Of a DNA stretch of 64,000 nt, positions 1 through 64,000 are shown one piece after another. The notes beneath the pieces were generated by a model that worked only from the letters and a program-made list of their open reading frames with translations, had not been told where the DNA came from and made no database searches. The position numbers were made by a program, and so were the translations under genes. The stretch comes from Pseudidiomarina indica. Lineage in GTDB: Bacteria > Pseudomonadota > Gammaproteobacteria > Enterobacterales > Alteromonadaceae. Numbering within the stretch: the first letter of the stretch is position 1; each line of letters begins with the position of its first letter. The stretch is taken from contig NZ_FMXN01000006.1 in the NCBI RefSeq assembly GCF_900104245.1, positions 1-64,000 on the forward strand, read 5' to 3'.

Positions 1-7
1 GTGCGCC

Positions 8-304
8 ATGGGCAAAATAAAACTCTTCTTATTATTACTAGGGGTGCTTGGACTGGTGACTGGATGTGGTTCTTCTAAAGAAAGTCTTCAACTTCATGAA
101 GCTACAGTAATGTTGAAGGAACCGGGGTTGCAGAATTTGGACAACCCCGATAAGCAAATTGCGATTCTACCAACGGGAACTAAAGTTGTTATTCTTTCCA
201 AGGAATATGGCAAGGACTATTTGGCATATGAAGTTGAAACAAGTGATGGGCTGAAAGGGTACATAATTCACTCAAACAAGATGACCCTAACAAACCCAGA
301 TTAA
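8..304 (+). CDS. Small lipoprotein with an SH3-like C-terminal part
   Basis: This 98-residue protein starts with a lipoprotein signal peptide: a basic N-terminus (MGKIK), a leucine-rich core, and a lipobox ending in Cys20 (LVTGC). The mature part has alternating hydrophobic strands and a 'LPTGTKVVIL ... GLKGYI' pattern resembling bacterial SH3 domains. It is probably anchored to an outer- or inner-membrane leaflet facing the periplasm. The gene begins within 8 bases of the window edge, so its promoter, its ribosome binding site and a possible longer start cannot be seen. It lies just upstream of an RHS fragment. Small lipoproteins and immunity proteins are common in such loci, but an immunity role here is only a guess. 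Confidence 0.6.
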   Translation: MGKIKLFLLLLGVLGLVTGCGSSKESLQLHEATVMLKEPGLQNLDNPDKQIAILPTGTKVVILSKEYGKDYLAYEVETSDGLKGYIIHSNKMTLTNPD

Positions 305-310
305 CGACAG

Positions 311-452
311 CTAAGGATGGGAAACAAACCATTTTCCATCCAGTTGTTCCCAGTTTACTTTTACAACTGTCCCGCCAATATCGGTTGGCGTTTTCATAGG
401 GAAATACCCGTAAATGGTTGAATCGCCAATGAAACTATAAAGACAGCAGGGT
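311..452 (-). pseudogene. Reverse-strand coding remnant without a start codon
   Basis: Between the lipoprotein and the RHS fragment the minus strand stays open for about 45 codons. It ends at TAG (311-313) and has protein-like composition (for example STIYGYFPMKTP and KVNWEQLDGKWFVSHP). No start codon with a ribosome binding site is visible, and the frame runs into the RHS sequence on the other strand at about 450. I read it as the 3' end of a gene truncated when the RHS segment was joined here. No family is recognised. The stretch is short, so chance openness remains possible. Confidence 0.3.
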
Positions 453-476
453 TTTAACGGGCAAAGCAGAAGCTAT

Positions 477-1220
477 GTGTACAATGCTAATAACCGAATG
501 GTGCAATCAGGTGCTACCACATACGACTATAATGCTTTAGGACAGCGAGCACGAAAAACGACAGGGAGCGTGAGCACGCATTTTATATATTCACCAACCG
601 GGCAATTATTGGCTGAGGGAACGCAAGCGCAATATATTTATTTGGGCGGTGAGCTGGTGGGGTATATAAAAAACAATCAGCTTTATTATGTGCATAACGA
701 CCATTTAGGTCGTCCTGAAGTCATCACCGATAGCTCGGCCACGGTCGTTTGGCGAGCGCAACTCGAAGCCTTTGATAGTACAGTATTAACCAGCAGTATC
801 GGAGCGTTTAACATTGGTTTCCCGGGGCAATACTGGGATAGTGAGAAACAAAGTTGGTACAACTACTTTCGGGATTACGATGCCAGCTCTGGCCGTTACT
901 TGCAGAGCGACCCGATAGGACTGGGCGGTGGAATTAATACCTACGCGTATGCGCTATCTAACCCCGTTATGTATATAGACCCCCTTGGTTTGTTTGTGGA
1001 TTTGTGTGATTTATTGGTGGTAATACCTGACTACCTTAAAGGCACAAAAGTTAAGGCTTCATACGGGATGGGCATATTAGCAACAGGTTCTGGTCAGTTT
1101 GGAACGAACGGTGTGACACTAGAAGTTGCTCCTGAAATAGGATTAGGAGTATTTGGCGGCGCCGGGCTCGAGGCAAGCGGGAAATTATTAGATTGTAATA
1201 AAAGTAAATGTGAGACCTAA
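477..1220 (+). CDS. RHS repeat-associated core fragment with variable C-terminal tail
   Basis: The protein is 247 residues from a GTG start. It is the end of an RHS/YD-repeat protein: the YNANNRMV and YDYNALGQRARKTTG repeats come first, then the core signature (HNDHLGRPEVITD, FPGQYWDSE, NYFRDYDASSGRYLQSDPIGLGGG) and the terminal YIDPLGL, near residue 172. RHS homology already begins at about 450 in the same frame, before the GTG, and an in-frame stop lies at 438-440. The large shell-forming N-terminus is therefore missing and this is a displaced C-terminal end. After the core comes a tail of about 75 residues, rich in Gly and unlike the core. In intact RHS proteins this position carries the toxin. 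No toxin family is recognised. The next gene starts 3 bases after the stop, which fits a tail/immunity pair. Confidence 0.75.
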   Translation: MYNANNRMVQSGATTYDYNALGQRARKTTGSVSTHFIYSPTGQLLAEGTQAQYIYLGGELVGYIKNNQLYYVHNDHLGRPEVITDSSATVVWRAQLEAFDSTVLTSSIGAFNIGFPGQYWDSEKQSWYNYFRDYDASSGRYLQSDPIGLGGGINTYAYALSNPVMYIDPLGLFVDLCDLLVVIPDYLKGTKVKASYGMGILATGSGQFGTNGVTLEVAPEIGLGVFGGAGLEASGKLLDCNKSKCET

Positions 1221-1223
1221 GTT

Positions 1224-1505
1224 ATGCCTATTGTTTTGAGTGTGGCCTTATTTTCTGTTTTTCTTCAGGTTGTCATTTATATTTTTTTAAATAGAAGGCA
1301 TGGAGACATATGCAAGATTTATTTTGAAAATGGGCTTTTTTACAACACCCCTGAACTTATGAGTAAGGCATTCTCATTTTATTATCATCCATGGAATTGG
1401 AAGCCACTATGTGTCGAGTTGAAGGTATTGCTTTCAATTAATTTTTCTCTATTTATTTTTGTGTTATATAAGTTTTTTATCGAGCCTGTAACAGAATTTT
1501 TATAG
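1224..1505 (+). CDS. Hypothetical 93-residue membrane protein, possible RHS-tail partner
   Basis: This short protein has two strongly hydrophobic segments, at about residues 3-22 and 68-86. A soluble stretch rich in aromatic residues (YFENGLFYNTPE, FYYHPWNWKP) lies between them. It starts 3 bases after the RHS fragment's stop codon and must be co-transcribed with it. Cognate immunity genes occupy this place in RHS loci, and inner-membrane immunity proteins are known for toxins acting at the membrane. I do not recognise its family. The immunity role is inferred from position only. The region is clearly more AT-rich than the core genome to the right, consistent with acquired DNA. Confidence 0.5.
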   Translation: MPIVLSVALFSVFLQVVIYIFLNRRHGDICKIYFENGLFYNTPELMSKAFSFYYHPWNWKPLCVELKVLLSINFSLFIFVLYKFFIEPVTEFL

Positions 1506-1571
1506 TTCCATGGTGATGCAGTGATTTGGCGATTTACAGCTCTAACCGATGCTTTGGAGGGGCGGCGTTTT

Positions 1572-1943
1572 TCAAGGTAGTTGACACTTTTCTGAGTTTA
1601 AATGATCTAAATACGATACATTGCAGGCTGAAGTACTGCCACACCCACTAGGTATTTCATCAATCTGTCCGAACATGAACTGTATAACATTCCCATATTG
1701 ATCTCGAACATTGTCGTTTATTAAAATTGAGTTAATCAGATTGATACTAGGAACAATAAGACTTGATTGCGTGGTCTGAATGTTAACGCCCTCATCGTAG
1801 AATACGCCTAGATTAATCGTATAATCACCACTTGAAGCGCTAATGGTGCCGTTTAATGATTGCGCGCTAAGTTTATCTTCTCGCTGCTTCTTTATTTGTC
1901 TAATAGACTTTTCAACCTCTAAGATCCTGCTAATGTCGATAGA
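1572..1943 (-). pseudogene. Detached C-terminal part of the frameshifted secreted protein
   Basis: From the seven-A run to a TGA at 1572-1574 the minus strand is open for about 124 codons in the frame reached by a -1 shift. It reads as ordinary protein: a charged stretch (ILEVEKSIRQIKKQREDK), then a beta-rich segment (SGDYTINLGVFYDEGVNI), then a Cys-containing end (PSGCGSTSACNVSYLD). The style matches the upstream secreted protein, including a similar 'DY..I......G' rhythm. No start codon with a ribosome binding site lies at its head. It is either the 3' end of a gene broken by a homopolymer indel, a sequencing error, or the product of -1 frameshifting at the A-AAA-AAT heptamer. The remaining 66 bases to 1505 hold nothing I recognise. 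Confidence 0.6.
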
Positions 1944-2614
1944 TTTTTTTCAGCGTTTGGGGTTACCTCCTTATTCTGTGATGACGTAACCGTTAGTAAG
2001 TGAAGTTTCTGTCTATTTTGTAAGGGTGAGATAGAATAATTATAACCACCGTAAATTTTTATGGAGATTTCGCCATCAGAGTTGTAACTTATCGAAACGT
2101 GATAATCACTTCCATTTTGCTTCCCCGTAGACGAGACAACTAGATAGTTAAAATCACCATCTAAAGTTGACGATAGTGTTATGGATTGCACATTTAGTTC
2201 ATTTAAAATTCCCGATTCGAATAAATTGAACGAAACATTCAGCGGGTACTCTGATTGCTCTGCCAAAGCTATATTTTTGGTCTTTAAATTTTCACTTTTC
2301 AACGGATGAGAAAAAGTGTCCGCCGAATTTTGTAAAATATCAGTCGCATAACTTTTCACGGCTAACAGAGCGGTTTCGTTTATTCTCACCACCTTATGTC
2401 TTATCAGCTTATGTCCCGCTTGAGTTATATTTTGGACTTCACTAGTAACTCTGTCAGCCAACCCCCGCGATTGAGATTCGTCAACTTCAATTGCGTTATA
2501 TGCGCTCGGAAACACCGTAGTTGATTCACACGAAGGGTTTTCCTCACACGTCGTTGATTCTGCATGAGGACTCAATAGAAACAGCAAAGCGCAAATGAAT
2601 AAATATCGTTGCAT
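1919..2614 (-). CDS. Secreted hypothetical protein, 3' end detached by a frameshift
   Basis: This 231-residue frame begins with a clear signal peptide (MQRYLFICALLFLLSPHAES), followed by a Cys-containing mature N-terminus. The rest is rich in Ser, Asn and Thr with beta-strand-like alternation (DYHVSISYNSDGEISIKIYGG). A good ribosome binding site (AGGAGA, 7 nt spacing) precedes the ATG at 2614. The frame stops at 1919, shortly after a run of seven A (minus strand; 1944-1950). Beyond that run a second frame stays open to 1572, so the original protein was probably about 347 residues. The gene sits directly behind the rpsI terminator with no room for an ordinary promoter. It has no recognised family and is presumed periplasmic or secreted. 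Confidence 0.6.
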   Translation of the reverse strand: MQRYLFICALLFLLSPHAESTTCEENPSCESTTVFPSAYNAIEVDESQSRGLADRVTSEVQNITQAGHKLIRHKVVRINETALLAVKSYATDILQNSADTFSHPLKSENLKTKNIALAEQSEYPLNVSFNLFESGILNELNVQSITLSSTLDGDFNYLVVSSTGKQNGSDYHVSISYNSDGEISIKIYGGYNYSISPLQNRQKLHLLTVTSSQNKEVTPNAEKNLSTLAGS

Positions 2615-2632
2615 TGGTCTTCTCCTAGATGG

Positions 2633-2663
2633 AAAATAAAAAACCCGGCACGGTGGCCGGGTT
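2633..2663 (-). terminator. Rho-independent terminator of rplM-rpsI
   Basis: On the minus strand an 8-bp GC-rich stem (AACCCGGC/GCCGGGTT, loop of 6) is followed by a T-rich tract (TTTTTTATTTT in the transcript sense). It lies 27 bases after the rpsI stop and just before the ribosome binding site of the secreted-protein gene. Confidence 0.9.
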
Positions 2664-2689
2664 CTTGTCGTACTGCAAATTCTGAAGAA

Positions 2690-3082
2690 TTAACGCTTCG
2701 AGAATTGTGGACGCTTACGCGCTTTATGCAAGCCGATTTTCTTACGTTCAACTTGACGTGCGTCACGAGTTACATAACCCGCACGACGTAAGTCACCGCG
2801 TAAAGTTTCATCGTATTGCATCAACGCACGGGTAATACCGTGACGTACTGCGCCTGCTTGACCACTCGCACCACCGCCTTTAACAGTGATGTATAGGTCA
2901 AACTTTTCAACCATATCAACCAATTCAAGTGGTTGACGAACAACCATCTGAGCGGTTTCACGGCCAAAGTATTCTTCTAAGCTGCGATTATTGATGCTGA
3001 TGTTGCCGCTGCCCGGGCGCAAGAAAACACGCGCAGTTGAGCTTTTGCGACGACCAGTACCGTAGTATTGATTCTGTGCCAT
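2690..3082 (-). CDS. rpsI: 30S ribosomal protein S9
   Basis: S9 is a small-subunit protein whose C-terminal tail reaches the P-site tRNA. The full S9 fold is present: N-terminal [16 protein letters not shown], central [17 protein letters not shown], and the basic end RKRPQFSKR with the terminal Lys-Arg typical of S9. I chose the ATG at 3082, which gives 130 residues as usual for the family, because GGAG lies 10 nt upstream of it. An ATG at 3091 would sit only 1 nt from that site. It is the second gene of the rplM-rpsI operon, 17 bases after rplM, and is followed by a strong terminator. Confidence 0.98.
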
Positions 3083-3099
3083 AGTTGTCATGCTCCGTA

Positions 3100-3528
3100 T
3101 TAAATTTCAAGTTGCTTTGGTTGCTGAGCAGCGTGATTGTGCTCGGCTCCCGCGTACACTTTCAGTTTACGGAACATGGCACGACCCAATGGACCTGTTG
3201 GCATCATACCTTTCACCGCTTTCTGAATTACCATTTCAGGCTTCTTAGCAATCAACTTTTCAAAGTTGATTGATTTCAAACCGCCTGGGTAACCCGTGTG
3301 CGAATAATACATTTTGGCTTGCGCTTTACGGCCAGTAACGTTCACTTTCTCAGCGTTAACGATGATGATGTAATCACCAGTATCCACGTGAGGAGTGTAC
3401 TCTGGCTTATGCTTGCCACGTAAACGACGCGCCACTTCAGTGGCTAAGCGACCTAAAGTTTTACCTTCAGCGTCAATGACATACCAGTCACGTTTGACAG
3501 TTTCTGGTTTTGCTACAAATGTACTCAT
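3100..3528 (-). CDS. rplM: 50S ribosomal protein L13
   Basis: L13 is an early-assembly large-subunit protein. Family motifs are visible: [16 protein letters not shown] near the N-terminus, [11 protein letters not shown] in the middle, and the conserved [10 protein letters not shown] loop. The ATG at 3528 gives 142 residues, the usual length. It is favoured over the in-frame ATG at 3537 because AAGAG lies 9 nt upstream of 3528 but directly abuts 3537. It is the first gene of the rplM-rpsI operon. A leader of about 100 nt separates it from a strong promoter. In E. coli L13 represses its own operon through the rplM leader, so the same may hold here. Confidence 0.98.
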
Positions 3529-3637
3529 TAAGAACATCTCTTATAGTAAAGTTCACGACAGTAGTTCCGGGCTTCCCCGCGAACCACAACAACCGCACGG
3601 ATGGCGATTTGTTGTACCTGTAACGTGGGCTGCGCGG

Positions 3638-3666
3638 ATTATATGGAAATGTGTTTAAAAGATCAA
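3638..3666 (-). promoter_or_regulatory. Sigma-70 promoter of rplM-rpsI
   Basis: On the minus strand a perfect -10 (TATAAT, 3638-3643) is separated by 17 bp from a -35 of TTGATC (3661-3666; 4 of 6 match TTGACA). The -35 lies just left of the stop codon region of the Na/phosphate symporter gene, so the promoter overlaps that gene's 3' end. The roughly 100-nt leader that follows (3529-3630) contains a possible ACAAC/GTTGT hairpin and a GC-rich patch, candidates for the L13 autoregulatory site. Confidence 0.75.
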
Positions 3667-5250
3667 CGATGCTGAAGCATTTTCCATTGGAACGGTTTGC
3701 GTTTTTAATGCGGCAATCACTTCTGCACTACGTTCCCACATACTCGTAAGCTGCATTAATGTTGCACCTTGAGTCGCACTTAATTTATTTTCGGCAATGT
3801 CATTAAACCACGTATGGCGTAACGCATTCCGAGTCGCTCGGATGGAACTCATCAAGGCATTCCAGTTGGCTAAAGGCCGCTCTTTCATTGCCGATGCACT
3901 AAATAACTCAAGTAATAACTCACGCAGCTGGGCATTCAAACTCAGTGCTAGTTCCTCTGGTGTAGCACTCCGTAAGCCTTCCACCAATAACCGTAAATCG
4001 CTCAACTGGGCATGCTCGCGATACAACTTGGCAAGCAATAATGCTTCTGTACCGGTCAGATGTTGGGCACTCAGCTTTGTTAGATACTCATGGATATGCC
4101 CGAGCAACACGCCAGTTGCGATGTCTTCCTCAGTTTCCTCGTGCTCAGGCTGCTCGGTCAGTAAATTTCGAAGCCGCACTAAATATTGACGCTGCACGCG
4201 ATTTAATTCTTGCTGGATCGCATTCAACCCCATGGCGGGTATTTCAAGTACGGTTTTATCCAGATACCGTGGTTCACCGGAACGCAAATGGGGGATCCGA
4301 TACCAGCGCTCAACGCGGCGGAAAATCACCTCATCAAACGCCCACATCAAGCTAATGCCAAGCAGATTAAATAAGGTGTGATACACCGCTAAACCAGCAC
4401 TGATATTCGCCACTTGCTCCCCACCGGATAGCCATTGCGCAACCCACCACATAGGCGCTAATAAAATGACGGCGACAACCCCGGTCACCGTTTTCATCAG
4501 CACATGGACTGCCGCTAACCGTTTCGCGTGTGGTGTTGCATTGATGCTGGCGATAATTGCAGTAGCCGTGGTGCCTATGTTGGCACCAATAACCAACGCT
4601 GCGCCTGCTAAGGGGGTGAACATACCACTGACAGAGGCTGTTAAAACAATCGCAATTGCGGCGGTGGATGACTGAATAATGACAGTTAAAATAAAGCCGA
4701 CCAAGATCGCGACTAAAATACCGCCAATACCATCGACGTTGAGGTAACCAATCGGGAAATTCAATGCGACCTGCTCAAATGCTACGCGCAAGGTATCCAG
4801 CCCGACGAATAATACGCCGAATCCAGCGAGCGCCAAGCCAACATAGCCCGAAGGAGAATTTGATCGGATCAAATTGAGCAGCATGCCCAAGCCAATCAGG
4901 GGCCATGCGAACACGCCAACATTAATTTTGAGCCCAATCAGCGCCACAATCCAAGCCGTTAATGTGGTGCCTACGTTTCCCCCAAATACCACCCACGCAG
5001 CTTGGCGTAGTTTTAGCATCCCGGCATTAGTAAAACCTAATAAGGCGACGACAACGGCTGTTGAGGATTGCACCACGGCGGTCACCGTGAAACCAGTAAG
5101 CGCTGCTCGCACACGGGTTTGGGTGGAGCGCTCTAAGAACCCTTGTAAATGCTGACCGGCAGCTGACTTTAACCCGTCGGTCATTAACTGCATGCCGAGT
5201 AGTAATAAACCCAGCCCACCCAGCGCGAGGCCCCAATCTGTTAATGTCAT
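3655..5250 (-). CDS. Na/Pi cotransporter family protein with PhoU-like C-terminus
   Basis: The 531-residue inner-membrane protein belongs to the NptA/YjbB-type Na+/phosphate symporter family. It has two copies of the family's QSSTA motif (residues 61-65 and 193-197), each in an inverted-repeat half of hydrophobic helices with glycine-rich turns (GGNVGTT, GANIGTT). The N-terminal ~310 residues are membrane-embedded. The remaining ~220 are hydrophilic and helical, resembling the PhoU-like extension. The likely role is phosphate transport, in YjbB possibly export. It overlaps the upstream zapE gene by 4 bases (ATGA) and so is translationally coupled to it. There is no recognisable phosphate regulator nearby. 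Confidence 0.85.
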   Translation of the reverse strand: MTLTDWGLALGGLGLLLLGMQLMTDGLKSAAGQHLQGFLERSTQTRVRAALTGFTVTAVVQSSTAVVVALLGFTNAGMLKLRQAAWVVFGGNVGTTLTAWIVALIGLKINVGVFAWPLIGLGMLLNLIRSNSPSGYVGLALAGFGVLFVGLDTLRVAFEQVALNFPIGYLNVDGIGGILVAILVGFILTVIIQSSTAAIAIVLTASVSGMFTPLAGAALVIGANIGTTATAIIASINATPHAKRLAAVHVLMKTVTGVVAVILLAPMWWVAQWLSGGEQVANISAGLAVYHTLFNLLGISLMWAFDEVIFRRVERWYRIPHLRSGEPRYLDKTVLEIPAMGLNAIQQELNRVQRQYLVRLRNLLTEQPEHEETEEDIATGVLLGHIHEYLTKLSAQHLTGTEALLLAKLYREHAQLSDLRLLVEGLRSATPEELALSLNAQLRELLLELFSASAMKERPLANWNALMSSIRATRNALRHTWFNDIAENKLSATQGATLMQLTSMWERSAEVIAALKTQTVPMENASASLIF

Positions 5251-6368
5251 GATTTATGTGCAAGTCCTAAATATTCGTGGCTTTGCATTTCGCGCAAGCG
5301 GCTAATGCAACGATTAAATTCAAAACTCAGTGTCCCTTGAGTATACAATTCTTCCAACGAAACGGCAGCCGACATAATCAATTTGACGCGGCGCTCATAA
5401 AACTCATCAACCAAGGCGATAAAGCGTCGAGCAGCATCATCATTATGCGCCCCCATTTGCGGAACAGCGCTGACTAACACCGTGTGGTAATACTGAGCTA
5501 TTTCAATATAGTCATTCTGTGACCGAGCGCTTTCACAAAGTGCCGCAAACGAAAACATCGCGACCCCATCATGAACCATACGAACTGGAATCTCACGGCG
5601 ATTAATCTCTATTGAGGTGGCTGCTGCAGCCCCATCGTAATTGGGCACCAGTTGATGAAAGTAGCCTTGCAGCGTTGCATCGGCGGCGGCATCCGCAGGC
5701 GCATGATAAATTTCAGCTTGGGTTAAGGTGCGCAACCGGTAATCGATGCCACTATCGACGTTGATGACATCACAGTGTTGCTTGATTTGCTCAATGGCAG
5801 GAATAAATCGCTGCCGTTGCAAACCATTGCGGTAAAGCTCATCTGGCACGATATTCGAAGTTGCGACTAACACCACGCCTCGGGCAAACAACTCTTGCAT
5901 GAGCGTTCCTAAAATCATGGCATCGGTAATATCTTGCACGAAAAACTCGTCAAAACATATCACCCGTGCCTCTTCCGCCAATTTATCAGCAATGATTGGC
6001 AAGGGGTCACTCTGTCCTTTGAGTTCCTTTAACTCATCGTGAATGCGCTGCATAAAACGATGAAAATGGAGTCGTAACTTACGCTCAAAGGGTAGGCTAT
6101 CAAAAAATGTATCAACCAAATAGGTTTTACCACGGCCCACTCCGCCCCAGAAATAAATTCCGCGCGGCGCTGCAGGTCGTACAAAGCGCTGCTTCAGCCG
6201 AGTTAAAAAGCCCCCTTGCACCGTTTGCTGCATGGCGACCAACTCATCATAAAGCCGTTGTAACGCTTCGACCGCACGGCGTTGCGCTTCATCGGGTTGA
6301 AAATGACCAGAGGCTAAATCACGTTCGTATTTTAAGATTGGGGGAAGTTTGTTTGTTGTCACTACCAC
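5247..6368 (-). CDS. zapE: Cell division protein ZapE (AFG1-like ATPase)
   Basis: ZapE is an AFG1/LACE1-family P-loop ATPase that associates with the Z-ring under stress in E. coli. Walker A is GGVGRGKT (residues 75-82) and the Walker B region is VICFDEFFV (around 137-144). The family sequence LHFHRFMQRIHDEL precedes it. No ATG is available at the expected place. The start is a GTG, at 6368 or 6362, and neither has a clear ribosome binding site, so the exact N-terminus is uncertain. The length (about 373) matches the family. It is divergent from zapG, and in many gammaproteobacteria these two are neighbours. Confidence 0.9.
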   Translation of the reverse strand: MVVTTNKLPPILKYERDLASGHFQPDEAQRRAVEALQRLYDELVAMQQTVQGGFLTRLKQRFVRPAAPRGIYFWGGVGRGKTYLVDTFFDSLPFERKLRLHFHRFMQRIHDELKELKGQSDPLPIIADKLAEEARVICFDEFFVQDITDAMILGTLMQELFARGVVLVATSNIVPDELYRNGLQRQRFIPAIEQIKQHCDVINVDSGIDYRLRTLTQAEIYHAPADAAADATLQGYFHQLVPNYDGAAAATSIEINRREIPVRMVHDGVAMFSFAALCESARSQNDYIEIAQYYHTVLVSAVPQMGAHNDDAARRFIALVDEFYERRVKLIMSAAVSLEELYTQGTLSFEFNRCISRLREMQSHEYLGLAHKS

Positions 6369-6438
6369 TTCGACTCTATTCTGGATTATGCTAGTGGGGA
6401 ATAGTTTACCATGCGGAACGCATTATTAAGGAGTATTT

Positions 6439-6861
6439 ATGAGCTGGATTGTAGGTTTTTTACTCGTTTTAGCCGGCACGGTCGTAGGATTCTTTCTTGC
6501 CCGCTACTGGTTATCCGAGCATTCAGATGAGGCCGAGCTCAATCAACAGGTCACCCAAACCAAGCAACAACTCGCCGATTATCGCCGCGAAGTGGCTGAA
6601 CACCTATCCACCGCACAAGCGTTAGTTGAACAGCTCGAAGAAACTCAAGATAAGCTAAAAGCATACTTGTACCACAGTGCTGACCTACTGCAACGCGAGG
6701 TTGAACAACCCAGCTTGCCGTTTTTCTCTGAAGATACACTGCGTGAACTTCATATGACGAACCAGTTGCGGCCCGAAAAACGCCGCAGTGACGATAAAGC
6801 AGTCACCGACATGCCACGCGATTACAGTGAGAAACAATCGGGATTGTTTAAATCCTCATAA
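6439..6861 (+). CDS. zapG: Z-ring associated protein ZapG (YhcB, DUF1043)
   Basis: This is a small inner-membrane protein linked to cell division and envelope growth. It has an N-terminal transmembrane helix (residues 3-22, with GxxxGxxxAR typical of YhcB), followed by a coiled coil (about 30-75, rich in Gln/Glu/Leu) and a short disordered tail. The length (140) is as in the family. A strong AAGGAG lies 7-8 nt before the ATG. It lies between divergent zapE and degQ, the usual Alteromonadales neighbourhood. Confidence 0.88.
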   Translation: MSWIVGFLLVLAGTVVGFFLARYWLSEHSDEAELNQQVTQTKQQLADYRREVAEHLSTAQALVEQLEETQDKLKAYLYHSADLLQREVEQPSLPFFSEDTLRELHMTNQLRPEKRRSDDKAVTDMPRDYSEKQSGLFKSS

Positions 6862-6865
6862 AAGA

Positions 6866-6990
6866 CACCTTGAAACACAATCAAGGTGAACTTATTTCAT
6901 AGAAGTTAGTCTGTAATTGCATCGTCTCTTGGTTGAGAGGATCTGCATGCAGTGCAGTCTTCAATTCATGAAATAGGAGTCACCTTGATG
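6866..6990 (+). promoter_or_regulatory. Long inverted repeat spanning the degQ leader and start
   Basis: Positions 6881-6900 are complementary to 6968-6988 over 8 + 9 bp, interrupted only by a small asymmetric loop that falls exactly on the degQ Shine-Dalgarno (GGAG, 6976-6979). The second arm ends at the A of the degQ ATG. Alternatively 6881-6888 (TCAAGGTG) can pair with 6866-6873 (CACCTTGA), forming a short hairpin behind zapG. The two pairings exclude each other. A transcript starting upstream of 6881 could therefore hide or expose the degQ start. A role in degQ control is an inference. Confidence 0.45.
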
Positions 6991-8334
6991 AAAGTGAAGA
7001 TATTCGCAGTTCTAGCGTTGGCGAGTGCGTTGGTATTAACGCCAACCCAAGCCAGCATCCCGTTTTTTAGTCAAAAAAACGAAACGCCGACCTTGGCCCC
7101 AATGTTGGAAGAGGTCACCCCTGCCGTGGTGAACATTTCGGTGAAAGGCAAGCGAGAAGTACGCCAACGTATTCCCGATATGTTCCGCTTTTTCTTTGGC
7201 CCCGGCGGCCCGCGTGAACAAGTGCAAGAGCGTCCCTTTCAGGGCTTAGGCTCGGGCGTTATTATTGATGCCAAAGAAGGCTATGTGGTCACCAATAACC
7301 ACGTTATCGATGGTGCCACAGAAATCCTCGTGACCTTAAAAGACGGTCGTCAGTTTGATGCCACCGTTATTGGAACTGATAATCGCTCTGATATCGCGTT
7401 ACTAAAAATTAAAGACGGTGAAGATCTCACCGAAATTACCATCGGCCGTTCGGCTGATCTCCGTGTTGGTGATTTCGTGGTGGCGATTGGTAACCCATTC
7501 GGCTTAGGGCAAACCGTGACGTCCGGAATTGTGAGTGCGCTTGGCCGCAGCGGCTTAGGCATTGAAGAGATTGAAAACTTTATTCAGACCGATGCGGCGA
7601 TTAACAGTGGCAACTCCGGCGGTGCACTGGTGACACTAAACGGTGAGCTCATCGGCATTAATACTGCAATTCTTGGCCCCAATGGCGGTAACATTGGTAT
7701 TGGTTTTGCAATTCCATCCGATATGATGAAAAACCTTGTTGCCCAATTGGTGGAGTTTGGTGAAGTACGTCGTGGTGTCTTAGGCGTCCGCGGCAACGAC
7801 CTCACGCACGACATTGCTAAAGCGTTGGACTTGAAAGCCAATCAAGGGGCATTCATTGCAGAAGTAATTGCTGACGGTGCGGCAGATCGCGCCGGCTTAA
7901 AATCTGGTGACGTCATCACGGCCGTGAACGGTGAACCTATCCGTACCTTTGCGGACTTAGGTGCTCGAGTTGGCACCATTGGTGCGGGCAAAGAGTTAAC
8001 ACTCACCGTGTTACGCGATGGCAAGGAACGCAAGTTCAAAGTCACCTTGTCTGCCGAAGAACAAGCCGTATCAGCGGCATCGATTCACCCGGCCTTTAAT
8101 GGTGTGACCTTAGCGCCCGATGAGCAAGGCGGCTTAAAAGTCACCGAAATTGAAGCTGGCTCGGTCGCTGAGCGCTACGGCATTCGCAAGAATGACGTCA
8201 TCTTGGCAGTGAACCGCAGCCCGGTTAATAGTGTCAGTGAGTTACGTGAATCCTTAAGTGATGCGGGCAGTGTGATTGCGCTGAATATTCGTCGCGGTCA
8301 ATCCCAAATTTACCTGGTCCTCCGTGGCGGGTAA
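6988..8334 (+). CDS. degQ: Periplasmic serine endoprotease DegQ (Do family)
   Basis: This HtrA-type protease degrades and chaperones misfolded periplasmic proteins. From the ATG at 6988 (AGGAG 8 nt upstream) it has 448 residues: a signal peptide ending near TQAS (residue 23), a trypsin-like domain with catalytic His105 (NNHVID), Asp135 (SDIALL) and Ser210 (NSGNSGGAL), and two PDZ domains. An upstream ATG at 6952 would put a non-signal sequence before the signal peptide, so I rejected it. The linker after the signal peptide is short, as in DegQ. The gene is followed by a strong terminator, then degS. Its start lies in an unusual inverted repeat, described separately. Confidence 0.95.
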   Translation: MKVKIFAVLALASALVLTPTQASIPFFSQKNETPTLAPMLEEVTPAVVNISVKGKREVRQRIPDMFRFFFGPGGPREQVQERPFQGLGSGVIIDAKEGYVVTNNHVIDGATEILVTLKDGRQFDATVIGTDNRSDIALLKIKDGEDLTEITIGRSADLRVGDFVVAIGNPFGLGQTVTSGIVSALGRSGLGIEEIENFIQTDAAINSGNSGGALVTLNGELIGINTAILGPNGGNIGIGFAIPSDMMKNLVAQLVEFGEVRRGVLGVRGNDLTHDIAKALDLKANQGAFIAEVIADGAADRAGLKSGDVITAVNGEPIRTFADLGARVGTIGAGKELTLTVLRDGKERKFKVTLSAEEQAVSAASIHPAFNGVTLAPDEQGGLKVTEIEAGSVAERYGIRKNDVILAVNRSPVNSVSELRESLSDAGSVIALNIRRGQSQIYLVLRGG

Positions 8335-8343
8335 TTTCTACAT

Positions 8344-8375
8344 AACGAAGGCAGCTAAATGCTGCCTTCGTTTTT
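8344..8375 (+). terminator. Rho-independent terminator after degQ
   Basis: A 12-bp perfect stem (AACGAAGGCAGC with its complement) with a 5-base loop is followed by TTTTT. It separates degQ from degS, so degS should have its own promoter in the 50 bases that follow. Confidence 0.93.
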
Positions 8376-8426
8376 AAACAATGCTATGCTGTGATTCATT
8401 CTTAAATCACTGGGTTACATCTATCT

Positions 8427-9476
8427 ATGCGATTGCAGCACCTGCTCTGGTACATCCTACGTTCAGTTCTATTGGGCTTAGCCGTCGCTGCTATCGTGAT
8501 ATTGGTGGTTCCGAACGCCAAACAACAACTCTCGCCTCCCGTCAATTTATTACAACAGCCCATGAGCTTTGCCACTGCAGTTCAGCGCGCAGCACCAGCC
8601 GTGGTCAATATTTATAGCATTGGCTCCATTCGGGGCTCCTACTATTCCCGTCGCCCCACGACAGTTTTTCGGCTTGGGTCTGGCGTCATTATGGATAACT
8701 TGGGGCATATTCTCACAGCTTATCACGTTGTTGCCGGAGTCAATGAAATTCAAGTTGCCTTGCAAGATGGGCGAAATTATAGCGGTCAAGTCATTGGTTA
8801 CGACACGGTCACCGATTTAGCCGTGGTCCGCATTGAAGCGGATAATCTACCGGTCATCCCCCAAAATGAGTCATTGCAAAGTTTGGTAGGCGATGTGGTG
8901 TTAGCCATTGGGAACCCGCATAACTTAGGCCAAACCATCACTCAAGGAATTATCAGCGCAACCGGTGGCCGCATGGGGATTATTCACTCCCATGCCGATT
9001 TAATTCAGATGGATGCGGCAATTAACGAAGGCGCCTCAGGGGGAGCCTTGATTAACTCCCAAGGCTATTTGGTCGGCATTAATAACGCTCAGTTTCGTGA
9101 TGCTCGGGGCCAAGGCATTGACGGTATTTACTTTGCGGTCCCCTATCCCCTAGCAAAATCGGTGATGGATACGCTGATCCGTGAAGGAGAAGTGGTGCGC
9201 GGTTATCTTGGCGTACAAGTGGGCGACGGCCCCCAAACGAATCATCATAATCAACCTGGCATCTATGTCACTGGCGTGGATGCGGGCAGCCCAGCTGAGC
9301 AAGCAGGGTTGCGGGCCGATGACTACATCATCGAAATTGGCGGACAGCCGATGCAATCCGCCACTGAAGGCTTGGCCAAGGTTGCTCAAACCAAGCCTGG
9401 CAGCACCATCACAGTGAAGTTCTTACGCGATAATCAGCTGAAAACGGTAGATGTGGTGATCACGCGGCTCCAATAG
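8427..9476 (+). CDS. degS: Site-1 stress protease DegS
   Basis: DegS is the inner-membrane-anchored HtrA protease that senses misfolded outer-membrane porins. It starts RseA cleavage and so activates sigma-E. The 349 residues comprise an N-terminal membrane anchor (about 9-28), a protease domain with His100 (AYHVVAG), Asp130 (VTDLAVV) and Ser204 (NEGASGGAL), and a single PDZ domain. The single PDZ and uncleaved anchor distinguish it from DegQ next door. No good ribosome binding site is seen before the ATG at 8427. The pair degQ-degS is usual in gammaproteobacteria. Confidence 0.95.
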   Translation: MRLQHLLWYILRSVLLGLAVAAIVILVVPNAKQQLSPPVNLLQQPMSFATAVQRAAPAVVNIYSIGSIRGSYYSRRPTTVFRLGSGVIMDNLGHILTAYHVVAGVNEIQVALQDGRNYSGQVIGYDTVTDLAVVRIEADNLPVIPQNESLQSLVGDVVLAIGNPHNLGQTITQGIISATGGRMGIIHSHADLIQMDAAINEGASGGALINSQGYLVGINNAQFRDARGQGIDGIYFAVPYPLAKSVMDTLIREGEVVRGYLGVQVGDGPQTNHHNQPGIYVTGVDAGSPAEQAGLRADDYIIEIGGQPMQSATEGLAKVAQTKPGSTITVKFLRDNQLKTVDVVITRLQ

Positions 9477-9486
9477 CCGCGTGCAC

Positions 9487-11024
<1,538 letters not shown>

Positions 11025-11031
11025 TGGTATT

Positions 11032-11343
11032 TCACTTTCTCATTGAATCATTGAGTTCTAGAATGGACTCAACGCCACTCACTTGTACCATGGCACGTAA
11101 TTGTGCCGTGGCATGGGTGATCTTAAGAGCACGGTGAGCATCAAGAAGTTCTCGTTGTGCTGCAATTAACATCGCCACACCAGCCGAATCGACCTTCTCA
11201 ACGCCGGCGAAATTTAAGGTAACAGTATCCGTGCCTTGTAGCCACTGTTGCCGCTGCTGCCACAGGGCTGGCACGGTGACGCGACTCAGTTCCCCCTGCA
11301 GTTTAATTTCATTCTCATGCCGCTGCCATTTGCATTCACTCAT
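11032..11343 (-). CDS. mlaB: Phospholipid transport protein MlaB (STAS domain)
   Basis: MlaB is a cytoplasmic single-STAS-domain subunit that binds the ATPase MlaF and regulates the MlaFEDB inner-membrane complex. The STAS motif VEKVDSAGVAMLIAA (about 50-64), with the conserved Asp-Ser, is clear. The length (103) fits. Its ATG lies 3 bases after the mlaC stop, so the two are tightly coupled. Sequence conservation outside the motif is low, as usual for MlaB. Confidence 0.9.
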   Translation of the reverse strand: MSECKWQRHENEIKLQGELSRVTVPALWQQRQQWLQGTDTVTLNFAGVEKVDSAGVAMLIAAQRELLDAHRALKITHATAQLRAMVQVSGVESILELNDSMRK

Positions 11344-11346
11344 GGC

Positions 11347-12009
11347 CTAATTCTCAGTTTCTTCATAAGGCTTCACGGCTTCTTGGGCTTTTTCGCGCAG
11401 CAACTGAATGGTTCCATCAATGCCATTGGCACGAATAACGGACGCAATTTCAGCTTGCTTACTATTCAATAAGCTCACCCCTTCCACCACTAAGTCATAG
11501 GCTTTCCATACCTCGTCAGTGTTGTCGTAACGCATTTTGAAATCCAAGCGCACGGGAGGACGCCCACCCTGTTCAATCAAACGCGTATTGACTACCACCA
11601 TCCGACTGCCTTCTTCAAAACGACCGGCACGGTTAAATTCGATGGTATGTTTGCTTTCATCATACTGGGTAAATGCGCCCGCGTACGTCGTGATGAGGTA
11701 ATCACGAAAAACCGTATAAAATTGTTGCCGCTGCTCTTCGGTTGTTTGCGTCAAATTACGACCCAACACCCGCTTCGCGGCATAAATGTAATCCACATAA
11801 GGCAACATTTCTTCGCGGATAATCACCCGTGTATGGTTTAAGTCTGCTTCAATCAAATCGCGATCTTGAGCAATTCGTGCCAATGTTTTATTGGCCACCT
11901 TTTCGAGCAGCACGTAAGGGTTATCATCGCGAATCAACTCAGCGCTCGCAGCCATTGGCATGACGGCAGTCACCAAGGCAACACTTAAAGCTAGCAACCA
12001 CTGTTTCAT
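11347..12009 (-). CDS. mlaC: Periplasmic phospholipid-binding protein MlaC
   Basis: MlaC shuttles phospholipids through the periplasm between the outer-membrane MlaA-porin complex and MlaFEDB. It has 220 residues with a cleavable signal peptide (MKQWLLALSVALVTAVMPMAASA). The tolerance-to-toluene family (Ttg2) sequence includes MLPYVDYIYAAKRVLG and a late DLVVEGVSLL. AAGGAG lies 6-7 nt upstream of the ATG. The gene is preceded by mlaD (10-base gap) and followed by mlaB. Confidence 0.95.
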   Translation of the reverse strand: MKQWLLALSVALVTAVMPMAASAELIRDDNPYVLLEKVANKTLARIAQDRDLIEADLNHTRVIIREEMLPYVDYIYAAKRVLGRNLTQTTEEQRQQFYTVFRDYLITTYAGAFTQYDESKHTIEFNRAGRFEEGSRMVVVNTRLIEQGGRPPVRLDFKMRYDNTDEVWKAYDLVVEGVSLLNSKQAEIASVIRANGIDGTIQLLREKAQEAVKPYEETEN

Positions 12010-12018
12010 ACGAACTCC

Positions 12019-12486
12019 TTAATCGTTTCCTTGGCTGAACAAAAACTGCCCAATCAAATCTTCGAGCACTAACGCAGATTTGGTGTCATAAATCTGATCA
12101 CCGTCTTGCAGCATTTCTACGGTTTCATCCACGAAACCAGGGTTCAGCCCAATGTATTGCTCCCCCAGTAACCCCGACGTTAATATCGAAACGGAGGAGG
12201 TATCTGAAAATTTGTCATAGGTGGCACTGATAGTCATTTCCACCAACGGCTCGTAGTATTCACCGCTCAAGGTGATTTTGGTTACACGCCCTACCACCAC
12301 GCCGCCCACTTTAACTGGGGAGCGTTCTTTCAAGCCGCCAATGTTATCAAATTTGGCATACAACCGATAAGTTTCTCCGGTCGTGACCGCGCTCGTGTTC
12401 GCTGCCCGCAAGCCTAAAAACAGCAATGCAAGAATGCCAATAATGACAAAAAGACCTACGGCGAGTTGTGTATTTCTTGATTCCAT
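12019..12486 (-). CDS. mlaD: Outer-membrane asymmetry protein MlaD (MCE domain)
   Basis: MlaD is the MCE-domain subunit that forms a periplasmic hexameric ring on the MlaFE transporter and passes lipids to or from MlaC. There is a single N-terminal transmembrane helix (about 8-26: LAVGLFVIIGILALLFLGL) and then the MCE domain (KFDNIGGLKERSPVKVGGVVVG). I chose the ATG at 12486 (155 residues), just after the mlaE stop and with GGGTAA upstream, over a TTG at 12498 inside mlaE. Confidence 0.95.
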   Translation of the reverse strand: MESRNTQLAVGLFVIIGILALLFLGLRAANTSAVTTGETYRLYAKFDNIGGLKERSPVKVGGVVVGRVTKITLSGEYYEPLVEMTISATYDKFSDTSSVSILTSGLLGEQYIGLNPGFVDETVEMLQDGDQIYDTKSALVLEDLIGQFLFSQGND

Positions 12487-12490
12487 AGTG

Positions 12491-13267
12491 TTACCCAAAC
12501 ATCAATGCGGTTAATACAAAGTCGAGACCGAGTACGGCTAACGACGCGGTGACCACCGTTGAGGTGGTGGCTCGGCTAATGCCGACCGAAGTGGGCGTGC
12601 AACTATACCCTTTATGCAACGCAATCCACGTCACAACAAATGCGAAGACTAAGCTCTTAATAATGCCGTTGACGATATCCTGACCCCAATCGACACTTGC
12701 TTGCATGACGGACCAAAATGCCCCATCGTCCACCCCGAGCCAGCGCACACCGACTAAGTAGCCACCGAAAATACCGACGGCTGAAAACACTAAAGCTAAA
12801 ATCGGCATGCTATAAAATCCGGCCCAAAAACGTGGTGCAATGACCCGACGCAAGGGGTCAACCCCCATCATTTCTAAACTTGATAGCTGTTCCGTGGCTT
12901 TCATCAAGCCAATTTCCGCGGTCAATGATGACCCCGCGCGGCCGGCAAATAGTAGTGCAGTGACCACCGGCCCTAACTCTCTTAACAATGACAGAGCAAC
13001 CATCGGCCCTAACGACTGCTCGGCACCGAAATCGACAAGAATATTATACCCTTGCAGCCCCAACACCATGCCAATAAACAAGCCACTCACCACAATAATG
13101 ATGAGTGAGAGGACTCCTACTGCATACATTTGCTGCATCAGGAGTGGCCATGCTTTACGGATATTAGGCTTCCCAATTAAGGCTCTGAGCAACATCAACA
13201 GTGCCGCCCCTGCGCCCGCAATCGAATCGAGAATGACGCGCCCTAATCCAGCAATTTTATCGAGCAT
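12491..13267 (-). CDS. mlaE: Phospholipid transport permease MlaE
   Basis: MlaE is the permease of the Mla ABC transporter that keeps the outer membrane lipid-asymmetric. From the ATG at 13267 it has 258 residues with about five to six membrane helices. The MlaE/Ttg2B signatures include [33 protein letters not shown]. Extending to 13342 would add 25 residues read inside mlaF, which I rejected. It overlaps mlaF by 11 bases, so translation is coupled. Confidence 0.95.
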
Positions 13268-14117
13268 TTTGTTTCCCCAATAACTCGTCAGCCAAGCTCG
13301 GCGCCGCAAAATGGAATGGGACAGGCCCGTCTGCGTTGCCATTCAGGAATTGATGAATTAACGGATTCGAGGACTGTTCAAGCTCCGCTGGCGTGCCATG
13401 CCCCACGACCGTTTTATTGGCAATAATATAAACGTAGTCAGCAATGGTCATGACCTCGGTAACGTCATGAGTTACGACAATACTGGTTAACCCCAGTGAT
13501 TGGTTCAATTCTTTAATCAACTTCACAATAACACCCATCGAAATGGGGTCTTGCCCTGCAAATGGCTCATCATACATGACGAGCTCTGGATCCAGCGCAA
13601 TCGCTCGAGCCAAGGCTGCGCGCCGTGCCATCCCACCCGAAAGCTCAGCCGGCATGAGGTGTCGAGCGCCCCGTAACCCAACCGCTTCGAGTTTTAATTT
13701 AACGATGATATCGATAATCGATTCGGGTAAATCACTGTGCTCACGCAGTGGGAACGCCACGTTGTCGTACACCGACATATCGGTAAAGAGCGCGCCACTT
13801 TGAAATAGCATGCTCATGCGCTTACGTAGCTCGTATAGTTCAGTGCGACCGAGGGCATGAATATCCACCCCAGCGAAGGTTATTTTGCCCTGCTGTGGGC
13901 GCAACTGGGCACCGATTAAACGGAGCAGCGTGGTTTTCCCGATTCCGCTTGGGCCCATCACCGCAGTGATTTTACCCTTGGGAATTTGCATGGATAATCC
14001 ACGATATACCTGATGTGCACCAAACCCATGTGCAAAATCAATCGAGTCAATCACCACAAGAGGCTCATCAACCTGAGCTGGAGACGGCTGACTCGGTACC
14101 TGAGATGCTGTTGGCAT
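13257..14117 (-). CDS. mlaF: Phospholipid transport ATP-binding protein MlaF
   Basis: MlaF is the cytoplasmic ATPase of the Mla system. The 286 residues contain Walker A GPSGIGKT (55-62), the Q-loop region [11 protein letters not shown], the ABC signature LSGGMARR, Walker [14 protein letters not shown] and the switch His in VVTHDV. GGGAGAT precedes the ATG at 14117. This is the first gene of the leftward mlaFEDCB-ibaG-murA unit. The 185-base gap to kdsD should hold promoters in both directions. Confidence 0.96.
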
Positions 14118-14302
14118 TGCTTTGATATCTCCCTTGTTCTGACCGGCAAGTGTATCAGAATTGGAGCTATTGCTACAGCCGGAGCCAGTAAAATTTGTGA
14201 CAAAACGTGACCTTCCCTACCGATTTCGTCTGTATTTCACCGTTCAATCGGTTATTATTGCCAACAAGCGATTATTCTGATTCATTGGGCCGGAGCGTTC
14301 CC

Positions 14303-15286
14303 GTGACAATAAAATCTTCAACTACTACATTTCGTGCTCTCGCGGAGCGCGTTGTTGACATCGAAACAGCTGCGATTGTTGGGTTAAAACGTTATTTGGA
14401 CTCACAGTTTGAGCAGGCCTGCGAGCTGTTATTCCAATGCCAAGGTCGCGTGATTGTAATTGGCATGGGCAAGTCTGGACATATTGGCGGCAAAATTGCC
14501 GCTACCTTGGCATCCACCGGAACGCCCGCATTTTTTGTTCACCCAGGCGAAGCCAGCCATGGTGACTTAGGGATGATCACCGCACAAGATATTGTACTCG
14601 CTATTTCCAACTCAGGTGAAACGGAAGAAGTCCTCGCCATTGCCCCATTAATTAAACGGCGCGGGGTAAAGCTTGTGAGTCTCACAGGGCATCCACAATC
14701 AACCTTGGCCCAGCTTTCCGATGTGCATGTCTGCATTGCCGTGGAGCAAGAAGCCTGCCCATTAGGGTTAGCCCCAACCTCATCAACCACTGCCACCTTA
14801 GTCATGGGCGATGCCATTGCCGTTGCCTTGTTACACGCTCGTGGCTTTACCGCTGACGACTTTGCGATGTCTCACCCCGGCGGCAGTCTTGGCCGTCGCT
14901 TATTGCTGCGCATCAGTGATGTCATGCATACCGGCGATCGCATTCCTTTGGTACCGCCTCATGCGACCTTATCTGAAGCACTTCTTGAAATGTCGCGCAA
15001 AGGTTTAGGAATGACGGGCATTGCCGATGGTCAGCGGCAATTACTGGGAATTTTCACCGACGGTGATTTACGTCGTATTCTGGATCAACGCATTGATGTG
15101 CACCAAACTCCCATCGAGCAGGTGATGACTCACCACCCCGTCACCATCGAGCCTGAAATGTTGGCAGCACAAGGCTTGAAGCTGATGGAAGACCGTAAAA
15201 TTAATGGCTTATTCGTCGTCGATGCAGAAGGCATTGCACAAGGTGCGCTGAACATGCATGATTTACTCAAAGCAGGAGTCTTGTAA
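14303..15286 (+). CDS. kdsD: Arabinose-5-phosphate isomerase KdsD
   Basis: KdsD converts ribulose-5-phosphate to arabinose-5-phosphate, the first step towards Kdo for LPS. It has an N-terminal SIS domain (VIVIGMGKSGHIGGKIAATL; the active-site region HPGEASHGDLGMI) and a pair of CBS domains at the C-terminus (about 200-327). I chose the GTG at 14303 because GGAGCG lies about 7 nt upstream and the resulting 327 residues match the family. The open frame reaches back to 14207, but that part has no homology. It is the first gene of the kdsD-kdsC-lptC-lptA-lptB unit. Confidence 0.95.
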   Translation: MTIKSSTTTFRALAERVVDIETAAIVGLKRYLDSQFEQACELLFQCQGRVIVIGMGKSGHIGGKIAATLASTGTPAFFVHPGEASHGDLGMITAQDIVLAISNSGETEEVLAIAPLIKRRGVKLVSLTGHPQSTLAQLSDVHVCIAVEQEACPLGLAPTSSTTATLVMGDAIAVALLHARGFTADDFAMSHPGGSLGRRLLLRISDVMHTGDRIPLVPPHATLSEALLEMSRKGLGMTGIADGQRQLLGIFTDGDLRRILDQRIDVHQTPIEQVMTHHPVTIEPEMLAAQGLKLMEDRKINGLFVVDAEGIAQGALNMHDLLKAGVL

Positions 15287-15840
15287 TGAGTGTCATCGAT
15301 ACGTGGTACGGCCCCCTTGAAGCAGAGTTGTTTGAACGTTTCAAACAAATTCGACTCGTGGTTTGCGATGTGGATGGGGTATTTTCAGACGGCTGCATCT
15401 ATATGGGGAATGCCGGCGAGGAACTCAAAGCCTTTCACACCCGCGACGGGCTTGGAGTAAAAGCGTTGCTCAATGCAGGCATTGACGTGGCCGTGATTAC
15501 GGGACGCCAATCCCAAATTGTCGAAGACCGCATGCAAGCATTAGGGGTGAAGCACATCTATCAAGGGCAATCGAATAAGCAACATTGCTTTGAGCAGTTA
15601 GTGGTGCAACTCGGTTTAACGCCTGCTCAAGTAGCGAGTATTGGTGACGATATTCCTGATTTGGACATGCTTCAGCGAAGTGCAATTGGGGTTTGCGTGA
15701 GTGACGGGCATCCTTACGTGCGGCAGCAAGCCGACTATGTCACCTCCGCACGAGGCGGTTACGGTGCCGTACGAGAATTGAGTGATTTGATTTTACAAGC
15801 CCAAGGGCAATTGCAATTAACGGGAGGCGTCAGCCTTTGA
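15286..15840 (+). CDS. kdsC: 3-deoxy-D-manno-octulosonate-8-phosphate phosphatase KdsC
   Basis: KdsC is a HAD phosphatase that releases Kdo from Kdo-8-phosphate. The nucleophile motif DVDGVFSDG (Asp28, Asp30) lies near the N-terminus, ITGRQSQIVEDR is motif II, and GDDIPDLDML is motif IV. The size (184) is typical of these cap-less tetrameric enzymes. Its ATG shares one base with the kdsD stop codon (TAATG), so the two are translationally coupled. Confidence 0.96.
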   Translation: MSVIDTWYGPLEAELFERFKQIRLVVCDVDGVFSDGCIYMGNAGEELKAFHTRDGLGVKALLNAGIDVAVITGRQSQIVEDRMQALGVKHIYQGQSNKQHCFEQLVVQLGLTPAQVASIGDDIPDLDMLQRSAIGVCVSDGHPYVRQQADYVTSARGGYGAVRELSDLILQAQGQLQLTGGVSL

Positions 15841-16421
15841 ATCGGAACATCGTCATCATTATTGGGGTCATATTTTTAGCCGCAGCTGTGCTGATTTGGC
15901 GCCCTTTTGACGACTCTGGCCCATTGGAACAAGAAGCGGGTTATCGACAAATCCAGCCAGATTTTACTGCCACTGGGCTCATTGTTCGGGTTTATGATGA
16001 ACAAGGCGAACTCGCACACCGAATTGCTGCCGAAGAAATGACACACTACAGCCCCGTTGGATTAACTGAGCTGATGGCGCCAACGTACATTTTGCAGTTA
16101 AACCAAGGGAATGATATTTGGCAAGTGCAAGCCGAACAAGGCTCCTTTTATGCAGACAATAGCTTGGTCCTTGAACGTAACATTGAAATGACCAGCCTTA
16201 CCGCAGCCGAGTTTATCGAACGCATCGAGACCAGTTATTTAACCATAGATACCGACGCAGGAATGGTCACGACGGAGCAACCAGTTCTGATTATCGGCCC
16301 CGACTTTACAGCTCGCGGGGAAGGTTTACGGGCAGACTTGCACGCACAAACAGTGGAAATGATAAAGCATGTTGAAACAATTTATACCGGTCGTCGCAAT
16401 CCTAGCGATAACAACGAGTAG
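15837..16421 (+). CDS. lptC: LPS export protein LptC
   Basis: LptC is anchored in the inner membrane and passes LPS from LptB2FG to LptA. There is one N-terminal helix (residues 4-20: IVIIIGVIFLAAAVLIW), then a periplasmic beta-jellyroll with the DUF1239 pattern (DFTATGLIVRVYDEQGEL, VQAEQGSFYADN). The start is a TTG at 15837 that overlaps the kdsC stop region by 4 bases. GGGAGG lies about 9 nt upstream. It overlaps lptA by 53 bases. Confidence 0.92.
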   Translation: MNRNIVIIIGVIFLAAAVLIWRPFDDSGPLEQEAGYRQIQPDFTATGLIVRVYDEQGELAHRIAAEEMTHYSPVGLTELMAPTYILQLNQGNDIWQVQAEQGSFYADNSLVLERNIEMTSLTAAEFIERIETSYLTIDTDAGMVTTEQPVLIIGPDFTARGEGLRADLHAQTVEMIKHVETIYTGRRNPSDNNE

Positions 16422-16896
16422 TTGGGGAACAGCCTGGGCCCAAGGTCGTGCAGACTTCTCCCAGCCCATTGAGATTAATGCTGATCGCGATTGGTTCGAT
16501 GTCGCCAATAAAATTGCGGTTTTCGAAAACAATGTGCTGATTCGTCAGGGCAGCTTAACCATTCAAGCCGATCATCTGGAGGTGACCCGTCGTGGGGATC
16601 AATCGGATAGCTTTACCGCGACGGGAAGCCCGGCGGTCTATCAACAACTGCTTGACGATGGCTCCCCCATTCAAGCGGAAGCTGAAATAATTCGTTACGA
16701 TCAAGACCAGCAACTATTGGTGTTATCTGGCAATGTAAAAGTCTCCCAAAACAATAGTTTGATTCAAGGGAACGAAATTATTTATAACTTTGCGACGCAA
16801 CAATTATCCGCAAACCGCGGCGAAAATGAGCGCGTCACCACTATTTTTCTTCCTAAAAATAAGAGCGACCAACCTAATGAGCCGACTAATCGCTGA
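16369..16896 (+). CDS. lptA: LPS transport periplasmic protein LptA
   Basis: LptA forms the periplasmic bridge that carries LPS to the outer membrane. A signal peptide (about residues 1-25, ending AWAQG) precedes an OstA/LptA jellyroll ([24 protein letters not shown] ... [24 protein letters not shown] is split here only for length). The 175 residues match the family. It overlaps lptC upstream and lptB downstream (20 bases), an arrangement that keeps the components stoichiometric. Confidence 0.94.
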
Positions 16897-17602
16897 GCAC
16901 CTTGCAAAATCGTATAATAAGCGACAAGTCGTTAAAGACGTCAGTTTAACCGTTGAAGCAGGTCAGATCATCGGTCTGTTAGGGCCTAATGGCGCGGGCA
17001 AAACCACCACCTTTTACATGATTGTCGGGCTGGTGAATCATGATAAAGGCCGTATTTTAATCGACGACGAAGACATTTCCTTGCTCCCCATGCATGCTCG
17101 TGCGCGCCGTGGTATTGGTTATTTACCGCAAGAGTCTTCGATTTTCCGCAAGCTGTCGGTGCGTGACAATATTATGGCCATTCTCGAAACCCGCCGTGAT
17201 TTGGATGCCAACGGCCGAGAGGAACGGTTAGATTCCTTACTGGAAGAATTCAGTATTGGTCACTTAGTCAACAGCTTAGGTATGAGTTTATCGGGAGGCG
17301 AACGTCGCCGCGTCGAAATTGCTCGCGCATTAGCGGCCGACCCAACATTTATTTTATTAGATGAACCCTTTGCAGGCGTTGATCCTATCTCCGTCATCGA
17401 TATCAAAAAAATTATCGAGCACCTTCGCAATCGAGGAATTGGCGTCCTGATTACCGACCACAACGTGCGTGAAACGCTGTCAGTGTGTGAAAAGGCCTAT
17501 ATTGTGAGCCACGGTGCTTTAATCGCCAGCGGTGACGCCCAAAGCATTCTGAATAACCAGCAGGTTAAAGACGTTTATTTAGGTGAGCAATTCACGCTGT
17601 AG
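16877..17602 (+). CDS. lptB: LPS export ABC transporter ATP-binding protein LptB
   Basis: LptB is the cytoplasmic ATPase powering LPS extraction (LptB2FG). The ATG at 16877 gives [13 protein letters not shown] and 241 residues. The frame reaches back to 16790 without homology. Walker A is GPNGAGKT (36-43), the signature [15 protein letters not shown], Walker [14 protein letters not shown] and the switch His in ITDHNVRET. lptFG are not in the window, as usual for gammaproteobacteria. Confidence 0.97.
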
Positions 17603-17610
17603 GTCACACC

Positions 17611-18981
17611 ATGAAACCAAGTTTGCAATTTAAAATGTCGCAGCAACTGGCAATGACTCCCCAGTTGCAACAGGCGATTAAATTGCTGCAGCTATCCACG
17701 CTTGAGCTTCACCAAGAAATTCAACAGGCGTTGGCCGAAAACCCCTTATTAGAACTGGAAGGAAGTGATGCTGAGGGAGAAGCCAGCATCACCGAAGAAC
17801 ACGAATGGGACCACCAATATTCCGCCGGCATAGGCCAAGCCAGTTATCGTTATGATGGCGAAGACACCTTGTATGAAGGTGAAACGCAGACCAGCTTGCG
17901 CGACCATTTGCTGTGGCAACTGCAACTTTCTCCCTTTACTGACACCGATACCCTCATTGCTATTGCTATCATTGATGCGATTGATAATGCGGGCTATTTA
18001 AGCCAACCATTGGCTGAGATTGTGGCAGGGCTGAATCAGCAGCATGGCCTTGATATTGAGTTGGATGAAGCTCAAGTGGTGCTGAAACGCATTCAACATT
18101 TCGACCCGATTGGGGTGGGGGCACAAGACGTTACCGAGTGCTTAACCATTCAACTCCAACATTGCTCTCCAACAACCCCTTGGCGCGCCGAAGCGCTGTT
18201 AGCCGTCAACGAACATATCGCGCTTTTAGGCACCCGAGATTATCGGCAATTGATGCGCAAATTACGCGTCACAGAAGCTGAGCTAGCGGCGATTATTGCC
18301 CTCATCCAAAGCCTCTCTCCGCGGCCTGGCGAAGCCTTCGAAGCGGCCCCTGACGACTATGTCATTCCCGATGTGTTGGTGCATAAAAAAAATAATCGTT
18401 GGATTGTTAAGCTAAACCCTGAAACCATGCCTAAACTTAAAGTCAATCAGTATTACCTTGACTTGTGCCAAGATTCTTCTCATGGTGAAGACGTAAGTTA
18501 TATTCGACAGCATGCGCAGGATGCAAAGTGGTTTATCCGCAGCATCGAGAGTCGCAACGAGACCTTATTGAAAGTTGCGACTGCCATTGTGCAACGGCAA
18601 CAGGCGTTTTTTGAGTACGGTGAAGAGGCCATGAAACCCATGGTTCTTACCGACATTGCCGATGCAATTGAAATGCACGAATCAACAATTTCTCGGGTGA
18701 CAACGCAAAAGTATATGCATTCGCCCCGAGGTGTGTTTGAATTGAAGTACTTTTTCTCAAGTCAGTTAGCCACAGAATCAGGAGGTGATGCATCCTCAAC
18801 GGCCATTCGGGCATTGTTAAAGAAACTCATAGCAGCAGAAAACCCCAAGAAGCCCTTGAGTGATAGTAAATTAACTGAACTCCTAGCAGAACAAGGAATC
18901 CAAGTAGCTAGACGCACCATTGCAAAATATCGAGAAGCATTGAATATTCCGCCCTCGAGTCAACGGAAGCGTCTTATTTAA
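17611..18981 (+). CDS. rpoN: RNA polymerase sigma-54 factor RpoN
   Basis: RpoN directs transcription of nitrogen, motility and other enhancer-dependent genes. The 456-residue protein has the glutamine/leucine-rich region I (QLAMTPQLQQAIKLLQLS; ALAENPLLE), an acidic region II, the core-binding domain, and the C-terminal DNA-binding domain ending in the RpoN box (ARRTIAKYRE). It is slightly shorter than the E. coli protein (477), mostly in the acidic region. It starts 8 bases after lptB and is followed by hpf, ptsN, rapZ and npr, the conserved rpoN cluster. Confidence 0.97.
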   Translation: MKPSLQFKMSQQLAMTPQLQQAIKLLQLSTLELHQEIQQALAENPLLELEGSDAEGEASITEEHEWDHQYSAGIGQASYRYDGEDTLYEGETQTSLRDHLLWQLQLSPFTDTDTLIAIAIIDAIDNAGYLSQPLAEIVAGLNQQHGLDIELDEAQVVLKRIQHFDPIGVGAQDVTECLTIQLQHCSPTTPWRAEALLAVNEHIALLGTRDYRQLMRKLRVTEAELAAIIALIQSLSPRPGEAFEAAPDDYVIPDVLVHKKNNRWIVKLNPETMPKLKVNQYYLDLCQDSSHGEDVSYIRQHAQDAKWFIRSIESRNETLLKVATAIVQRQQAFFEYGEEAMKPMVLTDIADAIEMHESTISRVTTQKYMHSPRGVFELKYFFSSQLATESGGDASSTAIRALLKKLIAAENPKKPLSDSKLTELLAEQGIQVARRTIAKYREALNIPPSSQRKRLI

Positions 18982-19007
18982 ATCTCGGAAAACAGAAGGA
19001 AGATGTT

Positions 19008-19295
19008 ATGCAAATCAATCTGACTGGTCGCCATATCGAAATCACTGACGCTATGCGGGAGTACCTTGACACCAAGTTTAAGCGCCTGGAACGCCACTTT
19101 GACAACATTAACAACGTGTATGTCATTTTAAGTGTTGAAAAGTTAGTGCAAAAAGCGGAAGCTACCTTGCATGTGAATGGCGGTGAGATTTATGCAGAAT
19201 CCGAGCATCAAGATATGTATGCCGCTATAGATGGGTTGATCGATAAGCTCGATCGACAAGTTATTAAACACAAAGAAAAATTAAATCGTCGCTAA
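19008..19295 (+). CDS. hpf: Ribosome hibernation promoting factor (short form)
   Basis: HPF binds the 30S decoding region and promotes 100S ribosome dimers in stationary phase. The 95-residue length is the short HPF/YfiA type. The sequence MQINLTGRHIEITDAMREYL and the basic positions through KLDRQVIKHKEK are characteristic. A strong AGAAGGAAG precedes the ATG. It is second in the rpoN cluster. Confidence 0.95.
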   Translation: MQINLTGRHIEITDAMREYLDTKFKRLERHFDNINNVYVILSVEKLVQKAEATLHVNGGEIYAESEHQDMYAAIDGLIDKLDRQVIKHKEKLNRR

Positions 19296-19297
19296 AC

Positions 19298-19744
19298 ATG
19301 GATTTATCCAACACACTGAGTCCTGACTGCGTTCGTTGCGCAGTGGAAGGAACAAGCAAAAAGAAAGTCCTTGAACTCATCGGCCAGCTAGCTGCATCGC
19401 GGTTAGCTGGCGCCGCATCGTTCGAGGTTTTTGAAAGCTTATTAAATCGGGAGCGTCTCGGCAGTACTGGGATTGGCCTAGGGGTTGCCATTCCACATGG
19501 TCGCCTAGCCGGCATTCATAAACCCATCGCGGTTTTATTGACCTTATCGTCTCCGATTGATTTTGATGCGATTGATAACCAACCGGTCGATATTGTATTT
19601 GCTCTGTTGGTTCCCGAAGAACAGCATGAGCAACATTTACAGACACTTGCCGCTGTCGCTCAACGACTGAATGATAAAACAATGACGCGAGCGCTCCGCG
19701 ACGCACAAAGTGATCAAGAGCTCTACGACTTATTCGTAGGTTAA
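19298..19744 (+). CDS. ptsN: Nitrogen-PTS EIIA protein PtsN
   Basis: EIIA-Ntr is the terminal phosphoacceptor of the regulatory nitrogen PTS and controls potassium transport and other targets. It is a single EIIA type-2 domain of 148 residues with the phosphorylated His67 in GVAIPHGRL, and VDIVFALLVPEEQHEQHL near the C-terminal half. It starts 3 bases after hpf. The partner NPr is encoded two genes downstream. Confidence 0.95.
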   Translation: MDLSNTLSPDCVRCAVEGTSKKKVLELIGQLAASRLAGAASFEVFESLLNRERLGSTGIGLGVAIPHGRLAGIHKPIAVLLTLSSPIDFDAIDNQPVDIVFALLVPEEQHEQHLQTLAAVAQRLNDKTMTRALRDAQSDQELYDLFVG

Positions 19745-19756
19745 GTTGGTAGGATC

Positions 19757-20623
19757 ATGCAACTAATTATTGTCACAGGCCGTTCCGGCTCAGGTAAATC
19801 AATTGCACTTCGAGTGCTTGAAGACCTTGGCTATTATTGTGTCGATAACTTACCGATTACACTCATGCCGACCTTGGTGCATGCGGTGGTTGAACAATAC
19901 GACAAAGTTGCCGTCAGTGTGGATGTTCGTAACCTTCCAGCGGAACCCAGCGAACTCACCGATGCCCTCGATTTTTTGCCGAAAAAAATCAAACCCGAAA
20001 TTATTTATATTGATTCATCCGACCAAGTATTACTGCGTCGTTTCGGTGAAACTCGTCGTTTGCACCCGCTCTCGCAAAAAGAGATGCCTCTCGCCGATGC
20101 CTTAGCCGTTGAAGCGGTCATGTTAGAACCCTTAGCGGAGCGAGCGACCTGGCGTTTAGATAGTAGCGATTTAACCGTCCACCAACTGAGTGAACAGATT
20201 GCTGAGCGCGTCCTAGGGAAAACGGCATCGCGACTCATCGTGGTGTTTCAATCCTTTGGGTACAAGTATGGGTTGCCCACCGATCTCGATTACGCCTTTG
20301 ATGCTCGAATTTTACCAAACCCGCACTGGGTGCCTGAGCTCAAACCGTTAACTGGCAGTGATCCAGCGGTGCAGCATTACTTTGAGCAGCAGCCGTTAGT
20401 CACCAAATTCATTCATCAGTTGCAGGTGTTTTTTGAAACCTGGCTGCCCCACTTCCAACGCAGTAACCGCAGTTATTTAACCATTGGTATTGGCTGTACT
20501 GGTGGACAACATCGGTCAGTGTATATTGCCGAACAACTGGCCAAACGCTTTGCCGATCACCCCTGTAAAGTGCAAGTACGGCACCGTGAGGCCAGCCGTC
20601 ATCGTCAACCCACAAACACCTAA
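19757..20623 (+). CDS. rapZ: RNase adapter protein RapZ
   Basis: RapZ binds the small RNA GlmZ and delivers it to RNase E, so controlling glucosamine-6-phosphate synthase. It has an N-terminal P-loop GRSGSGKS (8-15) and a C-terminal RNA-binding domain with GCTGGQHRSVYIAEQLA. The family ends in a basic tail, here VRHREASRHR. The 288 residues are usual. It lies between ptsN and npr as in other gammaproteobacteria. Whether GlmZ exists in this organism cannot be judged from the window. Confidence 0.95.
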   Translation: MQLIIVTGRSGSGKSIALRVLEDLGYYCVDNLPITLMPTLVHAVVEQYDKVAVSVDVRNLPAEPSELTDALDFLPKKIKPEIIYIDSSDQVLLRRFGETRRLHPLSQKEMPLADALAVEAVMLEPLAERATWRLDSSDLTVHQLSEQIAERVLGKTASRLIVVFQSFGYKYGLPTDLDYAFDARILPNPHWVPELKPLTGSDPAVQHYFEQQPLVTKFIHQLQVFFETWLPHFQRSNRSYLTIGIGCTGGQHRSVYIAEQLAKRFADHPCKVQVRHREASRHRQPTNT

Positions 20624-20634
20624 ACTCACCGCCT

Positions 20635-20913
20635 ATGACTGAGATTGTTCGCCGCCAAGTGACGATTCGCAATAAGCTCGGACTCCATGCCCGCGCGGCG
20701 ACCAAGCTGGCGAAACTTACCCATGAATTTGCCGCCACGGTTTCAATTATCCAAGGGGAGCAAAAAGTGGATGCATCGAGTGTGATGTGTTTATTGCTAC
20801 TTGCGAGCGGTCAGGGGCGGCAAATTGAAATTGTTGCCGAAGGACCCGATGCGCAAGCAGCCGCAGATGCTGTTGCGCAATTGGTTGAAGCCCGGTTTGA
20901 TGAAGAGCAGTAA
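20635..20913 (+). CDS. ptsO: Phosphocarrier protein NPr (HPr-like)
   Basis: NPr passes phosphate from EI-Ntr to PtsN. This 92-residue HPr-fold protein has the phosphorylation site at His18 (NKLGLHARAATKLAKL) and the regulatory-Ser loop region VDASSVMCLLLLASGQG. It closes the rpoN-hpf-ptsN-rapZ-ptsO cluster and converges with pmbA. The 37-base gap between them shows no clear terminator. Confidence 0.95.
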   Translation: MTEIVRRQVTIRNKLGLHARAATKLAKLTHEFAATVSIIQGEQKVDASSVMCLLLLASGQGRQIEIVAEGPDAQAAADAVAQLVEARFDEEQ

Positions 20914-20950
20914 CGCCTTCCGTTAGCACCTTGCTTGGTTCGCTGACGTC

Positions 20951-22297
20951 TTAAACGCCAGCGATTCGCATCTCTTCAATCAGAATTGAGCCGGTTTGAA
21001 CCCCGTGACGGTAGTCAATATCTCCAGCAATCGCGACCATGTTTTTGAACATGTCCATGAGGTTCCCAGCAATGGTAATTTCTTCCACTGGATACTGAAT
21101 TTCACCATTTTCCACCCAGAAACCTGCCGCGCCGCGAGAATAGTCACCGTTGACAATATTCACCCCTTGCCCCATTAACTCGGTGACTAACAAGCCCGTT
21201 CCCATTTGCTGACATAAGGTTTTTAAATCAGCCACTTGATGGCTCACTTGCCAGGTGTGAATGCCGCCGGCGTGTCCAGTTGGCTGCATCCCTAACTTAC
21301 GCGCCGCATAGCTGGTCAATAAATAAGTTTCTAACTGACCATCTTTGACAATATCGCGTGCTTGAGTTGCTAATCCTTCGTGATCAAAGGGGCTGCTTGC
21401 CAACGCGCGCGGTAAGTGAGGTTTTTCGTGAATCGTAAGCCACGACGGGAGAATCTGTTGCCCCAAATGGTCCAATAAGAAGCTGGATTTTCGATACAAA
21501 CTGCCGCCACTGATCGCACTGACTAAATGGCTAAATAAGCTATTGGCGATGTCCGCGCGGAAAATCACCGGCACCTTAGCAGTACTGATTTTACGGGCAT
21601 CCAAACGCGCTACGGTAGCTTGGACGGCATCCTCGGCCACTTGCTCAGGCGTCCATAAGTCATCACGATGGCGGGCAATGGTGTAGCTATAATCGCGTTG
21701 CATGGCATCGCCACTCTTGGCAATCAAGGAGCAACTCAACACATGGCGTGATTGGGTGTAACCAGCTAAGAACCCATGGGTATTCCCGTAAACACGAAAG
21801 CCTACGTGGCTGCTGTAGCCAGCACCATCCGAATTCACAATTCGAGGATCAAGCTGCAATGCATGCTGCTCACACGCAAGTGCTTGGGCCAAGGCAAACT
21901 CAGCGCTCTGGTCAGCGGGATGACACAATTCAAGATCAGGAATATCGGTGGCCATCAAGGCTGCCGGTGCCAAGCCCGTACAAGGGTCCGCCGAGGTGAA
22001 TTGAGCAATACTACTGGCCTTATCTACCGCCGCTCGAATCGCCTGCGGGGTCAAATCCGTGGTGGATGAGCTGCCTTTCTGTTGGCCTCGGTAAACAGTG
22101 ATGCCGAGTGCTCCGTCCTGATTGAATTCAACGGTTTCCACTTCACCCAAACGCGTGCCTACGTTGATTCCTCGGCTCCGACTGATGGCACATTCTGCCG
22201 CACTATTTCCTAATTGTTGGGCATAATTGAGTGCGTCAGCAACGGCCTGTTTAACGTCTTGCATTTCAGTTTCAAGCTCGCGAATATCCGGTGTCAT
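20951..22297 (-). CDS. pmbA: Metalloprotease subunit PmbA (TldE)
   Basis: PmbA/TldE forms a heterodimer with TldD that degrades unfolded peptides and matures modified peptides such as microcin B17. The 448 residues show the U62 family pattern, including VEFNQDGALGITVYRGQQKGSSSTTDL near the N-terminus and LGMQPTGHAGGIHTWQVSH in the C-terminal half. It lacks the HExxxH motif found in TldD, as expected for this subunit. It is divergent from yjgA, with tldD just beyond. Confidence 0.95.
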   Translation of the reverse strand: MTPDIRELETEMQDVKQAVADALNYAQQLGNSAAECAISRSRGINVGTRLGEVETVEFNQDGALGITVYRGQQKGSSSTTDLTPQAIRAAVDKASSIAQFTSADPCTGLAPAALMATDIPDLELCHPADQSAEFALAQALACEQHALQLDPRIVNSDGAGYSSHVGFRVYGNTHGFLAGYTQSRHVLSCSLIAKSGDAMQRDYSYTIARHRDDLWTPEQVAEDAVQATVARLDARKISTAKVPVIFRADIANSLFSHLVSAISGGSLYRKSSFLLDHLGQQILPSWLTIHEKPHLPRALASSPFDHEGLATQARDIVKDGQLETYLLTSYAARKLGMQPTGHAGGIHTWQVSHQVADLKTLCQQMGTGLLVTELMGQGVNIVNGDYSRGAAGFWVENGEIQYPVEEITIAGNLMDMFKNMVAIAGDIDYRHGVQTGSILIEEMRIAGV

Positions 22298-22387
22298 TTT
22301 TACTCCTGTGCCGGCGTCTCTTCAGAACGCCTTTTCTATTGCTATGGGATTCAGGTACAATTCGCTGGTCACCCAAGAGGTTTATCC

Positions 22388-22894
22388 ATGAGCGAATTTG
22401 AGTACGATGACGACGAGTTCGTCAGCAAATCCGAATTAAAACGTGCTGCTGAAGCACAACAACAACTCGGCGAAAAACTGGTCGAACTACCAGAGGGAAA
22501 ATTAGCAAAAATCCCTCTCGATGATGACTTACTTGAAGCCATTCGACTCGCCCAGCGCATTCGCGGAACCCGCGAAGGTTTTCGGCGTCAGTTGCAACTC
22601 ATTGGCAAACTCATGCGAAGTCGGGATATCGCTCCAATTGAGCAAGCCCTCGCTGAGTTAGAACAGTCTCACCACCAACAAAACGCGTTGTTCCATCAAT
22701 TGGAAAAACAGCGGGATGCGATTTTGGCGCACGGTGATGACGCTATCCAAGCCTTTATCGATGCTTACCCCAAAGCGGACCGGCAACGCCTCCGTCAACT
22801 CTATCGGCAAGCCACGAAACAAGCTGAGCAGGGGAAACCACCCGCAGCTCAACGTGAATTATTCAAATACATGCGGCAGGTGGCCACCGCTTAA
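22388..22894 (+). CDS. darP: Ribosome-associated protein YjgA (DarP, DUF615)
   Basis: DarP/YjgA associates with late 50S precursors and helps their maturation. It is a highly charged, all-helical protein. The acidic N-terminus ([18 protein letters not shown]) and [18 protein letters not shown] match the family. The ATG at 22388 with AGAGG upstream gives 168 residues. The frame extends back to 22214 inside pmbA without homology. It converges with tldD (4-base overlap at the 3' ends). Confidence 0.93.
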
Positions 22895-24339
22895 TCGGTG
22901 CCACCCACGGTCATGGCGTCCAACTTCAGGGTGGGCTGGCCCACTCCAACCGGAACGCTTTGACCGTCTTTACCACACACTCCTACCCCATCATCAAGCT
23001 TTAAGTCGTGACCGACCATGGAGACTTGTCGCATGGCTTCAGGCCCGTTACCAATTAAGGTAGCGCCTTTCAAAGGGGCGGTAATTTTGCCGTCTTCAAT
23101 GAGATAGGCTTCCGATGCTGAAAAGACAAACTTTCCTGAGGTAATGTCTACCTGCCCACCGGCAAAGTTAGGGGCATAAATACCGCGCTTAACACTGGCG
23201 ATCATCTCTGCTGGGTCATGTTCACCAGCCAGCATGTAGGTATTCGTCATACGCGGCATTGGCAAGCAGGAGAAGCTCTCCCGACGACCATTGCCCGTAG
23301 GGTCTACCCCCATCAAGCGGGCATTCAGTTTATCCTGCATGTAACCAACCAAGCGTCCCTTCTCAATCAGGACGTTGTACCCAGCTGGGGTTCCTTCATC
23401 GTCAACACTGAGCGAGCCACGACGCTGATTCAGCGTCCCATCATCCACAATGGTGCAATGTTCAGACGCCACCATCTCGCCGATTTTACCGGCATAAGCG
23501 GACGAACCTTTGCGGTTAAAATCACCTTCTAACCCGTGCCCCACCGCTTCGTGTAACAATACGCCAGGCCAACCTGGCCCCAAGACCACAGGCATGGTGC
23601 CAGCAGGGGCTGGACGGGCTTCTAAATTAATGAGTGCTTGTCGTACCGCTTCATCCACATAGTGTTGCCAGCGAGGTTTCGTACCCTCCCCTGACTCCAA
23701 GAAGTAGTGATACTCAACCCGTGCCCCACCGCCGGCGCTGCCGCGCTCTCGACGACCATTCTGTTCGACTAAAATAGTGCAATTAACACGCACCAACGGG
23801 CGTACATCGGTGGCAAAGGTGCCATCTGTTGCGGCGACAAGAATTTCATCGTAGCTTCCCGTCACACTAGCAATCACCTCAACCACTCGCGGATCTTGGC
23901 TGCGTGCGTAGGCATCAATCGCCTGCAACAATTCTATTTTGGCATTTTCTGAAAATTGGAAAAGTGGGTTGATGGCTGCATAACGTTCGGCCGCGACCAC
24001 ACGGTGCAGCACTTGCAGTTGCTTCGCTTGCCCCGCTTGGCTAATACCGCGAGCAGCAGCTGCCGCTTGGTTTAATGCGATCAGAGAAATTTCATCGGCG
24101 TAGGCGAATCCCGTTTTATCACCATGGACAGCGCGCACGCCTAGCCCCGCTTCAATATGAAAGGAACCGTCTTTAATCATGCCATCTTCAAGCACCCAGG
24201 ATTCATGCAGGCTGCTTTGTAAATAGATATCCGCAAAATCAATGGCACCGGTATACAGCGTGGCTAATGACTGTTGCAAAGCATCACGATCTAGCTCGTG
24301 TTGGTGAAGTAAATTGTGCTCAACGTTCGGTAGTTGCAT
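22891..24339 (-). CDS. tldD: Metalloprotease TldD
   Basis: TldD is the catalytic subunit of the TldD/TldE heterodimeric peptidase. The zinc motif HEAVGH is at residues 263-268, within [20 protein letters not shown], and the C-terminal Cys region [14 protein letters not shown] is conserved. The 482-residue length is typical. Its start codon lies 20 bases inside the end of the nitrilase gene, so the two are probably co-transcribed with yhdP and rng. Confidence 0.96.
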
Positions 24340-25189
24340 GAAATACCTTTTGACTCCAATGAAAATGTTCGATGACCGGAATGTCTCGGCGAATACTTGC
24401 TAATGTACTAGCATCAGCGAGCGCAGTGGCAATCCCCGGCTGGTCGGGGTCAGTGTCAGCTAAAATGCGGCCCCAGCCGTCAATAATCAATGCATGACCG
24501 TATGTTTGTCGGCCATTTGCATGCACCCCAGTTTGGGCGGCAGCCACTAAATAACTTTGCTGTTCAATGGCGCGAGCACGGGTTAGCGTATGCCAGTGTG
24601 CCTCACCCGTCACTTGTGTAAAAGCCGACGGTAATAACAAAATATCAGCGCCTGCTAACCGTAAGGCGCGGAATAATTCCGGAAAGCGCACATCATAACA
24701 TACCGCCATGCCTAACACGCCAAATTCAGTGGTCACGGTGACAATATCGGTGCCCGGCTGCGTCCACGCTGATTCACGATAATGTTTGGTGCCATCGGCC
24801 ACCGTCACATCAAATAAATGGATTTTGTTGTAACGAGCAACACATTCGCCCTGTGGATTAAAGACCAAGCTTGCAGCACTAAATTTAACGGCATCGACAT
24901 GATCAATTAAGGGGAAGGTCCCGGCCACAAGCCAAATTTGGTAGCGCTTTGCTAACGCGGCGAGCGCCTCTTGCAATGGACCTTGCCCAGGCAGCTCGGC
25001 TAATTGTCGCTGGCGTTTATCCGCTGCCCCAAAGCAAAGGCAAGCCTCGGGTAATACCACTAACTGCGGCCGATGCTCCGGCAGCTGTTGCAGCAATTGT
25101 TCAATTTGCTGCAAGTTCTGGTGGGGATCTGGACTACTGGTGAGTTGCAGGGCGGTCAATTGCACCTGCGGGATTGTCGGATTCGACAT
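24320..25189 (-). CDS. Carbon-nitrogen hydrolase (nitrilase family, Nit/YbeM-like)
   Basis: This cytoplasmic omega-amidase-like hydrolase has the nitrilase triad: Glu48 (VVLPEACL), Lys122 (RYNKIHLFD) and Cys164 ([15 protein letters not shown]). The pattern is closest to the Nit1/Nit2/YbeM group. Deaminated glutathione is the known substrate for that group, so this may be a repair enzyme. The ATG at 25189 has GGAG 8 nt upstream and lies 56 bases inside yhdP. The order yhdP-nitrilase-tldD is a recurring arrangement in Alteromonadales and Vibrionales. Confidence 0.88.
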
Positions 25190-28100
25190 GGTTCAACTCC
25201 TCAGCGGGAATCGGTGCTGCGCGCGAATCACGCGCCACTTCTTCAATAACAGGATCATCCATGGTGCCGGAAATTCGATACTCCAATCGACTAATCACCT
25301 TAGCATCATGCAGCATGCGATCAATCACTAATGCTGCTAAACCTGACGGCGGATTAATCATCCAAGCAAAAATCACGGGCAAACTCGAAGTGACTTTTGG
25401 CACAAACTGTAAATCATAGGCGAGCTCGCGGGTTGTTAAATTCGCGCTGCCTTTGACTTCCATATCACCTGCACTGCCATTGAGTTGCGTATTCTGAGTC
25501 ATCACCACCCCATCGGCGACCTCAAACTCACCCGAAAAGTTGGTATAAAATAAACCGTTGGCGAACACGTCACGAAAATCAAACCGCAGTTTGCGCAAAA
25601 TACTATCCAAACTTAGTAGTGAGAATAAGCGCGCTCCACGGTCACTCACATCATTTAAGTAACCCTGCCCGAGCGCCCAAGTAACACTACCATTTAAGGT
25701 ATCAAGCTCTAACTGATGGGGAGCCGCCATATAGTGGAGGTCGAAATCAATGGTCGCGCTACTATCGCGAACCATCGAGGTGATATCGTAGCTATCGAGA
25801 AACTCGCCAAAATTACTGCTTTCAAAGCGCCCGAACAGACGAGTTTGGGGGTACTGTTCCGCTGTTTCTAACAGCCAGTGTCCTTTAGCGTCGAGCTGAT
25901 GCCCGCGGTAATGCGCCGTCAGCTTAGCCAGTTCTAATTGGTGTTCCTCGCCACGTAAGTGAATACTCACCTCACCCAACTCATAGTGGTCATAGCGGCA
26001 ACGTTTGCAATCAAGCAGCAATTCAGGAAGCCCAGCAAAGTTACTCGGCAACCACGTCGGCGTCGCGTCCTCGGCCGCGACAGCAGCAGAATCATGCTGT
26101 TGCCATTCGATTCGAGGGATATCTATATACTCTGCATCGATTTGGATTTGGGCGGCTTGTTCAGCATTCTTTTGGCGCCAATAAACATCCGCCAACACTT
26201 GCTCTGCTTCAACGCGCAACTGCCAATCATCTTGTTCAGGGTGAGCCACAATTTGCACGCCATCGAATGGCATGTCCAGCCAACGGAGCTGCTGACTTTC
26301 AAACTGAATTAAATCTGGGCGCAACACCCGAGCCACATCACTTTCACCGGCACCTTCAGGGAGCCAGCGGTTCAGTTGAGTCATGACCGCGAGCCAGTCA
26401 TCAATCACTCCCGTCTCCAGGCCAATTTCCACATTAAAGAGCGGTGCGTGTCGCCCTCTGTTCAGCCCCAGCGTAGGCTGTTGCAGTTGGCCAATTCGTG
26501 CATAGCCACTTTGTAATTCGCTCAGATCACCATTGAGCTGGAGCTCCAGCAAACCATACTCGCCAATTTCTGCATTGACAAGAACACTATCAGGGTCGCC
26601 CGATACGGTAAGTTCTAGCTCTTGGGCAACCCCTTGCTCTTTACCGAGCGGCGCAGGTAAGTGGGCGCTCACATCGTTTAAAGAGGCCGACTGATACCAG
26701 CGGAATGAATACCCCCCCTCATTGGGCAGGCTTAAATTGAAGTCTGCTTGCCACGGCATGGTTCCCATCAGTAGCGGTGCGAATTCATCCAATTGCCAAC
26801 GGCCATCCACTTGCATGGCCACAAAATAATCCTGCTCTCGTTGTTGGGTGGACAATTCTGCTGCAAGTGGGAAGTCACGCCAGTTCATGGTTAGCGTGGG
26901 TGCGGTGATCACATCGTTATGGTAGTGAATACGGCCGTCGACCTGAGTGAAGGTTTCTTTTAAGCTACGCACATAAATTTCTGCGCCAGCTAAATCTGCG
27001 TAGCCTTTGGCCACCACATCCGGGGAGTTTGTTAGCGGAATCATTAACTCCAAATAGCCCGTCACTGGCCCACTCAGTTGAACTTCAGCTAAGGTTCCCC
27101 CTAAACTTCCAGCTAACGGACTGTCATCAAAAACGGGCTTCAGCTCGTTGGCGTTGCCGGCGATGCTTGCGGTAATATCTAAACGCGCATCGTCGCCTGC
27201 CACTAAGTCTGGAATCACCACATCGGCCCGTGCCACATCAATCAACCCAATGAGTCCATCGGTAGCCGTAATATGCATGCGCTCATTTCTAAAGTTCACG
27301 ATGGCGTTTGCATCATACACCGGCCGCCAATCAGGCTGGAACTTGTATAACAACCCTGAAATACGTGCCCGCGCTTCAAATAATCCTTCATTGTTGTGGT
27401 ATGGGAAATCTTCTAAGGCGCCTCGCCAGACCATGGCAAGATCAGTGGCATAACCATCCTGAATCGCCATCGAGAGATAGTCATGCAGACTATCCCCCAT
27501 CACAATAGGTAGATGGCGTCGAAGCACATCAGCAGAAATTGGAACTTCGTTTAAACTACGCGCAAGCGCATCAATATGTACGGACTCAGAAGAGGGGGTG
27601 ATGGTCGCGGCAACGCCGATGGGCAAGCCAGGTAATCGAATCTCACTATCCGGAGCAATTTGTAAACGCCAGCTGTCCGCACTCCACGAAAAGGTGCCGG
27701 CAACCGTCAGTTGATCAATTGGCCAAGCGTCGTCTTCATCCAGCGCGTCACTACGAAAAGCTGCATCCGTGCCATACAACTGCCACACCATCTGTTGATC
27801 ACGCCCGTGCACCTTAAGATTTACGTTGCTTAACCCTGGCACTCCGGCGAACTCTCCCCAACTCAGGTTTTCGCCTGCGGCGTACCAGCGTGCTCCTTGT
27901 TCCACATGATGATAGTAGGCGAGATCAAGAACACCTTGTGTATCTCGTTCAGAGAATTGCTCAACCACCTTAGCGCCCTGACTGCCCAACAAGTTCAATA
28001 GTTCCACCAAGGGTGCGAGCGGCATCCCTTCCAAACTCATGGCGGTGGTGGTCGGAGTATCTTCCCAACTAAAGGTGGGCAACACCCAGCTGCGATCATT

Positions 28101-29039
28101 GTGCTCAATGGTCAGCGGGTTCGAATTCACGCGCCAACCATCTGCATACGGGCGTAACTTGAGTTCTCCGTGGGGAATGCGAAGTTGATGGCGTTGCTCA
28201 CCGACCCGCCACTGTAACTTTTGTTCCCCCAATTGCAGTAACCCATCGGTAAACTGGTTTTGTTCAAAGTTCAACCACATGTTGTAATTAAAGGTGGCCG
28301 CTTGAATCTGTGTATCAATAATTTGTTGCTGCACCCAAGGCGTGATATCCAGCTGATTAGCCGCCACATACACTTGGCCGCTCAATGCATGCAGTTCTGA
28401 GCCATGCATATCAATCATCACGTCCAGCGTGTTTTCGGTCACCTCAGAAAAGGCCAGCTTCCCGACCCCATAATGGCGCTGACCTTGGTTGGCCCACCGC
28501 AATTCTTGAATATCGATGGTACGCATCACGCCCATCAAATTCACCAGCTCAACAGAACTCTCACGCACCTCAATATTGTCTAATTGATCCAGCAGCAAAT
28601 TGCCTAAATTAGTCGATAATTGAAGAGGTTGGGAGCTACTTTTACCGTAACTGTCGCGTAAGTCATAGTGCAATCGCATGCCATTTAACTGCACCTGCGC
28701 TAACTGCACATTGAACGCCCGCGCACTGCCCCAAAAATCAATCACCACCCGTGCTTCATCAATTTCGACCCGAGTCGCTTGTTCATCATCGGTCAGTAAC
28801 ACGAATTGATGGAGAATTAGTTCAGGTCCGCTACGACTCCAGTCAGCGCTGATTTGTGCTAACTGCACATCAAGTGCGTATTGGTTTGCTAGAAATTGCT
28901 CGACGTGTTCGGTCACATCGGGTAATTGGGGCAGGAGGTAACGCAACGCGCTCAACAATAAGGCGAATAAGACCAAGGCTGTGGCCAAGGTATAGAGCAA
29001 TGAGCGCCAGAGCCAGCGCACCGCGTTGCGAAGTGCCAT
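25134..29039 (-). CDS. yhdP: AsmA-like envelope protein YhdP
   Basis: YhdP is a giant AsmA-like protein spanning the envelope and implicated in phospholipid transport to the outer membrane, together with TamB and YdbH. It has 1301 residues with one N-terminal transmembrane helix (about 9-33) and a long beta-rich periplasmic body, typical of repeating beta-groove folds. The C-terminus resembles AsmA (LTTRELAYDLQFVPKVTSSLPV) and ends in a short acidic tail. The start shares one base with the rng stop (TAATG). Length and context match E. coli YhdP (1266 residues). Confidence 0.93.
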   Translation of the reverse strand: MALRNAVRWLWRSLLYTLATALVLFALLLSALRYLLPQLPDVTEHVEQFLANQYALDVQLAQISADWSRSGPELILHQFVLLTDDEQATRVEIDEARVVIDFWGSARAFNVQLAQVQLNGMRLHYDLRDSYGKSSSQPLQLSTNLGNLLLDQLDNIEVRESSVELVNLMGVMRTIDIQELRWANQGQRHYGVGKLAFSEVTENTLDVMIDMHGSELHALSGQVYVAANQLDITPWVQQQIIDTQIQAATFNYNMWLNFEQNQFTDGLLQLGEQKLQWRVGEQRHQLRIPHGELKLRPYADGWRVNSNPLTIEHNDRSWVLPTFSWEDTPTTTAMSLEGMPLAPLVELLNLLGSQGAKVVEQFSERDTQGVLDLAYYHHVEQGARWYAAGENLSWGEFAGVPGLSNVNLKVHGRDQQMVWQLYGTDAAFRSDALDEDDAWPIDQLTVAGTFSWSADSWRLQIAPDSEIRLPGLPIGVAATITPSSESVHIDALARSLNEVPISADVLRRHLPIVMGDSLHDYLSMAIQDGYATDLAMVWRGALEDFPYHNNEGLFEARARISGLLYKFQPDWRPVYDANAIVNFRNERMHITATDGLIGLIDVARADVVIPDLVAGDDARLDITASIAGNANELKPVFDDSPLAGSLGGTLAEVQLSGPVTGYLELMIPLTNSPDVVAKGYADLAGAEIYVRSLKETFTQVDGRIHYHNDVITAPTLTMNWRDFPLAAELSTQQREQDYFVAMQVDGRWQLDEFAPLLMGTMPWQADFNLSLPNEGGYSFRWYQSASLNDVSAHLPAPLGKEQGVAQELELTVSGDPDSVLVNAEIGEYGLLELQLNGDLSELQSGYARIGQLQQPTLGLNRGRHAPLFNVEIGLETGVIDDWLAVMTQLNRWLPEGAGESDVARVLRPDLIQFESQQLRWLDMPFDGVQIVAHPEQDDWQLRVEAEQVLADVYWRQKNAEQAAQIQIDAEYIDIPRIEWQQHDSAAVAAEDATPTWLPSNFAGLPELLLDCKRCRYDHYELGEVSIHLRGEEHQLELAKLTAHYRGHQLDAKGHWLLETAEQYPQTRLFGRFESSNFGEFLDSYDITSMVRDSSATIDFDLHYMAAPHQLELDTLNGSVTWALGQGYLNDVSDRGARLFSLLSLDSILRKLRFDFRDVFANGLFYTNFSGEFEVADGVVMTQNTQLNGSAGDMEVKGSANLTTRELAYDLQFVPKVTSSLPVIFAWMINPPSGLAALVIDRMLHDAKVISRLEYRISGTMDDPVIEEVARDSRAAPIPAEELNHVESDNPAGAIDRPATHQ

Positions 29040-30508
29040 TACATCATAACCACATCAAATTGTTCTTGGTTATACATGGGCTCAGAGAACACTCGAACTT
29101 GCTTGCCGATAAACACCTCCAACTCTGCTAATGCATGGGACTCTTCATTCAATAGCATCTCGGCAACCGCCGGTGAAACATACACCATAAAATGATCCGC
29201 CGCGTAAGCACGATTCACTCGTACAATTTCACGCATCACTTCATAACAGACGGTCTCAGCAGTTTTGAGGAAGCCTCTACCGGCACACACGGGGCATTCG
29301 GAACAAAGCACATGTTCCAAACTTTCACGGGTGCGCTTACGGGTCATTTCAACCAAGCCTAACGACGTAAATCCATTAATGGAGGTTTTTGCCCGATCCT
29401 TTGCCAATGCCTGTTCTAAACTGTGCAGCACACGCCGCCGGTGGTCAGGATTCTGCATATCGATAAAGTCGATAATGATGATCCCACCTAAATTCCGCAA
29501 GCGAAGTTGTCTGGCAATGGCTTGGGTTGCTTCAATATTGGTATTAAAAATAGTTTCTTCTAAATTACGATGCCCGACAAAGCCACCAGTGTTGATATCG
29601 ATGGTGGTCATGGCTTCGGTTTGATCAATAATGATGGAACCACCCGATTTCAGTTCAACTTTGCGATCAAGGGCACGTTGCACTTCGTTTTCGACGTCAA
29701 ACAAATCAAAAATAGGTCGCTCGCCCGCGTAATACTCCAAGACAGGTCCAAGCTCTGGAATAAATTCTTTCACGAACTCTTTGAGCAAATCAAACGTAAC
29801 CCGTGAATCCACTCGAATTCGCTCAATTTCATCCCCAACAAAGTCTCGTAAAATCCGACAGGATAAGTTGAGATCTTCATAAACCAAGCCAATTTTACGC
29901 ATACTCTTGCGGCGCTTCTGGATCATGTCCCATAAGCGGCGTAAAAACTTGGCGTCGCGCTGCAGTTCATCATCACTCGCACCTTCTGCTGCGGTTCGGA
30001 CAATAAACCCACCTTCGTCATCACAATAAGGCTCGGCGGCACGCTTTAACCGAAGGCGCTCTTGCTCGTCTTCAATGCGCTGGGAAATTCCCACGTGTGG
30101 GGACTGCGGCATGAGCACCATATAACGAGAAGGAATGGTGATATCCGTGGTCAGTCGTGCTCCTTTAGTTCCTAACGGATCTTTGACCACCTGCACCAGA
30201 ATGTGTTGTCCCGGTCGTACCAACTGGCCGATGTCTGCAACAGGCATGGTGCCACGCACGAGCCCCTCTGCTTGCTCAATTTGATTTACAATATCGGACG
30301 CGTGCAAGAATGCCGCTTTATCCAATCCGATATCAACAAACGCTGCTTGCATGCCAGGTAGCACGCGCGAAACTTTACCGACGTAAATATTACCCACCAG
30401 GCCACGCTTCGCTTGGCGTTCAATGTGAACTTCTTGCAGGATGCCATTCTCAATTAATGCCACCCGAGTTTCAGTTGGGGTGACGTTCATTAAAATTTCT
30501 GTACTCAT
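29039..30508 (-). CDS. rng: Ribonuclease G
   Basis: RNase G is an endoribonuclease that processes the 5' end of 16S rRNA and degrades some mRNAs. The 489 residues contain the S1 domain at the N-terminus (KRGLVGNIYVGKVSRVLPGMQAAFVDIG), the catalytic DNase I-like core (TMTTIDINTGGFVGHRN and IIIDFIDM, with the metal-binding Asp residues) and the zinc-link Cys pair (CSECPVCAGRG). There is no long C-terminal scaffold, which separates it from RNase E. Its ATG overlaps the original maf stop by 4 bases (ATGA). Confidence 0.97.
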   Translation of the reverse strand: MSTEILMNVTPTETRVALIENGILQEVHIERQAKRGLVGNIYVGKVSRVLPGMQAAFVDIGLDKAAFLHASDIVNQIEQAEGLVRGTMPVADIGQLVRPGQHILVQVVKDPLGTKGARLTTDITIPSRYMVLMPQSPHVGISQRIEDEQERLRLKRAAEPYCDDEGGFIVRTAAEGASDDELQRDAKFLRRLWDMIQKRRKSMRKIGLVYEDLNLSCRILRDFVGDEIERIRVDSRVTFDLLKEFVKEFIPELGPVLEYYAGERPIFDLFDVENEVQRALDRKVELKSGGSIIIDQTEAMTTIDINTGGFVGHRNLEETIFNTNIEATQAIARQLRLRNLGGIIIIDFIDMQNPDHRRRVLHSLEQALAKDRAKTSINGFTSLGLVEMTRKRTRESLEHVLCSECPVCAGRGFLKTAETVCYEVMREIVRVNRAYAADHFMVYVSPAVAEMLLNEESHALAELEVFIGKQVRVFSEPMYNQEQFDVVMM

Positions 30509-30778
30509 GCATCCCCCTCAATGAATTGAATTAACTGCTCGGTTTCGTAGACAGGAAGCCCCACCACGGCCCAGTACTGTGCTGTTTGGCGTAACCATTG
30601 CGGCGCCTGCTCGGGCTTTACTTAATGCCAACCGACGCACATAGTCGTCCGCAGTTTCTGCAGGGAGACGTTGTTCTGGGACATTGGGGTGCACCACGTT
30701 GAATGGGCGATCAAGTAGCTGTAGCAATTCAAAACGGCGTGGTGAGCCCGAAGCCAACACCAACTCACTCACGGACAA
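30505..30778 (-). pseudogene. maf: Maf nucleotide pyrophosphatase remnant with internal deletion
   Basis: Maf/YhdE proteins hydrolyse dTTP, UTP and modified nucleotides and normally have about 195 residues. Here the first 69 residues are normal (LVLASGSPRRFELLQLL, then VRRLALSKARAGAA and STVLG), but the frame then leaves the family after VLG and stops at 30518. One frame over, the last 23 residues of Maf are present (AVVGLPVYETEQLIQFIEG), ending in a TGA that overlaps the rng ATG. About 100 internal codons are gone, including the catalytic Asp of the usual LGADT. The break lies at about 30567-30576. The gene overlaps mreD by 14 bases as an intact maf would. A functional product is very unlikely. 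Confidence 0.88.
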
Positions 30779-31250
30779 GGTAATGCCTCCGGTATTTACG
30801 TAAAATCAAAAACACCCACGGCCAAGCAATTGCTGACGAAATCACGGGGTAAAGGTACGCAAGATTAAAAACGGCATCATTTAAAATGTGCTCAAGTTCG
30901 TACACAATCACCCGCTTGACTAGAATAAGCAAGGCAACAATGACGCTTTGCTGCGTGAATGAGTAGTTGCGAATGCGCTGAAAGTGTCGAATTGCAGGGT
31001 ACGCCATCACCAATAAAGCGGTGGCATAAATACCAAAGACCGTCCCCATCAAAATATCGGCCACTAACCCTAAAATCAGCACACTGCCGATTCCCACTCG
31101 ATGCGGAAGCGCTATCACCCAATACAAAATAACCAGACTGAGCCAATCGGGACGCCATGCTTCTAAAAACACCGGCATCGGCATGACCATTAAAATCAGC
31201 GCGACTAGATAGCTAATTAATAACGGGATCAACCCAGATTTAATCCACAT
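30765..31250 (-). CDS. mreD: Rod-shape determining protein MreD
   Basis: MreD is the integral membrane partner of MreC in the elongasome that builds the lateral wall. From the ATG at 31250 it has 161 residues with about five hydrophobic segments and the family features MPMPVFLEAWRPDWLSLVILYW and GLVADILMGTVFGIYA. A longer frame to 31385 would read inside mreC and is rejected. It overlaps mreC by 11 bases and maf by 14. Confidence 0.94.
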   Translation of the reverse strand: MWIKSGLIPLLISYLVALILMVMPMPVFLEAWRPDWLSLVILYWVIALPHRVGIGSVLILGLVADILMGTVFGIYATALLVMAYPAIRHFQRIRNYSFTQQSVIVALLILVKRVIVYELEHILNDAVFNLAYLYPVISSAIAWPWVFLILRKYRRHYLVRE

Positions 31251-32112
31251 GCTCATCCACCACAATGTCATCAAATACGGGCTGCTCAATGGCGCTTGGT
31301 GGCCATAGCAGCAACACCGTTCGAATGCGATCCAGTTGGGCATACGGCCGTGCCGTGACCCGAGCATATTGATACCGCTCGTCACGGTTTACTTCGATGA
31401 CTTCTGCCACTGGGTAGCCTTCGGGAAACACACCACCCAGCCCCGAAGACATGAGTTTATCGCCCACTTCCAGTTCCGTTGAATGAGGGATATACAGCAA
31501 CTCCAGTCGTTGTAAATCACCAGTGCCTCGGGCCAATACCCGAATATCATTCCGCTCCGCCCGTAACGCCAGCGAATGACTTTGATCAGAAATCAATAAC
31601 ACCCGAGCCGTGGTTCGCCCCACACTGGAAATTTGCCCTAAAACCCCCCGGTTATCTAGCACCGGTTGGCCTTCATACACCCCGTTGGCGGAGCCTTTAT
31701 TAATCACCACTTGGTGGGAAAATGGGTCCGTGGCCACCGCCACAATTTCGGCAGCCATCCGGCGGCTTGCCTGACGCACATCCGACCCCAAGAGTTGCCG
31801 TAACCGAGCATTTTCATTCTCAAGGAAATTGAGCCGTTGCACGGCCATTTGCAATTCTTGCAGCTCTTGCCGTAAGGCTTCATTTTGCTCGCGTAACATG
31901 GACCGCGTGGTCGACAAATACACGAGTCGGTCAAGGGTCTGTTCGGGTAACACCGCAAGATATTGTACTGGCGTCACGAGGGTCGATAAAAACGAACGCA
32001 CCGGCTGCATGGTATTGAGCCGGTGGTCTAAAAACATCAGGGTAGCAGCGCATAACAGCGCTAGGACCAAACGAGTGAGTAGGGAGGGCCCTCGTTCAAA
32101 CAACGATTTCAT
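31240..32112 (-). CDS. mreC: Rod-shape determining protein MreC
   Basis: MreC is a bitopic membrane protein that links MreB filaments with periplasmic wall synthases. There is an N-terminal helix (about 12-30: LVLALLCAATLMFLDHRL is its core), a coiled coil (about 65-105), then the beta-domain with VINKGSANGVYEGQPVLDNRGVLGQ split over the usual MreC pattern and LMSSGLGGVFPEGYPVAEV. The 290 residues are typical. It starts 8 bases after mreB. Confidence 0.95.
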   Translation of the reverse strand: MKSLFERGPSLLTRLVLALLCAATLMFLDHRLNTMQPVRSFLSTLVTPVQYLAVLPEQTLDRLVYLSTTRSMLREQNEALRQELQELQMAVQRLNFLENENARLRQLLGSDVRQASRRMAAEIVAVATDPFSHQVVINKGSANGVYEGQPVLDNRGVLGQISSVGRTTARVLLISDQSHSLALRAERNDIRVLARGTGDLQRLELLYIPHSTELEVGDKLMSSGLGGVFPEGYPVAEVIEVNRDERYQYARVTARPYAQLDRIRTVLLLWPPSAIEQPVFDDIVVDEHVD

Positions 32113-32120
32113 AGGCCCTC

Positions 32121-33215
<1,095 letters not shown>

Positions 33216-33292
33216 TTATCAAGCTGCCATGCTGCGAGCAAGCGTCATTGCATGGCTTTTAACCTAGCTTTACTTGCGCTATTAACCCTGAA

Positions 33293-33796
33293 TTAATTCG
33301 TACATTGGCCTTGACGAATATAGCCTTGACTCTGAATACAAATATAGCGGGAGTTAACCCCTTGAATCTCTATCTCTATTGGCGCATTGCCACACCATTC
33401 TGGAGTGCTGGCATGGGCCGTTGATACCGGACAGCCTAAACTATTGAAACGAATTCCATTACTCGCATTAGGTAAACTTGACGCCACATTTACTGCAAGT
33501 GCACTGGGAATCGTCAAAACTCGTTCGGCGACAACTACCGCACCACAATCAACGGGGGTTACTGTTGTTGCAGAAAAGTTAACTCCGTAGCAGTCTTGAA
33601 TTGTATCCTGCATTGCGCGCTGCTGTTGCAAGCGCAACAGACTCATCAGCTGCCCTTGATAAGTCACCTCTTCAACCCCTGCTTTACCAAACATACGAGG
33701 CCCTGCGGTAGCGGCTAAAATCCCTACCAACACGATAACAATAATTAACTCAACCAGCGTCAAACCTCGTTGCCGCATAGGTCTTAAGCTTGTCAT
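33293..33796 (-). CDS. mshC: MSHA minor pilin MshC-like prepilin
   Basis: This type IV prepilin has a short basic leader cleaved after Gly (RQRG^LTLVELIIVIVLVGIL), a Glu at mature position 5 and a hydrophobic alpha1. The following 'QLMSLLRLQQQRAM' and a C-terminal disulphide-type Cys pair with IQSQGYI fit MshC better than MshA or MshB. Its 167 residues are the right size. It lies between mreB and mshD, but on the strand opposite to mshD. Normally mshC stands between mshA and mshD on the same strand, so it appears displaced. The symbol rests on sequence style and neighbourhood. Confidence 0.72.
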   Translation of the reverse strand: MTSLRPMRQRGLTLVELIIVIVLVGILAATAGPRMFGKAGVEEVTYQGQLMSLLRLQQQRAMQDTIQDCYGVNFSATTVTPVDCGAVVVAERVLTIPSALAVNVASSLPNASNGIRFNSLGCPVSTAHASTPEWCGNAPIEIEIQGVNSRYICIQSQGYIRQGQCTN

Positions 33797-33861
33797 AGAT
33801 GGTTCACCTTAGTGCTGCTCGTAGCTGATAAATACCGCACCACGTATTTTACCGAATTTCT

Positions 33862-33872
33862 AGTATGTAGTG
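33862..33872 (+). repeat. Left arm of an 11-bp inverted repeat flanking mshDOPQ
   Basis: The sequence AGTATGTAGTG here recurs as its exact reverse complement at 40499-40509. The two arms lie in the non-coding DNA at either end of the reversed mshD-O-P-Q block. The match does not extend beyond 11 bp, so chance cannot be excluded. Confidence 0.45.
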
Positions 33873-33963
33873 TAAACTAAAAAACCACAGTATGAAGAAC
33901 AATATATAAACATCGGTATAAAAAACAGGTAATCTAGACCAATCGATATTAACGGGGATCTGC

Positions 33964-34521
33964 ATGCGCACTTTTGGCGTTACTCCACGCACCAATAAAG
34001 GTTTTACATTAGTCGAGCTCATTATTGGGATCGTAGTGCTCAGCTTGTCCGTGGTGATGCTTGCTGTGCTGATTTTCCCGCAGGCGCAACGCAGTGCCGA
34101 ACCCTTGTTACAAACTCGGGCAGCCGGACTAGGCCAAGCCCTCCTCAACGAAATCATGAGTAAAAGTTTTGATGAAAACAGCGACCGCAGCAGTGGTATC
34201 GAGCGCTGTAGCGTTGAAGCTGCTGCTCCTCCTTGTACGCTACCTGCTAATCTCGGCGACGATGGTGAGGTACGAAGCGATTTCAACGATGTCGACGACT
34301 ACCGCGGTTTAACATCATCAAGTACCAATTTAACCGACGTCTTCGGAGCCGATATCGCTGCTCGCTACAACGGCTTTGATTACGAAATTCAAGTGTCCTA
34401 TTACGACCCAAACTCGGGTGCCGATCAGGCCAATATCACCCGCTATAAACTAATAACCATAACCATCACCACCAGCTTAGGACAAAACTTTGAATTTAGC
34501 GCCGTGCGAGGAAATTTTTGA
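33964..34521 (+). CDS. mshD: MSHA minor pilin MshD
   Basis: MshD is a minor prepilin of the mannose-sensitive haemagglutinin pilus. The leader (NKG^FTLVELIIGIVVLSLSVVML) is followed by PQAQRSAEPLLQTRAAGLGQALLNEI, a stretch typical of MshD, which resembles PilV-like prepilins. The 185 residues and the N-terminal ATG with GGGGAT upstream are convincing. It is the first gene of a rightward mshD-O-P-Q unit. The 167-base AT-rich gap to mshC must supply its promoter, and a TATAAA at about 33917 is a candidate -10. Confidence 0.9.
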   Translation: MRTFGVTPRTNKGFTLVELIIGIVVLSLSVVMLAVLIFPQAQRSAEPLLQTRAAGLGQALLNEIMSKSFDENSDRSSGIERCSVEAAAPPCTLPANLGDDGEVRSDFNDVDDYRGLTSSSTNLTDVFGADIAARYNGFDYEIQVSYYDPNSGADQANITRYKLITITITTSLGQNFEFSAVRGNF

Positions 34522-35399
34522 TGAATAACTTGCGGCACACGTTAAGCCCACTGCCCCGCTCTAACCTTCAACGTGGCTTTACCTTAATCGAACTGATCGT
34601 CGTTATCGTTATTTTAGGTATTCTTGGCGGTTATGTGTTCTCGTACGTTGGTTTTGGGGCGCAAATCTACGTCGATACTACTGCTCGCGAGCAGCTGATG
34701 TCGCAATCAAGATTTGCTGTAGAACGCCTCACCCGAGAAATTCGTAATGCCGTGCCACGCAGTGTCCGCGTAGCCGCTGATAACAGCTGTATTGAATTTA
34801 TGCCGATTCTTGCTAGCAGCCAATATCTGCAAGTACCACGACAAGGACCTAGCGCCAGCGACCCGCTGTTAGTTATCGAGCCGCGAGCGGATCAAGGCGT
34901 CAATTTGATCGGCCAATACCTGCTGATTTATGCATCGACACCCAATTTTATCTACAACCCGACGCAAACCGAGCGACGCAAGATTATTGACGCTATCGTC
35001 AGCACCGGCGATGATCATGTGGTTGAAATAGCGTACACCGATAGCATCAGTTACTTTACCGGTAACAGCCCCGCACAGCGTTATTTTATCGGAGGCCAGC
35101 CCATCAGTTGGTGCTATCAACAAGCTACGGGCCAACTCTGGCGTTATACCGGCTATGGGCTCAATGCCAACGCATCAACCCTAGCCCAACTGCAACGTGC
35201 GCTTACCACTAGCGCCGAAGTGATGGCTGAAAATCTCACCAACGATTTAACCTTAACCACACCTGAGCGGCCCTTTATAGTGGACGATGCCACCTTGGTC
35301 AGGAATAGTTTAGTGCATCTAGATTTACGCTTTGCCCGCGCCGCTGACACAGAGCGCCTACAACTATTGCAGGAGGTTCATGTTCCTAATGTGCCATAA
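34521..35399 (+). CDS. mshO: MSHA minor pilin MshO
   Basis: MshO is a PilW-like minor prepilin. It has a prepilin leader (LQRG^FTLIELIVVIVILGILGGYVFSY) and a long soluble domain with an early 'SRFAVERLTREIRNAVPRS' typical of MshO and GspJ/PilW proteins. The ATG at 34521 shares a base with the mshD stop (TGATG), and an in-frame TTG just before it is not needed. The 292 residues match the family. Confidence 0.9.
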   Translation: MNNLRHTLSPLPRSNLQRGFTLIELIVVIVILGILGGYVFSYVGFGAQIYVDTTAREQLMSQSRFAVERLTREIRNAVPRSVRVAADNSCIEFMPILASSQYLQVPRQGPSASDPLLVIEPRADQGVNLIGQYLLIYASTPNFIYNPTQTERRKIIDAIVSTGDDHVVEIAYTDSISYFTGNSPAQRYFIGGQPISWCYQQATGQLWRYTGYGLNANASTLAQLQRALTTSAEVMAENLTNDLTLTTPERPFIVDDATLVRNSLVHLDLRFARAADTERLQLLQEVHVPNVP

Positions 35400-35868
35400 G
35401 CCCCTCCAGTACCACCGTAGTCGTGGCGCTGCCCTGCCGGTAGCGATTTTTATCATCGTGGTGATGGCCCTGCTCGGGGCGGCCATGGTCAGAGTTATTG
35501 GCGATGCGACCCAAGGCGTCGTCAGCGATGTGATTGGCGCTCGCGCCAACAACGCAGCTCGCTCCGGCGCTGAAATATTTTTGGTAGCACTGTTTGAGAA
35601 CGAAGGCATGGTAACCACAGGGCTCTGCGCTAACCGTAGTACCACCAGTACGTTCGACCCTACCGATAACGATAGCAGCCCTAACACTTATAACTTTGTT
35701 GAAGCGGGCTTACAAAACTGTACTGCCACTGTCTATTGTGATGTGGCTGAAATCACCAGCCCCGTTGTCGTCAACCATTATCGAATCGTCGCTCAAGGCA
35801 GCTGTGATGCCGGCGACATGATTTATTCACGCGAAATCATGCTGGAGGCAAGCAATGCGTCACTTTAA
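35380..35868 (+). CDS. mshP: MSHA biogenesis protein MshP
   Basis: MshP is a PilX-like pilus component. A basic N-terminus (YHRSRGAALPVAIFIIVVMALLGAAMVRV) provides one membrane helix, followed by a small Cys-containing domain. AGGAGG lies at 35371-35376. ATG 35380 is 3 nt from it and ATG 35389 is 12 nt away, so the exact start is ambiguous. The gene overlaps mshO by 20 bases and mshQ by 14. Confidence 0.85.
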   Translation: MFLMCHKPLQYHRSRGAALPVAIFIIVVMALLGAAMVRVIGDATQGVVSDVIGARANNAARSGAEIFLVALFENEGMVTTGLCANRSTTSTFDPTDNDSSPNTYNFVEAGLQNCTATVYCDVAEITSPVVVNHYRIVAQGSCDAGDMIYSREIMLEASNASL

Positions 35869-38800
35869 CAACCTTGCCCTACTGGTCATTGCGCTAGTTT
35901 TGTCGCTAGCGAGTGAGAGTGTTGCTGCCGCAACGTACAACTTAAAGCAAAATGTGCCGCCAGGCTGCACTCAGCAAGGGAATAACCCGGTATTTTGTAG
36001 CAATGGTTTGAATTTGAAGTGGAACGATATTATCGATGCGAGTCAGGTGTTGGTGATTAATGTTACGGGCGATGTGAATTTGCAAAATGCCCAAATCAAT
36101 GTGGGTAGCAATGCCGGGGTCACTATCAATGCCACGGGCAATATTACTACTGGCTCAGATTTCGCCATGCGAGGCTCGCTCAATGCCGATGGCAATGTTA
36201 GTTTTGGGAGTAGAAGCCAATTGGTCGGTAATGTCTCAGCCAGCCAAATTACGACTAACTCAAATGTCACCATCGACGGTTCAATCGATGCAGGGTCAGT
36301 AACACTTCGTTCCGGAAACAATATAAGTGGTAATGTTATGTCGAGCACCACGGTGAACACTGATTCAAATGTCACCATCGGGGGTTCGGTCTCCGGAACC
36401 GCGGTCATTCTCGGTTCACAGAACTCAGTCACGGGCCCTGTTACTGGCAGTTTATCCGTGTCATTACTGTCACCAGGGAGCCAATACGGTAACAATATCA
36501 TCTCTAACGGTCCGGTTTTTATTGGTAGCGGGAACCAAGTTAATGGCAACATCAGCGGTACTGACATCACAACTGATAGTCACGTTAATTTGACCGGTAA
36601 TATCACCGCCACGGGTATTTTTGATCTAGCCAGCGGCAGCCAAGTTACGGGCAATGTTAACGCGGGGAGTGTTCGCATTCGTGCATCGAATTCAGATATT
36701 ACTGGAGATGTTAGCTCAGCCGGCGATATTCTTATTGAGAGTGGCTCAGGGATTACCGGCAGTGCAGTGAGTGGTGACACCATCAAGATGTTAGATGCAA
36801 ATGCATACATTACTGGAGATGCGACAGCTACCAATGAAATCATCATTGGTTGGGCTGGAAGTATCGGTGGCGATGCGACAGCACCTCACATCCGAAACGA
36901 TAGCGGTAACAAAGACCCTGTTGGTGGCGGAGAGTATTGTGACTCCAGCAGCTCCCGTTTCCAAAACCATGCTTTCGCTTGTACCGCTGCTCCACCCGAT
37001 CCGGGTCCCGGCCCAGGACCTAGCCCAGGTGACCAATGCGAATTATTTAATGACCTTGCCGATTACGGTATTGTGGGCTCCAGTGGGTTTTATGCGGGCA
37101 ACAATTCTGAAATTAACAATAATAATATCGTAGGTAAAGGTAATACGCCGACGCCTATTGGCCTAGTTGCTACGATAGATTTAGATTTTCCGCCATTAAA
37201 CCCAGCAGTGTTTCCGAGCTTTAGCAGTCCTGGCACCGAACTAAAAAACGAAACTAACACGCCGCCGGGCACCTATGGCACCATCTTTACTGATAAAAAT
37301 AATGGGTTTTCATCAACCTCCGGTGGTGGTACCTATTACATAGACACGATACGTTTTTCAACGAACAATAATACGCTAGAACTCGGCCCTGGTGATTATT
37401 TCGTCAAAAACATGATTTTAGGAAACAACTCCAGCATCAATATTTCACCTGCTGGCTTGGTTCGCATCTATGTTTTGAACGGCATTACAGGCGGTAATGA
37501 TATCTCCTTTAATACCAATGGCTCGGTGGGTAATTTAGTGGTCTATTTGTATGAAGGTGCCGACTTCACCGTAGGTAACTATTGTAATGGTGGCAATAAC
37601 TGCCCAAAGTTTACCTTTAACGGCCTGATTTACAGCCCTTATGCCACCACCGACATCACCTTTGGCAACAATACTAACTTTCAGGGCGGTGCTTTAACGC
37701 CTGGTAATATCACGTTTGGTAACAATACCGAGATTACTTACACCCCTGAGGTACAAGCAGCGGTGGTTGATGCGCTGGGTTGTGCACCAGTTGATGCTGA
37801 GGTTCATCATTATCGGCTGCTGCATACCACTGAAACCGTTGCTTGCTATGCGGCTGTGGTGCAAGTTCAAGCTTGTGCGGATGCAACCTGTAGCGCAACC
37901 TTTGATGATCCGGTGGGCATCACGGTGACGGCTGCGCTAGCCAATAGCAGTTGGCAAGGCGGTGACATCAGTAGCAGCAGCGGCACCAGCGCTAATCTTA
38001 ATTTTAGCAACGGTAGCGGCCTTGCCGGGTTACGCAACAGCAGCGGGGGTACGGCAGTCTTAACCCTCAGCAATGCGACGCCGACAGCGGTCGAAGCGAC
38101 CGAATGTTATGACCTATCAGGCACCACAGCCACCTCTTGTGAAGTGACCTTCAATTTGGCAGGGTTAGTTATCGTAGGCGCTGCTCCTGATCTGCCCTTG
38201 GCTACACAGATTGCCGGGGACGATTTCAATAGCGTCTTGCGTGCGGTGCGCACCAATACCACGACCGGTGCCTGTGAAGCCCGGCTAGAAGGGGCACAAA
38301 CCGTGAATTTAGGCATGGAATGCTTAAATCCGGGGGCATGCCAAGCTGGCCAATCCTACACCATCAATGGCACCGCCATCGGTCTCAATAACGCCGGCAA
38401 CGTGACTAATTATGAACCTGTTAATGTCACTTTTGACGCCAACGGTAATGCTCCTTTGGTGGCTAATAATTATTCCGATGTGGGCTTGCTACGGCTACAT
38501 GCCCAGATTGATTTGGCTGAAGGCGCAGAAAATCCACCTGCAGTACCCGACCCAGCCATGACCTTAACTGGGCAGAGCATGAATGATTTTGTGGTAAAAC
38601 CCTACCGGTTAGTCGCTGCGGCTATTGATGATGAGAGTAACTTTGTCATTGCCAGCGGCGCCGCCCCGCAGCCGGTATTTAAAGCTGCTGGCGAGCCGTT
38701 CAGTGTAATCGTACAAGGCCAGAACAGCGACGGGGCGGTAACGCCTAACTTTGGCAATGAGTTCCCCACTACCACCGTCACCGCAGGATTTCATTCCATG

Positions 38801-39907
38801 GTGTTTCCAAACCCTGCGGCAACCGACAGTAATGCTAGCAAATTGGTGAGCGGCACTTTTACTCCTAGCGGTGGCAATACCGGGCACTATATCGGCCACG
38901 ATAACCAATGGTTGGAGGCGGGAACTTTCAATCTACAAGCTGCTGCCATTGATTTTCTCGGTGCCGGTGATGCCGTCGAGCGTCCAGCCATCCCCACCGG
39001 ACGCTTTATTCCAGCGGCATTTGCGCTCGATCTGACATTTTCCAACGTGACCGATAGCTGTCCCGCTGGTGGTTTCACCTACATGGGTGAACCTGCCATC
39101 TCATTACAATATCAGCTGCGTGCTTTAAATACCTTGGGGCAGGTGACTAAAAACTACGATACGGCGCGTTATGCTCAAGCCAATGCCGATACGGCAACGA
39201 TCAAAGTCATCGCCAGCAGCCTCACTGATGTGGCTACCGATGAATTTGATCAGCGTGTGAGCATGACGGCACACCAACAATGGCAAGATGGCACCTTGAC
39301 CGTTATCGATTCAGCGGCGGCATTTTTGCGCCATCCAGTGCCAGCATTGATCGATGGCCCCTACCCTCAATTAAGGTTTGGCTTGCAGGTCGAAAATAAC
39401 GGCTTAGATACGATTGACTGGCACGCCGATCAGGTACTCTTTACCAGTGTGCAAGGAAATGCGGCTCAAATTCCAGGAAGCATTCATGCGGTGTATGGCC
39501 GCACTCTATTAGTGGACGTCTATGGACCTGACGTTGAGAACTTAGCCATAGTAATGCGCAACGAATACTTTGATGGGCATGGCTTTATCACCAACATCGA
39601 TGACAATTGCTTTGCTTACGACGCCGCTAACCTGAATATTTTAGCCGACCCAGCCGGCCTCAATGCAACGGCTGGAGGTGCGAGCACTGGCATCTTGGTT
39701 AACGGTGAGGTGCCTGCCGGCACTTGGTGGTGGCAAGCCCCCGGTGCCGTAGGCGAGTTTATCTTTGAGTATGATACTCAACCTTGGCTAGAATTTGATT
39801 GGAGTAATGACTCCAGTCTGCCCCTTGAAGATCCCTCAGCCACCGCCGGTTTTGGCCAGTACCGTGGTAATGATCGTATTATCTTTTGGTTAGAGCGGCG
39901 CAACTAG
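35855..39907 (+). CDS. mshQ: Large MSHA-associated surface protein MshQ
   Basis: MshQ is the largest MSHA-locus product and is thought to be an extracellular, adhesin-like protein. This one has 1350 residues. A signal peptide (about 1-25) is followed by about 300 residues of short Asn/Gly/Ser-rich repeats with a polymer-forming beta-helix look (TTNSNVTIDGSIDAG, NTDSNVTIGGSVSG). A Pro-Gly linker (PDPGPGPGPSPGDQ) follows near residue 385. A second beta-rich domain has 'FGNNTNFQGGALTPGNITFG' style repeats, and the rest resembles the DUF6701 C-terminus found in MshQ. GGAGG lies 7 nt before the ATG. The C-terminus ends in a short basic stretch (FWLERRN). Confidence 0.85.
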   Translation: MRHFNNLALLVIALVLSLASESVAAATYNLKQNVPPGCTQQGNNPVFCSNGLNLKWNDIIDASQVLVINVTGDVNLQNAQINVGSNAGVTINATGNITTGSDFAMRGSLNADGNVSFGSRSQLVGNVSASQITTNSNVTIDGSIDAGSVTLRSGNNISGNVMSSTTVNTDSNVTIGGSVSGTAVILGSQNSVTGPVTGSLSVSLLSPGSQYGNNIISNGPVFIGSGNQVNGNISGTDITTDSHVNLTGNITATGIFDLASGSQVTGNVNAGSVRIRASNSDITGDVSSAGDILIESGSGITGSAVSGDTIKMLDANAYITGDATATNEIIIGWAGSIGGDATAPHIRNDSGNKDPVGGGEYCDSSSSRFQNHAFACTAAPPDPGPGPGPSPGDQCELFNDLADYGIVGSSGFYAGNNSEINNNNIVGKGNTPTPIGLVATIDLDFPPLNPAVFPSFSSPGTELKNETNTPPGTYGTIFTDKNNGFSSTSGGGTYYIDTIRFSTNNNTLELGPGDYFVKNMILGNNSSINISPAGLVRIYVLNGITGGNDISFNTNGSVGNLVVYLYEGADFTVGNYCNGGNNCPKFTFNGLIYSPYATTDITFGNNTNFQGGALTPGNITFGNNTEITYTPEVQAAVVDALGCAPVDAEVHHYRLLHTTETVACYAAVVQVQACADATCSATFDDPVGITVTAALANSSWQGGDISSSSGTSANLNFSNGSGLAGLRNSSGGTAVLTLSNATPTAVEATECYDLSGTTATSCEVTFNLAGLVIVGAAPDLPLATQIAGDDFNSVLRAVRTNTTTGACEARLEGAQTVNLGMECLNPGACQAGQSYTINGTAIGLNNAGNVTNYEPVNVTFDANGNAPLVANNYSDVGLLRLHAQIDLAEGAENPPAVPDPAMTLTGQSMNDFVVKPYRLVAAAIDDESNFVIASGAAPQPVFKAAGEPFSVIVQGQNSDGAVTPNFGNEFPTTTVTAGFHSMVFPNPAATDSNASKLVSGTFTPSGGNTGHYIGHDNQWLEAGTFNLQAAAIDFLGAGDAVERPAIPTGRFIPAAFALDLTFSNVTDSCPAGGFTYMGEPAISLQYQLRALNTLGQVTKNYDTARYAQANADTATIKVIASSLTDVATDEFDQRVSMTAHQQWQDGTLTVIDSAAAFLRHPVPALIDGPYPQLRFGLQVENNGLDTIDWHADQVLFTSVQGNAAQIPGSIHAVYGRTLLVDVYGPDVENLAIVMRNEYFDGHGFITNIDDNCFAYDAANLNILADPAGLNATAGGASTGILVNGEVPAGTWWWQAPGAVGEFIFEYDTQPWLEFDWSNDSSLPLEDPSATAGFGQYRGNDRIIFWLERRN

Positions 39908-39962
39908 AGCAGTTTTGACAACCTTGTTAGAGTCGTTGTTATCGAGCTGCGGTTACGGCGCC

Positions 39963-40512
39963 TCAATAATTATTGTTATGGTTTGCTCTTCGGTACTGTT
40001 CTAGCTGCAAATTGCTCGCTTTGGTTACGACCAAGGAAAACTGACGTTCTTCTGTATAAGCAGAACCCACCAAGGTCAAATCAATAACGATTTCGTCATC
40101 GTGCTTAGCAAAGGCGTATTCATCTAAAATACCGCTAAAATCACGACCTTCAATAGCACTGCCTTGGTTTACCGAAAGTTCAATTAAGCGGGTTAGGCAA
40201 GGTTACGTTGGTAGCTGCACTAATCTACAAAAAAATAAGGGCTCTGTCATACCAAGCGGCGCCCGAGACAAGGTCACCGGCACCAAGACTTCGGTATCCC
40301 CAGCAACAAAGTCAATCTGTTCAGAAAAAGCGACGAAATGCTCACCTGTTAGTCAGTAAGGATACAGTTGGATAAGGGTTCGCGCTGCCCCCAGGTTGTT
40401 GGTCGGGATGCTCACTACCGCAGCCGCTGATTAATGCCATCAGCGCCAGCACTGCCAGCACCGGCTTCAAGAAAGCACTACCACTGAATTGTTTCGTCCA
40501 CTACATACTCAT
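39963..40512 (-). pseudogene. Decayed lipoprotein gene with a Calx-beta-like domain
   Basis: The minus strand reads as a broken lipoprotein of about 180 residues. It has AAAGGA followed by ATG AGT ATG, then a TAG at codon 4. After that comes a perfect lipoprotein signal peptide (FLKPVLAVLALMALISGC) and a linker. After a frameshift near 40370 comes FVAFSEQIDFVAGDTEVLVPV. After one more in-frame TAA near 40203 comes RDFSGILDEYAFAKHDDEIVIDL and a final ERQFSLVVTKASN. The last part follows the Calx-beta repeat pattern. There are thus two nonsense codons and one frameshift. The gene fills most of the otherwise gene-free 798 bases between mshQ and mshA. No intact copy is seen in the window. Confidence 0.7.
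40499..40509 (-). repeat. Right arm of an 11-bp inverted repeat flanking mshDOPQ
   Basis: CACTACATACT is the exact reverse complement of 33862-33872. It covers codons 2-5 of the decayed lipoprotein gene, including its early TAG. If it marks an inversion breakpoint, the breakpoint cut the 5' end of that gene. Confidence 0.45.
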
Positions 40513-40654
40513 GATCCTTTTGCCACCATCTTAATAACAACTTTTTAACCATACCTCAATTGCTTACAGCTGGGTACCACAAAAGCGTAGAGTTCAGGGT
40601 TGAATTTGGCATTATTCATTGTAATCAACTGCCCACTCGCTAAACGCCAGCCAA

Positions 40655-40684
40655 TAAAAAAGCCAACAAGCAACGCTTGTTGGC
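40655..40684 (-). terminator. Rho-independent terminator after mshA
   Basis: An 11-bp stem on the minus strand (AGCCAACAAGC/GCTTGTTGGCT) is followed by TTTTTTATTGG, about 20 bases after the mshA stop. A strong terminator fits a highly expressed major pilin gene at the end of the leftward msh transcript. Confidence 0.92.
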
Positions 40685-40705
40685 TTTTCGCTAGCTTGTT
40701 AGTGA

Positions 40706-41221
40706 TTAACAGCCATCATCCTCGATATCTATAGTCGGTTCAGCATTAGCTGAAGCCGAATCAGTGTATTTCAAGTAGCATGCTGCTGCTTCAACGCCAT
40801 CAGCATCATTTGAAGCTAATGTAATATCGGAAGAAATCACATAATAAACACCTGGGGTGGTAGGCGTACCAGGAGCTGTCTCGGTGTAATTGCCAGCCGT
40901 TTTTACAATAAAAGTAAAGTCTGCGGCATCCAAAATTTCTTTTAAGTCCGCCGCCTGTACATAACCGTTATAAGTATTGACGGTAGTATTTCCACGAACT
41001 TTAACAGTAGAAGCGCCTAGAGTTGCGCCTTGGATTGATGCACGACCATAAACCATTTGGTTTGCACCTTTAATGCTACCCTCAATACCTTTTAGGGTTG
41101 CAACACGAGCATCTGACGAGAAGTTAAAGAACTGTGGTGCTGCAGTGACAGCTAAGATACCTAATACCACGATTACAATGATCAGTTCGATCAAGGTAAA
41201 ACCTTTTTGTTGTGTTTTCAT
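40706..41221 (-). CDS. mshA: MSHA major pilin MshA
   Basis: This is the major structural subunit of the MSHA pilus. It is a classic prepilin: MKTQQKG^FTLIELIIVIVVLGIL, then an alpha1 extension running into APQFFNFSSDARVATLKG. The C-terminal part carries a Cys pair (residues in AAACYLKY and the terminal DDGC) for the disulphide loop. I chose the ATG at 41221 (171 residues) with AAAGGA upstream over 41230. It lies between mshB and a strong terminator. mshA and mshB are easy to confuse, and the position next to the terminator and the Cys loop favour mshA. Confidence 0.9.
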   Translation of the reverse strand: MKTQQKGFTLIELIIVIVVLGILAVTAAPQFFNFSSDARVATLKGIEGSIKGANQMVYGRASIQGATLGASTVKVRGNTTVNTYNGYVQAADLKEILDAADFTFIVKTAGNYTETAPGTPTTPGVYYVISSDITLASNDADGVEAAACYLKYTDSASANAEPTIDIEDDGC

Positions 41222-41276
41222 GTAGCACATCCTTTTAAAAAATGGGAATCCCCAAACTTAATGAATAAAACGAACC

Positions 41277-41879
41277 TTAATTATTACTAAAAATACTCAC
41301 CCCACCCGTGCGAGGGTTGTATACAAACGCATTACCGACGCTTAGGTAATCAGTTCCGCTAGGAGCCGATGCTAAGTTTTTAATAGTATTTGCGAGGTAG
41401 TACACGCAAATATCATTAACCCCGTTACTCTCACGTACCACGTAGTAACGGTTTTCACCCAACAGGGTAAAACTGGTGGTGGCTGTAGGTGCCCCCTGCA
41501 AAATTGCCTGCATGAGTGTGCGGCAATCTTCGCTGGTCATATTTAAATCGTGGGCGTCTAAGTTGTTGTTCCCACTCACCGGATAGCCCGTGCTGCCATC
41601 AACATTCACGGTAATGCCATCCATGATCACTTCGGCGCCAGCGCCATCCGCATTCCCTTTGGGTCGGCCGCGTAATTCCCATTCCGCTCGCACCAACCCG
41701 ACAGCACTGGCAAAACCACCAGCAACACCTTCAACCGCGGCATCTTCCGCGTCTGCGGTCACGCTAGTAAAACGAGGCAATGCAGAGGCTGCAAGCAGCC
41801 CTAGAATTACGACAACAATGATTAATTCAATCAATGTGAAACCACCATTTCTTAGTGGTTGAACCGGCTGATGCGTCAT
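41277..41879 (-). CDS. mshB: MSHA pilin MshB
   Basis: MshB is a minor pilin of the MSHA system. It has the leader LRNGG^FTLIELIIVVVILGLL, followed by SALPRFTSVTADAEDAAVEG and a 200-residue prepilin with EWELRGRP, as seen in MshB. It is located between mshG and mshA. The usual small mshF between mshG and mshB is absent: only 105 bases separate mshG and mshB. Confidence 0.88.
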   Translation of the reverse strand: MTHQPVQPLRNGGFTLIELIIVVVILGLLAASALPRFTSVTADAEDAAVEGVAGGFASAVGLVRAEWELRGRPKGNADGAGAEVIMDGITVNVDGSTGYPVSGNNNLDAHDLNMTSEDCRTLMQAILQGAPTATTSFTLLGENRYYVVRESNGVNDICVYYLANTIKNLASAPSGTDYLSVGNAFVYNPRTGGVSIFSNN

Positions 41880-41984
41880 CCTATTTCCCTAGTAATTTCC
41901 GTTGTGCATATTATCAACGGCACCCAATTTTTTCGCAAAAATTAAAAGTTAAGCCCAATTGTTAATTTTGCGTTAATTCTCGTT

Positions 41985-43208
41985 TCATCGCCCTTGGTAT
42001 GCGTTCATCATGTCCCACAAGGGTGAAAATATTCCGGACGCCATAACAGAAATCATAACTGCAACAATTGCCAGCATAATAGGCTCAATTTTGGCGGTCA
42101 GACTTTTTAAATCGTAGTCCACTTCACGTTCGTAGTACTCCGCCACTTCGTTCAGCATTTCATCAATACGCCCGGTTTCTTCACCAACTTGCAACATCTG
42201 TAACACCAACGGGGTAAACAGTTGACTACTACGGGCCACGCGCGACAGGCTTTCACCCCGCTCAATGTTGCGGCGCATATCATTAATTTTTTGCCCCATC
42301 CAACGGTTATCGACTGCATCGGCCACCAGTCCAAGCGCTTGGGTAAGTGGCACGCCGGCACGCAGCATGGTGCCAAAGCTCCGAGAGAATCGGGTCAGCA
42401 AGGTCCGAAAAATAATGTCGCCCACCAAGGGCATCCGCACCTTGAGATAATCCCACCGAATCTCACCGTCAGGCGTATGAATGTACCGATAAACACTATA
42501 GACAGTGAGTCCGATTCCCGCTAATAACAAAAACCACCAGTGAACAAAGAAGTCCGACGTGCCGATCAGAATTCGAGTGGTTAAGGGTAATTCGGCATCA
42601 AATCGCGCGAACATACTGGCAAACGATGGAATCACAAACAGGTTTAAGATGAACATGGCGATGACAATGGTGATCAAGATAAAGGTGGGATACCGCATGG
42701 CGGTTTTCACCTGTTTCCGAGTATCTTGTTCCTTTTGCATATATTCCGTCAGTTGCATGAATGACTGTTCGAGCTGACCGGTGTTTTCGCCTACATGAAC
42801 AATGGCAACAAACAAGCGGGGGAATACCTTTGGGTGGGCCGCCATGGCCATGCTAAGTGGTCGCCCGCGTTCCAATTGCTCAACCACATCCGCTAAAACC
42901 TTGCCCAAACGACGGTTACCGGTGTTTTCGGCCAGCCCTTGCATAGCCCGTAACAGCGGAATCCCTGCTTTGGTTAAAGCGTACATTTGCCGAGTAAAAA
43001 CAATCAAATCATCACTGCTAATACCGGTGCCAAATAACTCGGAAACATCCAACTGAAAGCTGCTGGGCGCCTTATAAGGAGTTACTTGAATGGGAGTAAT
43101 GCCGCGCCGAATTAAGTTATCGGCCGCCCCCGCCTCCGAGTTGGCTTCTACCTCACCCTGCACCAACTGGCCATGCTCATTACGCCCACGATAGGAATAG
43201 TTAGCCAT
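41985..43208 (-). CDS. mshG: MSHA inner-membrane platform protein MshG
   Basis: MshG is the PilC/GspF-type inner-membrane platform protein of the pilus machine. It has two GspF domains (each opening FTRQMYALTKAGIPLLRAM or FSRSFGTMLRAGVPLTQAL) and three transmembrane segments. The ATG at 43208 gives MANYSYRGRNEHGQLVQG and 407 residues. It overlaps mshE by 8 bases. Confidence 0.95.
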   Translation of the reverse strand: MANYSYRGRNEHGQLVQGEVEANSEAGAADNLIRRGITPIQVTPYKAPSSFQLDVSELFGTGISSDDLIVFTRQMYALTKAGIPLLRAMQGLAENTGNRRLGKVLADVVEQLERGRPLSMAMAAHPKVFPRLFVAIVHVGENTGQLEQSFMQLTEYMQKEQDTRKQVKTAMRYPTFILITIVIAMFILNLFVIPSFASMFARFDAELPLTTRILIGTSDFFVHWWFLLLAGIGLTVYSVYRYIHTPDGEIRWDYLKVRMPLVGDIIFRTLLTRFSRSFGTMLRAGVPLTQALGLVADAVDNRWMGQKINDMRRNIERGESLSRVARSSQLFTPLVLQMLQVGEETGRIDEMLNEVAEYYEREVDYDLKSLTAKIEPIMLAIVAVMISVMASGIFSPLWDMMNAYQGR

Positions 43209-44964
43209 GGGTGGTCTCGCCGCCTTCATTTATTGCCGTAATGCGAAGCTCTTGTTCTTCAACGGTTTCGGCTAGGAACAACACTTCGTCGACAGTGGTG
43301 ATCCCCTGCAACGCATAGTCCAACGCAACTTGCGCCAGCGGTTTAAACCCGGGGGTTGCTTTGGCAGCTCGGGCGAAATCACGCATATTGCCTTCCCGCA
43401 ACGCATCCACCATGGCTTCATTCACCTCTAAGAGTTCAAACACCCCAATTCGGCCTTTGTACCCCGTATCGTGACAGTTTCGACAACCGCGTCCTTGAAC
43501 AAACCGCGTATCATCGGCGGTAATGCTGGGATTCATTCGCTGCAGCAGTGCTAATTGCTGGGGTTCTAACGTCGCGGGGCCTTGACACACCTGGCACACC
43601 CGACGAATCAATCGCTGAGCTAACACCCCGCGTAAGGCTGCCCCCACTAAATAAGGGGCCGCTCCCATGTCGATTAACCGCAAGGCGCTGGTAATCGAAT
43701 CGTTGGTGTGCAAAGTAGTTAAAACCAAGTGTCCGGTAATTGCCCCGCGTAAACCAATTTCAACAGTTTCTTGGTCCCGCATTTCCCCCACCATGATAAT
43801 GTCCGGGTCTTGCCGCAGCGTGGTTCGCAGAACATTCGAAAAGGAGAGGCCGATTTTGGGGTTCACTTGCACTTGTGAAATCCGTGGCAGGCGATATTCA
43901 ACCGGGTCTTCAACGGTAATAATTTTCTTTTCCGCACGGTTCAGTTCGCTGAGTGCGCCATACAGGGTGGTGGTTTTCCCCGAGCCAGTCGGTCCGGTGA
44001 CCACAAACATTCCGTATGGGCGATGCACTAATTGGCGCACGCGGCGCAAAATGTCCGCCGGCATGCCGGTTTGCTCTAAATCCAATAAGCCGGCTGATTG
44101 GTCCAGTAACCGCATGACACAGGATTCACCATGCTGAATTGGCATGGTTGAAACCCGCACGTCAATACTGCGGCCGCGCACTTTCATATTGAAACGGCCA
44201 TCTTGTGGAAGTCGTTTCTCGGAAATATCTAAACCTGCCATCAGTTTCAGGCGTAACACCAGTGCATTGGCAATATTGGCTTCGGTCAACACGTTTTCCT
44301 GCAACACGCCATCAACCCGCATCCGAATCCGCAGGGCATTGTCGTCGGGTTCAATATGAATATCCGAGGCACGAACTTGAACTGCATCGGTAAAAATCGA
44401 TTGCAGTAATTTGGCAACGGTGGCGTCATCGGCTTCTGCATCCAACGATAAAGCGCCAAGATCAAACTCGGTGCCTTCTTCCGTTTCGGTTTGCAGTTCT
44501 TTCGCAAAATGAACAATATCTTTGGTGCGGCGGTACAAGTTATCGAAAGCAGCATGCAATTGGTTATCAGAAACCACTGCCAAACGCATTTTGCGCGGTT
44601 GCAGGTAATTTGAAATCGTATCAACGGCGGCTAGATCGGCCGGGTCACTCATGGCGACCAATGCGGTGTCATCATCGGCATCAATCACCAACGCTCGGTG
44701 GCGACGGGCTTGCACCTCTGGCACTAAGTTTACCGCTGTTTGAGCAATTTTACGCTCGTGTAAGTCCAGCAGTGGAATATCCATCTGCTTGGCTAAGAAT
44801 TCCAACAACGCCCGCTCGGAGATCAGTCCTAAATCAATCAGGGTCACCCCTAACTTACGGCCGTTAATACGCTGATCATCCAGTGCTTGTTGCAGTTGTT
44901 CTTCGGTAATCAGCTGATGTTGTACCAACAAGTCGCCTAAGCGCATTTTCAAACGAGGGCGCAT
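43201..44964 (-). CDS. mshE: MSHA pilus extension ATPase MshE
   Basis: MshE is the hexameric assembly ATPase, PilB/GspE type. The N-terminal MshEN domain (RLGDLLVQHQLITEEQLQQAL and LGVTLIDLGLISE) binds cyclic di-GMP in V. cholerae and Pseudomonas homologues. Walker A is GPTGSGKTTT, the Asp box is IITVEDPVEY and the zinc tetracysteine lies at CQVCQGP ... GCRNCHDTGYKG. The 587 residues match the family. It begins 1 base after mshN. A c-di-GMP enzyme gene lies about 9 kb away in this window. Confidence 0.96.
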   Translation of the reverse strand: MRPRLKMRLGDLLVQHQLITEEQLQQALDDQRINGRKLGVTLIDLGLISERALLEFLAKQMDIPLLDLHERKIAQTAVNLVPEVQARRHRALVIDADDDTALVAMSDPADLAAVDTISNYLQPRKMRLAVVSDNQLHAAFDNLYRRTKDIVHFAKELQTETEEGTEFDLGALSLDAEADDATVAKLLQSIFTDAVQVRASDIHIEPDDNALRIRMRVDGVLQENVLTEANIANALVLRLKLMAGLDISEKRLPQDGRFNMKVRGRSIDVRVSTMPIQHGESCVMRLLDQSAGLLDLEQTGMPADILRRVRQLVHRPYGMFVVTGPTGSGKTTTLYGALSELNRAEKKIITVEDPVEYRLPRISQVQVNPKIGLSFSNVLRTTLRQDPDIIMVGEMRDQETVEIGLRGAITGHLVLTTLHTNDSITSALRLIDMGAAPYLVGAALRGVLAQRLIRRVCQVCQGPATLEPQQLALLQRMNPSITADDTRFVQGRGCRNCHDTGYKGRIGVFELLEVNEAMVDALREGNMRDFARAAKATPGFKPLAQVALDYALQGITTVDEVLFLAETVEEQELRITAINEGGETTHG

Positions 44965-44965
44965 C

Positions 44966-46057
44966 TTAATTCATCTCCTTCACCAAGGGAGCCAGCACAG
45001 CAATACGGTCATTGATGTAGTTCCGCGCTTCCGCCGTTAGATCCAATTGCTGACGCGCTTGCTCATAAGCTGCGAGTGCCGCCACAGGTTCCTTGGCATC
45101 TTCATAGGCAACGGCCGCGGCTAACCACCAACGCCCTTGCGGCGCTATACGAGCGAGTTCGCGATAATCATTTGCCGCTTCGCCATGTAAGCCCAACCGC
45201 TGGGCAGCCATGGCTCGAAGTTCTAATAGTTCCGTGGCTTCCGGCGTGCCTACACGAATATTGGTTAGCGCCGAATACGCTTGTTCAACGTAGCCCACCC
45301 GCTCCAATATCTTGGCGTACATGAGCTGCCACGCGGGTTCATCCGGCCTTGCTTCTAAGCCCTGTTCCAACAATAGTAACGCCCGCGATGACAGGCCTCG
45401 TCCATACCAATAGGCCGCCAGCTCACTGCGAATTGTGACGTTAAGAGGTTCCAAAATCAGCGCTTGCTCGAATAACTCTTGCGCCACATCGCGGTCACCG
45501 CGCAACAATGCTTCGCGCGCACGGCGTAAATTCACTGACGCCAATTGCTCCGCTGTGAGTTCCACGCGCTCCACTTTCATGCTAGCGGCCGGTGCAGGCT
45601 CTTGCTGCGGTGTGGGCTCTGACGCAATGGCAAGGTCGGGTGTGCTGGGTGGTTCAGGTTGAGTCATTTCAGCCGCAGCGGTTGCAGGAACCGACGGCTG
45701 TTGCGGCAATGGAATTGGAATAGGCTGCGGAACCATGACTTGGTTCGGCTGCTCGTCGACCATGGCGAGCGGCTCGGCTGAGGTTTTAGCAGATGTCTCA
45801 ACGGCTGGCTCAACCATCGACTCAATGGCCGCCACCACGCTGGATTCTGTAGTGGCTGAGTCTCGCACCAAGGATTCTTGCCCTTCATGCAGCACCGCGC
45901 GCAAGCCAAGAATCGCCAAAATAACGATGGCACCGATAAGCAATACGCGCAGCCAACGGGTTGGATGCGGCGCGATTGCAGCCGCTGGTGCAGTTGTCGT
46001 TGTTTGGCGCTGCTCACGCCGGTCTAAATCGCGCAGCATGCGATTGATCACGCTCAT
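44966..46057 (-). CDS. mshN: MSHA biogenesis protein MshN (TPR)
   Basis: MshN is a single-span inner-membrane protein with periplasmic TPR repeats. It starts MSVINRMLRDLDRREQ at 46057, in keeping with the family. A transmembrane helix (about 38-57) is followed by a Pro/Gln/Glu-rich linker and TPR-like helices (RGDRDVAQELFEQALILEP). Its start overlaps the mshM stop by 4 bases. A longer frame to 46147 is rejected. Confidence 0.9.
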   Translation of the reverse strand: MSVINRMLRDLDRREQRQTTTTAPAAAIAPHPTRWLRVLLIGAIVILAILGLRAVLHEGQESLVRDSATTESSVVAAIESMVEPAVETSAKTSAEPLAMVDEQPNQVMVPQPIPIPLPQQPSVPATAAAEMTQPEPPSTPDLAIASEPTPQQEPAPAASMKVERVELTAEQLASVNLRRAREALLRGDRDVAQELFEQALILEPLNVTIRSELAAYWYGRGLSSRALLLLEQGLEARPDEPAWQLMYAKILERVGYVEQAYSALTNIRVGTPEATELLELRAMAAQRLGLHGEAANDYRELARIAPQGRWWLAAAVAYEDAKEPVAALAAYEQARQQLDLTAEARNYINDRIAVLAPLVKEMN

Positions 46058-46971
46058 AATAGATACTCCGCAAACCATCCCATGGACCACGCCACCCCTA
46101 AGAATAAGAATAATAGCAAACCGCCCCCCACTCCCCAGGCTAACCAACGAGGCGGTAACGGTGTGGCATCCTCTGTGTCGGCGACTGCCAGTCGCATCTG
46201 TTGAGGGGTAATCACATAAGTGCCTTCCCCGTAACTCAACAGCAATACTTTATGACATAACACGTTAATCAGCCGTGGAATACCTCGGCTCGACCGATGC
46301 ATCATGGCAACAATTCGAGGCGACATTAATGGCGGGCCTTTGTAGCCAGCCACCTGCATCCGATGGGAAATATAGGTCGCGACTTCGGGCAAGCTCATGG
46401 CACGCAAGTGATAGCTAAATGAAATCCGTTGGCGGAGCTGGCGATGAGCTCGTTGCGCCAAGCGCTCATCCAACTCTGGCTGACCAAACAGCACAATCTG
46501 CAGTAACTTTCGTGACTCTGTCTCTAAATTAGAAATCAGCCGTAACGCTTCCAGACTTTCACTGGGGAGTGCTTGGGCTTCGTCCAGCACAATCAGCACG
46601 ATTTGGCCTTGTTGATTAATTTCTAGCAAACGTTGCTGTAAAGCGTGACTGAGCCATTGCTGACTCGGCTCACCCTCTACATTCACCTGCAATTCTTGGG
46701 CGATTTGCAGCCGCAGTTCATCAGGCTGCAAATACGGATTAGGAATGTAAGCACTCACATACTTGGATGGCAACTCATTGAGCAATTTTCGGCACAGCAA
46801 GGTTTTCCCAGTGCCGACTTCACCAACCACTTTGATAAACCCTTCCCCGGTACTTAACGCCGTCACCAACACTTCAAGTGCCGCACGATGGCCGTCAAGA
46901 TCGCAATAAAAGTCCGTATTCGGGGTTAACGTAAACGGTGGTTCACGTAAGCCAAAATGGTTTTGGTACAT
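46054..46971 (-). CDS. mshM: MSHA biogenesis ATPase MshM (ExeA/GspA-like)
   Basis: MshM is an AAA-type ATPase related to ExeA. Its start YQNHFGLREPPFTLTPNTDFYC is the family signature. It has Walker A GEVGTGKT (50-57), Walker B IVLIVLDEAQALP and a C-terminal membrane span (WLAWGVGGGLLLFLFLGVAW). The 305 residues are standard. It is thought to help insert or organise the secretin and peptidoglycan. Confidence 0.94.
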   Translation of the reverse strand: MYQNHFGLREPPFTLTPNTDFYCDLDGHRAALEVLVTALSTGEGFIKVVGEVGTGKTLLCRKLLNELPSKYVSAYIPNPYLQPDELRLQIAQELQVNVEGEPSQQWLSHALQQRLLEINQQGQIVLIVLDEAQALPSESLEALRLISNLETESRKLLQIVLFGQPELDERLAQRAHRQLRQRISFSYHLRAMSLPEVATYISHRMQVAGYKGPPLMSPRIVAMMHRSSRGIPRLINVLCHKVLLLSYGEGTYVITPQQMRLAVADTEDATPLPPRWLAWGVGGGLLLFLFLGVAWSMGWFAEYLL

Positions 46972-46995
46972 GCGCCGCTCCCATGCTGTTGCAGG

Positions 46996-48645
46996 CTACT
47001 GAATGCCGTACCATTGATTCAAAATTTCACTGGAACGCTTCAGCTCATCTTGCCACGTTTCCGCACCGATCACCGTGGGGCGAATTAAAATAATCAATTC
47101 TTTTTTCTGCTCCACCCGACGTTTGTTCTTGAATAAATTACCAAGCCCTGGAATGTCGCCCAACAACGGCGTTTTGGCGACCGTGTCGGTATACGAAGTC
47201 TGCATCAAGCCCCCAATCACCACGATTTCGCCGTTGCGAGCTTTTACAATCGTATCGCTTTCACGAATATTGCTTTGGGCCAGTGGCAAAACAAAGGTGT
47301 CATTATTTAATTTCACCACTTTTTCTTGTTCTTGGGTTTGCACCACACTCGGATGCACATGCAAGATCACTTCCCCACCTTCACTAATTTGCGGGGTAAT
47401 ATCTAACGAAATCCCCGAGAAAAAGGGCGTCAGTTCAATGTTCGGGGTCGAAGTTGTCGCGGTGCCCGTAATTGTTGTGGTCGATACGTCGGTCACGAAA
47501 TACTCATCGTCACCCAACTTAATCACCGCTTTTTGGTTGTTCGCAGCACTCACGCGCGGGTTTGACAATACCTGCACGTTGCCTTGGGTCTGGAGTAAGT
47601 TCAGTGCTCCGCTAAAGTCACCAATATCAAGTGTCATACCAAACACGCCACCAAGGCCACCGGCCGATACTTCACCGCCCGAAAAACTAATGGAACCCGA
47701 GCCATTCCCTGCACGGAACAAATCATTCCAGTTGATGCCTTGCTGATACTCATCATTCAGCACCACTTCAACAATCCGCGCCTCCAAAATCACCTGGCGC
47801 TGTAGCCGCTCTTGCGCTTGCCCAATAAACTCGCGGGCCGCTCGTAACTCGTGAGGGTAGGCTGTAATGGTCACTAACCCAGCTTGCGGAGCAACCACCA
47901 CACGGCGACCCTCGCCGGTGCCAATAATGCCTTCAATCACGCCTTGCAAGTCTTGCCACAAGTCGGTTTCAGAGTAGCTACTAATGGATGATCCATTGGT
48001 TTGCATGCCTTGCATACCACCCGCCAGAGAGTTGGCTCCCCCTTGATTCCCAAGCAGTTGGTTATTGGGGTTTTGCCCAAAGCCACTGCTGCCATAACCA
48101 CTGCGGTTGTTACGATCGTTATCTTTCACGCCCCCAGAGCTCACACTGGTTTGTGATAAGCCCATGCGGCGTAACGCAAGGTAATCCAAGGTAATAGTTT
48201 CGCTACGTAAGCCCGCTGGAAAAACCTGTACCAACTGATTGTTTCGACGAATATCGTATCCGTAGATATCACTCACCACATCCAATGTTTCCGCCAACGT
48301 AACGTCTTTCAGGCTAAGCGTAATGGAACCTTCTACTTCCGGATGGATGGCAAAGTTATAGGGAGTATCCACCGCCAACCCGGCAAAAAACTCATGGGCA
48401 GGTACTTGTTTCGCGGCAATAGAGAACCGCGGCTCTGCTAATAATTGAGAGCTTGCCGCACGCAGTTGCTCAGAATTTCGAGCTAAACTGGCTCGCACCG
48501 AATCAGGAAGAGGCGGGCGTTCCGTTGCGGTCCCCGTCGCTTGGGGTTGCAGTGCCTGCTGCAATGCCGGAGCTGGTGGTGTCGGCTGCTGAGCACAGGC
48601 AGCGAGTAAAAAACATAGAAGCGCAGTCCGTAACGAATACCTCAT
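46996..48645 (-). CDS. mshL: MSHA outer-membrane secretin MshL
   Basis: MshL is the outer-membrane secretin that lets the pilus out. There is a lipoprotein signal peptide (LCFLLAAC, Cys17), then N-domains with a Gly/Asn/Ser-rich insertion at about residues 175-222, and a secretin domain at the C-terminus (VIVIGGLMQTSYTDTVAKTPLLGDIPGLGNLFKNKRR is the conserved region, quoted here only as its parts VIGGLM and GDIPGLGNLF). The 549 residues match. It overlaps mshK by 4 bases. Confidence 0.95.
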   Translation of the reverse strand: MRYSLRTALLCFLLAACAQQPTPPAPALQQALQPQATGTATERPPLPDSVRASLARNSEQLRAASSQLLAEPRFSIAAKQVPAHEFFAGLAVDTPYNFAIHPEVEGSITLSLKDVTLAETLDVVSDIYGYDIRRNNQLVQVFPAGLRSETITLDYLALRRMGLSQTSVSSGGVKDNDRNNRSGYGSSGFGQNPNNQLLGNQGGANSLAGGMQGMQTNGSSISSYSETDLWQDLQGVIEGIIGTGEGRRVVVAPQAGLVTITAYPHELRAAREFIGQAQERLQRQVILEARIVEVVLNDEYQQGINWNDLFRAGNGSGSISFSGGEVSAGGLGGVFGMTLDIGDFSGALNLLQTQGNVQVLSNPRVSAANNQKAVIKLGDDEYFVTDVSTTTITGTATTSTPNIELTPFFSGISLDITPQISEGGEVILHVHPSVVQTQEQEKVVKLNNDTFVLPLAQSNIRESDTIVKARNGEIVVIGGLMQTSYTDTVAKTPLLGDIPGLGNLFKNKRRVEQKKELIILIRPTVIGAETWQDELKRSSEILNQWYGIQ

Positions 48646-49019
48646 GGTTGTCCCCCTGACTTACCCGTGGTGGTCAGATCCTCTTGCTGCACCGAATGGA
48701 ACAGCTTGAGATCAATACGTTGCTGGTTACTCGTATCCAATAGCGTCACATGATTCATCTCAATAGCCTGTACGATATAATTTGAAATAGGGTCGTCCAC
48801 GGCCACGCGTTGCCCACTGATCACGGCACTGCGCTGGTTGTCTCGCCAAACAATGGCCTGTAATTTCATCGCCGTGGTGGCATTGCGCTCAACGGTCGTT
48901 ATCGCAGGAGCCCGCGGCGGTGCCGTGGGGTCGCGTAATGCTTGCGCCGACGCCTCGAAACTTGCCGTGCACAATAAGCTTCCTAGGCAGAGTACCAGCC
49001 CATGCTTAACTCGCCACAT
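48642..49019 (-). CDS. mshK: MSHA biogenesis protein MshK (PilP-like)
   Basis: MshK is a small periplasmic or inner-membrane partner of the secretin. The signal peptide (about 1-26) is followed by LRDPTAPP, the family's short motif, and the C-terminal beta-domain LQAIVWRDNQRSAVISGQRV. I chose the ATG at 49019 (125 residues). It overlaps mshJ by 14 bases and mshL by 4. Confidence 0.85.
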   Translation of the reverse strand: MWRVKHGLVLCLGSLLCTASFEASAQALRDPTAPPRAPAITTVERNATTAMKLQAIVWRDNQRSAVISGQRVAVDDPISNYIVQAIEMNHVTLLDTSNQQRIDLKLFHSVQQEDLTTTGKSGGQP

Positions 49020-49647
49020 AGCCACGCTCCAAACTGAGGGTATAAATTTCAAACACAACTTCGGCCTGGGGTGCTTGCAGCACGCGATAATCCATTTTTT
49101 GCCAATAAAAATTCCACGGCAATTGTTCTAATGATTCCAGGTAATCGCGTAACGAAAAGAAATCACCACTCACCGTAAATTGCAAGCGATGCTTATAAAT
49201 GGCGGTATTCGCATCTTGCGGTTCTTGGTAAACCTGCTCTGGCGGCAGTGCTTGTGCTGCCTGAACTCGAACGTTGACCGCCGCATCCAACAAAGCTTTC
49301 AATAAGTGACGGTTATCGGCCGCACTCACGTAATGAGATTGTGCTGTTAAGGTAGCATCCAGAGTGGCGAGTTGCTGCTGCAATTGGCCCCGCTGACTGC
49401 GTATTTCGGCTTTCGGATCACCCGCCAAGCGCTGTTGTAAAGCGCTAAGCTCTTGTTCATAAAGGCCAATTTCATAACGCTGCTGACGTTGAGTGCTTTG
49501 CGCTTCTTGCAATTGCTGCTGCAAGGGTGCCACCACCCACCAGAGCGCGACATACAGCAGCACTAAAATCGCCACGCCAACCCAAATTTTGCGGCGTTTA
49601 GATGACACGGTTAAAAACTGTTGTTGCCAGAGTTCCCAACGTTTCAC
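49006..49647 (-). CDS. mshJ: MSHA biogenesis protein MshJ (PilO-like)
   Basis: MshJ is a PilO-like alignment-complex protein. A single transmembrane helix (about 21-38) is followed by a coiled coil rich in Gln and Leu and a ferredoxin-like C-terminus (FTVSGDFFSLRDYLESLEQLPW is split over the PilO signature FSLRDYLESLEQL). The 213 residues fit. It overlaps mshI2 by 4 bases. Confidence 0.88.
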   Translation of the reverse strand: MKRWELWQQQFLTVSSKRRKIWVGVAILVLLYVALWWVVAPLQQQLQEAQSTQRQQRYEIGLYEQELSALQQRLAGDPKAEIRSQRGQLQQQLATLDATLTAQSHYVSAADNRHLLKALLDAAVNVRVQAAQALPPEQVYQEPQDANTAIYKHRLQFTVSGDFFSLRDYLESLEQLPWNFYWQKMDYRVLQAPQAEVVFEIYTLSLERGYVAS

Positions 49648-50324
49648 GGGCGCACCTCCCCAGCATTTGGAACCACTTGAGGCAGCACCTGAATTGGAGC
49701 CACGCCCACTTCATCCGCAGCATGTTCTTCTAATAGGGTGCTATGTGCTGTACTACCGACCACAAAATGCAGCGAGCCGGTGTCCTCATCTCGTAGTTCA
49801 AACACACCAAAATGGCGATTCCGCAAGGTGCTATAATGAGAAAAATTAGCTAACCAATGGGGTAACGCATGAGCGACGGTCGTCTGCCCTTGTAAGGTCA
49901 TTTCGTAATTGGCCAGCAGAATTCGAGTTAACCACACTTGGTCACTATCTACTCGGGCTAAATCGGTCAACACCTCAGCAAAACTTGCTTGGCCAGCTTG
50001 AGTCAGGCGCTGCATCTGATGCATGAGACGACGACGTTGGGCAATGCTTTGTTGCAACGATTCAATTTCGTTGATCAGTTGACGATCGTGCAACGCCTGC
50101 TGCAATTCTTCTTGCACCTGCTTCACCTGCCGTTGCACGGCTGCATTGCGTGAAGAGAGTTCCGCCGCAAGGGCTTGTTGGGATGCCACATAATAGCCGC
50201 CCCCCAGCGCCAGCAAGGCTACCAAGGCAATCATTCCAGCGAACACGGTGACCACTACTTTCAGGGTCAAAGGATCACGATTAGGTTGCAGCTCAGCTAC
50301 ATATAGGTTCGCTAGATGCTTCAT
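49644..50324 (-). CDS. mshI2: MSHA biogenesis protein MshI2 (PilN-like)
   Basis: This is the PilN-like protein of the alignment complex. A short cytoplasmic N-terminus (MKHLANLYVAELQPNRDPL) precedes a transmembrane helix (about 24-46) and a long periplasmic coiled coil. The 226 residues are typical. It overlaps mshI by 4 bases. It is named mshI2 in some annotations. Confidence 0.85.
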   Translation of the reverse strand: MKHLANLYVAELQPNRDPLTLKVVVTVFAGMIALVALLALGGGYYVASQQALAAELSSRNAAVQRQVKQVQEELQQALHDRQLINEIESLQQSIAQRRRLMHQMQRLTQAGQASFAEVLTDLARVDSDQVWLTRILLANYEMTLQGQTTVAHALPHWLANFSHYSTLRNRHFGVFELRDEDTGSLHFVVGSTAHSTLLEEHAADEVGVAPIQVLPQVVPNAGEVRP

Positions 50325-51271
50325 GATGCAGCGCGCTCCTGGGTAGAGGTGGCCACCATTTTTTGTACTAAGAGCATGCCGCCGAGCGCGGCAAAGTCCG
50401 CATAATCACCGCGGCCGAGCTCTTGCGCCCACACCGGATAAGCAGCCCATTGCACGGCCAGCCCTAAATCACTGGCGAGCTGTTGCTGCAACGCAGAGCG
50501 AGACTCAACATTCAGCGCCAACACCACTTGACGAATGGGTCGTTGCCGCAATTGACGTTCAAAATAATCCGCTGAGCGTTGCACTTCGACACTCAGTGCC
50601 CCAGCGTCGCCTTGCTCAATGTCTTTGGTGGTTAATTGCCCGACCCCATCCAGGGTGCGCACCTGCCGATTCACTTGCAGGGCCCCCAACTGATACACCT
50701 GTAATAAGGCGGGCTCGCTACTGTTCTTATGAACGACCACGGTCGGTTCCATCAGCTCACTAAATAATTCCGCAATGGCCTGCTCTTCAGTTACAATACC
50801 CTGCACTTTATCACTGATGGGGTCAATGCATGCGAGGATTTCCACCAACATGGCTTTCGCCATCACAATGGCGGTAATTTTGTCCTGCCCTGCCAACTGC
50901 ACCGAATTATCATAATAGTCGGCAATAATTTCTGTGGGTGCCAGCGGCACTAAGTCACGCAGATGATATTTCAGCGCCTGCGTGATTTCCGCGCTAGGTA
51001 ACTGTGGGCGATCCAATTGGAAGCTTTGATAGAGGGACGGGCTGACCACCAGCAAAACAGGTGGTTTGCCTTTGAGTTGCTTTTCATAACGATGCACAAG
51101 CGTTTGAATACCGACGGCCCACTGACCGTCAGTTACCTCACAATGATCGGACACGATTAATGCGGGTTCCGCTCGCGTGATATCCGCAATCATCAAAGAG
51201 ACTTGTTCTTTGGCAATTGCGAACACCAGCGCCACGTGACTTTGCTGTTTTGTTCGCCACCAATTAATCAA
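50321..51271 (-). CDS. mshI: MSHA biogenesis protein MshI (PilM-like)
   Basis: MshI is the PilM-like actin-fold cytoplasmic protein that binds the N-terminus of the PilN-like partner. The 316 residues include the N-terminal VALVFAIAKEQVSLMIADI and the central LPSAEITQALKYHLRDLVPLAP motif. The start is TTG at 51271 with AAGGA 7 nt upstream. It is the first gene of the leftward msh transcript. The 118-base AT-rich gap to pyrC holds the likely promoter, though I could not place it confidently. Confidence 0.9.
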   Translation of the reverse strand: MINWWRTKQQSHVALVFAIAKEQVSLMIADITRAEPALIVSDHCEVTDGQWAVGIQTLVHRYEKQLKGKPPVLLVVSPSLYQSFQLDRPQLPSAEITQALKYHLRDLVPLAPTEIIADYYDNSVQLAGQDKITAIVMAKAMLVEILACIDPISDKVQGIVTEEQAIAELFSELMEPTVVVHKNSSEPALLQVYQLGALQVNRQVRTLDGVGQLTTKDIEQGDAGALSVEVQRSADYFERQLRQRPIRQVVLALNVESRSALQQQLASDLGLAVQWAAYPVWAQELGRGDYADFAALGGMLLVQKMVATSTQERAAS

Positions 51272-51389
51272 CGCGACATCCTTAAATGTATGCTTTTTAA
51301 TATAACAGATATTATGACTGGTAACGCTTTATAAGACCATGGCTTCAGTGCAATATCTATAATGTTAAAATGCTCAGTCGTTTGTTAAA

Positions 51390-52430
51390 TTATTGTTTAA
51401 TTTGCCAATTTAAGGTCTCTCCAGCCCAGTAAGGCACCATAGGGCCTACGGCTGTTTCAACGATTTCAGGAACTTCCCACGCCTCACGAACTAAGGTGAT
51501 GGTCGTGGTTGGTCGCGGCAGCCCATAAAAATCTGCCCCAAAGTGACTGGCAAAGTCGGCCAATTTATCCAGCGCACCCATTTGTTCAAAAAATTCTGCA
51601 TACAATGGCAATGCGGCCGGCGCTGAATAGCACCCCGCACAGCCGCACGCAGATTCTTTTTTCGATTGCGCATGGGGTGCAGAGTCAGTGCCTAAGAAAA
51701 ATTTCGGGTTGCCAGAAATAGCGGCTTGCTGCAACGCAAGTTGATGCTCACGGCGTTTTAAAATCGGTAAGCAATAATGATGTGGACGCACGCCCCCCAC
51801 CAGTAAATCGTTACGATTCATGAGTAAATGCTGCGGCGTGATGGTGGCCACAACATTCGGCCCTTGCGATTCCACAAAACGTACCGCATCTGCCGTTGTA
51901 ATATGCTCTAACACCAATTTTAGTTCTGGATGACGGGCCATCAAGGGGCGCAGTTGGCGATCAATAAATACTTGCTCGCGGTCGAAGATATCTATTTCAG
52001 CCGCGGTCACTTCGCCATGCACTAACAACGGAACCTGCAATTGCGCCATCGCAGCAAATACGTCGTCCAGCCCCTCAATATCAGTCACCCCGGCATCGGA
52101 GTTGGTGGTTGCACCGGAAGGATAGAGTTTGAACCCAATAATCGCAGAATCAGCCGCTGCCGCAGCCACGGTTTCAACCGTTGTGTTTTGGGTTAAATAC
52201 AACGCCATTAACGGCATGAATTTACTGCCCGCAGGACGTTGGCGGAGAATCCGTTGACGATAGGCCAGCGCCTGCTCAACGGTGGTCACCGGAGGGACTA
52301 GGTTGGGCATGATCACCGCCCGGCCAAACACCGCGGCAGTCGCTGGTACTGTCGTAGCAAGCAAGTCACCATCACGCACGTGAAGGTGCCAATCATCGGG
52401 GGTTGGTATCGTCAGTTCTGACAACTGCAT
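51390..52430 (-). CDS. pyrC: Dihydroorotase PyrC
   Basis: PyrC is the cytoplasmic zinc enzyme that cyclises carbamoyl-aspartate in pyrimidine synthesis. The ATG at 52430 has GAGG 6 nt upstream and gives 346 residues. Metal-binding motifs include DWHLHVRDGD at the N-terminus, GFKLYPSGATTNSDAG with the carboxylated Lys, the His of LVLEHITT, and LGTDSAPHAQSKKE. This is the class II E. coli type. It ends 118 bases from the start of mshI. Confidence 0.97.
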   Translation of the reverse strand: MQLSELTIPTPDDWHLHVRDGDLLATTVPATAAVFGRAVIMPNLVPPVTTVEQALAYRQRILRQRPAGSKFMPLMALYLTQNTTVETVAAAAADSAIIGFKLYPSGATTNSDAGVTDIEGLDDVFAAMAQLQVPLLVHGEVTAAEIDIFDREQVFIDRQLRPLMARHPELKLVLEHITTADAVRFVESQGPNVVATITPQHLLMNRNDLLVGGVRPHHYCLPILKRREHQLALQQAAISGNPKFFLGTDSAPHAQSKKESACGCAGCYSAPAALPLYAEFFEQMGALDKLADFASHFGADFYGLPRPTTTITLVREAWEVPEIVETAVGPMVPYWAGETLNWQIKQ

Positions 52431-52499
52431 AGTCACCTCAAGAATTCGTTAGCGAAAGAAAGGAGTCATATTATACCCCGTTTCATATAAAAACGGCGA

Positions 52500-53078
52500 T
52501 TATCTCCCCAGTCGTTCTTTCCAATGTTTCCGGCAGCATGACAAATAGCGCTCATTTCCACCTATCGCAATTTGCTCACCTTCACGCAGCGCCTCACCGT
52601 GCTCATCGACACGCAAGTTCATGGTGGCTTTTCGACCACAAAAACAGATGGTTTTCATTTCCACCAGTTTATCTGCCACGGCTAATAACACCGCACTACC
52701 TGGGAAAGCATTCCCAAAGGCGTCGCTGCGAATACCGTAACACATGACCGGTACTTCCAACCGATCCACAACGTCGGTCAATTGCCACACTTGCGCCTCA
52801 GTTAAAAACTGCGCTTCGTCAATCAGGACACAGTCCAGCGGATCACGTTGGTGCCGTGCCTCAACCAAGGCTGCAAGGTCGGTGGTGGGGGTAAACGCGA
52901 GCGCTTCCCGGCCGAAGCCCAAACGTGAGGCAATCCGCCCATACCCGGCACGTTTATCAATGGCAGGCGTCATTAACAACACACGCTGATCGCGCTCTTC
53001 GTAGTTATGAGCCACCTGCAGCAATGCAGTGCTTTTACCGGCGTTCATCGCCGAATACGTAAAATAAAGTGAAGCCAT
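52500..53078 (-). CDS. tdk: Thymidine kinase
   Basis: This enzyme phosphorylates thymidine to dTMP for salvage. It is the type II (tetrameric) enzyme: P-loop SAMNAGKST (9-17), Walker B VLIDEAQFL, and a zinc site with CFCGRKATMN and the late CCRKHW. The 192 residues are usual. It is divergent from the adenosine deaminase-like gene, which together with pyrC makes a nucleotide-metabolism cluster. Confidence 0.96.
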   Translation of the reverse strand: MASLYFTYSAMNAGKSTALLQVAHNYEERDQRVLLMTPAIDKRAGYGRIASRLGFGREALAFTPTTDLAALVEARHQRDPLDCVLIDEAQFLTEAQVWQLTDVVDRLEVPVMCYGIRSDAFGNAFPGSAVLLAVADKLVEMKTICFCGRKATMNLRVDEHGEALREGEQIAIGGNERYLSCCRKHWKERLGR

Positions 53079-53127
53079 GATAGTTTGTAATAGTTATGTG
53101 ACATTTTGTCGAGATTGAAACCGATTG

Positions 53128-53160
53128 GCTGTGATTTTACCACAGCGAATTTGATATACT
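53128..53160 (+). promoter_or_regulatory. Inverted repeat and -10 upstream of the deaminase gene
   Basis: A 6-bp inverted repeat with a 7-base centre (GCTGTG-N7-CACAGC, 53128-53146) precedes a TATACT (53155-53160) that is a good -10 candidate for the rightward deaminase gene. The repeat would overlap the -35 region, so it may be an operator for this gene or for the divergent tdk. It does not match the PurR box. No regulator is known. Confidence 0.35.
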
Positions 53161-53186
53161 CCCCCAAATTCAGACAGGAGACCTTC

Positions 53187-54416
53187 ATGACGCAAGCATA
53201 CTCGCACGCATTTTTAAAAGCGATGCCTAAAGCTGACCTTCATTTGCATTTAGATGGCAGCCTACGCCCTGCCGGCCTCATCGAAATGGCCAAGCGCAGC
53301 AAAGTGGAATTGCCCTCGTACACCGTGGAAGGCTTATACGACTTGGTATTTAAAGAGTCGTATCAAAGTTTAGGGGAGTACCTGAACGGCTTTCAATATA
53401 CCTGTGCAGTATTGCGCGACATGGAAAACCTTGAACAAGCCGCCTACGAGCTCGCCCAAGACAACCTTGCCGAAGGCGTCATTTATATTGAAGTTCGCTT
53501 TGCTCCCCAGCTCATGATGGATCCAGCCCGTGGCATCGATTTCGATACGGTAATGCACCGCGTCAACCGTGGCTTAGCCCGCGCTAAGGCAGAGTACAAC
53601 AACCAAAGTGACGTCTTAGCCGGTACTCGCCCGCCGTTTGATTACGGCATTATCAATTGCGCCATGCGGATGTTTGGCAAAAAAGGCTTTTCACCTTACT
53701 ACACGCATCTATTCCAGATGTTGCGTGATCATGAACCCAAGCAAGTGATCAAAACAGCGGCGATGGAAATGATTCGCGCCAGCGTTCGGTTGCGGGATGA
53801 AGAAGGCCTCCCCATTGTGGGGTTGGATATTGCGGGGCAAGAGATGGGCTACCCCGCCCACGAATTTAAAGAAGTGTACGAATTTGCTCATCAAAACTTT
53901 ATGCTAAAAACCGTGCATGCGGGGGAAGCATACGGGGCCGAAAGTATTTTTGAAGCATTAACCTTATGTTATGCCGATCGTCTGGGACACGGCTATTCGC
54001 TCTTTTCGCCAGAGATGATTCAAGATCCGCGCATCACTGATAAAGAAGAATACGCTCAACGTTTGGCATCCTTTATTGCCGACCGTCGGATTGCTATCGA
54101 AGTGTGTATGACGAGTAACTTACAGACCAATCCTGCCATTGGCAGTGCTCAAAACCATAACTTCAAGCACATGTATCACAACCGGATTGCGACTGTTATT
54201 TGTACCGACAACCGCTTGGTGTCGCGTACCACAGTCACGCAAGAATATGAGTTGGCCCTTTCCGCAGTGGAAATTCCATTGAAACGCTTGAAAGATATTG
54301 TCGCCTACGGCTTTAAGAAAAATTTCTTCGCAGGTGATTACTTAGCTAAACGTGCCTATGCAAAACAGGTGCTGCAATACTTTGATCGCGTCGCTGAAGA
54401 ACACGGCGTCAGTTAA
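53187..54416 (+). CDS. Adenosine deaminase-like metal-dependent hydrolase
   Basis: This member of the adenosine/AMP deaminase family should convert adenosine to inosine or act on a related purine. The ATG at 53187 has AGGAG 6 nt upstream and gives 409 residues, longer than E. coli Add (333). Metal His19 and His21 (DLHLHLDGS), HAGEAYG with Glu247 and the His in RLGHGYSLF are present. The usual Asp-Asp pair near the C-terminus is Asp341-Asn342 (ICTDN). An insertion (about 132-190) follows EVRFAPQLM. Substrate specificity is therefore open, and I give no symbol. Confidence 0.85.
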   Translation: MTQAYSHAFLKAMPKADLHLHLDGSLRPAGLIEMAKRSKVELPSYTVEGLYDLVFKESYQSLGEYLNGFQYTCAVLRDMENLEQAAYELAQDNLAEGVIYIEVRFAPQLMMDPARGIDFDTVMHRVNRGLARAKAEYNNQSDVLAGTRPPFDYGIINCAMRMFGKKGFSPYYTHLFQMLRDHEPKQVIKTAAMEMIRASVRLRDEEGLPIVGLDIAGQEMGYPAHEFKEVYEFAHQNFMLKTVHAGEAYGAESIFEALTLCYADRLGHGYSLFSPEMIQDPRITDKEEYAQRLASFIADRRIAIEVCMTSNLQTNPAIGSAQNHNFKHMYHNRIATVICTDNRLVSRTTVTQEYELALSAVEIPLKRLKDIVAYGFKKNFFAGDYLAKRAYAKQVLQYFDRVAEEHGVS

Positions 54417-54445
54417 GTATTAGATGGCGGAGTAAGCAACAACGC

Positions 54446-56890
54446 TTACTCCGCTGGCACATGTGCACTATGGGCAATTTCATCTAACAACGCACTCGGC
54501 GACATTGGCGCATGGAAATAATACCCTTGGCACACAATGGTGTCCGATAAGCTCGCCAAGAAGTCAAGTTGTTCCTTCGTTTCTATCCCTTCAGCAACCA
54601 CACGCAAGCCAAGGTGTTGCCCCATCGACACAATGGTTTCCACAATTTTGTTTTGCTGCTCACAGCCAATACCTTGCACAAACCCTTGGTCAATTTTCAG
54701 TTCATCAATAGGCAATTGACTGATGTAGCTAAGCGATGAATAGCCGGTGCCAAAGTCATCGATAGAGAACTGCACCCCCAGTGTTTTGAGCTGATTAATT
54801 TTATTCGTGATTCCTTGCAGGTCATCAACCAAGAGGTTTTCGGTCACTTCCAGCACCAAACGTGATGGTTTGACCCCACTCAGATGAATCTGCTCAAGTA
54901 CTTGCTCCACCAAATTCGGCTCACGGAAGTGACGCGGACTGATATTAATGGCCACGGTTAAATGATCGGGTAATTGCGCGGCAACTTGTAGTGCTTCGGC
55001 CACAATCCACTGCCCCAATTCCACAATCAAATCACTTTTTTCAGCAATCGGAATAAATATTCCCGGCGAAATTCGCCCGAGTTCAGGGTGTTGCCAGCGA
55101 CAAAGTATTTCGACGCCATGCATGGTGCCATCAGGGGTATGTTGCGGTTGCACCGCTAAGTGGAGCTGTTTGGTGCCAATGGCATCACGCAGTGCCGATT
55201 CAATTTCGAAATGGTGCTCCAGCGCTTCGCGATAGGCCGGGTTAAACACCATCAGCTGGTTACCACCTGCATCCTTCGCATGATGCACGGCCGTTTCGCC
55301 ATAGCGAATGATGGCTTCTGCTGTATTACCAAATTCTGGATAAATGACCAAGCCTGCGCTCATGGTGACAATAATACGTTCCCCACAAATATGTATAGGC
55401 TCGCGCACCTCTTTCAGTATTGTCTCAGCGAGATTTTTCAAATACTGTTGCAAAGCATCATGGTGATAAAAGGGAGGTATCATCACGATAAATAAATCAC
55501 CACCCAAACTTCCCAGCTGTATATTTGGTTCTTGGGTGACCACCTGACTAATGCGCTGCTTGAGTTTCAGCAAAATCTCATCCCCAAACTCAAAGCCACG
55601 CACATCGTTAATTCGTTGCAAATCATCCACATCAAATAATAAGGCTCCACCAAAATGATGAGGTTTACATTGCGCCAAGAATTCCGTTAACTTAGCAATA
55701 CACTGCGGTCGATTAGGCAAGCCAGTTAATGCATCATAGTTAGCCAAGAAATTAAGTTGGGCTTCGGCCGCGCGGCGTTCGGTAATATTTTGTTTACTGG
55801 CAAGGTAATTGATAATGTCACCTTGTTCGTTACGAAGTGGTGAGATCGTTGCCCACTCACGGTATTCAACCCCATCTTTACGGCGATTAAATAACTCACC
55901 CTGCCATGTTTTCCCATTACGGAGTGCGTTCCACATCGCACGATAGGTATCGCGAGGGGTTTTCCCTGACGCTAACAGTTTAGGATCATGTCCCATCACT
56001 TCTGCTGGGGTATAGCCGGTAATGGTGGTAAAGGCTTTATTCACATATTGAATGCGATTATCAAGGTCGGTAATGACGATACTGTCGTTACTTTGCTCGA
56101 CCGCGGTAGTTAGCCGCCGCAGTCGCTCCTCATATTTGTCCCGAGACTTCGCCGCATTAATCAATGCCATTTTGAGTAACCGCAGCTCGTTATATGCTGG
56201 GACGTGCAAATCATCAAGAGATTCACGGCGCGCCAGTCGTTCCACCCCAGTCATTAGGGTTTTCACAGGCCGAACGATAGCAAACTGCAATCCTAACCAA
56301 AGCAATAGTCCCAGCGTAAGTAACACAGCAAGGAATAATCCGAGCTCGAAAATAGCTAACGAGCTGAGTTGTAACCAGCTGTAATCATGGTCGTACACCA
56401 CCACAAAGATATTACGGCGAACTTGCTGACTGATCGTTGATTCAGCAATGACGGGGACTAATGCCACAAAATGCTTGTGCTCTTGGTGATAGGAAATATC
56501 GGTTTCTTCGGTAGTAGCCACTTGTTGCAGTAATGCTGGGTCAAGTTCATGAACAAATTCTGCCACCGAGCGGGAGGCTCGGTTCACGGTGTAATCAGCA
56601 ATAAATTCCCCATTACTGTCGAGCAAAAACACGTGCTGCACTTGCGGATGCACTCGCATCTCGCTGATTAATTCCGCGAGCAGATCATTACGATCGACCG
56701 CCAGAATTCGACTCAATGAACCTTGCGCAACAATGACCATTGAACGCAGCTCGAGCTCAGCACGTCGATAGGATTCCTCTTGCTGCGCTTTAATCAAATA
56801 GTAACTTAACGACGCTAAAATAAAGAGCGCAATGATAACAATAGGAACGGTTATTTGAATGCTAAGCCGGCGATGTAATGGAAGCTTCAT
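54446..56890 (-). CDS. Membrane-bound PAS-GGDEF-EAL protein, probable c-di-GMP phosphodiesterase
   Basis: The 814-residue protein starts at the ATG at 56890, overlapping the upstream lipoprotein stop by 4 bases. The domains in order are a membrane helix (about 10-33), a periplasmic sensor, a second helix near 175-200, a HAMP-like region, a PAS domain with PAC (YREWATISPLRNEQGDIINYLASKQNITERR is its end, seen as YREWATISPLRNEQG), GGDEF and EAL. The GGDEF site is degenerate (GGDLF). The EAL domain keeps the catalytic set: EIL, the Asn of AINISP, LVLEVTEN, SIDDFGTGYSS, the Lys of ELKIDQGFV and VAEGIETKEQ. It therefore most likely hydrolyses c-di-GMP in response to a periplasmic signal. MshE in this window is of a c-di-GMP-binding family. 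Confidence 0.9.
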   Translation of the reverse strand: MKLPLHRRLSIQITVPIVIIALFILASLSYYLIKAQQEESYRRAELELRSMVIVAQGSLSRILAVDRNDLLAELISEMRVHPQVQHVFLLDSNGEFIADYTVNRASRSVAEFVHELDPALLQQVATTEETDISYHQEHKHFVALVPVIAESTISQQVRRNIFVVVYDHDYSWLQLSSLAIFELGLFLAVLLTLGLLLWLGLQFAIVRPVKTLMTGVERLARRESLDDLHVPAYNELRLLKMALINAAKSRDKYEERLRRLTTAVEQSNDSIVITDLDNRIQYVNKAFTTITGYTPAEVMGHDPKLLASGKTPRDTYRAMWNALRNGKTWQGELFNRRKDGVEYREWATISPLRNEQGDIINYLASKQNITERRAAEAQLNFLANYDALTGLPNRPQCIAKLTEFLAQCKPHHFGGALLFDVDDLQRINDVRGFEFGDEILLKLKQRISQVVTQEPNIQLGSLGGDLFIVMIPPFYHHDALQQYLKNLAETILKEVREPIHICGERIIVTMSAGLVIYPEFGNTAEAIIRYGETAVHHAKDAGGNQLMVFNPAYREALEHHFEIESALRDAIGTKQLHLAVQPQHTPDGTMHGVEILCRWQHPELGRISPGIFIPIAEKSDLIVELGQWIVAEALQVAAQLPDHLTVAINISPRHFREPNLVEQVLEQIHLSGVKPSRLVLEVTENLLVDDLQGITNKINQLKTLGVQFSIDDFGTGYSSLSYISQLPIDELKIDQGFVQGIGCEQQNKIVETIVSMGQHLGLRVVAEGIETKEQLDFLASLSDTIVCQGYYFHAPMSPSALLDEIAHSAHVPAE

Positions 56891-57822
56891 TCCAGTATGC
56901 CCGCACACACTGGAAGACGCTGTAACTGAGCAATGACACCAGCATTAATCAGTTGATCACCAATTAGGGTACTGGTTTGCTCAAAATCTTGCTGGAGAAA
57001 TTCGGTACTAGCGGCAGCCGAGAAATATTTAATCTGACTCATGAGCGATAACAACTCAGGTTGGGGAAGCTCAGATAGCTTCGCAATCGTTTCCATGACC
57101 TCGGATTCCGCCTCGGCAATATTAGCTAAGGCAGCATCCCATGACACTGTTGCAAACTCAAGCAACCGCTCACGATGTTCGTCCCACGTTTGCGTACGAA
57201 CAATCATGACATCAATAATTTCGTCAGGAATATCCTGACTTGAAAAAATAACTAGCCCACCGTCGTCAATCAAGTGACGCGTAAAGGGGGCGTACGTAAT
57301 GATCACATCCACATCATTATTCATTAATGCCGACGCATGGCCGTTTGGTACCAACATACGCCGTTGGATTAGGCTGTCATCAATACCGGTTTGTTGCAGC
57401 CACCGTGCCATGATATAACGTGACAAGGTACTGTCTTCCATACCCACTCGTATCGGCTTGCCCGCTAATAACTTGGAAGCGAATGACCGCCCTGCAATCA
57501 CCGCATCAGCGCCATGAGAGCTGAAAATAACGCGAGCCACACAATACTGATCACCACCTCGTGACTGGAGTGCAAGCGCATTGTCTAAACTCAACATACC
57601 CACATCTGCGGCATTGTTAGTCAACATGCGTACGACGCTAATATCGGACACCAGCATCGTAACATTAATATTTTCTGGATGTTGTTCTGGGTGCACCAGG
57701 TGTTGTGCGTACACCGGATGAAAACCTATGCCCGCATTGCCGACAATTGATAACGGCTCAGGAGGTGGCTGGCATCCTGACATCGTCAATATAAACGCTA
57801 TCAACCCAAGTAACTTTTTCAC
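56887..57822 (-). CDS. Substrate-binding lipoprotein coupled to the GGDEF/EAL gene
   Basis: This is a 311-residue periplasmic binding protein of the NMT1/SsuA/ThiY type. The lipobox LTMSGC has Cys17. The fold's two lobes read PLSIVGNAGIGFHPVYAQHL, then AADVGMLSLDNALAL, KPIRVGMEDSTLSRYIM and DVDVIITYAPF. No ABC permease or ATPase gene is nearby. It is followed directly, with a 4-base overlap, by the membrane GGDEF/EAL gene, so it probably acts as a ligand sensor for that protein. The NspS-MbaA pair of V. cholerae has the same logic with a different binding protein. The ligand is unknown. Confidence 0.82.
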   Translation of the reverse strand: MKKLLGLIAFILTMSGCQPPPEPLSIVGNAGIGFHPVYAQHLVHPEQHPENINVTMLVSDISVVRMLTNNAADVGMLSLDNALALQSRGGDQYCVARVIFSSHGADAVIAGRSFASKLLAGKPIRVGMEDSTLSRYIMARWLQQTGIDDSLIQRRMLVPNGHASALMNNDVDVIITYAPFTRHLIDDGGLVIFSSQDIPDEIIDVMIVRTQTWDEHRERLLEFATVSWDAALANIAEAESEVMETIAKLSELPQPELLSLMSQIKYFSAAASTEFLQQDFEQTSTLIGDQLINAGVIAQLQRLPVCAGILE

Positions 57823-58064
57823 GCTGAGCCTCTCGTTAAGCTGCCGTTTTTACTGTGCTAACTACTCCAAAATACTTGGTACCCCAAAGGGCCCCTTCAA
57901 CCAGCTGTCGGGGCTCGTAGTAAAGCATATAATACCAAGCCTATCAATACGGCTATCCATCACACAGCTCATAGCCAAGGCCAAATAACAAGACTGTTTT
58001 TCTCGCGTTATGGGTTACATAATAGCGTTCGATACCAACTTAAATAACAACATTAGGAGCGGCA

Positions 58065-58397
58065 ATGAGCCACTGGATATACCTTGGAATCGCAATTATT
58101 GGTGAAGTTATCGGAACATCCGCGCTAAAGTTTAGTGAAGGTTTCACAAAGCTGGTTCCATCGCTTGTGGTAGTGCTTGGTTACAGCATTGCGTTTTATT
58201 TTCTGGCCTTGGCACTCAAACAGATTCCCGTGGGGATTGCCTATGCCGTGTGGGCCGGCTTGGGCATTGCTTTAGTCACGTTAATCGCCTGGGTCCTTTA
58301 CGGTCAAAAGCTTGATGTGTGGGGGTTTGTCGGTATTGGGCTCATTGTGAGCGGCGTCGCCGTCCTTAATTTGCTCGCCAAGACGAATGGCTCCTGA
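58065..58397 (+). CDS. EmrE-type small multidrug resistance transporter
   Basis: This is a 110-residue SMR antiporter that exchanges protons for lipophilic cations. The essential Glu14 lies in the first helix ([17 protein letters not shown]). Four helices and the motif [18 protein letters not shown] are as in EmrE (PTGIAYAIWSGVGIV). The 242 bases upstream (57823-58064) hold promoters for both directions; otherwise I see nothing there. TTAGGAG precedes the ATG. It converges with ssb. Confidence 0.93.
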
Positions 58398-58401
58398 AGC
58401 A

Positions 58402-58425
58402 ATAAAAAGCCCCGCAATCGCGAGG
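58402..58425 (-). terminator. Rho-independent terminator of ssb
   Basis: On the minus strand a 7-bp stem GCCTCGC/GCGGGGC, with one U-G wobble, is followed by TTTTTATTG. On the plus strand the wobble becomes a C-A mismatch, so it works better for ssb than for the convergent emrE-like gene. Confidence 0.7.
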
Positions 58426-58462
58426 CCTTCTATGGTTGCTTCTTGGATGAGTCAACGTTCGA

Positions 58463-59011
58463 TTAGAACGGGATATCGTCATCGAAGTCCTGATCTGGGA
58501 TAAAGGGTTCAGGCTGCGAGGTTGGCTGCTGGAAGTTTTGTGCTACCGGGGTTGCCTGCTGGGTGGCTGGACGTGGTGCGTCACCGCCGCCCCCGAAGCC
58601 TTGGTTTTGCTGGCCTGCGTAACCGCCGCCTGACGACTGCCCTGCATAGCCACCTGATTGGCCGGCACTTGGACGGCTATCTAGCATTTGCAGATCATTG
58701 ATAATGATTTCGGTGGTGTAGCGCTCCACGCCGTCTTGACCTTGCCATTTCCGTGTTTGCAGGCGCCCTTCCACATAAACTTTCGAGCCTTTTTTCAGGT
58801 ACTCGCCAATAATTTCCGCCAACCGACGGTAAGCGACGCAGCGGTGCCACTCCGTTTGCTCGCGCGTTTCACCCGTTTGCTTATCTTTCCACGTTTCGCT
58901 GGTAGCAATTGAGATATTCGCGATGGCCGTATTGTTTTGGGTATAACGCACCTCTGGGTCAGACCCCAGGTTGCCAATTAAAATTACTTTATTAATGCCG
59001 CGACTGGCCAT
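58463..59011 (-). CDS. ssb: Single-stranded DNA-binding protein
   Basis: SSB coats single-stranded DNA at forks and repair sites. The N-terminal OB fold ([24 protein letters not shown] and [28 protein letters not shown] are its two conserved ends, quoted by parts) is followed by a Gly/Gln/Pro-rich linker (about 115-170) and the acidic protein-interaction tip ending DDDIPF. The 182 residues are typical. It lies between the emrE-like gene and yajR, with uvrA beyond, an order that is common in gammaproteobacteria. Confidence 0.97.
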
Positions 59012-59036
59012 GCCATCTGCTCCTTAATTATGTTCT

Positions 59037-60419
59037 TTATTGATAAGGTGATAAGTAGGCTTTCACCTGTTCTTCATTGTAATCCGTTTTATGTACTTTT
59101 AAATAGACCGTTTGATCCACCGCAACCACACGCACTTCTTCAACACCCACCACGTGGCTTAATTGTTCTGCGACACCATCAACTTCAGCAGCGGTTAACT
59201 TCGGCACTGGGTAGCTGACACTTTGCTGTTGGGGCGGAGGGAGCATGCCAAAACTCACTACAAACCAGAATAGTAGCAGGATTAAACAGAAAACCCCAAC
59301 GCCTAATAGGCCATAGTACTGCATAATCACACCACCGAGCGCACCGCCTAAAAACGCGCCCAAAAACTGGAAGGTAGAGTAAATTCCGCTGGCACCGCCC
59401 TTGTTGCCTGCGGGAGCAAAACGGGTCAGCGAACTAGGCAAGCTTGCTTCCAGCAAATTAAAGCCAGTGAAAAATAAGATAACGGCGACAGCTAAATACA
59501 TCCAATGCGCAGGCACAAAGACAATCACCGTCACCGCAATCATTAACAACAAAATGCCGATGCGAAAGAATTGTGGATGGCGACGTTGCCGCTCAGCTTT
59601 AATTAGCATGGGCACCATCAGGGCAAATGACGTAAGCAACGTCGGCAAATACAGCCACGCATGTCGCTCCGCCACCAATCCGCCTTGAATCAGCTGCAAG
59701 GGCACCACCACAAAGAACGCGGTCAGCACACAATGCAATACCAATACGCCAATATTCAAGCGAGCGAGTTGGGGGTTGGTAAATAATTGGCTCAACTCTT
59801 GCCGTAACGGAATTAAGTCACCCCGCGCCGCTTTTTGGGCCACCTTGGGCACTGCCCATTGCAGAATAACAATCCCTAGCAACGCACTGACTGCGGTAAA
59901 GTAGAACAGGCCTGCCAAGCCAATCTGCGCACCCAGCAGCGGCCCTAACACTAAGGCGAGCGCAAACGAAAGGCCGATACACAAACCAATAGTGGCCATC
60001 ACTTTCGACCGTTGTGAGTCACGGGTAATATCGGCGGCCAGCGCAAGAATGGCTGCCGCAATGGCTCCCATTCCTTGCAATGCACGGCCAATAATCACCC
60101 CAACCAAGGTGTCTGCCCATGCGGCCACTAAACTACCCACCGCAAATATCAACAGACCAGTAATGATCACCGGTCGCCGACCGATTCGATCGGACAACAT
60201 CCCTAACGGGATTTGAAATAATGCTTGAGTGAGTCCGTAGGCACCAATTGCCAAACCAATTAAGATGGGCGTGTAATCTGGATAATGCTGACCATAAATG
60301 GCAATCACTGGCATGATGAGGAATAACCCCAACATCCGCAAGCCGAATACTGCAGCCAAGGCCCCCGATGCGCGACGCTCTACTGGGGTGAGTCGATTAT
60401 CTAGATTGTGCTTTGCCAT
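59037..60419 (-). CDS. yajR: MFS transporter YajR with C-terminal YAM domain
   Basis: This is a 460-residue major facilitator. Twelve hydrophobic segments are visible. MFS motif A (GMLSDRIGRRPVI) follows the second. The last ~60 residues form a soluble ferredoxin-like domain (PVPKLTAAEVDGVAEQLSHV, then VRVVAVDQTVYLKVHK), which is the hallmark of YajR. The substrate is unknown. It is divergent from uvrA, with a 117-base intergenic region that contains a possible LexA site. Confidence 0.85.
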   Translation of the reverse strand: MAKHNLDNRLTPVERRASGALAAVFGLRMLGLFLIMPVIAIYGQHYPDYTPILIGLAIGAYGLTQALFQIPLGMLSDRIGRRPVIITGLLIFAVGSLVAAWADTLVGVIIGRALQGMGAIAAAILALAADITRDSQRSKVMATIGLCIGLSFALALVLGPLLGAQIGLAGLFYFTAVSALLGIVILQWAVPKVAQKAARGDLIPLRQELSQLFTNPQLARLNIGVLVLHCVLTAFFVVVPLQLIQGGLVAERHAWLYLPTLLTSFALMVPMLIKAERQRRHPQFFRIGILLLMIAVTVIVFVPAHWMYLAVAVILFFTGFNLLEASLPSSLTRFAPAGNKGGASGIYSTFQFLGAFLGGALGGVIMQYYGLLGVGVFCLILLLFWFVVSFGMLPPPQQQSVSYPVPKLTAAEVDGVAEQLSHVVGVEEVRVVAVDQTVYLKVHKTDYNEEQVKAYLSPYQ

Positions 60420-60449
60420 GAAATTCTCATTGTTGCCTGAAAAAAATCG

Positions 60450-60465
60450 CTGCTCATTGTACCAG
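60450..60465. promoter_or_regulatory. Possible LexA box between yajR and uvrA
   Basis: CTG-N10-CAG with exact half-sites is found at 60450-60465, the spacing of the gammaproteobacterial SOS box. The central ten bases (CTCATTGTAC) are a weak match to the alternating TA of the consensus. It lies just upstream of GATAAT (60482-60487), a good -10 for uvrA. uvrA is SOS-controlled in E. coli. Confidence 0.35.
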
Positions 60466-60536
60466 AAGGGACCGGTTGTGCGATAATACTCGTTTCGCTA
60501 AACCACCGAACCAGGCAACGGAGCGTTGTAATTCTC

Positions 60537-63380
60537 ATGGATAAAATTGAAATCCGCGGTGCCCGCACACATAACCTGAAAAACATCGATGTGACTCTGC
60601 CACGTAATCAGCTCGTGGTGATCACAGGGCTTTCCGGCTCGGGCAAATCATCATTGGCCTTTGATACCTTGTATGCTGAGGGTCAACGGCGCTATGTTGA
60701 GTCGCTATCTGCGTACGCGCGGCAGTTTTTATCGCTGATGGAAAAGCCCGATGTGGATAGTATTGAAGGGTTATCCCCCGCCATTTCGATTGAGCAAAAG
60801 TCCACTTCGCATAACCCCCGCTCCACGGTCGGTACCATTACCGAAATCTATGACTATTTACGCTTAATGTTCGCCCGTGTTGGTGAGCCGCGTTGCCCAA
60901 CTCATCAAGTCACTCTTGCCGCACAAACCATTTCACAAATGGTGGACCAAGTGATGAGCTTGCCGGAAGGTGAAAAGCTGATGATTTTGGCACCGGTCAT
61001 TCAAGAACGGAAAGGTGAGCATACGAAGGTTCTGCAAGGGCTTGCTGCGCAAGGGTTTATTCGTGCACGCATTGATGGAGAACTTTGTGATCTCAGTGAT
61101 CCACCCAAATTAGAGCTCCAGAAAAAACATACCATTGAAGTGGTGGTCGATCGCATTAAAGTACGCTCAGGGTTAGAGCTGCGTTTAGCCGAATCGTTTG
61201 AAACCGCACTTGAACTGAGCGGTGGGACGGCGCTGGTGGCACCAATGGACGATGACGCCAGCTTGGCTGAAATCATCTTTTCTGCCAATTTTGCCTGTCC
61301 GCACTGTGGTTACAGTGTGCAAGAACTCGAGCCCCGTCTCTTCTCATTTAACAATCCCGCCGGTGCCTGTCAGTCCTGTGATGGTTTGGGAATTGAGCAG
61401 TTTTTTGACCCCGCTAAGGTGGTCACCAACGATGAACTCAGCCTGACCGGGGGCGCAATTCGGGGCTGGGATAAGCGTAACTTTTACTACTATCAAATGC
61501 TGCAATCGTTGGCGCGCCACTACCAATTTGATTTGAATAAGCCGTTCGCTAGTTTAGCCGATGAACATCGACAGGTCGTTTTATTTGGTAGCGGCGATGA
61601 AGACATCGAGTTTGTGTATCTGAATGACCGGGGCGACCGGGTGGTTCGTAAGCATCCGTTTGAAGGCATCATTCCAAACATGCAACGTCGCTACCGCGAA
61701 ACAGACTCCATGGCGGTGCGGGAAGAATTATCCAAGTATTTAGCCTCGCAGCCATGTAAGAGCTGTGATGGCACACGGTTACGACAAGAAGCAAGACACG
61801 TGTACGTCAATAACACCACCTTGCCCCAAGTAACCGAGCTTTCCATTGGCGATGCTTTGGAGTTTTTCCAGCAACTACAGTTAGAAGGCCAACGGGCTAA
61901 AATTGCCGAGAAGATTCTTAAGGAAATTAACGAACGACTTGGGTTTTTAGTCAACGTGGGGCTGAATTATTTGAGCCTATCGCGCAGTGCCGAAACACTA
62001 TCCGGTGGTGAAGCACAACGAATTCGCTTAGCCTCGCAAATTGGGGCCGGCTTGGTGGGTGTCATGTATGTATTGGATGAGCCATCCATTGGCTTGCACC
62101 AACGAGATAACGAGCGCTTACTTGCCACCCTCACCCACCTACGCGATTTGGGCAATACCGTGATTGTGGTTGAACACGATGAAGATGCCATTCGCGCGGC
62201 AGACCATCTAATTGACATTGGTCCTGGTGCGGGGGTGCACGGCGGACATGTGATTGCTCAAGGCCATTATTCTGAGATTCTTAATAATGAGAACTCGCTC
62301 ACCGCTGACTACTTATCTGGGCGCAAACGCATTGAGATACCCGCCGAGCGAAACCTCCCCAATGAGCGGTTTTTAAAGCTAATGGGCGCACGGGGCAACA
62401 ACCTGAAGAATGTCACCGTTGAGATTCCCATTGGCCTGATGACCTGTGTGACCGGTGTGTCAGGCTCAGGAAAATCAACGTTAATCAACGATACCCTATT
62501 CCCCATTGCGCATCGGGAATTGAACAACGCCACCAGCAGTGAAGCAGCGCCTTATGACGCCATTGAAGGTATGGAGTTTTTAGACAAGGTAGTGGATATT
62601 GACCAAAGCCCCATTGGCCGCACACCTCGGTCAAACCCCGCCACCTACACCGGAATTTTTACGCCTATTCGTGAGCTCTACGCTGGCACTGAAGAAGCAC
62701 GCTCACGGGGATATAAAGTGGGGCGCTTTAGCTTTAACGTGCGCGGTGGGCGTTGTGAAGCCTGTCAGGGCGACGGCATGATCAAGGTTGAAATGCACTT
62801 CTTACCTGACGTTTATGTGCCCTGCGATGTGTGTAAAGGCAAACGTTACAACCGGGAAACCCTAGAGATTAAATACAAAGGGAAAACTATTCACGAAGTA
62901 CTGGATATGACCGTAGAGGATGCGCGTGAATTCTTTAGTGCCATCCCCGCTATTTCACGGAAACTACAGACGTTAATTGATGTTGGTTTGTCTTACATTC
63001 GGTTAGGTCAATCTGCCACTACCCTTTCCGGTGGTGAAGCGCAGCGTGTGAAGTTAGCGCGGGAACTATCAAAACGCGATACCGGTAAAACCTTGTATAT
63101 TTTGGATGAACCGACGACCGGCTTACATTTCCATGATATTCAACAACTGCTCACTGTACTCCATCGCTTACGTGATCACGGCAACACCATCGTGATCATT
63201 GAGCACAACCTCGATGTCATCAAAACTGCTGATTGGATTATCGACCTTGGTCCTGAGGGTGGCTCAGGCGGCGGTGAGATATTAACCGCCGGTAGCCCCG
63301 AGGAGATTGTTAAATGTGAGCGCTCACATACTGCGCGCTTCTTAAAACCACTGTTATCGAGCAATGCCAATAAGGCTTAA
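60537..63380 (+). CDS. uvrA: Excinuclease ABC subunit A
   Basis: UvrA is the damage-recognition ATPase of nucleotide excision repair. The 947 residues contain two ABC modules: Walker A GLSGSGKS (31-38) and GVSGSGKST near residue 640, signatures [16 protein letters not shown] and [15 protein letters not shown], and zinc sites CPHCGYSV ... CQSCDGLG and [24 protein letters not shown] (seen as CEACQGDG and CDVCKGKRY). The length matches the family. ATG at 60537 follows GGAGCG. Highly expressed repair genes of this type often carry LexA control, see the site upstream. Confidence 0.98.
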
Positions 63381-63401
63381 TAGGAGTCATTAGTTCAACC
63401 C

Positions 63402-64000
63402 ATGACACACGATGTAATCAGCGGCGGGCAACCAATACATGCCCCTGACAACCTCAAACAACTGCTAGAGGATATTCTGCAGCAGGCCATGACTGTGAAT
63501 GACGGTAAAGTCGCCGATTACATTCCTGCCTTGGCAGAGGTTAAAGCTGATTACTGCGCGCTGACGGTTGCCACGCTTGATGGCAACGTCACCTCGGTCG
63601 GCGATAGCAATAAACCGTTTTCCATTCAGTCTATTTCTAAAATTTATGGGCTGATGTTGGCGATGGAACGTCTTGGCGACCCGTTATGGGAACGCGTGCA
63701 GATGGAGCCCTCAGGTCAGCCTTTTAATTCAATTGTTCAGCTTGAATGGGAAAAAGGCATTCCGCGCAACCCCATGATCAACGCGGGCGCGATTTTAGTC
63801 AGCGATGTGTTAGTTAGCCATTACTCAGCCAGTAAATCGGCATTACTGAGCATGGTTCGGGGTTTGTGCGGCAGTGAAGCGGTGTGCGTCGATTCTCGCG
63901 TTCATGAGTCCGAACGTGAACATGGCGCTCGCAACGCTGCACTTGCATACTTGATGAAGAGTTTTAACAATATCGAGTCAGACGTTGAAGAAGTACTCGA
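63402..64000 (+). CDS. glsA: Glutaminase (serine-dependent, GlsA type), truncated by window edge
   Basis: This enzyme hydrolyses glutamine to glutamate and ammonia. The frame from ATG 63402 stays open to the last base, so only about 199 residues are seen. Family motifs are VADYIPALAEVKADY, PFSIQSISKIYGLMLAM with the catalytic Ser77 and Lys80 (S-x-x-K), QPFNSIVQLEWEKGIPRNPM and NAGAILVSDVL. The nearest AGGAG lies about 15 nt upstream, which is far, but no better in-frame start is seen. It follows uvrA by 21 bases. Confidence 0.93.
   Translation, partial: MTHDVISGGQPIHAPDNLKQLLEDILQQAMTVNDGKVADYIPALAEVKADYCALTVATLDGNVTSVGDSNKPFSIQSISKIYGLMLAMERLGDPLWERVQMEPSGQPFNSIVQLEWEKGIPRNPMINAGAILVSDVLVSHYSASKSALLSMVRGLCGSEAVCVDSRVHESEREHGARNAALAYLMKSFNNIESDVEEVL

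Follow-up and report, generated by a model that had tools for sequence, protein, structure and literature searches.

The MSHA locus of Pseudidiomarina indica and its probable inherited, exchangeable mshC-D-O-P-Q cassette

Gene content and transcription of the locus

The MSHA locus was analysed in a 64,000-nucleotide stretch of Pseudidiomarina indica (contig NZ_FMXN01000006.1; hereafter the window), in which plus-strand mshD-O-P-Q sit between the minus-strand mshA and the minus-strand mshC-mreB. Gene letters follow the Vibrio scheme and were assigned via homology and position. As in relatives, the locus adjoins mreB (32121-33164, minus strand), which forms the outer flank and was identified by protein match across relatives. 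The neighbouring gene, divergent from mshD, encodes an mshC-like minor pilin of 167 aa (33293-33796, minus strand; N_methyl in Pfam and NCBIfam), whose top match was the C protein of relatives. The plus strand carries genes for an mshD-like prepilin of 185 aa (33964-34521; family scan and matches in relatives), an mshO-like prepilin of 293 aa (34518-35399; family scans and matches in relatives) and an mshP-like protein of 178 aa (35332-35868; matches in relatives), for which the Pfam and NCBIfam scans gave no family match and whose listed start is probably too early. The mshQ-like protein of 1350 aa (35855-39907, plus strand) contains a Bactofilin-like stretch and DUF6701 (PF20419, E 6e-105) and is likely the tip adhesin. 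Beyond it, the minus strand holds the remnant of a Calx-beta lipoprotein gene (39956-40512), with an early stop, frameshifts and the loss of internal stretches, and then the genes for an mshA-like major pilin of 174 aa (40706-41230; family scans), mshB (41277-41879), mshG (41985-43229) and mshE (43201-44964), the last named from its position and matches among relatives rather than from a family scan. The prepilin N-terminal motif PF07963 was present in all of A, B, C, D and O, and the same cluster encodes an inner-membrane platform protein (T2SSF) and a secretin (Secretin). The opposition of minus-strand pilus genes to plus-strand D-O-P-Q, described in the initial annotation, was borne out for C, A, B, G and E, and mreB also lies on the minus strand. 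The window departs in this from the collinear order A-C-D-O-P-Q-mreB, which was taken as typical for the MSHA locus and not as defining it.

A perfect 14-bp hairpin with A-rich and T-rich ends (40658-40688; fold -19.1 kcal/mol, z -4.15) is likely the terminator downstream of mshA and is possibly usable in both directions. As mshA ends at this hairpin and opposes the strand of mshQ, D-O-P-Q would not be readable from the mshB/mshA promoter. This agrees with the earlier proposal that the block is cut off from the mshA promoter, since genes on the opposite strand lie outside the mshB/mshA transcription unit. D-O-P-Q are probably transcribed separately from mshB-mshA, because mshC and mshD diverge around a conserved element. 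The alignment of 8 species and further loci detected a conserved block at approximately 33864-33912 in the intergenic region between the two genes (33797-33963), likely corresponding to the divergent promoter/operator of the mshC-D-O-P-Q cassette proposed below. The 15-nt element AACAATATATAAACA (33898-33912, plus strand) at its end occurs just once in the genome. The corresponding pattern lies in the C-D gap of 15/31 inverted-labelled loci, spread over all three genera concerned (Pseudidiomarina, Idiomarina and Aliidiomarina), the exact element being missing from 16/31, and in 0/42 collinear-labelled loci, a set in which L055 and L064 show only Q. A simple promoter scan gave no sigma-70 hit between C and D in the window; the corresponding stretch of L042 contained one such site, equal to the number in shuffles.

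The 11-bp inverted repeat

The initial annotation had reported an 11-bp inverted repeat flanking the block. Indeed, AGTATGTAGTG occurs exactly at 33862-33872 (plus strand) and 40499-40509 (minus strand), and these are the only two copies in the window and in the whole genome of 2,206,361 bases, for which approximately one copy is expected from base count alone. Mononucleotide shuffles of the two spans gave a match of 11 bp or longer in 4 of 300 cases, close to the few percent that had been estimated for a chance occurrence. Both arms had been placed in non-coding DNA. This holds for the left arm, which overlaps the edge of the conserved mshC/mshD block, and is too simple for the right arm, which lies at the start of the broken Calx-beta lipoprotein gene; the stop at codon 4 of this gene falls inside the arm. 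The relative G015, which shares the window's layout, encodes an intact Calx-beta lipoprotein of 640 aa, and the remnants in the window match its residues 1-53, 317-398, 564-624 and 626-640 in three frames. The arms seem to have arisen independently of each other.

The conservation of the arms was checked in 17 same-genus inverted loci, with wide spans taken around both ends. G015 retains the left arm exactly and the right arm at 10/11 positions, and neither arm was found with up to one mismatch in any of the other 15 loci (0/15). In these 15 loci, exact inverted matches linking the two spans were at most 8 long, a figure for which the C-D span compared was 0 or 31 nt in L036, L039 and L048. 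At the actual block ends, namely where mshC faces mreB and in the interval between Q and A, an inverted repeat above chance was found in 0/29 loci. Judging from these comparisons, the 11-bp match seems to have arisen by chance. Another candidate pair of crossover sites, the inverted repeats at 34575-34621 and 41157-41203 (47 nt, 83%), was rejected as it lies inside genes and represents the prepilin leader motif that they share. The genes identified around the block included no recombinase, and the genome search detected one PF00239 protein, encoded on a different contig, and an IS110 fragment that scored below the cut-off.

Distribution and ancestry of the layout

Among 26 Pseudidiomarina genomes, 18 carry D-O-P-Q opposite to A (G023 being counted from a partial locus), four are collinear (G007, G009, G014 and G021) and four are without the full locus; just a fragment remains in G025, and no DUF6701 match was obtained for G001, G010 and G016. 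The 19 Idiomarina genomes comprised two inverted (G432 and G530), 16 collinear and one in which the locus is lost. At least 10 of 17 Aliidiomarina genomes are inverted. The 14 with a match consisted of eight inverted loci (G549 without mreB; G553 and G555 without mshA in the stretch read), two more called inverted on partial loci (G547, and G554 with its other half taken as L141 of the same bin), two collinear loci, one typed FLIP (G456) and one with its outer flanks outside the contig (G545, labelled inverted in trees and tallies). The records of Aliidiomarina sp. B3213 and A. celeris were likewise inverted.

The typical order has mreB downstream of Q on the same strand, opposite to the arrangement in the window. 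A family-wide survey typed 131 of 132 genomes with a Q match (G525, with no mreB hit, was left out); 21 of the 131 had mshQ and mreB far apart or on different contigs, and second Q copies were partly covered. Where both genes were close together, they shared a strand in 104/110 genomes, and the six exceptions all belong to Pseudidiomarina, Idiomarina or Aliidiomarina. This strand comparison is blind to the FLIP layout, G456 being scored as same strand. In further genomes of the order, the two genes shared a strand in 75/75 among the matches listed. The layout of the window is derived. The initial annotation was right to regard the layout as derived with D-O-P-Q opposite to A, and its origin by one inversion fails on the position and direction of mshC. 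Inversion of D-O-P-Q alone within A-C-D-O-P-Q-mreB would leave C beside A, which the gene order rules out; mshC lies beyond the block and keeps its original direction, so that one such inversion cannot give the observed order.

An inversion of the whole block was seen in Aliidiomarina, where G456 and G553, members of one three-genome clade, have matching genes on either side of C-D-O-P-Q (a PEGA/FGE-domain gene at one end and a PAS-like gene, identified by eye, at the other) and differ in the direction of the block. For G456, G553 and G555, mshA lies outside the stretches read. The aligned flanking DNA of G456 and G553 is approximately 25-31% different, indicating that this flip is old. The mreB side of G456 shows the state between a flip of C and a flip of the block, and G456 is either an intermediate or a re-inversion; its position inside or outside the inverted clade was not separable (AU p 0.43).

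The D-O-P proteins of 28 inverted-labelled loci from the three genera formed one clade (99/97), and genus-by-genus monophyly was rejected in this tree (AU p 1e-5, 4e-11 and 2e-7). The mreB+mreC+rng tree mostly follows the genera, with G021 and G542 not firmly grouped with theirs, and places the inverted Idiomarina G432 and G530 beside the collinear G537. In the mshA tree, a single inverted clade was rejected (AU p 5e-16), that is, mshA does not track layout; Idiomarina monophyly was also marginally rejected (AU p 0.047). The conflict between block-gene and backbone trees was clear for D-O-P, weaker for C, and present for most of Q with the exception of G548. Inverted loci did not form one group in the C tree (3 changes), and genus monophyly was weakly or not rejected there (AU p 0.04-0.20), so that mshC is a less sure member of the cassette. 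Both the D-O-P and C trees carried long-branch warnings. In a quick Q tree, one inverted locus, G548, grouped with remote Q proteins, suggesting that Q can undergo replacement independently of the other genes. When the genus was analysed by itself, a tree uniting inverted with collinear Q could not be rejected (AU p 0.125), and the genus backbone tree separated the inverted genomes into two clades, with one clade not rejected (AU p 0.286).

The locus of Idiomarina G432 illustrates the conflict within one genome. For its E, G, B, A, mreB, mreC, mreD and rng, the nearest counterparts are those of collinear Idiomarina (A at 56% identity, the other backbone genes at 82-100%), and its C, D, O, P and Q gave their best scores with inverted-layout loci of other genera. 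The affinity thus shifts on passing from A to C-D-O-P-Q, most clearly in Q and D and slightly in C and O, and D, O and P are only 41-51% identical to those inverted loci. In the collinear Aliidiomarina G506, only Q clearly sided with collinear loci, and C, D and P scored slightly best with inverted ones. The D-O-P clade, the G432 locus, the mshA tree and the 15-nt element together favour a module of single origin that crossed genera.

A recent exchange was detected in the window itself. The tract at 33100-38500 (5.4 kb) shows 88-96% DNA identity to G015 in 500-bp windows, as against 61-80% in its flanks. Its left edge lies at approximately 33.1 kb, near the 5' end of mreB, and its right edge is sharp and lies inside mshQ, where identity falls from 92 to 60; two 100-bp windows within mshC dip to 77 and 82. 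The C, D, O and P of the window are 90-98% identical to those of G015 and 54-61% to those of G011, whereas in the backbone tree G011 and G022 are the sister group of the window and G015 branches outside them. Judging from these identities and the tree, the window's copy is the product of a recent exchange with the G015 lineage. The moderately raised identity to G015 at 39.5-41.5 kb (73-87%) may represent an older exchange. This recent, sharp-edged tract is an exchange inside one genus; those seen across genera were all older.

Origin of the module and comparison with known systems

We consider it probable, from the sequence comparisons above, that mshC-D-O-P-Q is an inherited, exchangeable cassette of single origin and not a phase switch. 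It would represent an alternative form of the MSHA minor-pilin/tip-adhesin module, whose inverted form would have arisen once, through two or more rearrangements of the ancestral order A-C-D-O-P-Q-mreB. C may have flipped before the C-D-O-P-Q block did, in this or an equivalent order. The module would then have moved among Pseudidiomarina, Aliidiomarina and Idiomarina, most likely via homologous recombination in conserved neighbours (mreB, for instance) and inside mshQ, as the tract edges suggest, and the window's module would have been exchanged recently with the G015 lineage. A fuller version of this reading is tentative, and we hold it at somewhat less than even confidence. C/D-O-P-Q would be a mobile, self-regulated MSHA 'tip cassette' with its own control element, traded across species and genera between the fixed secretion genes and mreB, uncoupling the tip adhesin from the major pilin, and flipping as a block over evolutionary time (G456 versus G553).

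The reversible switch of the minor pilins and MshQ proposed in the initial annotation appears highly improbable. The exact match of 11 bp, confined to two copies in the genome and rarely reached in shuffles of the spans, speaks in its favour, and the opposite directions of C-D-O-P-Q in G456 and G553 show that inversion of the block has happened. This flip is old, however, and the layout is widespread; the arms are not conserved among relatives, the right one being the start of a decayed gene, the block ends carry no repeat above chance (0/29), and the genes recognised near the block did not include a recombinase. An order shared by relatives and a repeat missing from them, which the initial annotation had named as pointing away from its proposal, are largely what was found, with the layout in 18/26 same-genus genomes and the repeat, G015 apart, in 0/15 inverted loci. 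An assembly error has next to no probability even for a draft genome of 31 contigs, as many separate assemblies agree, including that of G015, which is one contig of 2,900,277 bases.

The remaining readings concern the history of the two forms. Separate rearrangement in each genus, with no gene transfer between genera, is very unlikely, because D-O-P of inverted loci groups by layout and not by genus and the intergenic element is common to the three genera; all three do have collinear members, and G456 shows that rearrangement recurs. The presence of both forms in a common ancestor, as alleles or as two loci, with later sorting by loss and little transfer, is unlikely as well, and would be consistent with the depth of the D-O-P clade, the low identity of the G432 D, O and P to inverted loci of other genera, the two Q copies in G014 and the second Q that G538 and G539 each carry well away from the locus. 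Exchange does occur nevertheless, as indicated by G432 and G530 beside the collinear G537 in the backbone tree and by the recent tract shared by the window and G015. 

MSHA pili are involved in attachment to surfaces, and their exposed tip proteins are likely points of contact with surfaces, hosts and phages. If the cassette reading is true, the evolution and regulation of pilus specificity would be separated from pilus assembly. Collinear and inverted loci also offer a natural pair for testing the need for co-transcription of minor and major pilins. A literature search that took in few of the subscription journals listed no published report of an inverted MSHA layout.

The PilV shufflon of IncI-type plasmids and Moraxella Piv are invertible pilin systems with crossover repeats and a dedicated recombinase. 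They likewise combine type IV pilus tip or pilin genes with DNA inversion. In the window, by contrast, the analysis found neither a repeat above chance nor, in the set of genes recognised near the block, a recombinase. Surface-antigen and pilin loci are also known to diversify via homologous recombination between conserved flanks. There, too, a variable exposed part is swapped between conserved neighbours; the two forms described here differ additionally in gene order, one having its own intergenic element. The MSHA locus of Vibrio cholerae, as described in PMC4624765, comprises two operons, mshI-F for assembly and secretion and mshB-Q for the structural proteins, and contains the same kind of gene set as the window. 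In contrast to that description, the structural operon is split in the window, where C and D are divergent, D-O-P-Q oppose mshA and a hairpin follows mshA.

A broken lipoprotein gene in the mshQ-mshA gap

A broken gene for a Calx-beta lipoprotein was located between mshQ and mshA on the minus strand (positions 39956-40512 of the window). Intact relatives were found in six genomes (G015, G549, G556, G557, G545 and G456), within the stretches fetched around their MSHA loci, while none of the intact copies from such stretches came from a locus of the collinear order A-C-D-O-P-Q-mreB. This distribution suggested that the gene possibly serves as an accessory to loci of the inverted type, in which mshD-O-P-Q lie opposite to their neighbours.

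Variation among related MSHA loci

The C-D-O-P-Q block ran in opposite directions in two Aliidiomarina relatives, L112 (genome G456) and L113 (G553), with the same genes on either side. In these two loci and two others of Aliidiomarina (L109 and L110), a gene of approximately 620 aa was present between mreB and the MSHA block; the L112 copy (4283-6148) had PEGA and FGE-sulfatase domains. An ORF of similar appearance occupied this position in G021, and Idiomarina loci had a gap of comparable size there.

The locus L110 (G548) had the inverted layout, and its D-O-P proteins fell in the inverted clade, whereas its MshQ grouped with those of distant collinear loci; judging from these placements, the replacement seems limited to mshQ. 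A second mshQ-like gene was found in L044 (G014), in a tandem arrangement, and in L097 (G538) and L104 (G539), where the surrounding stretch had no other MSHA gene matches. Consecutive mshA-like pilin genes, in four to five copies, were observed in L111 (G549), L117 (G557) and L063 (G035).

Divergence of the YhdP-like protein

The YhdP-like protein (25134-29039, minus strand) shared at most 69% identity with same-genus relatives, compared with 80-93% for rng, both over partial lengths. By sequence comparison, its divergence is much faster than that of the neighbouring genes.
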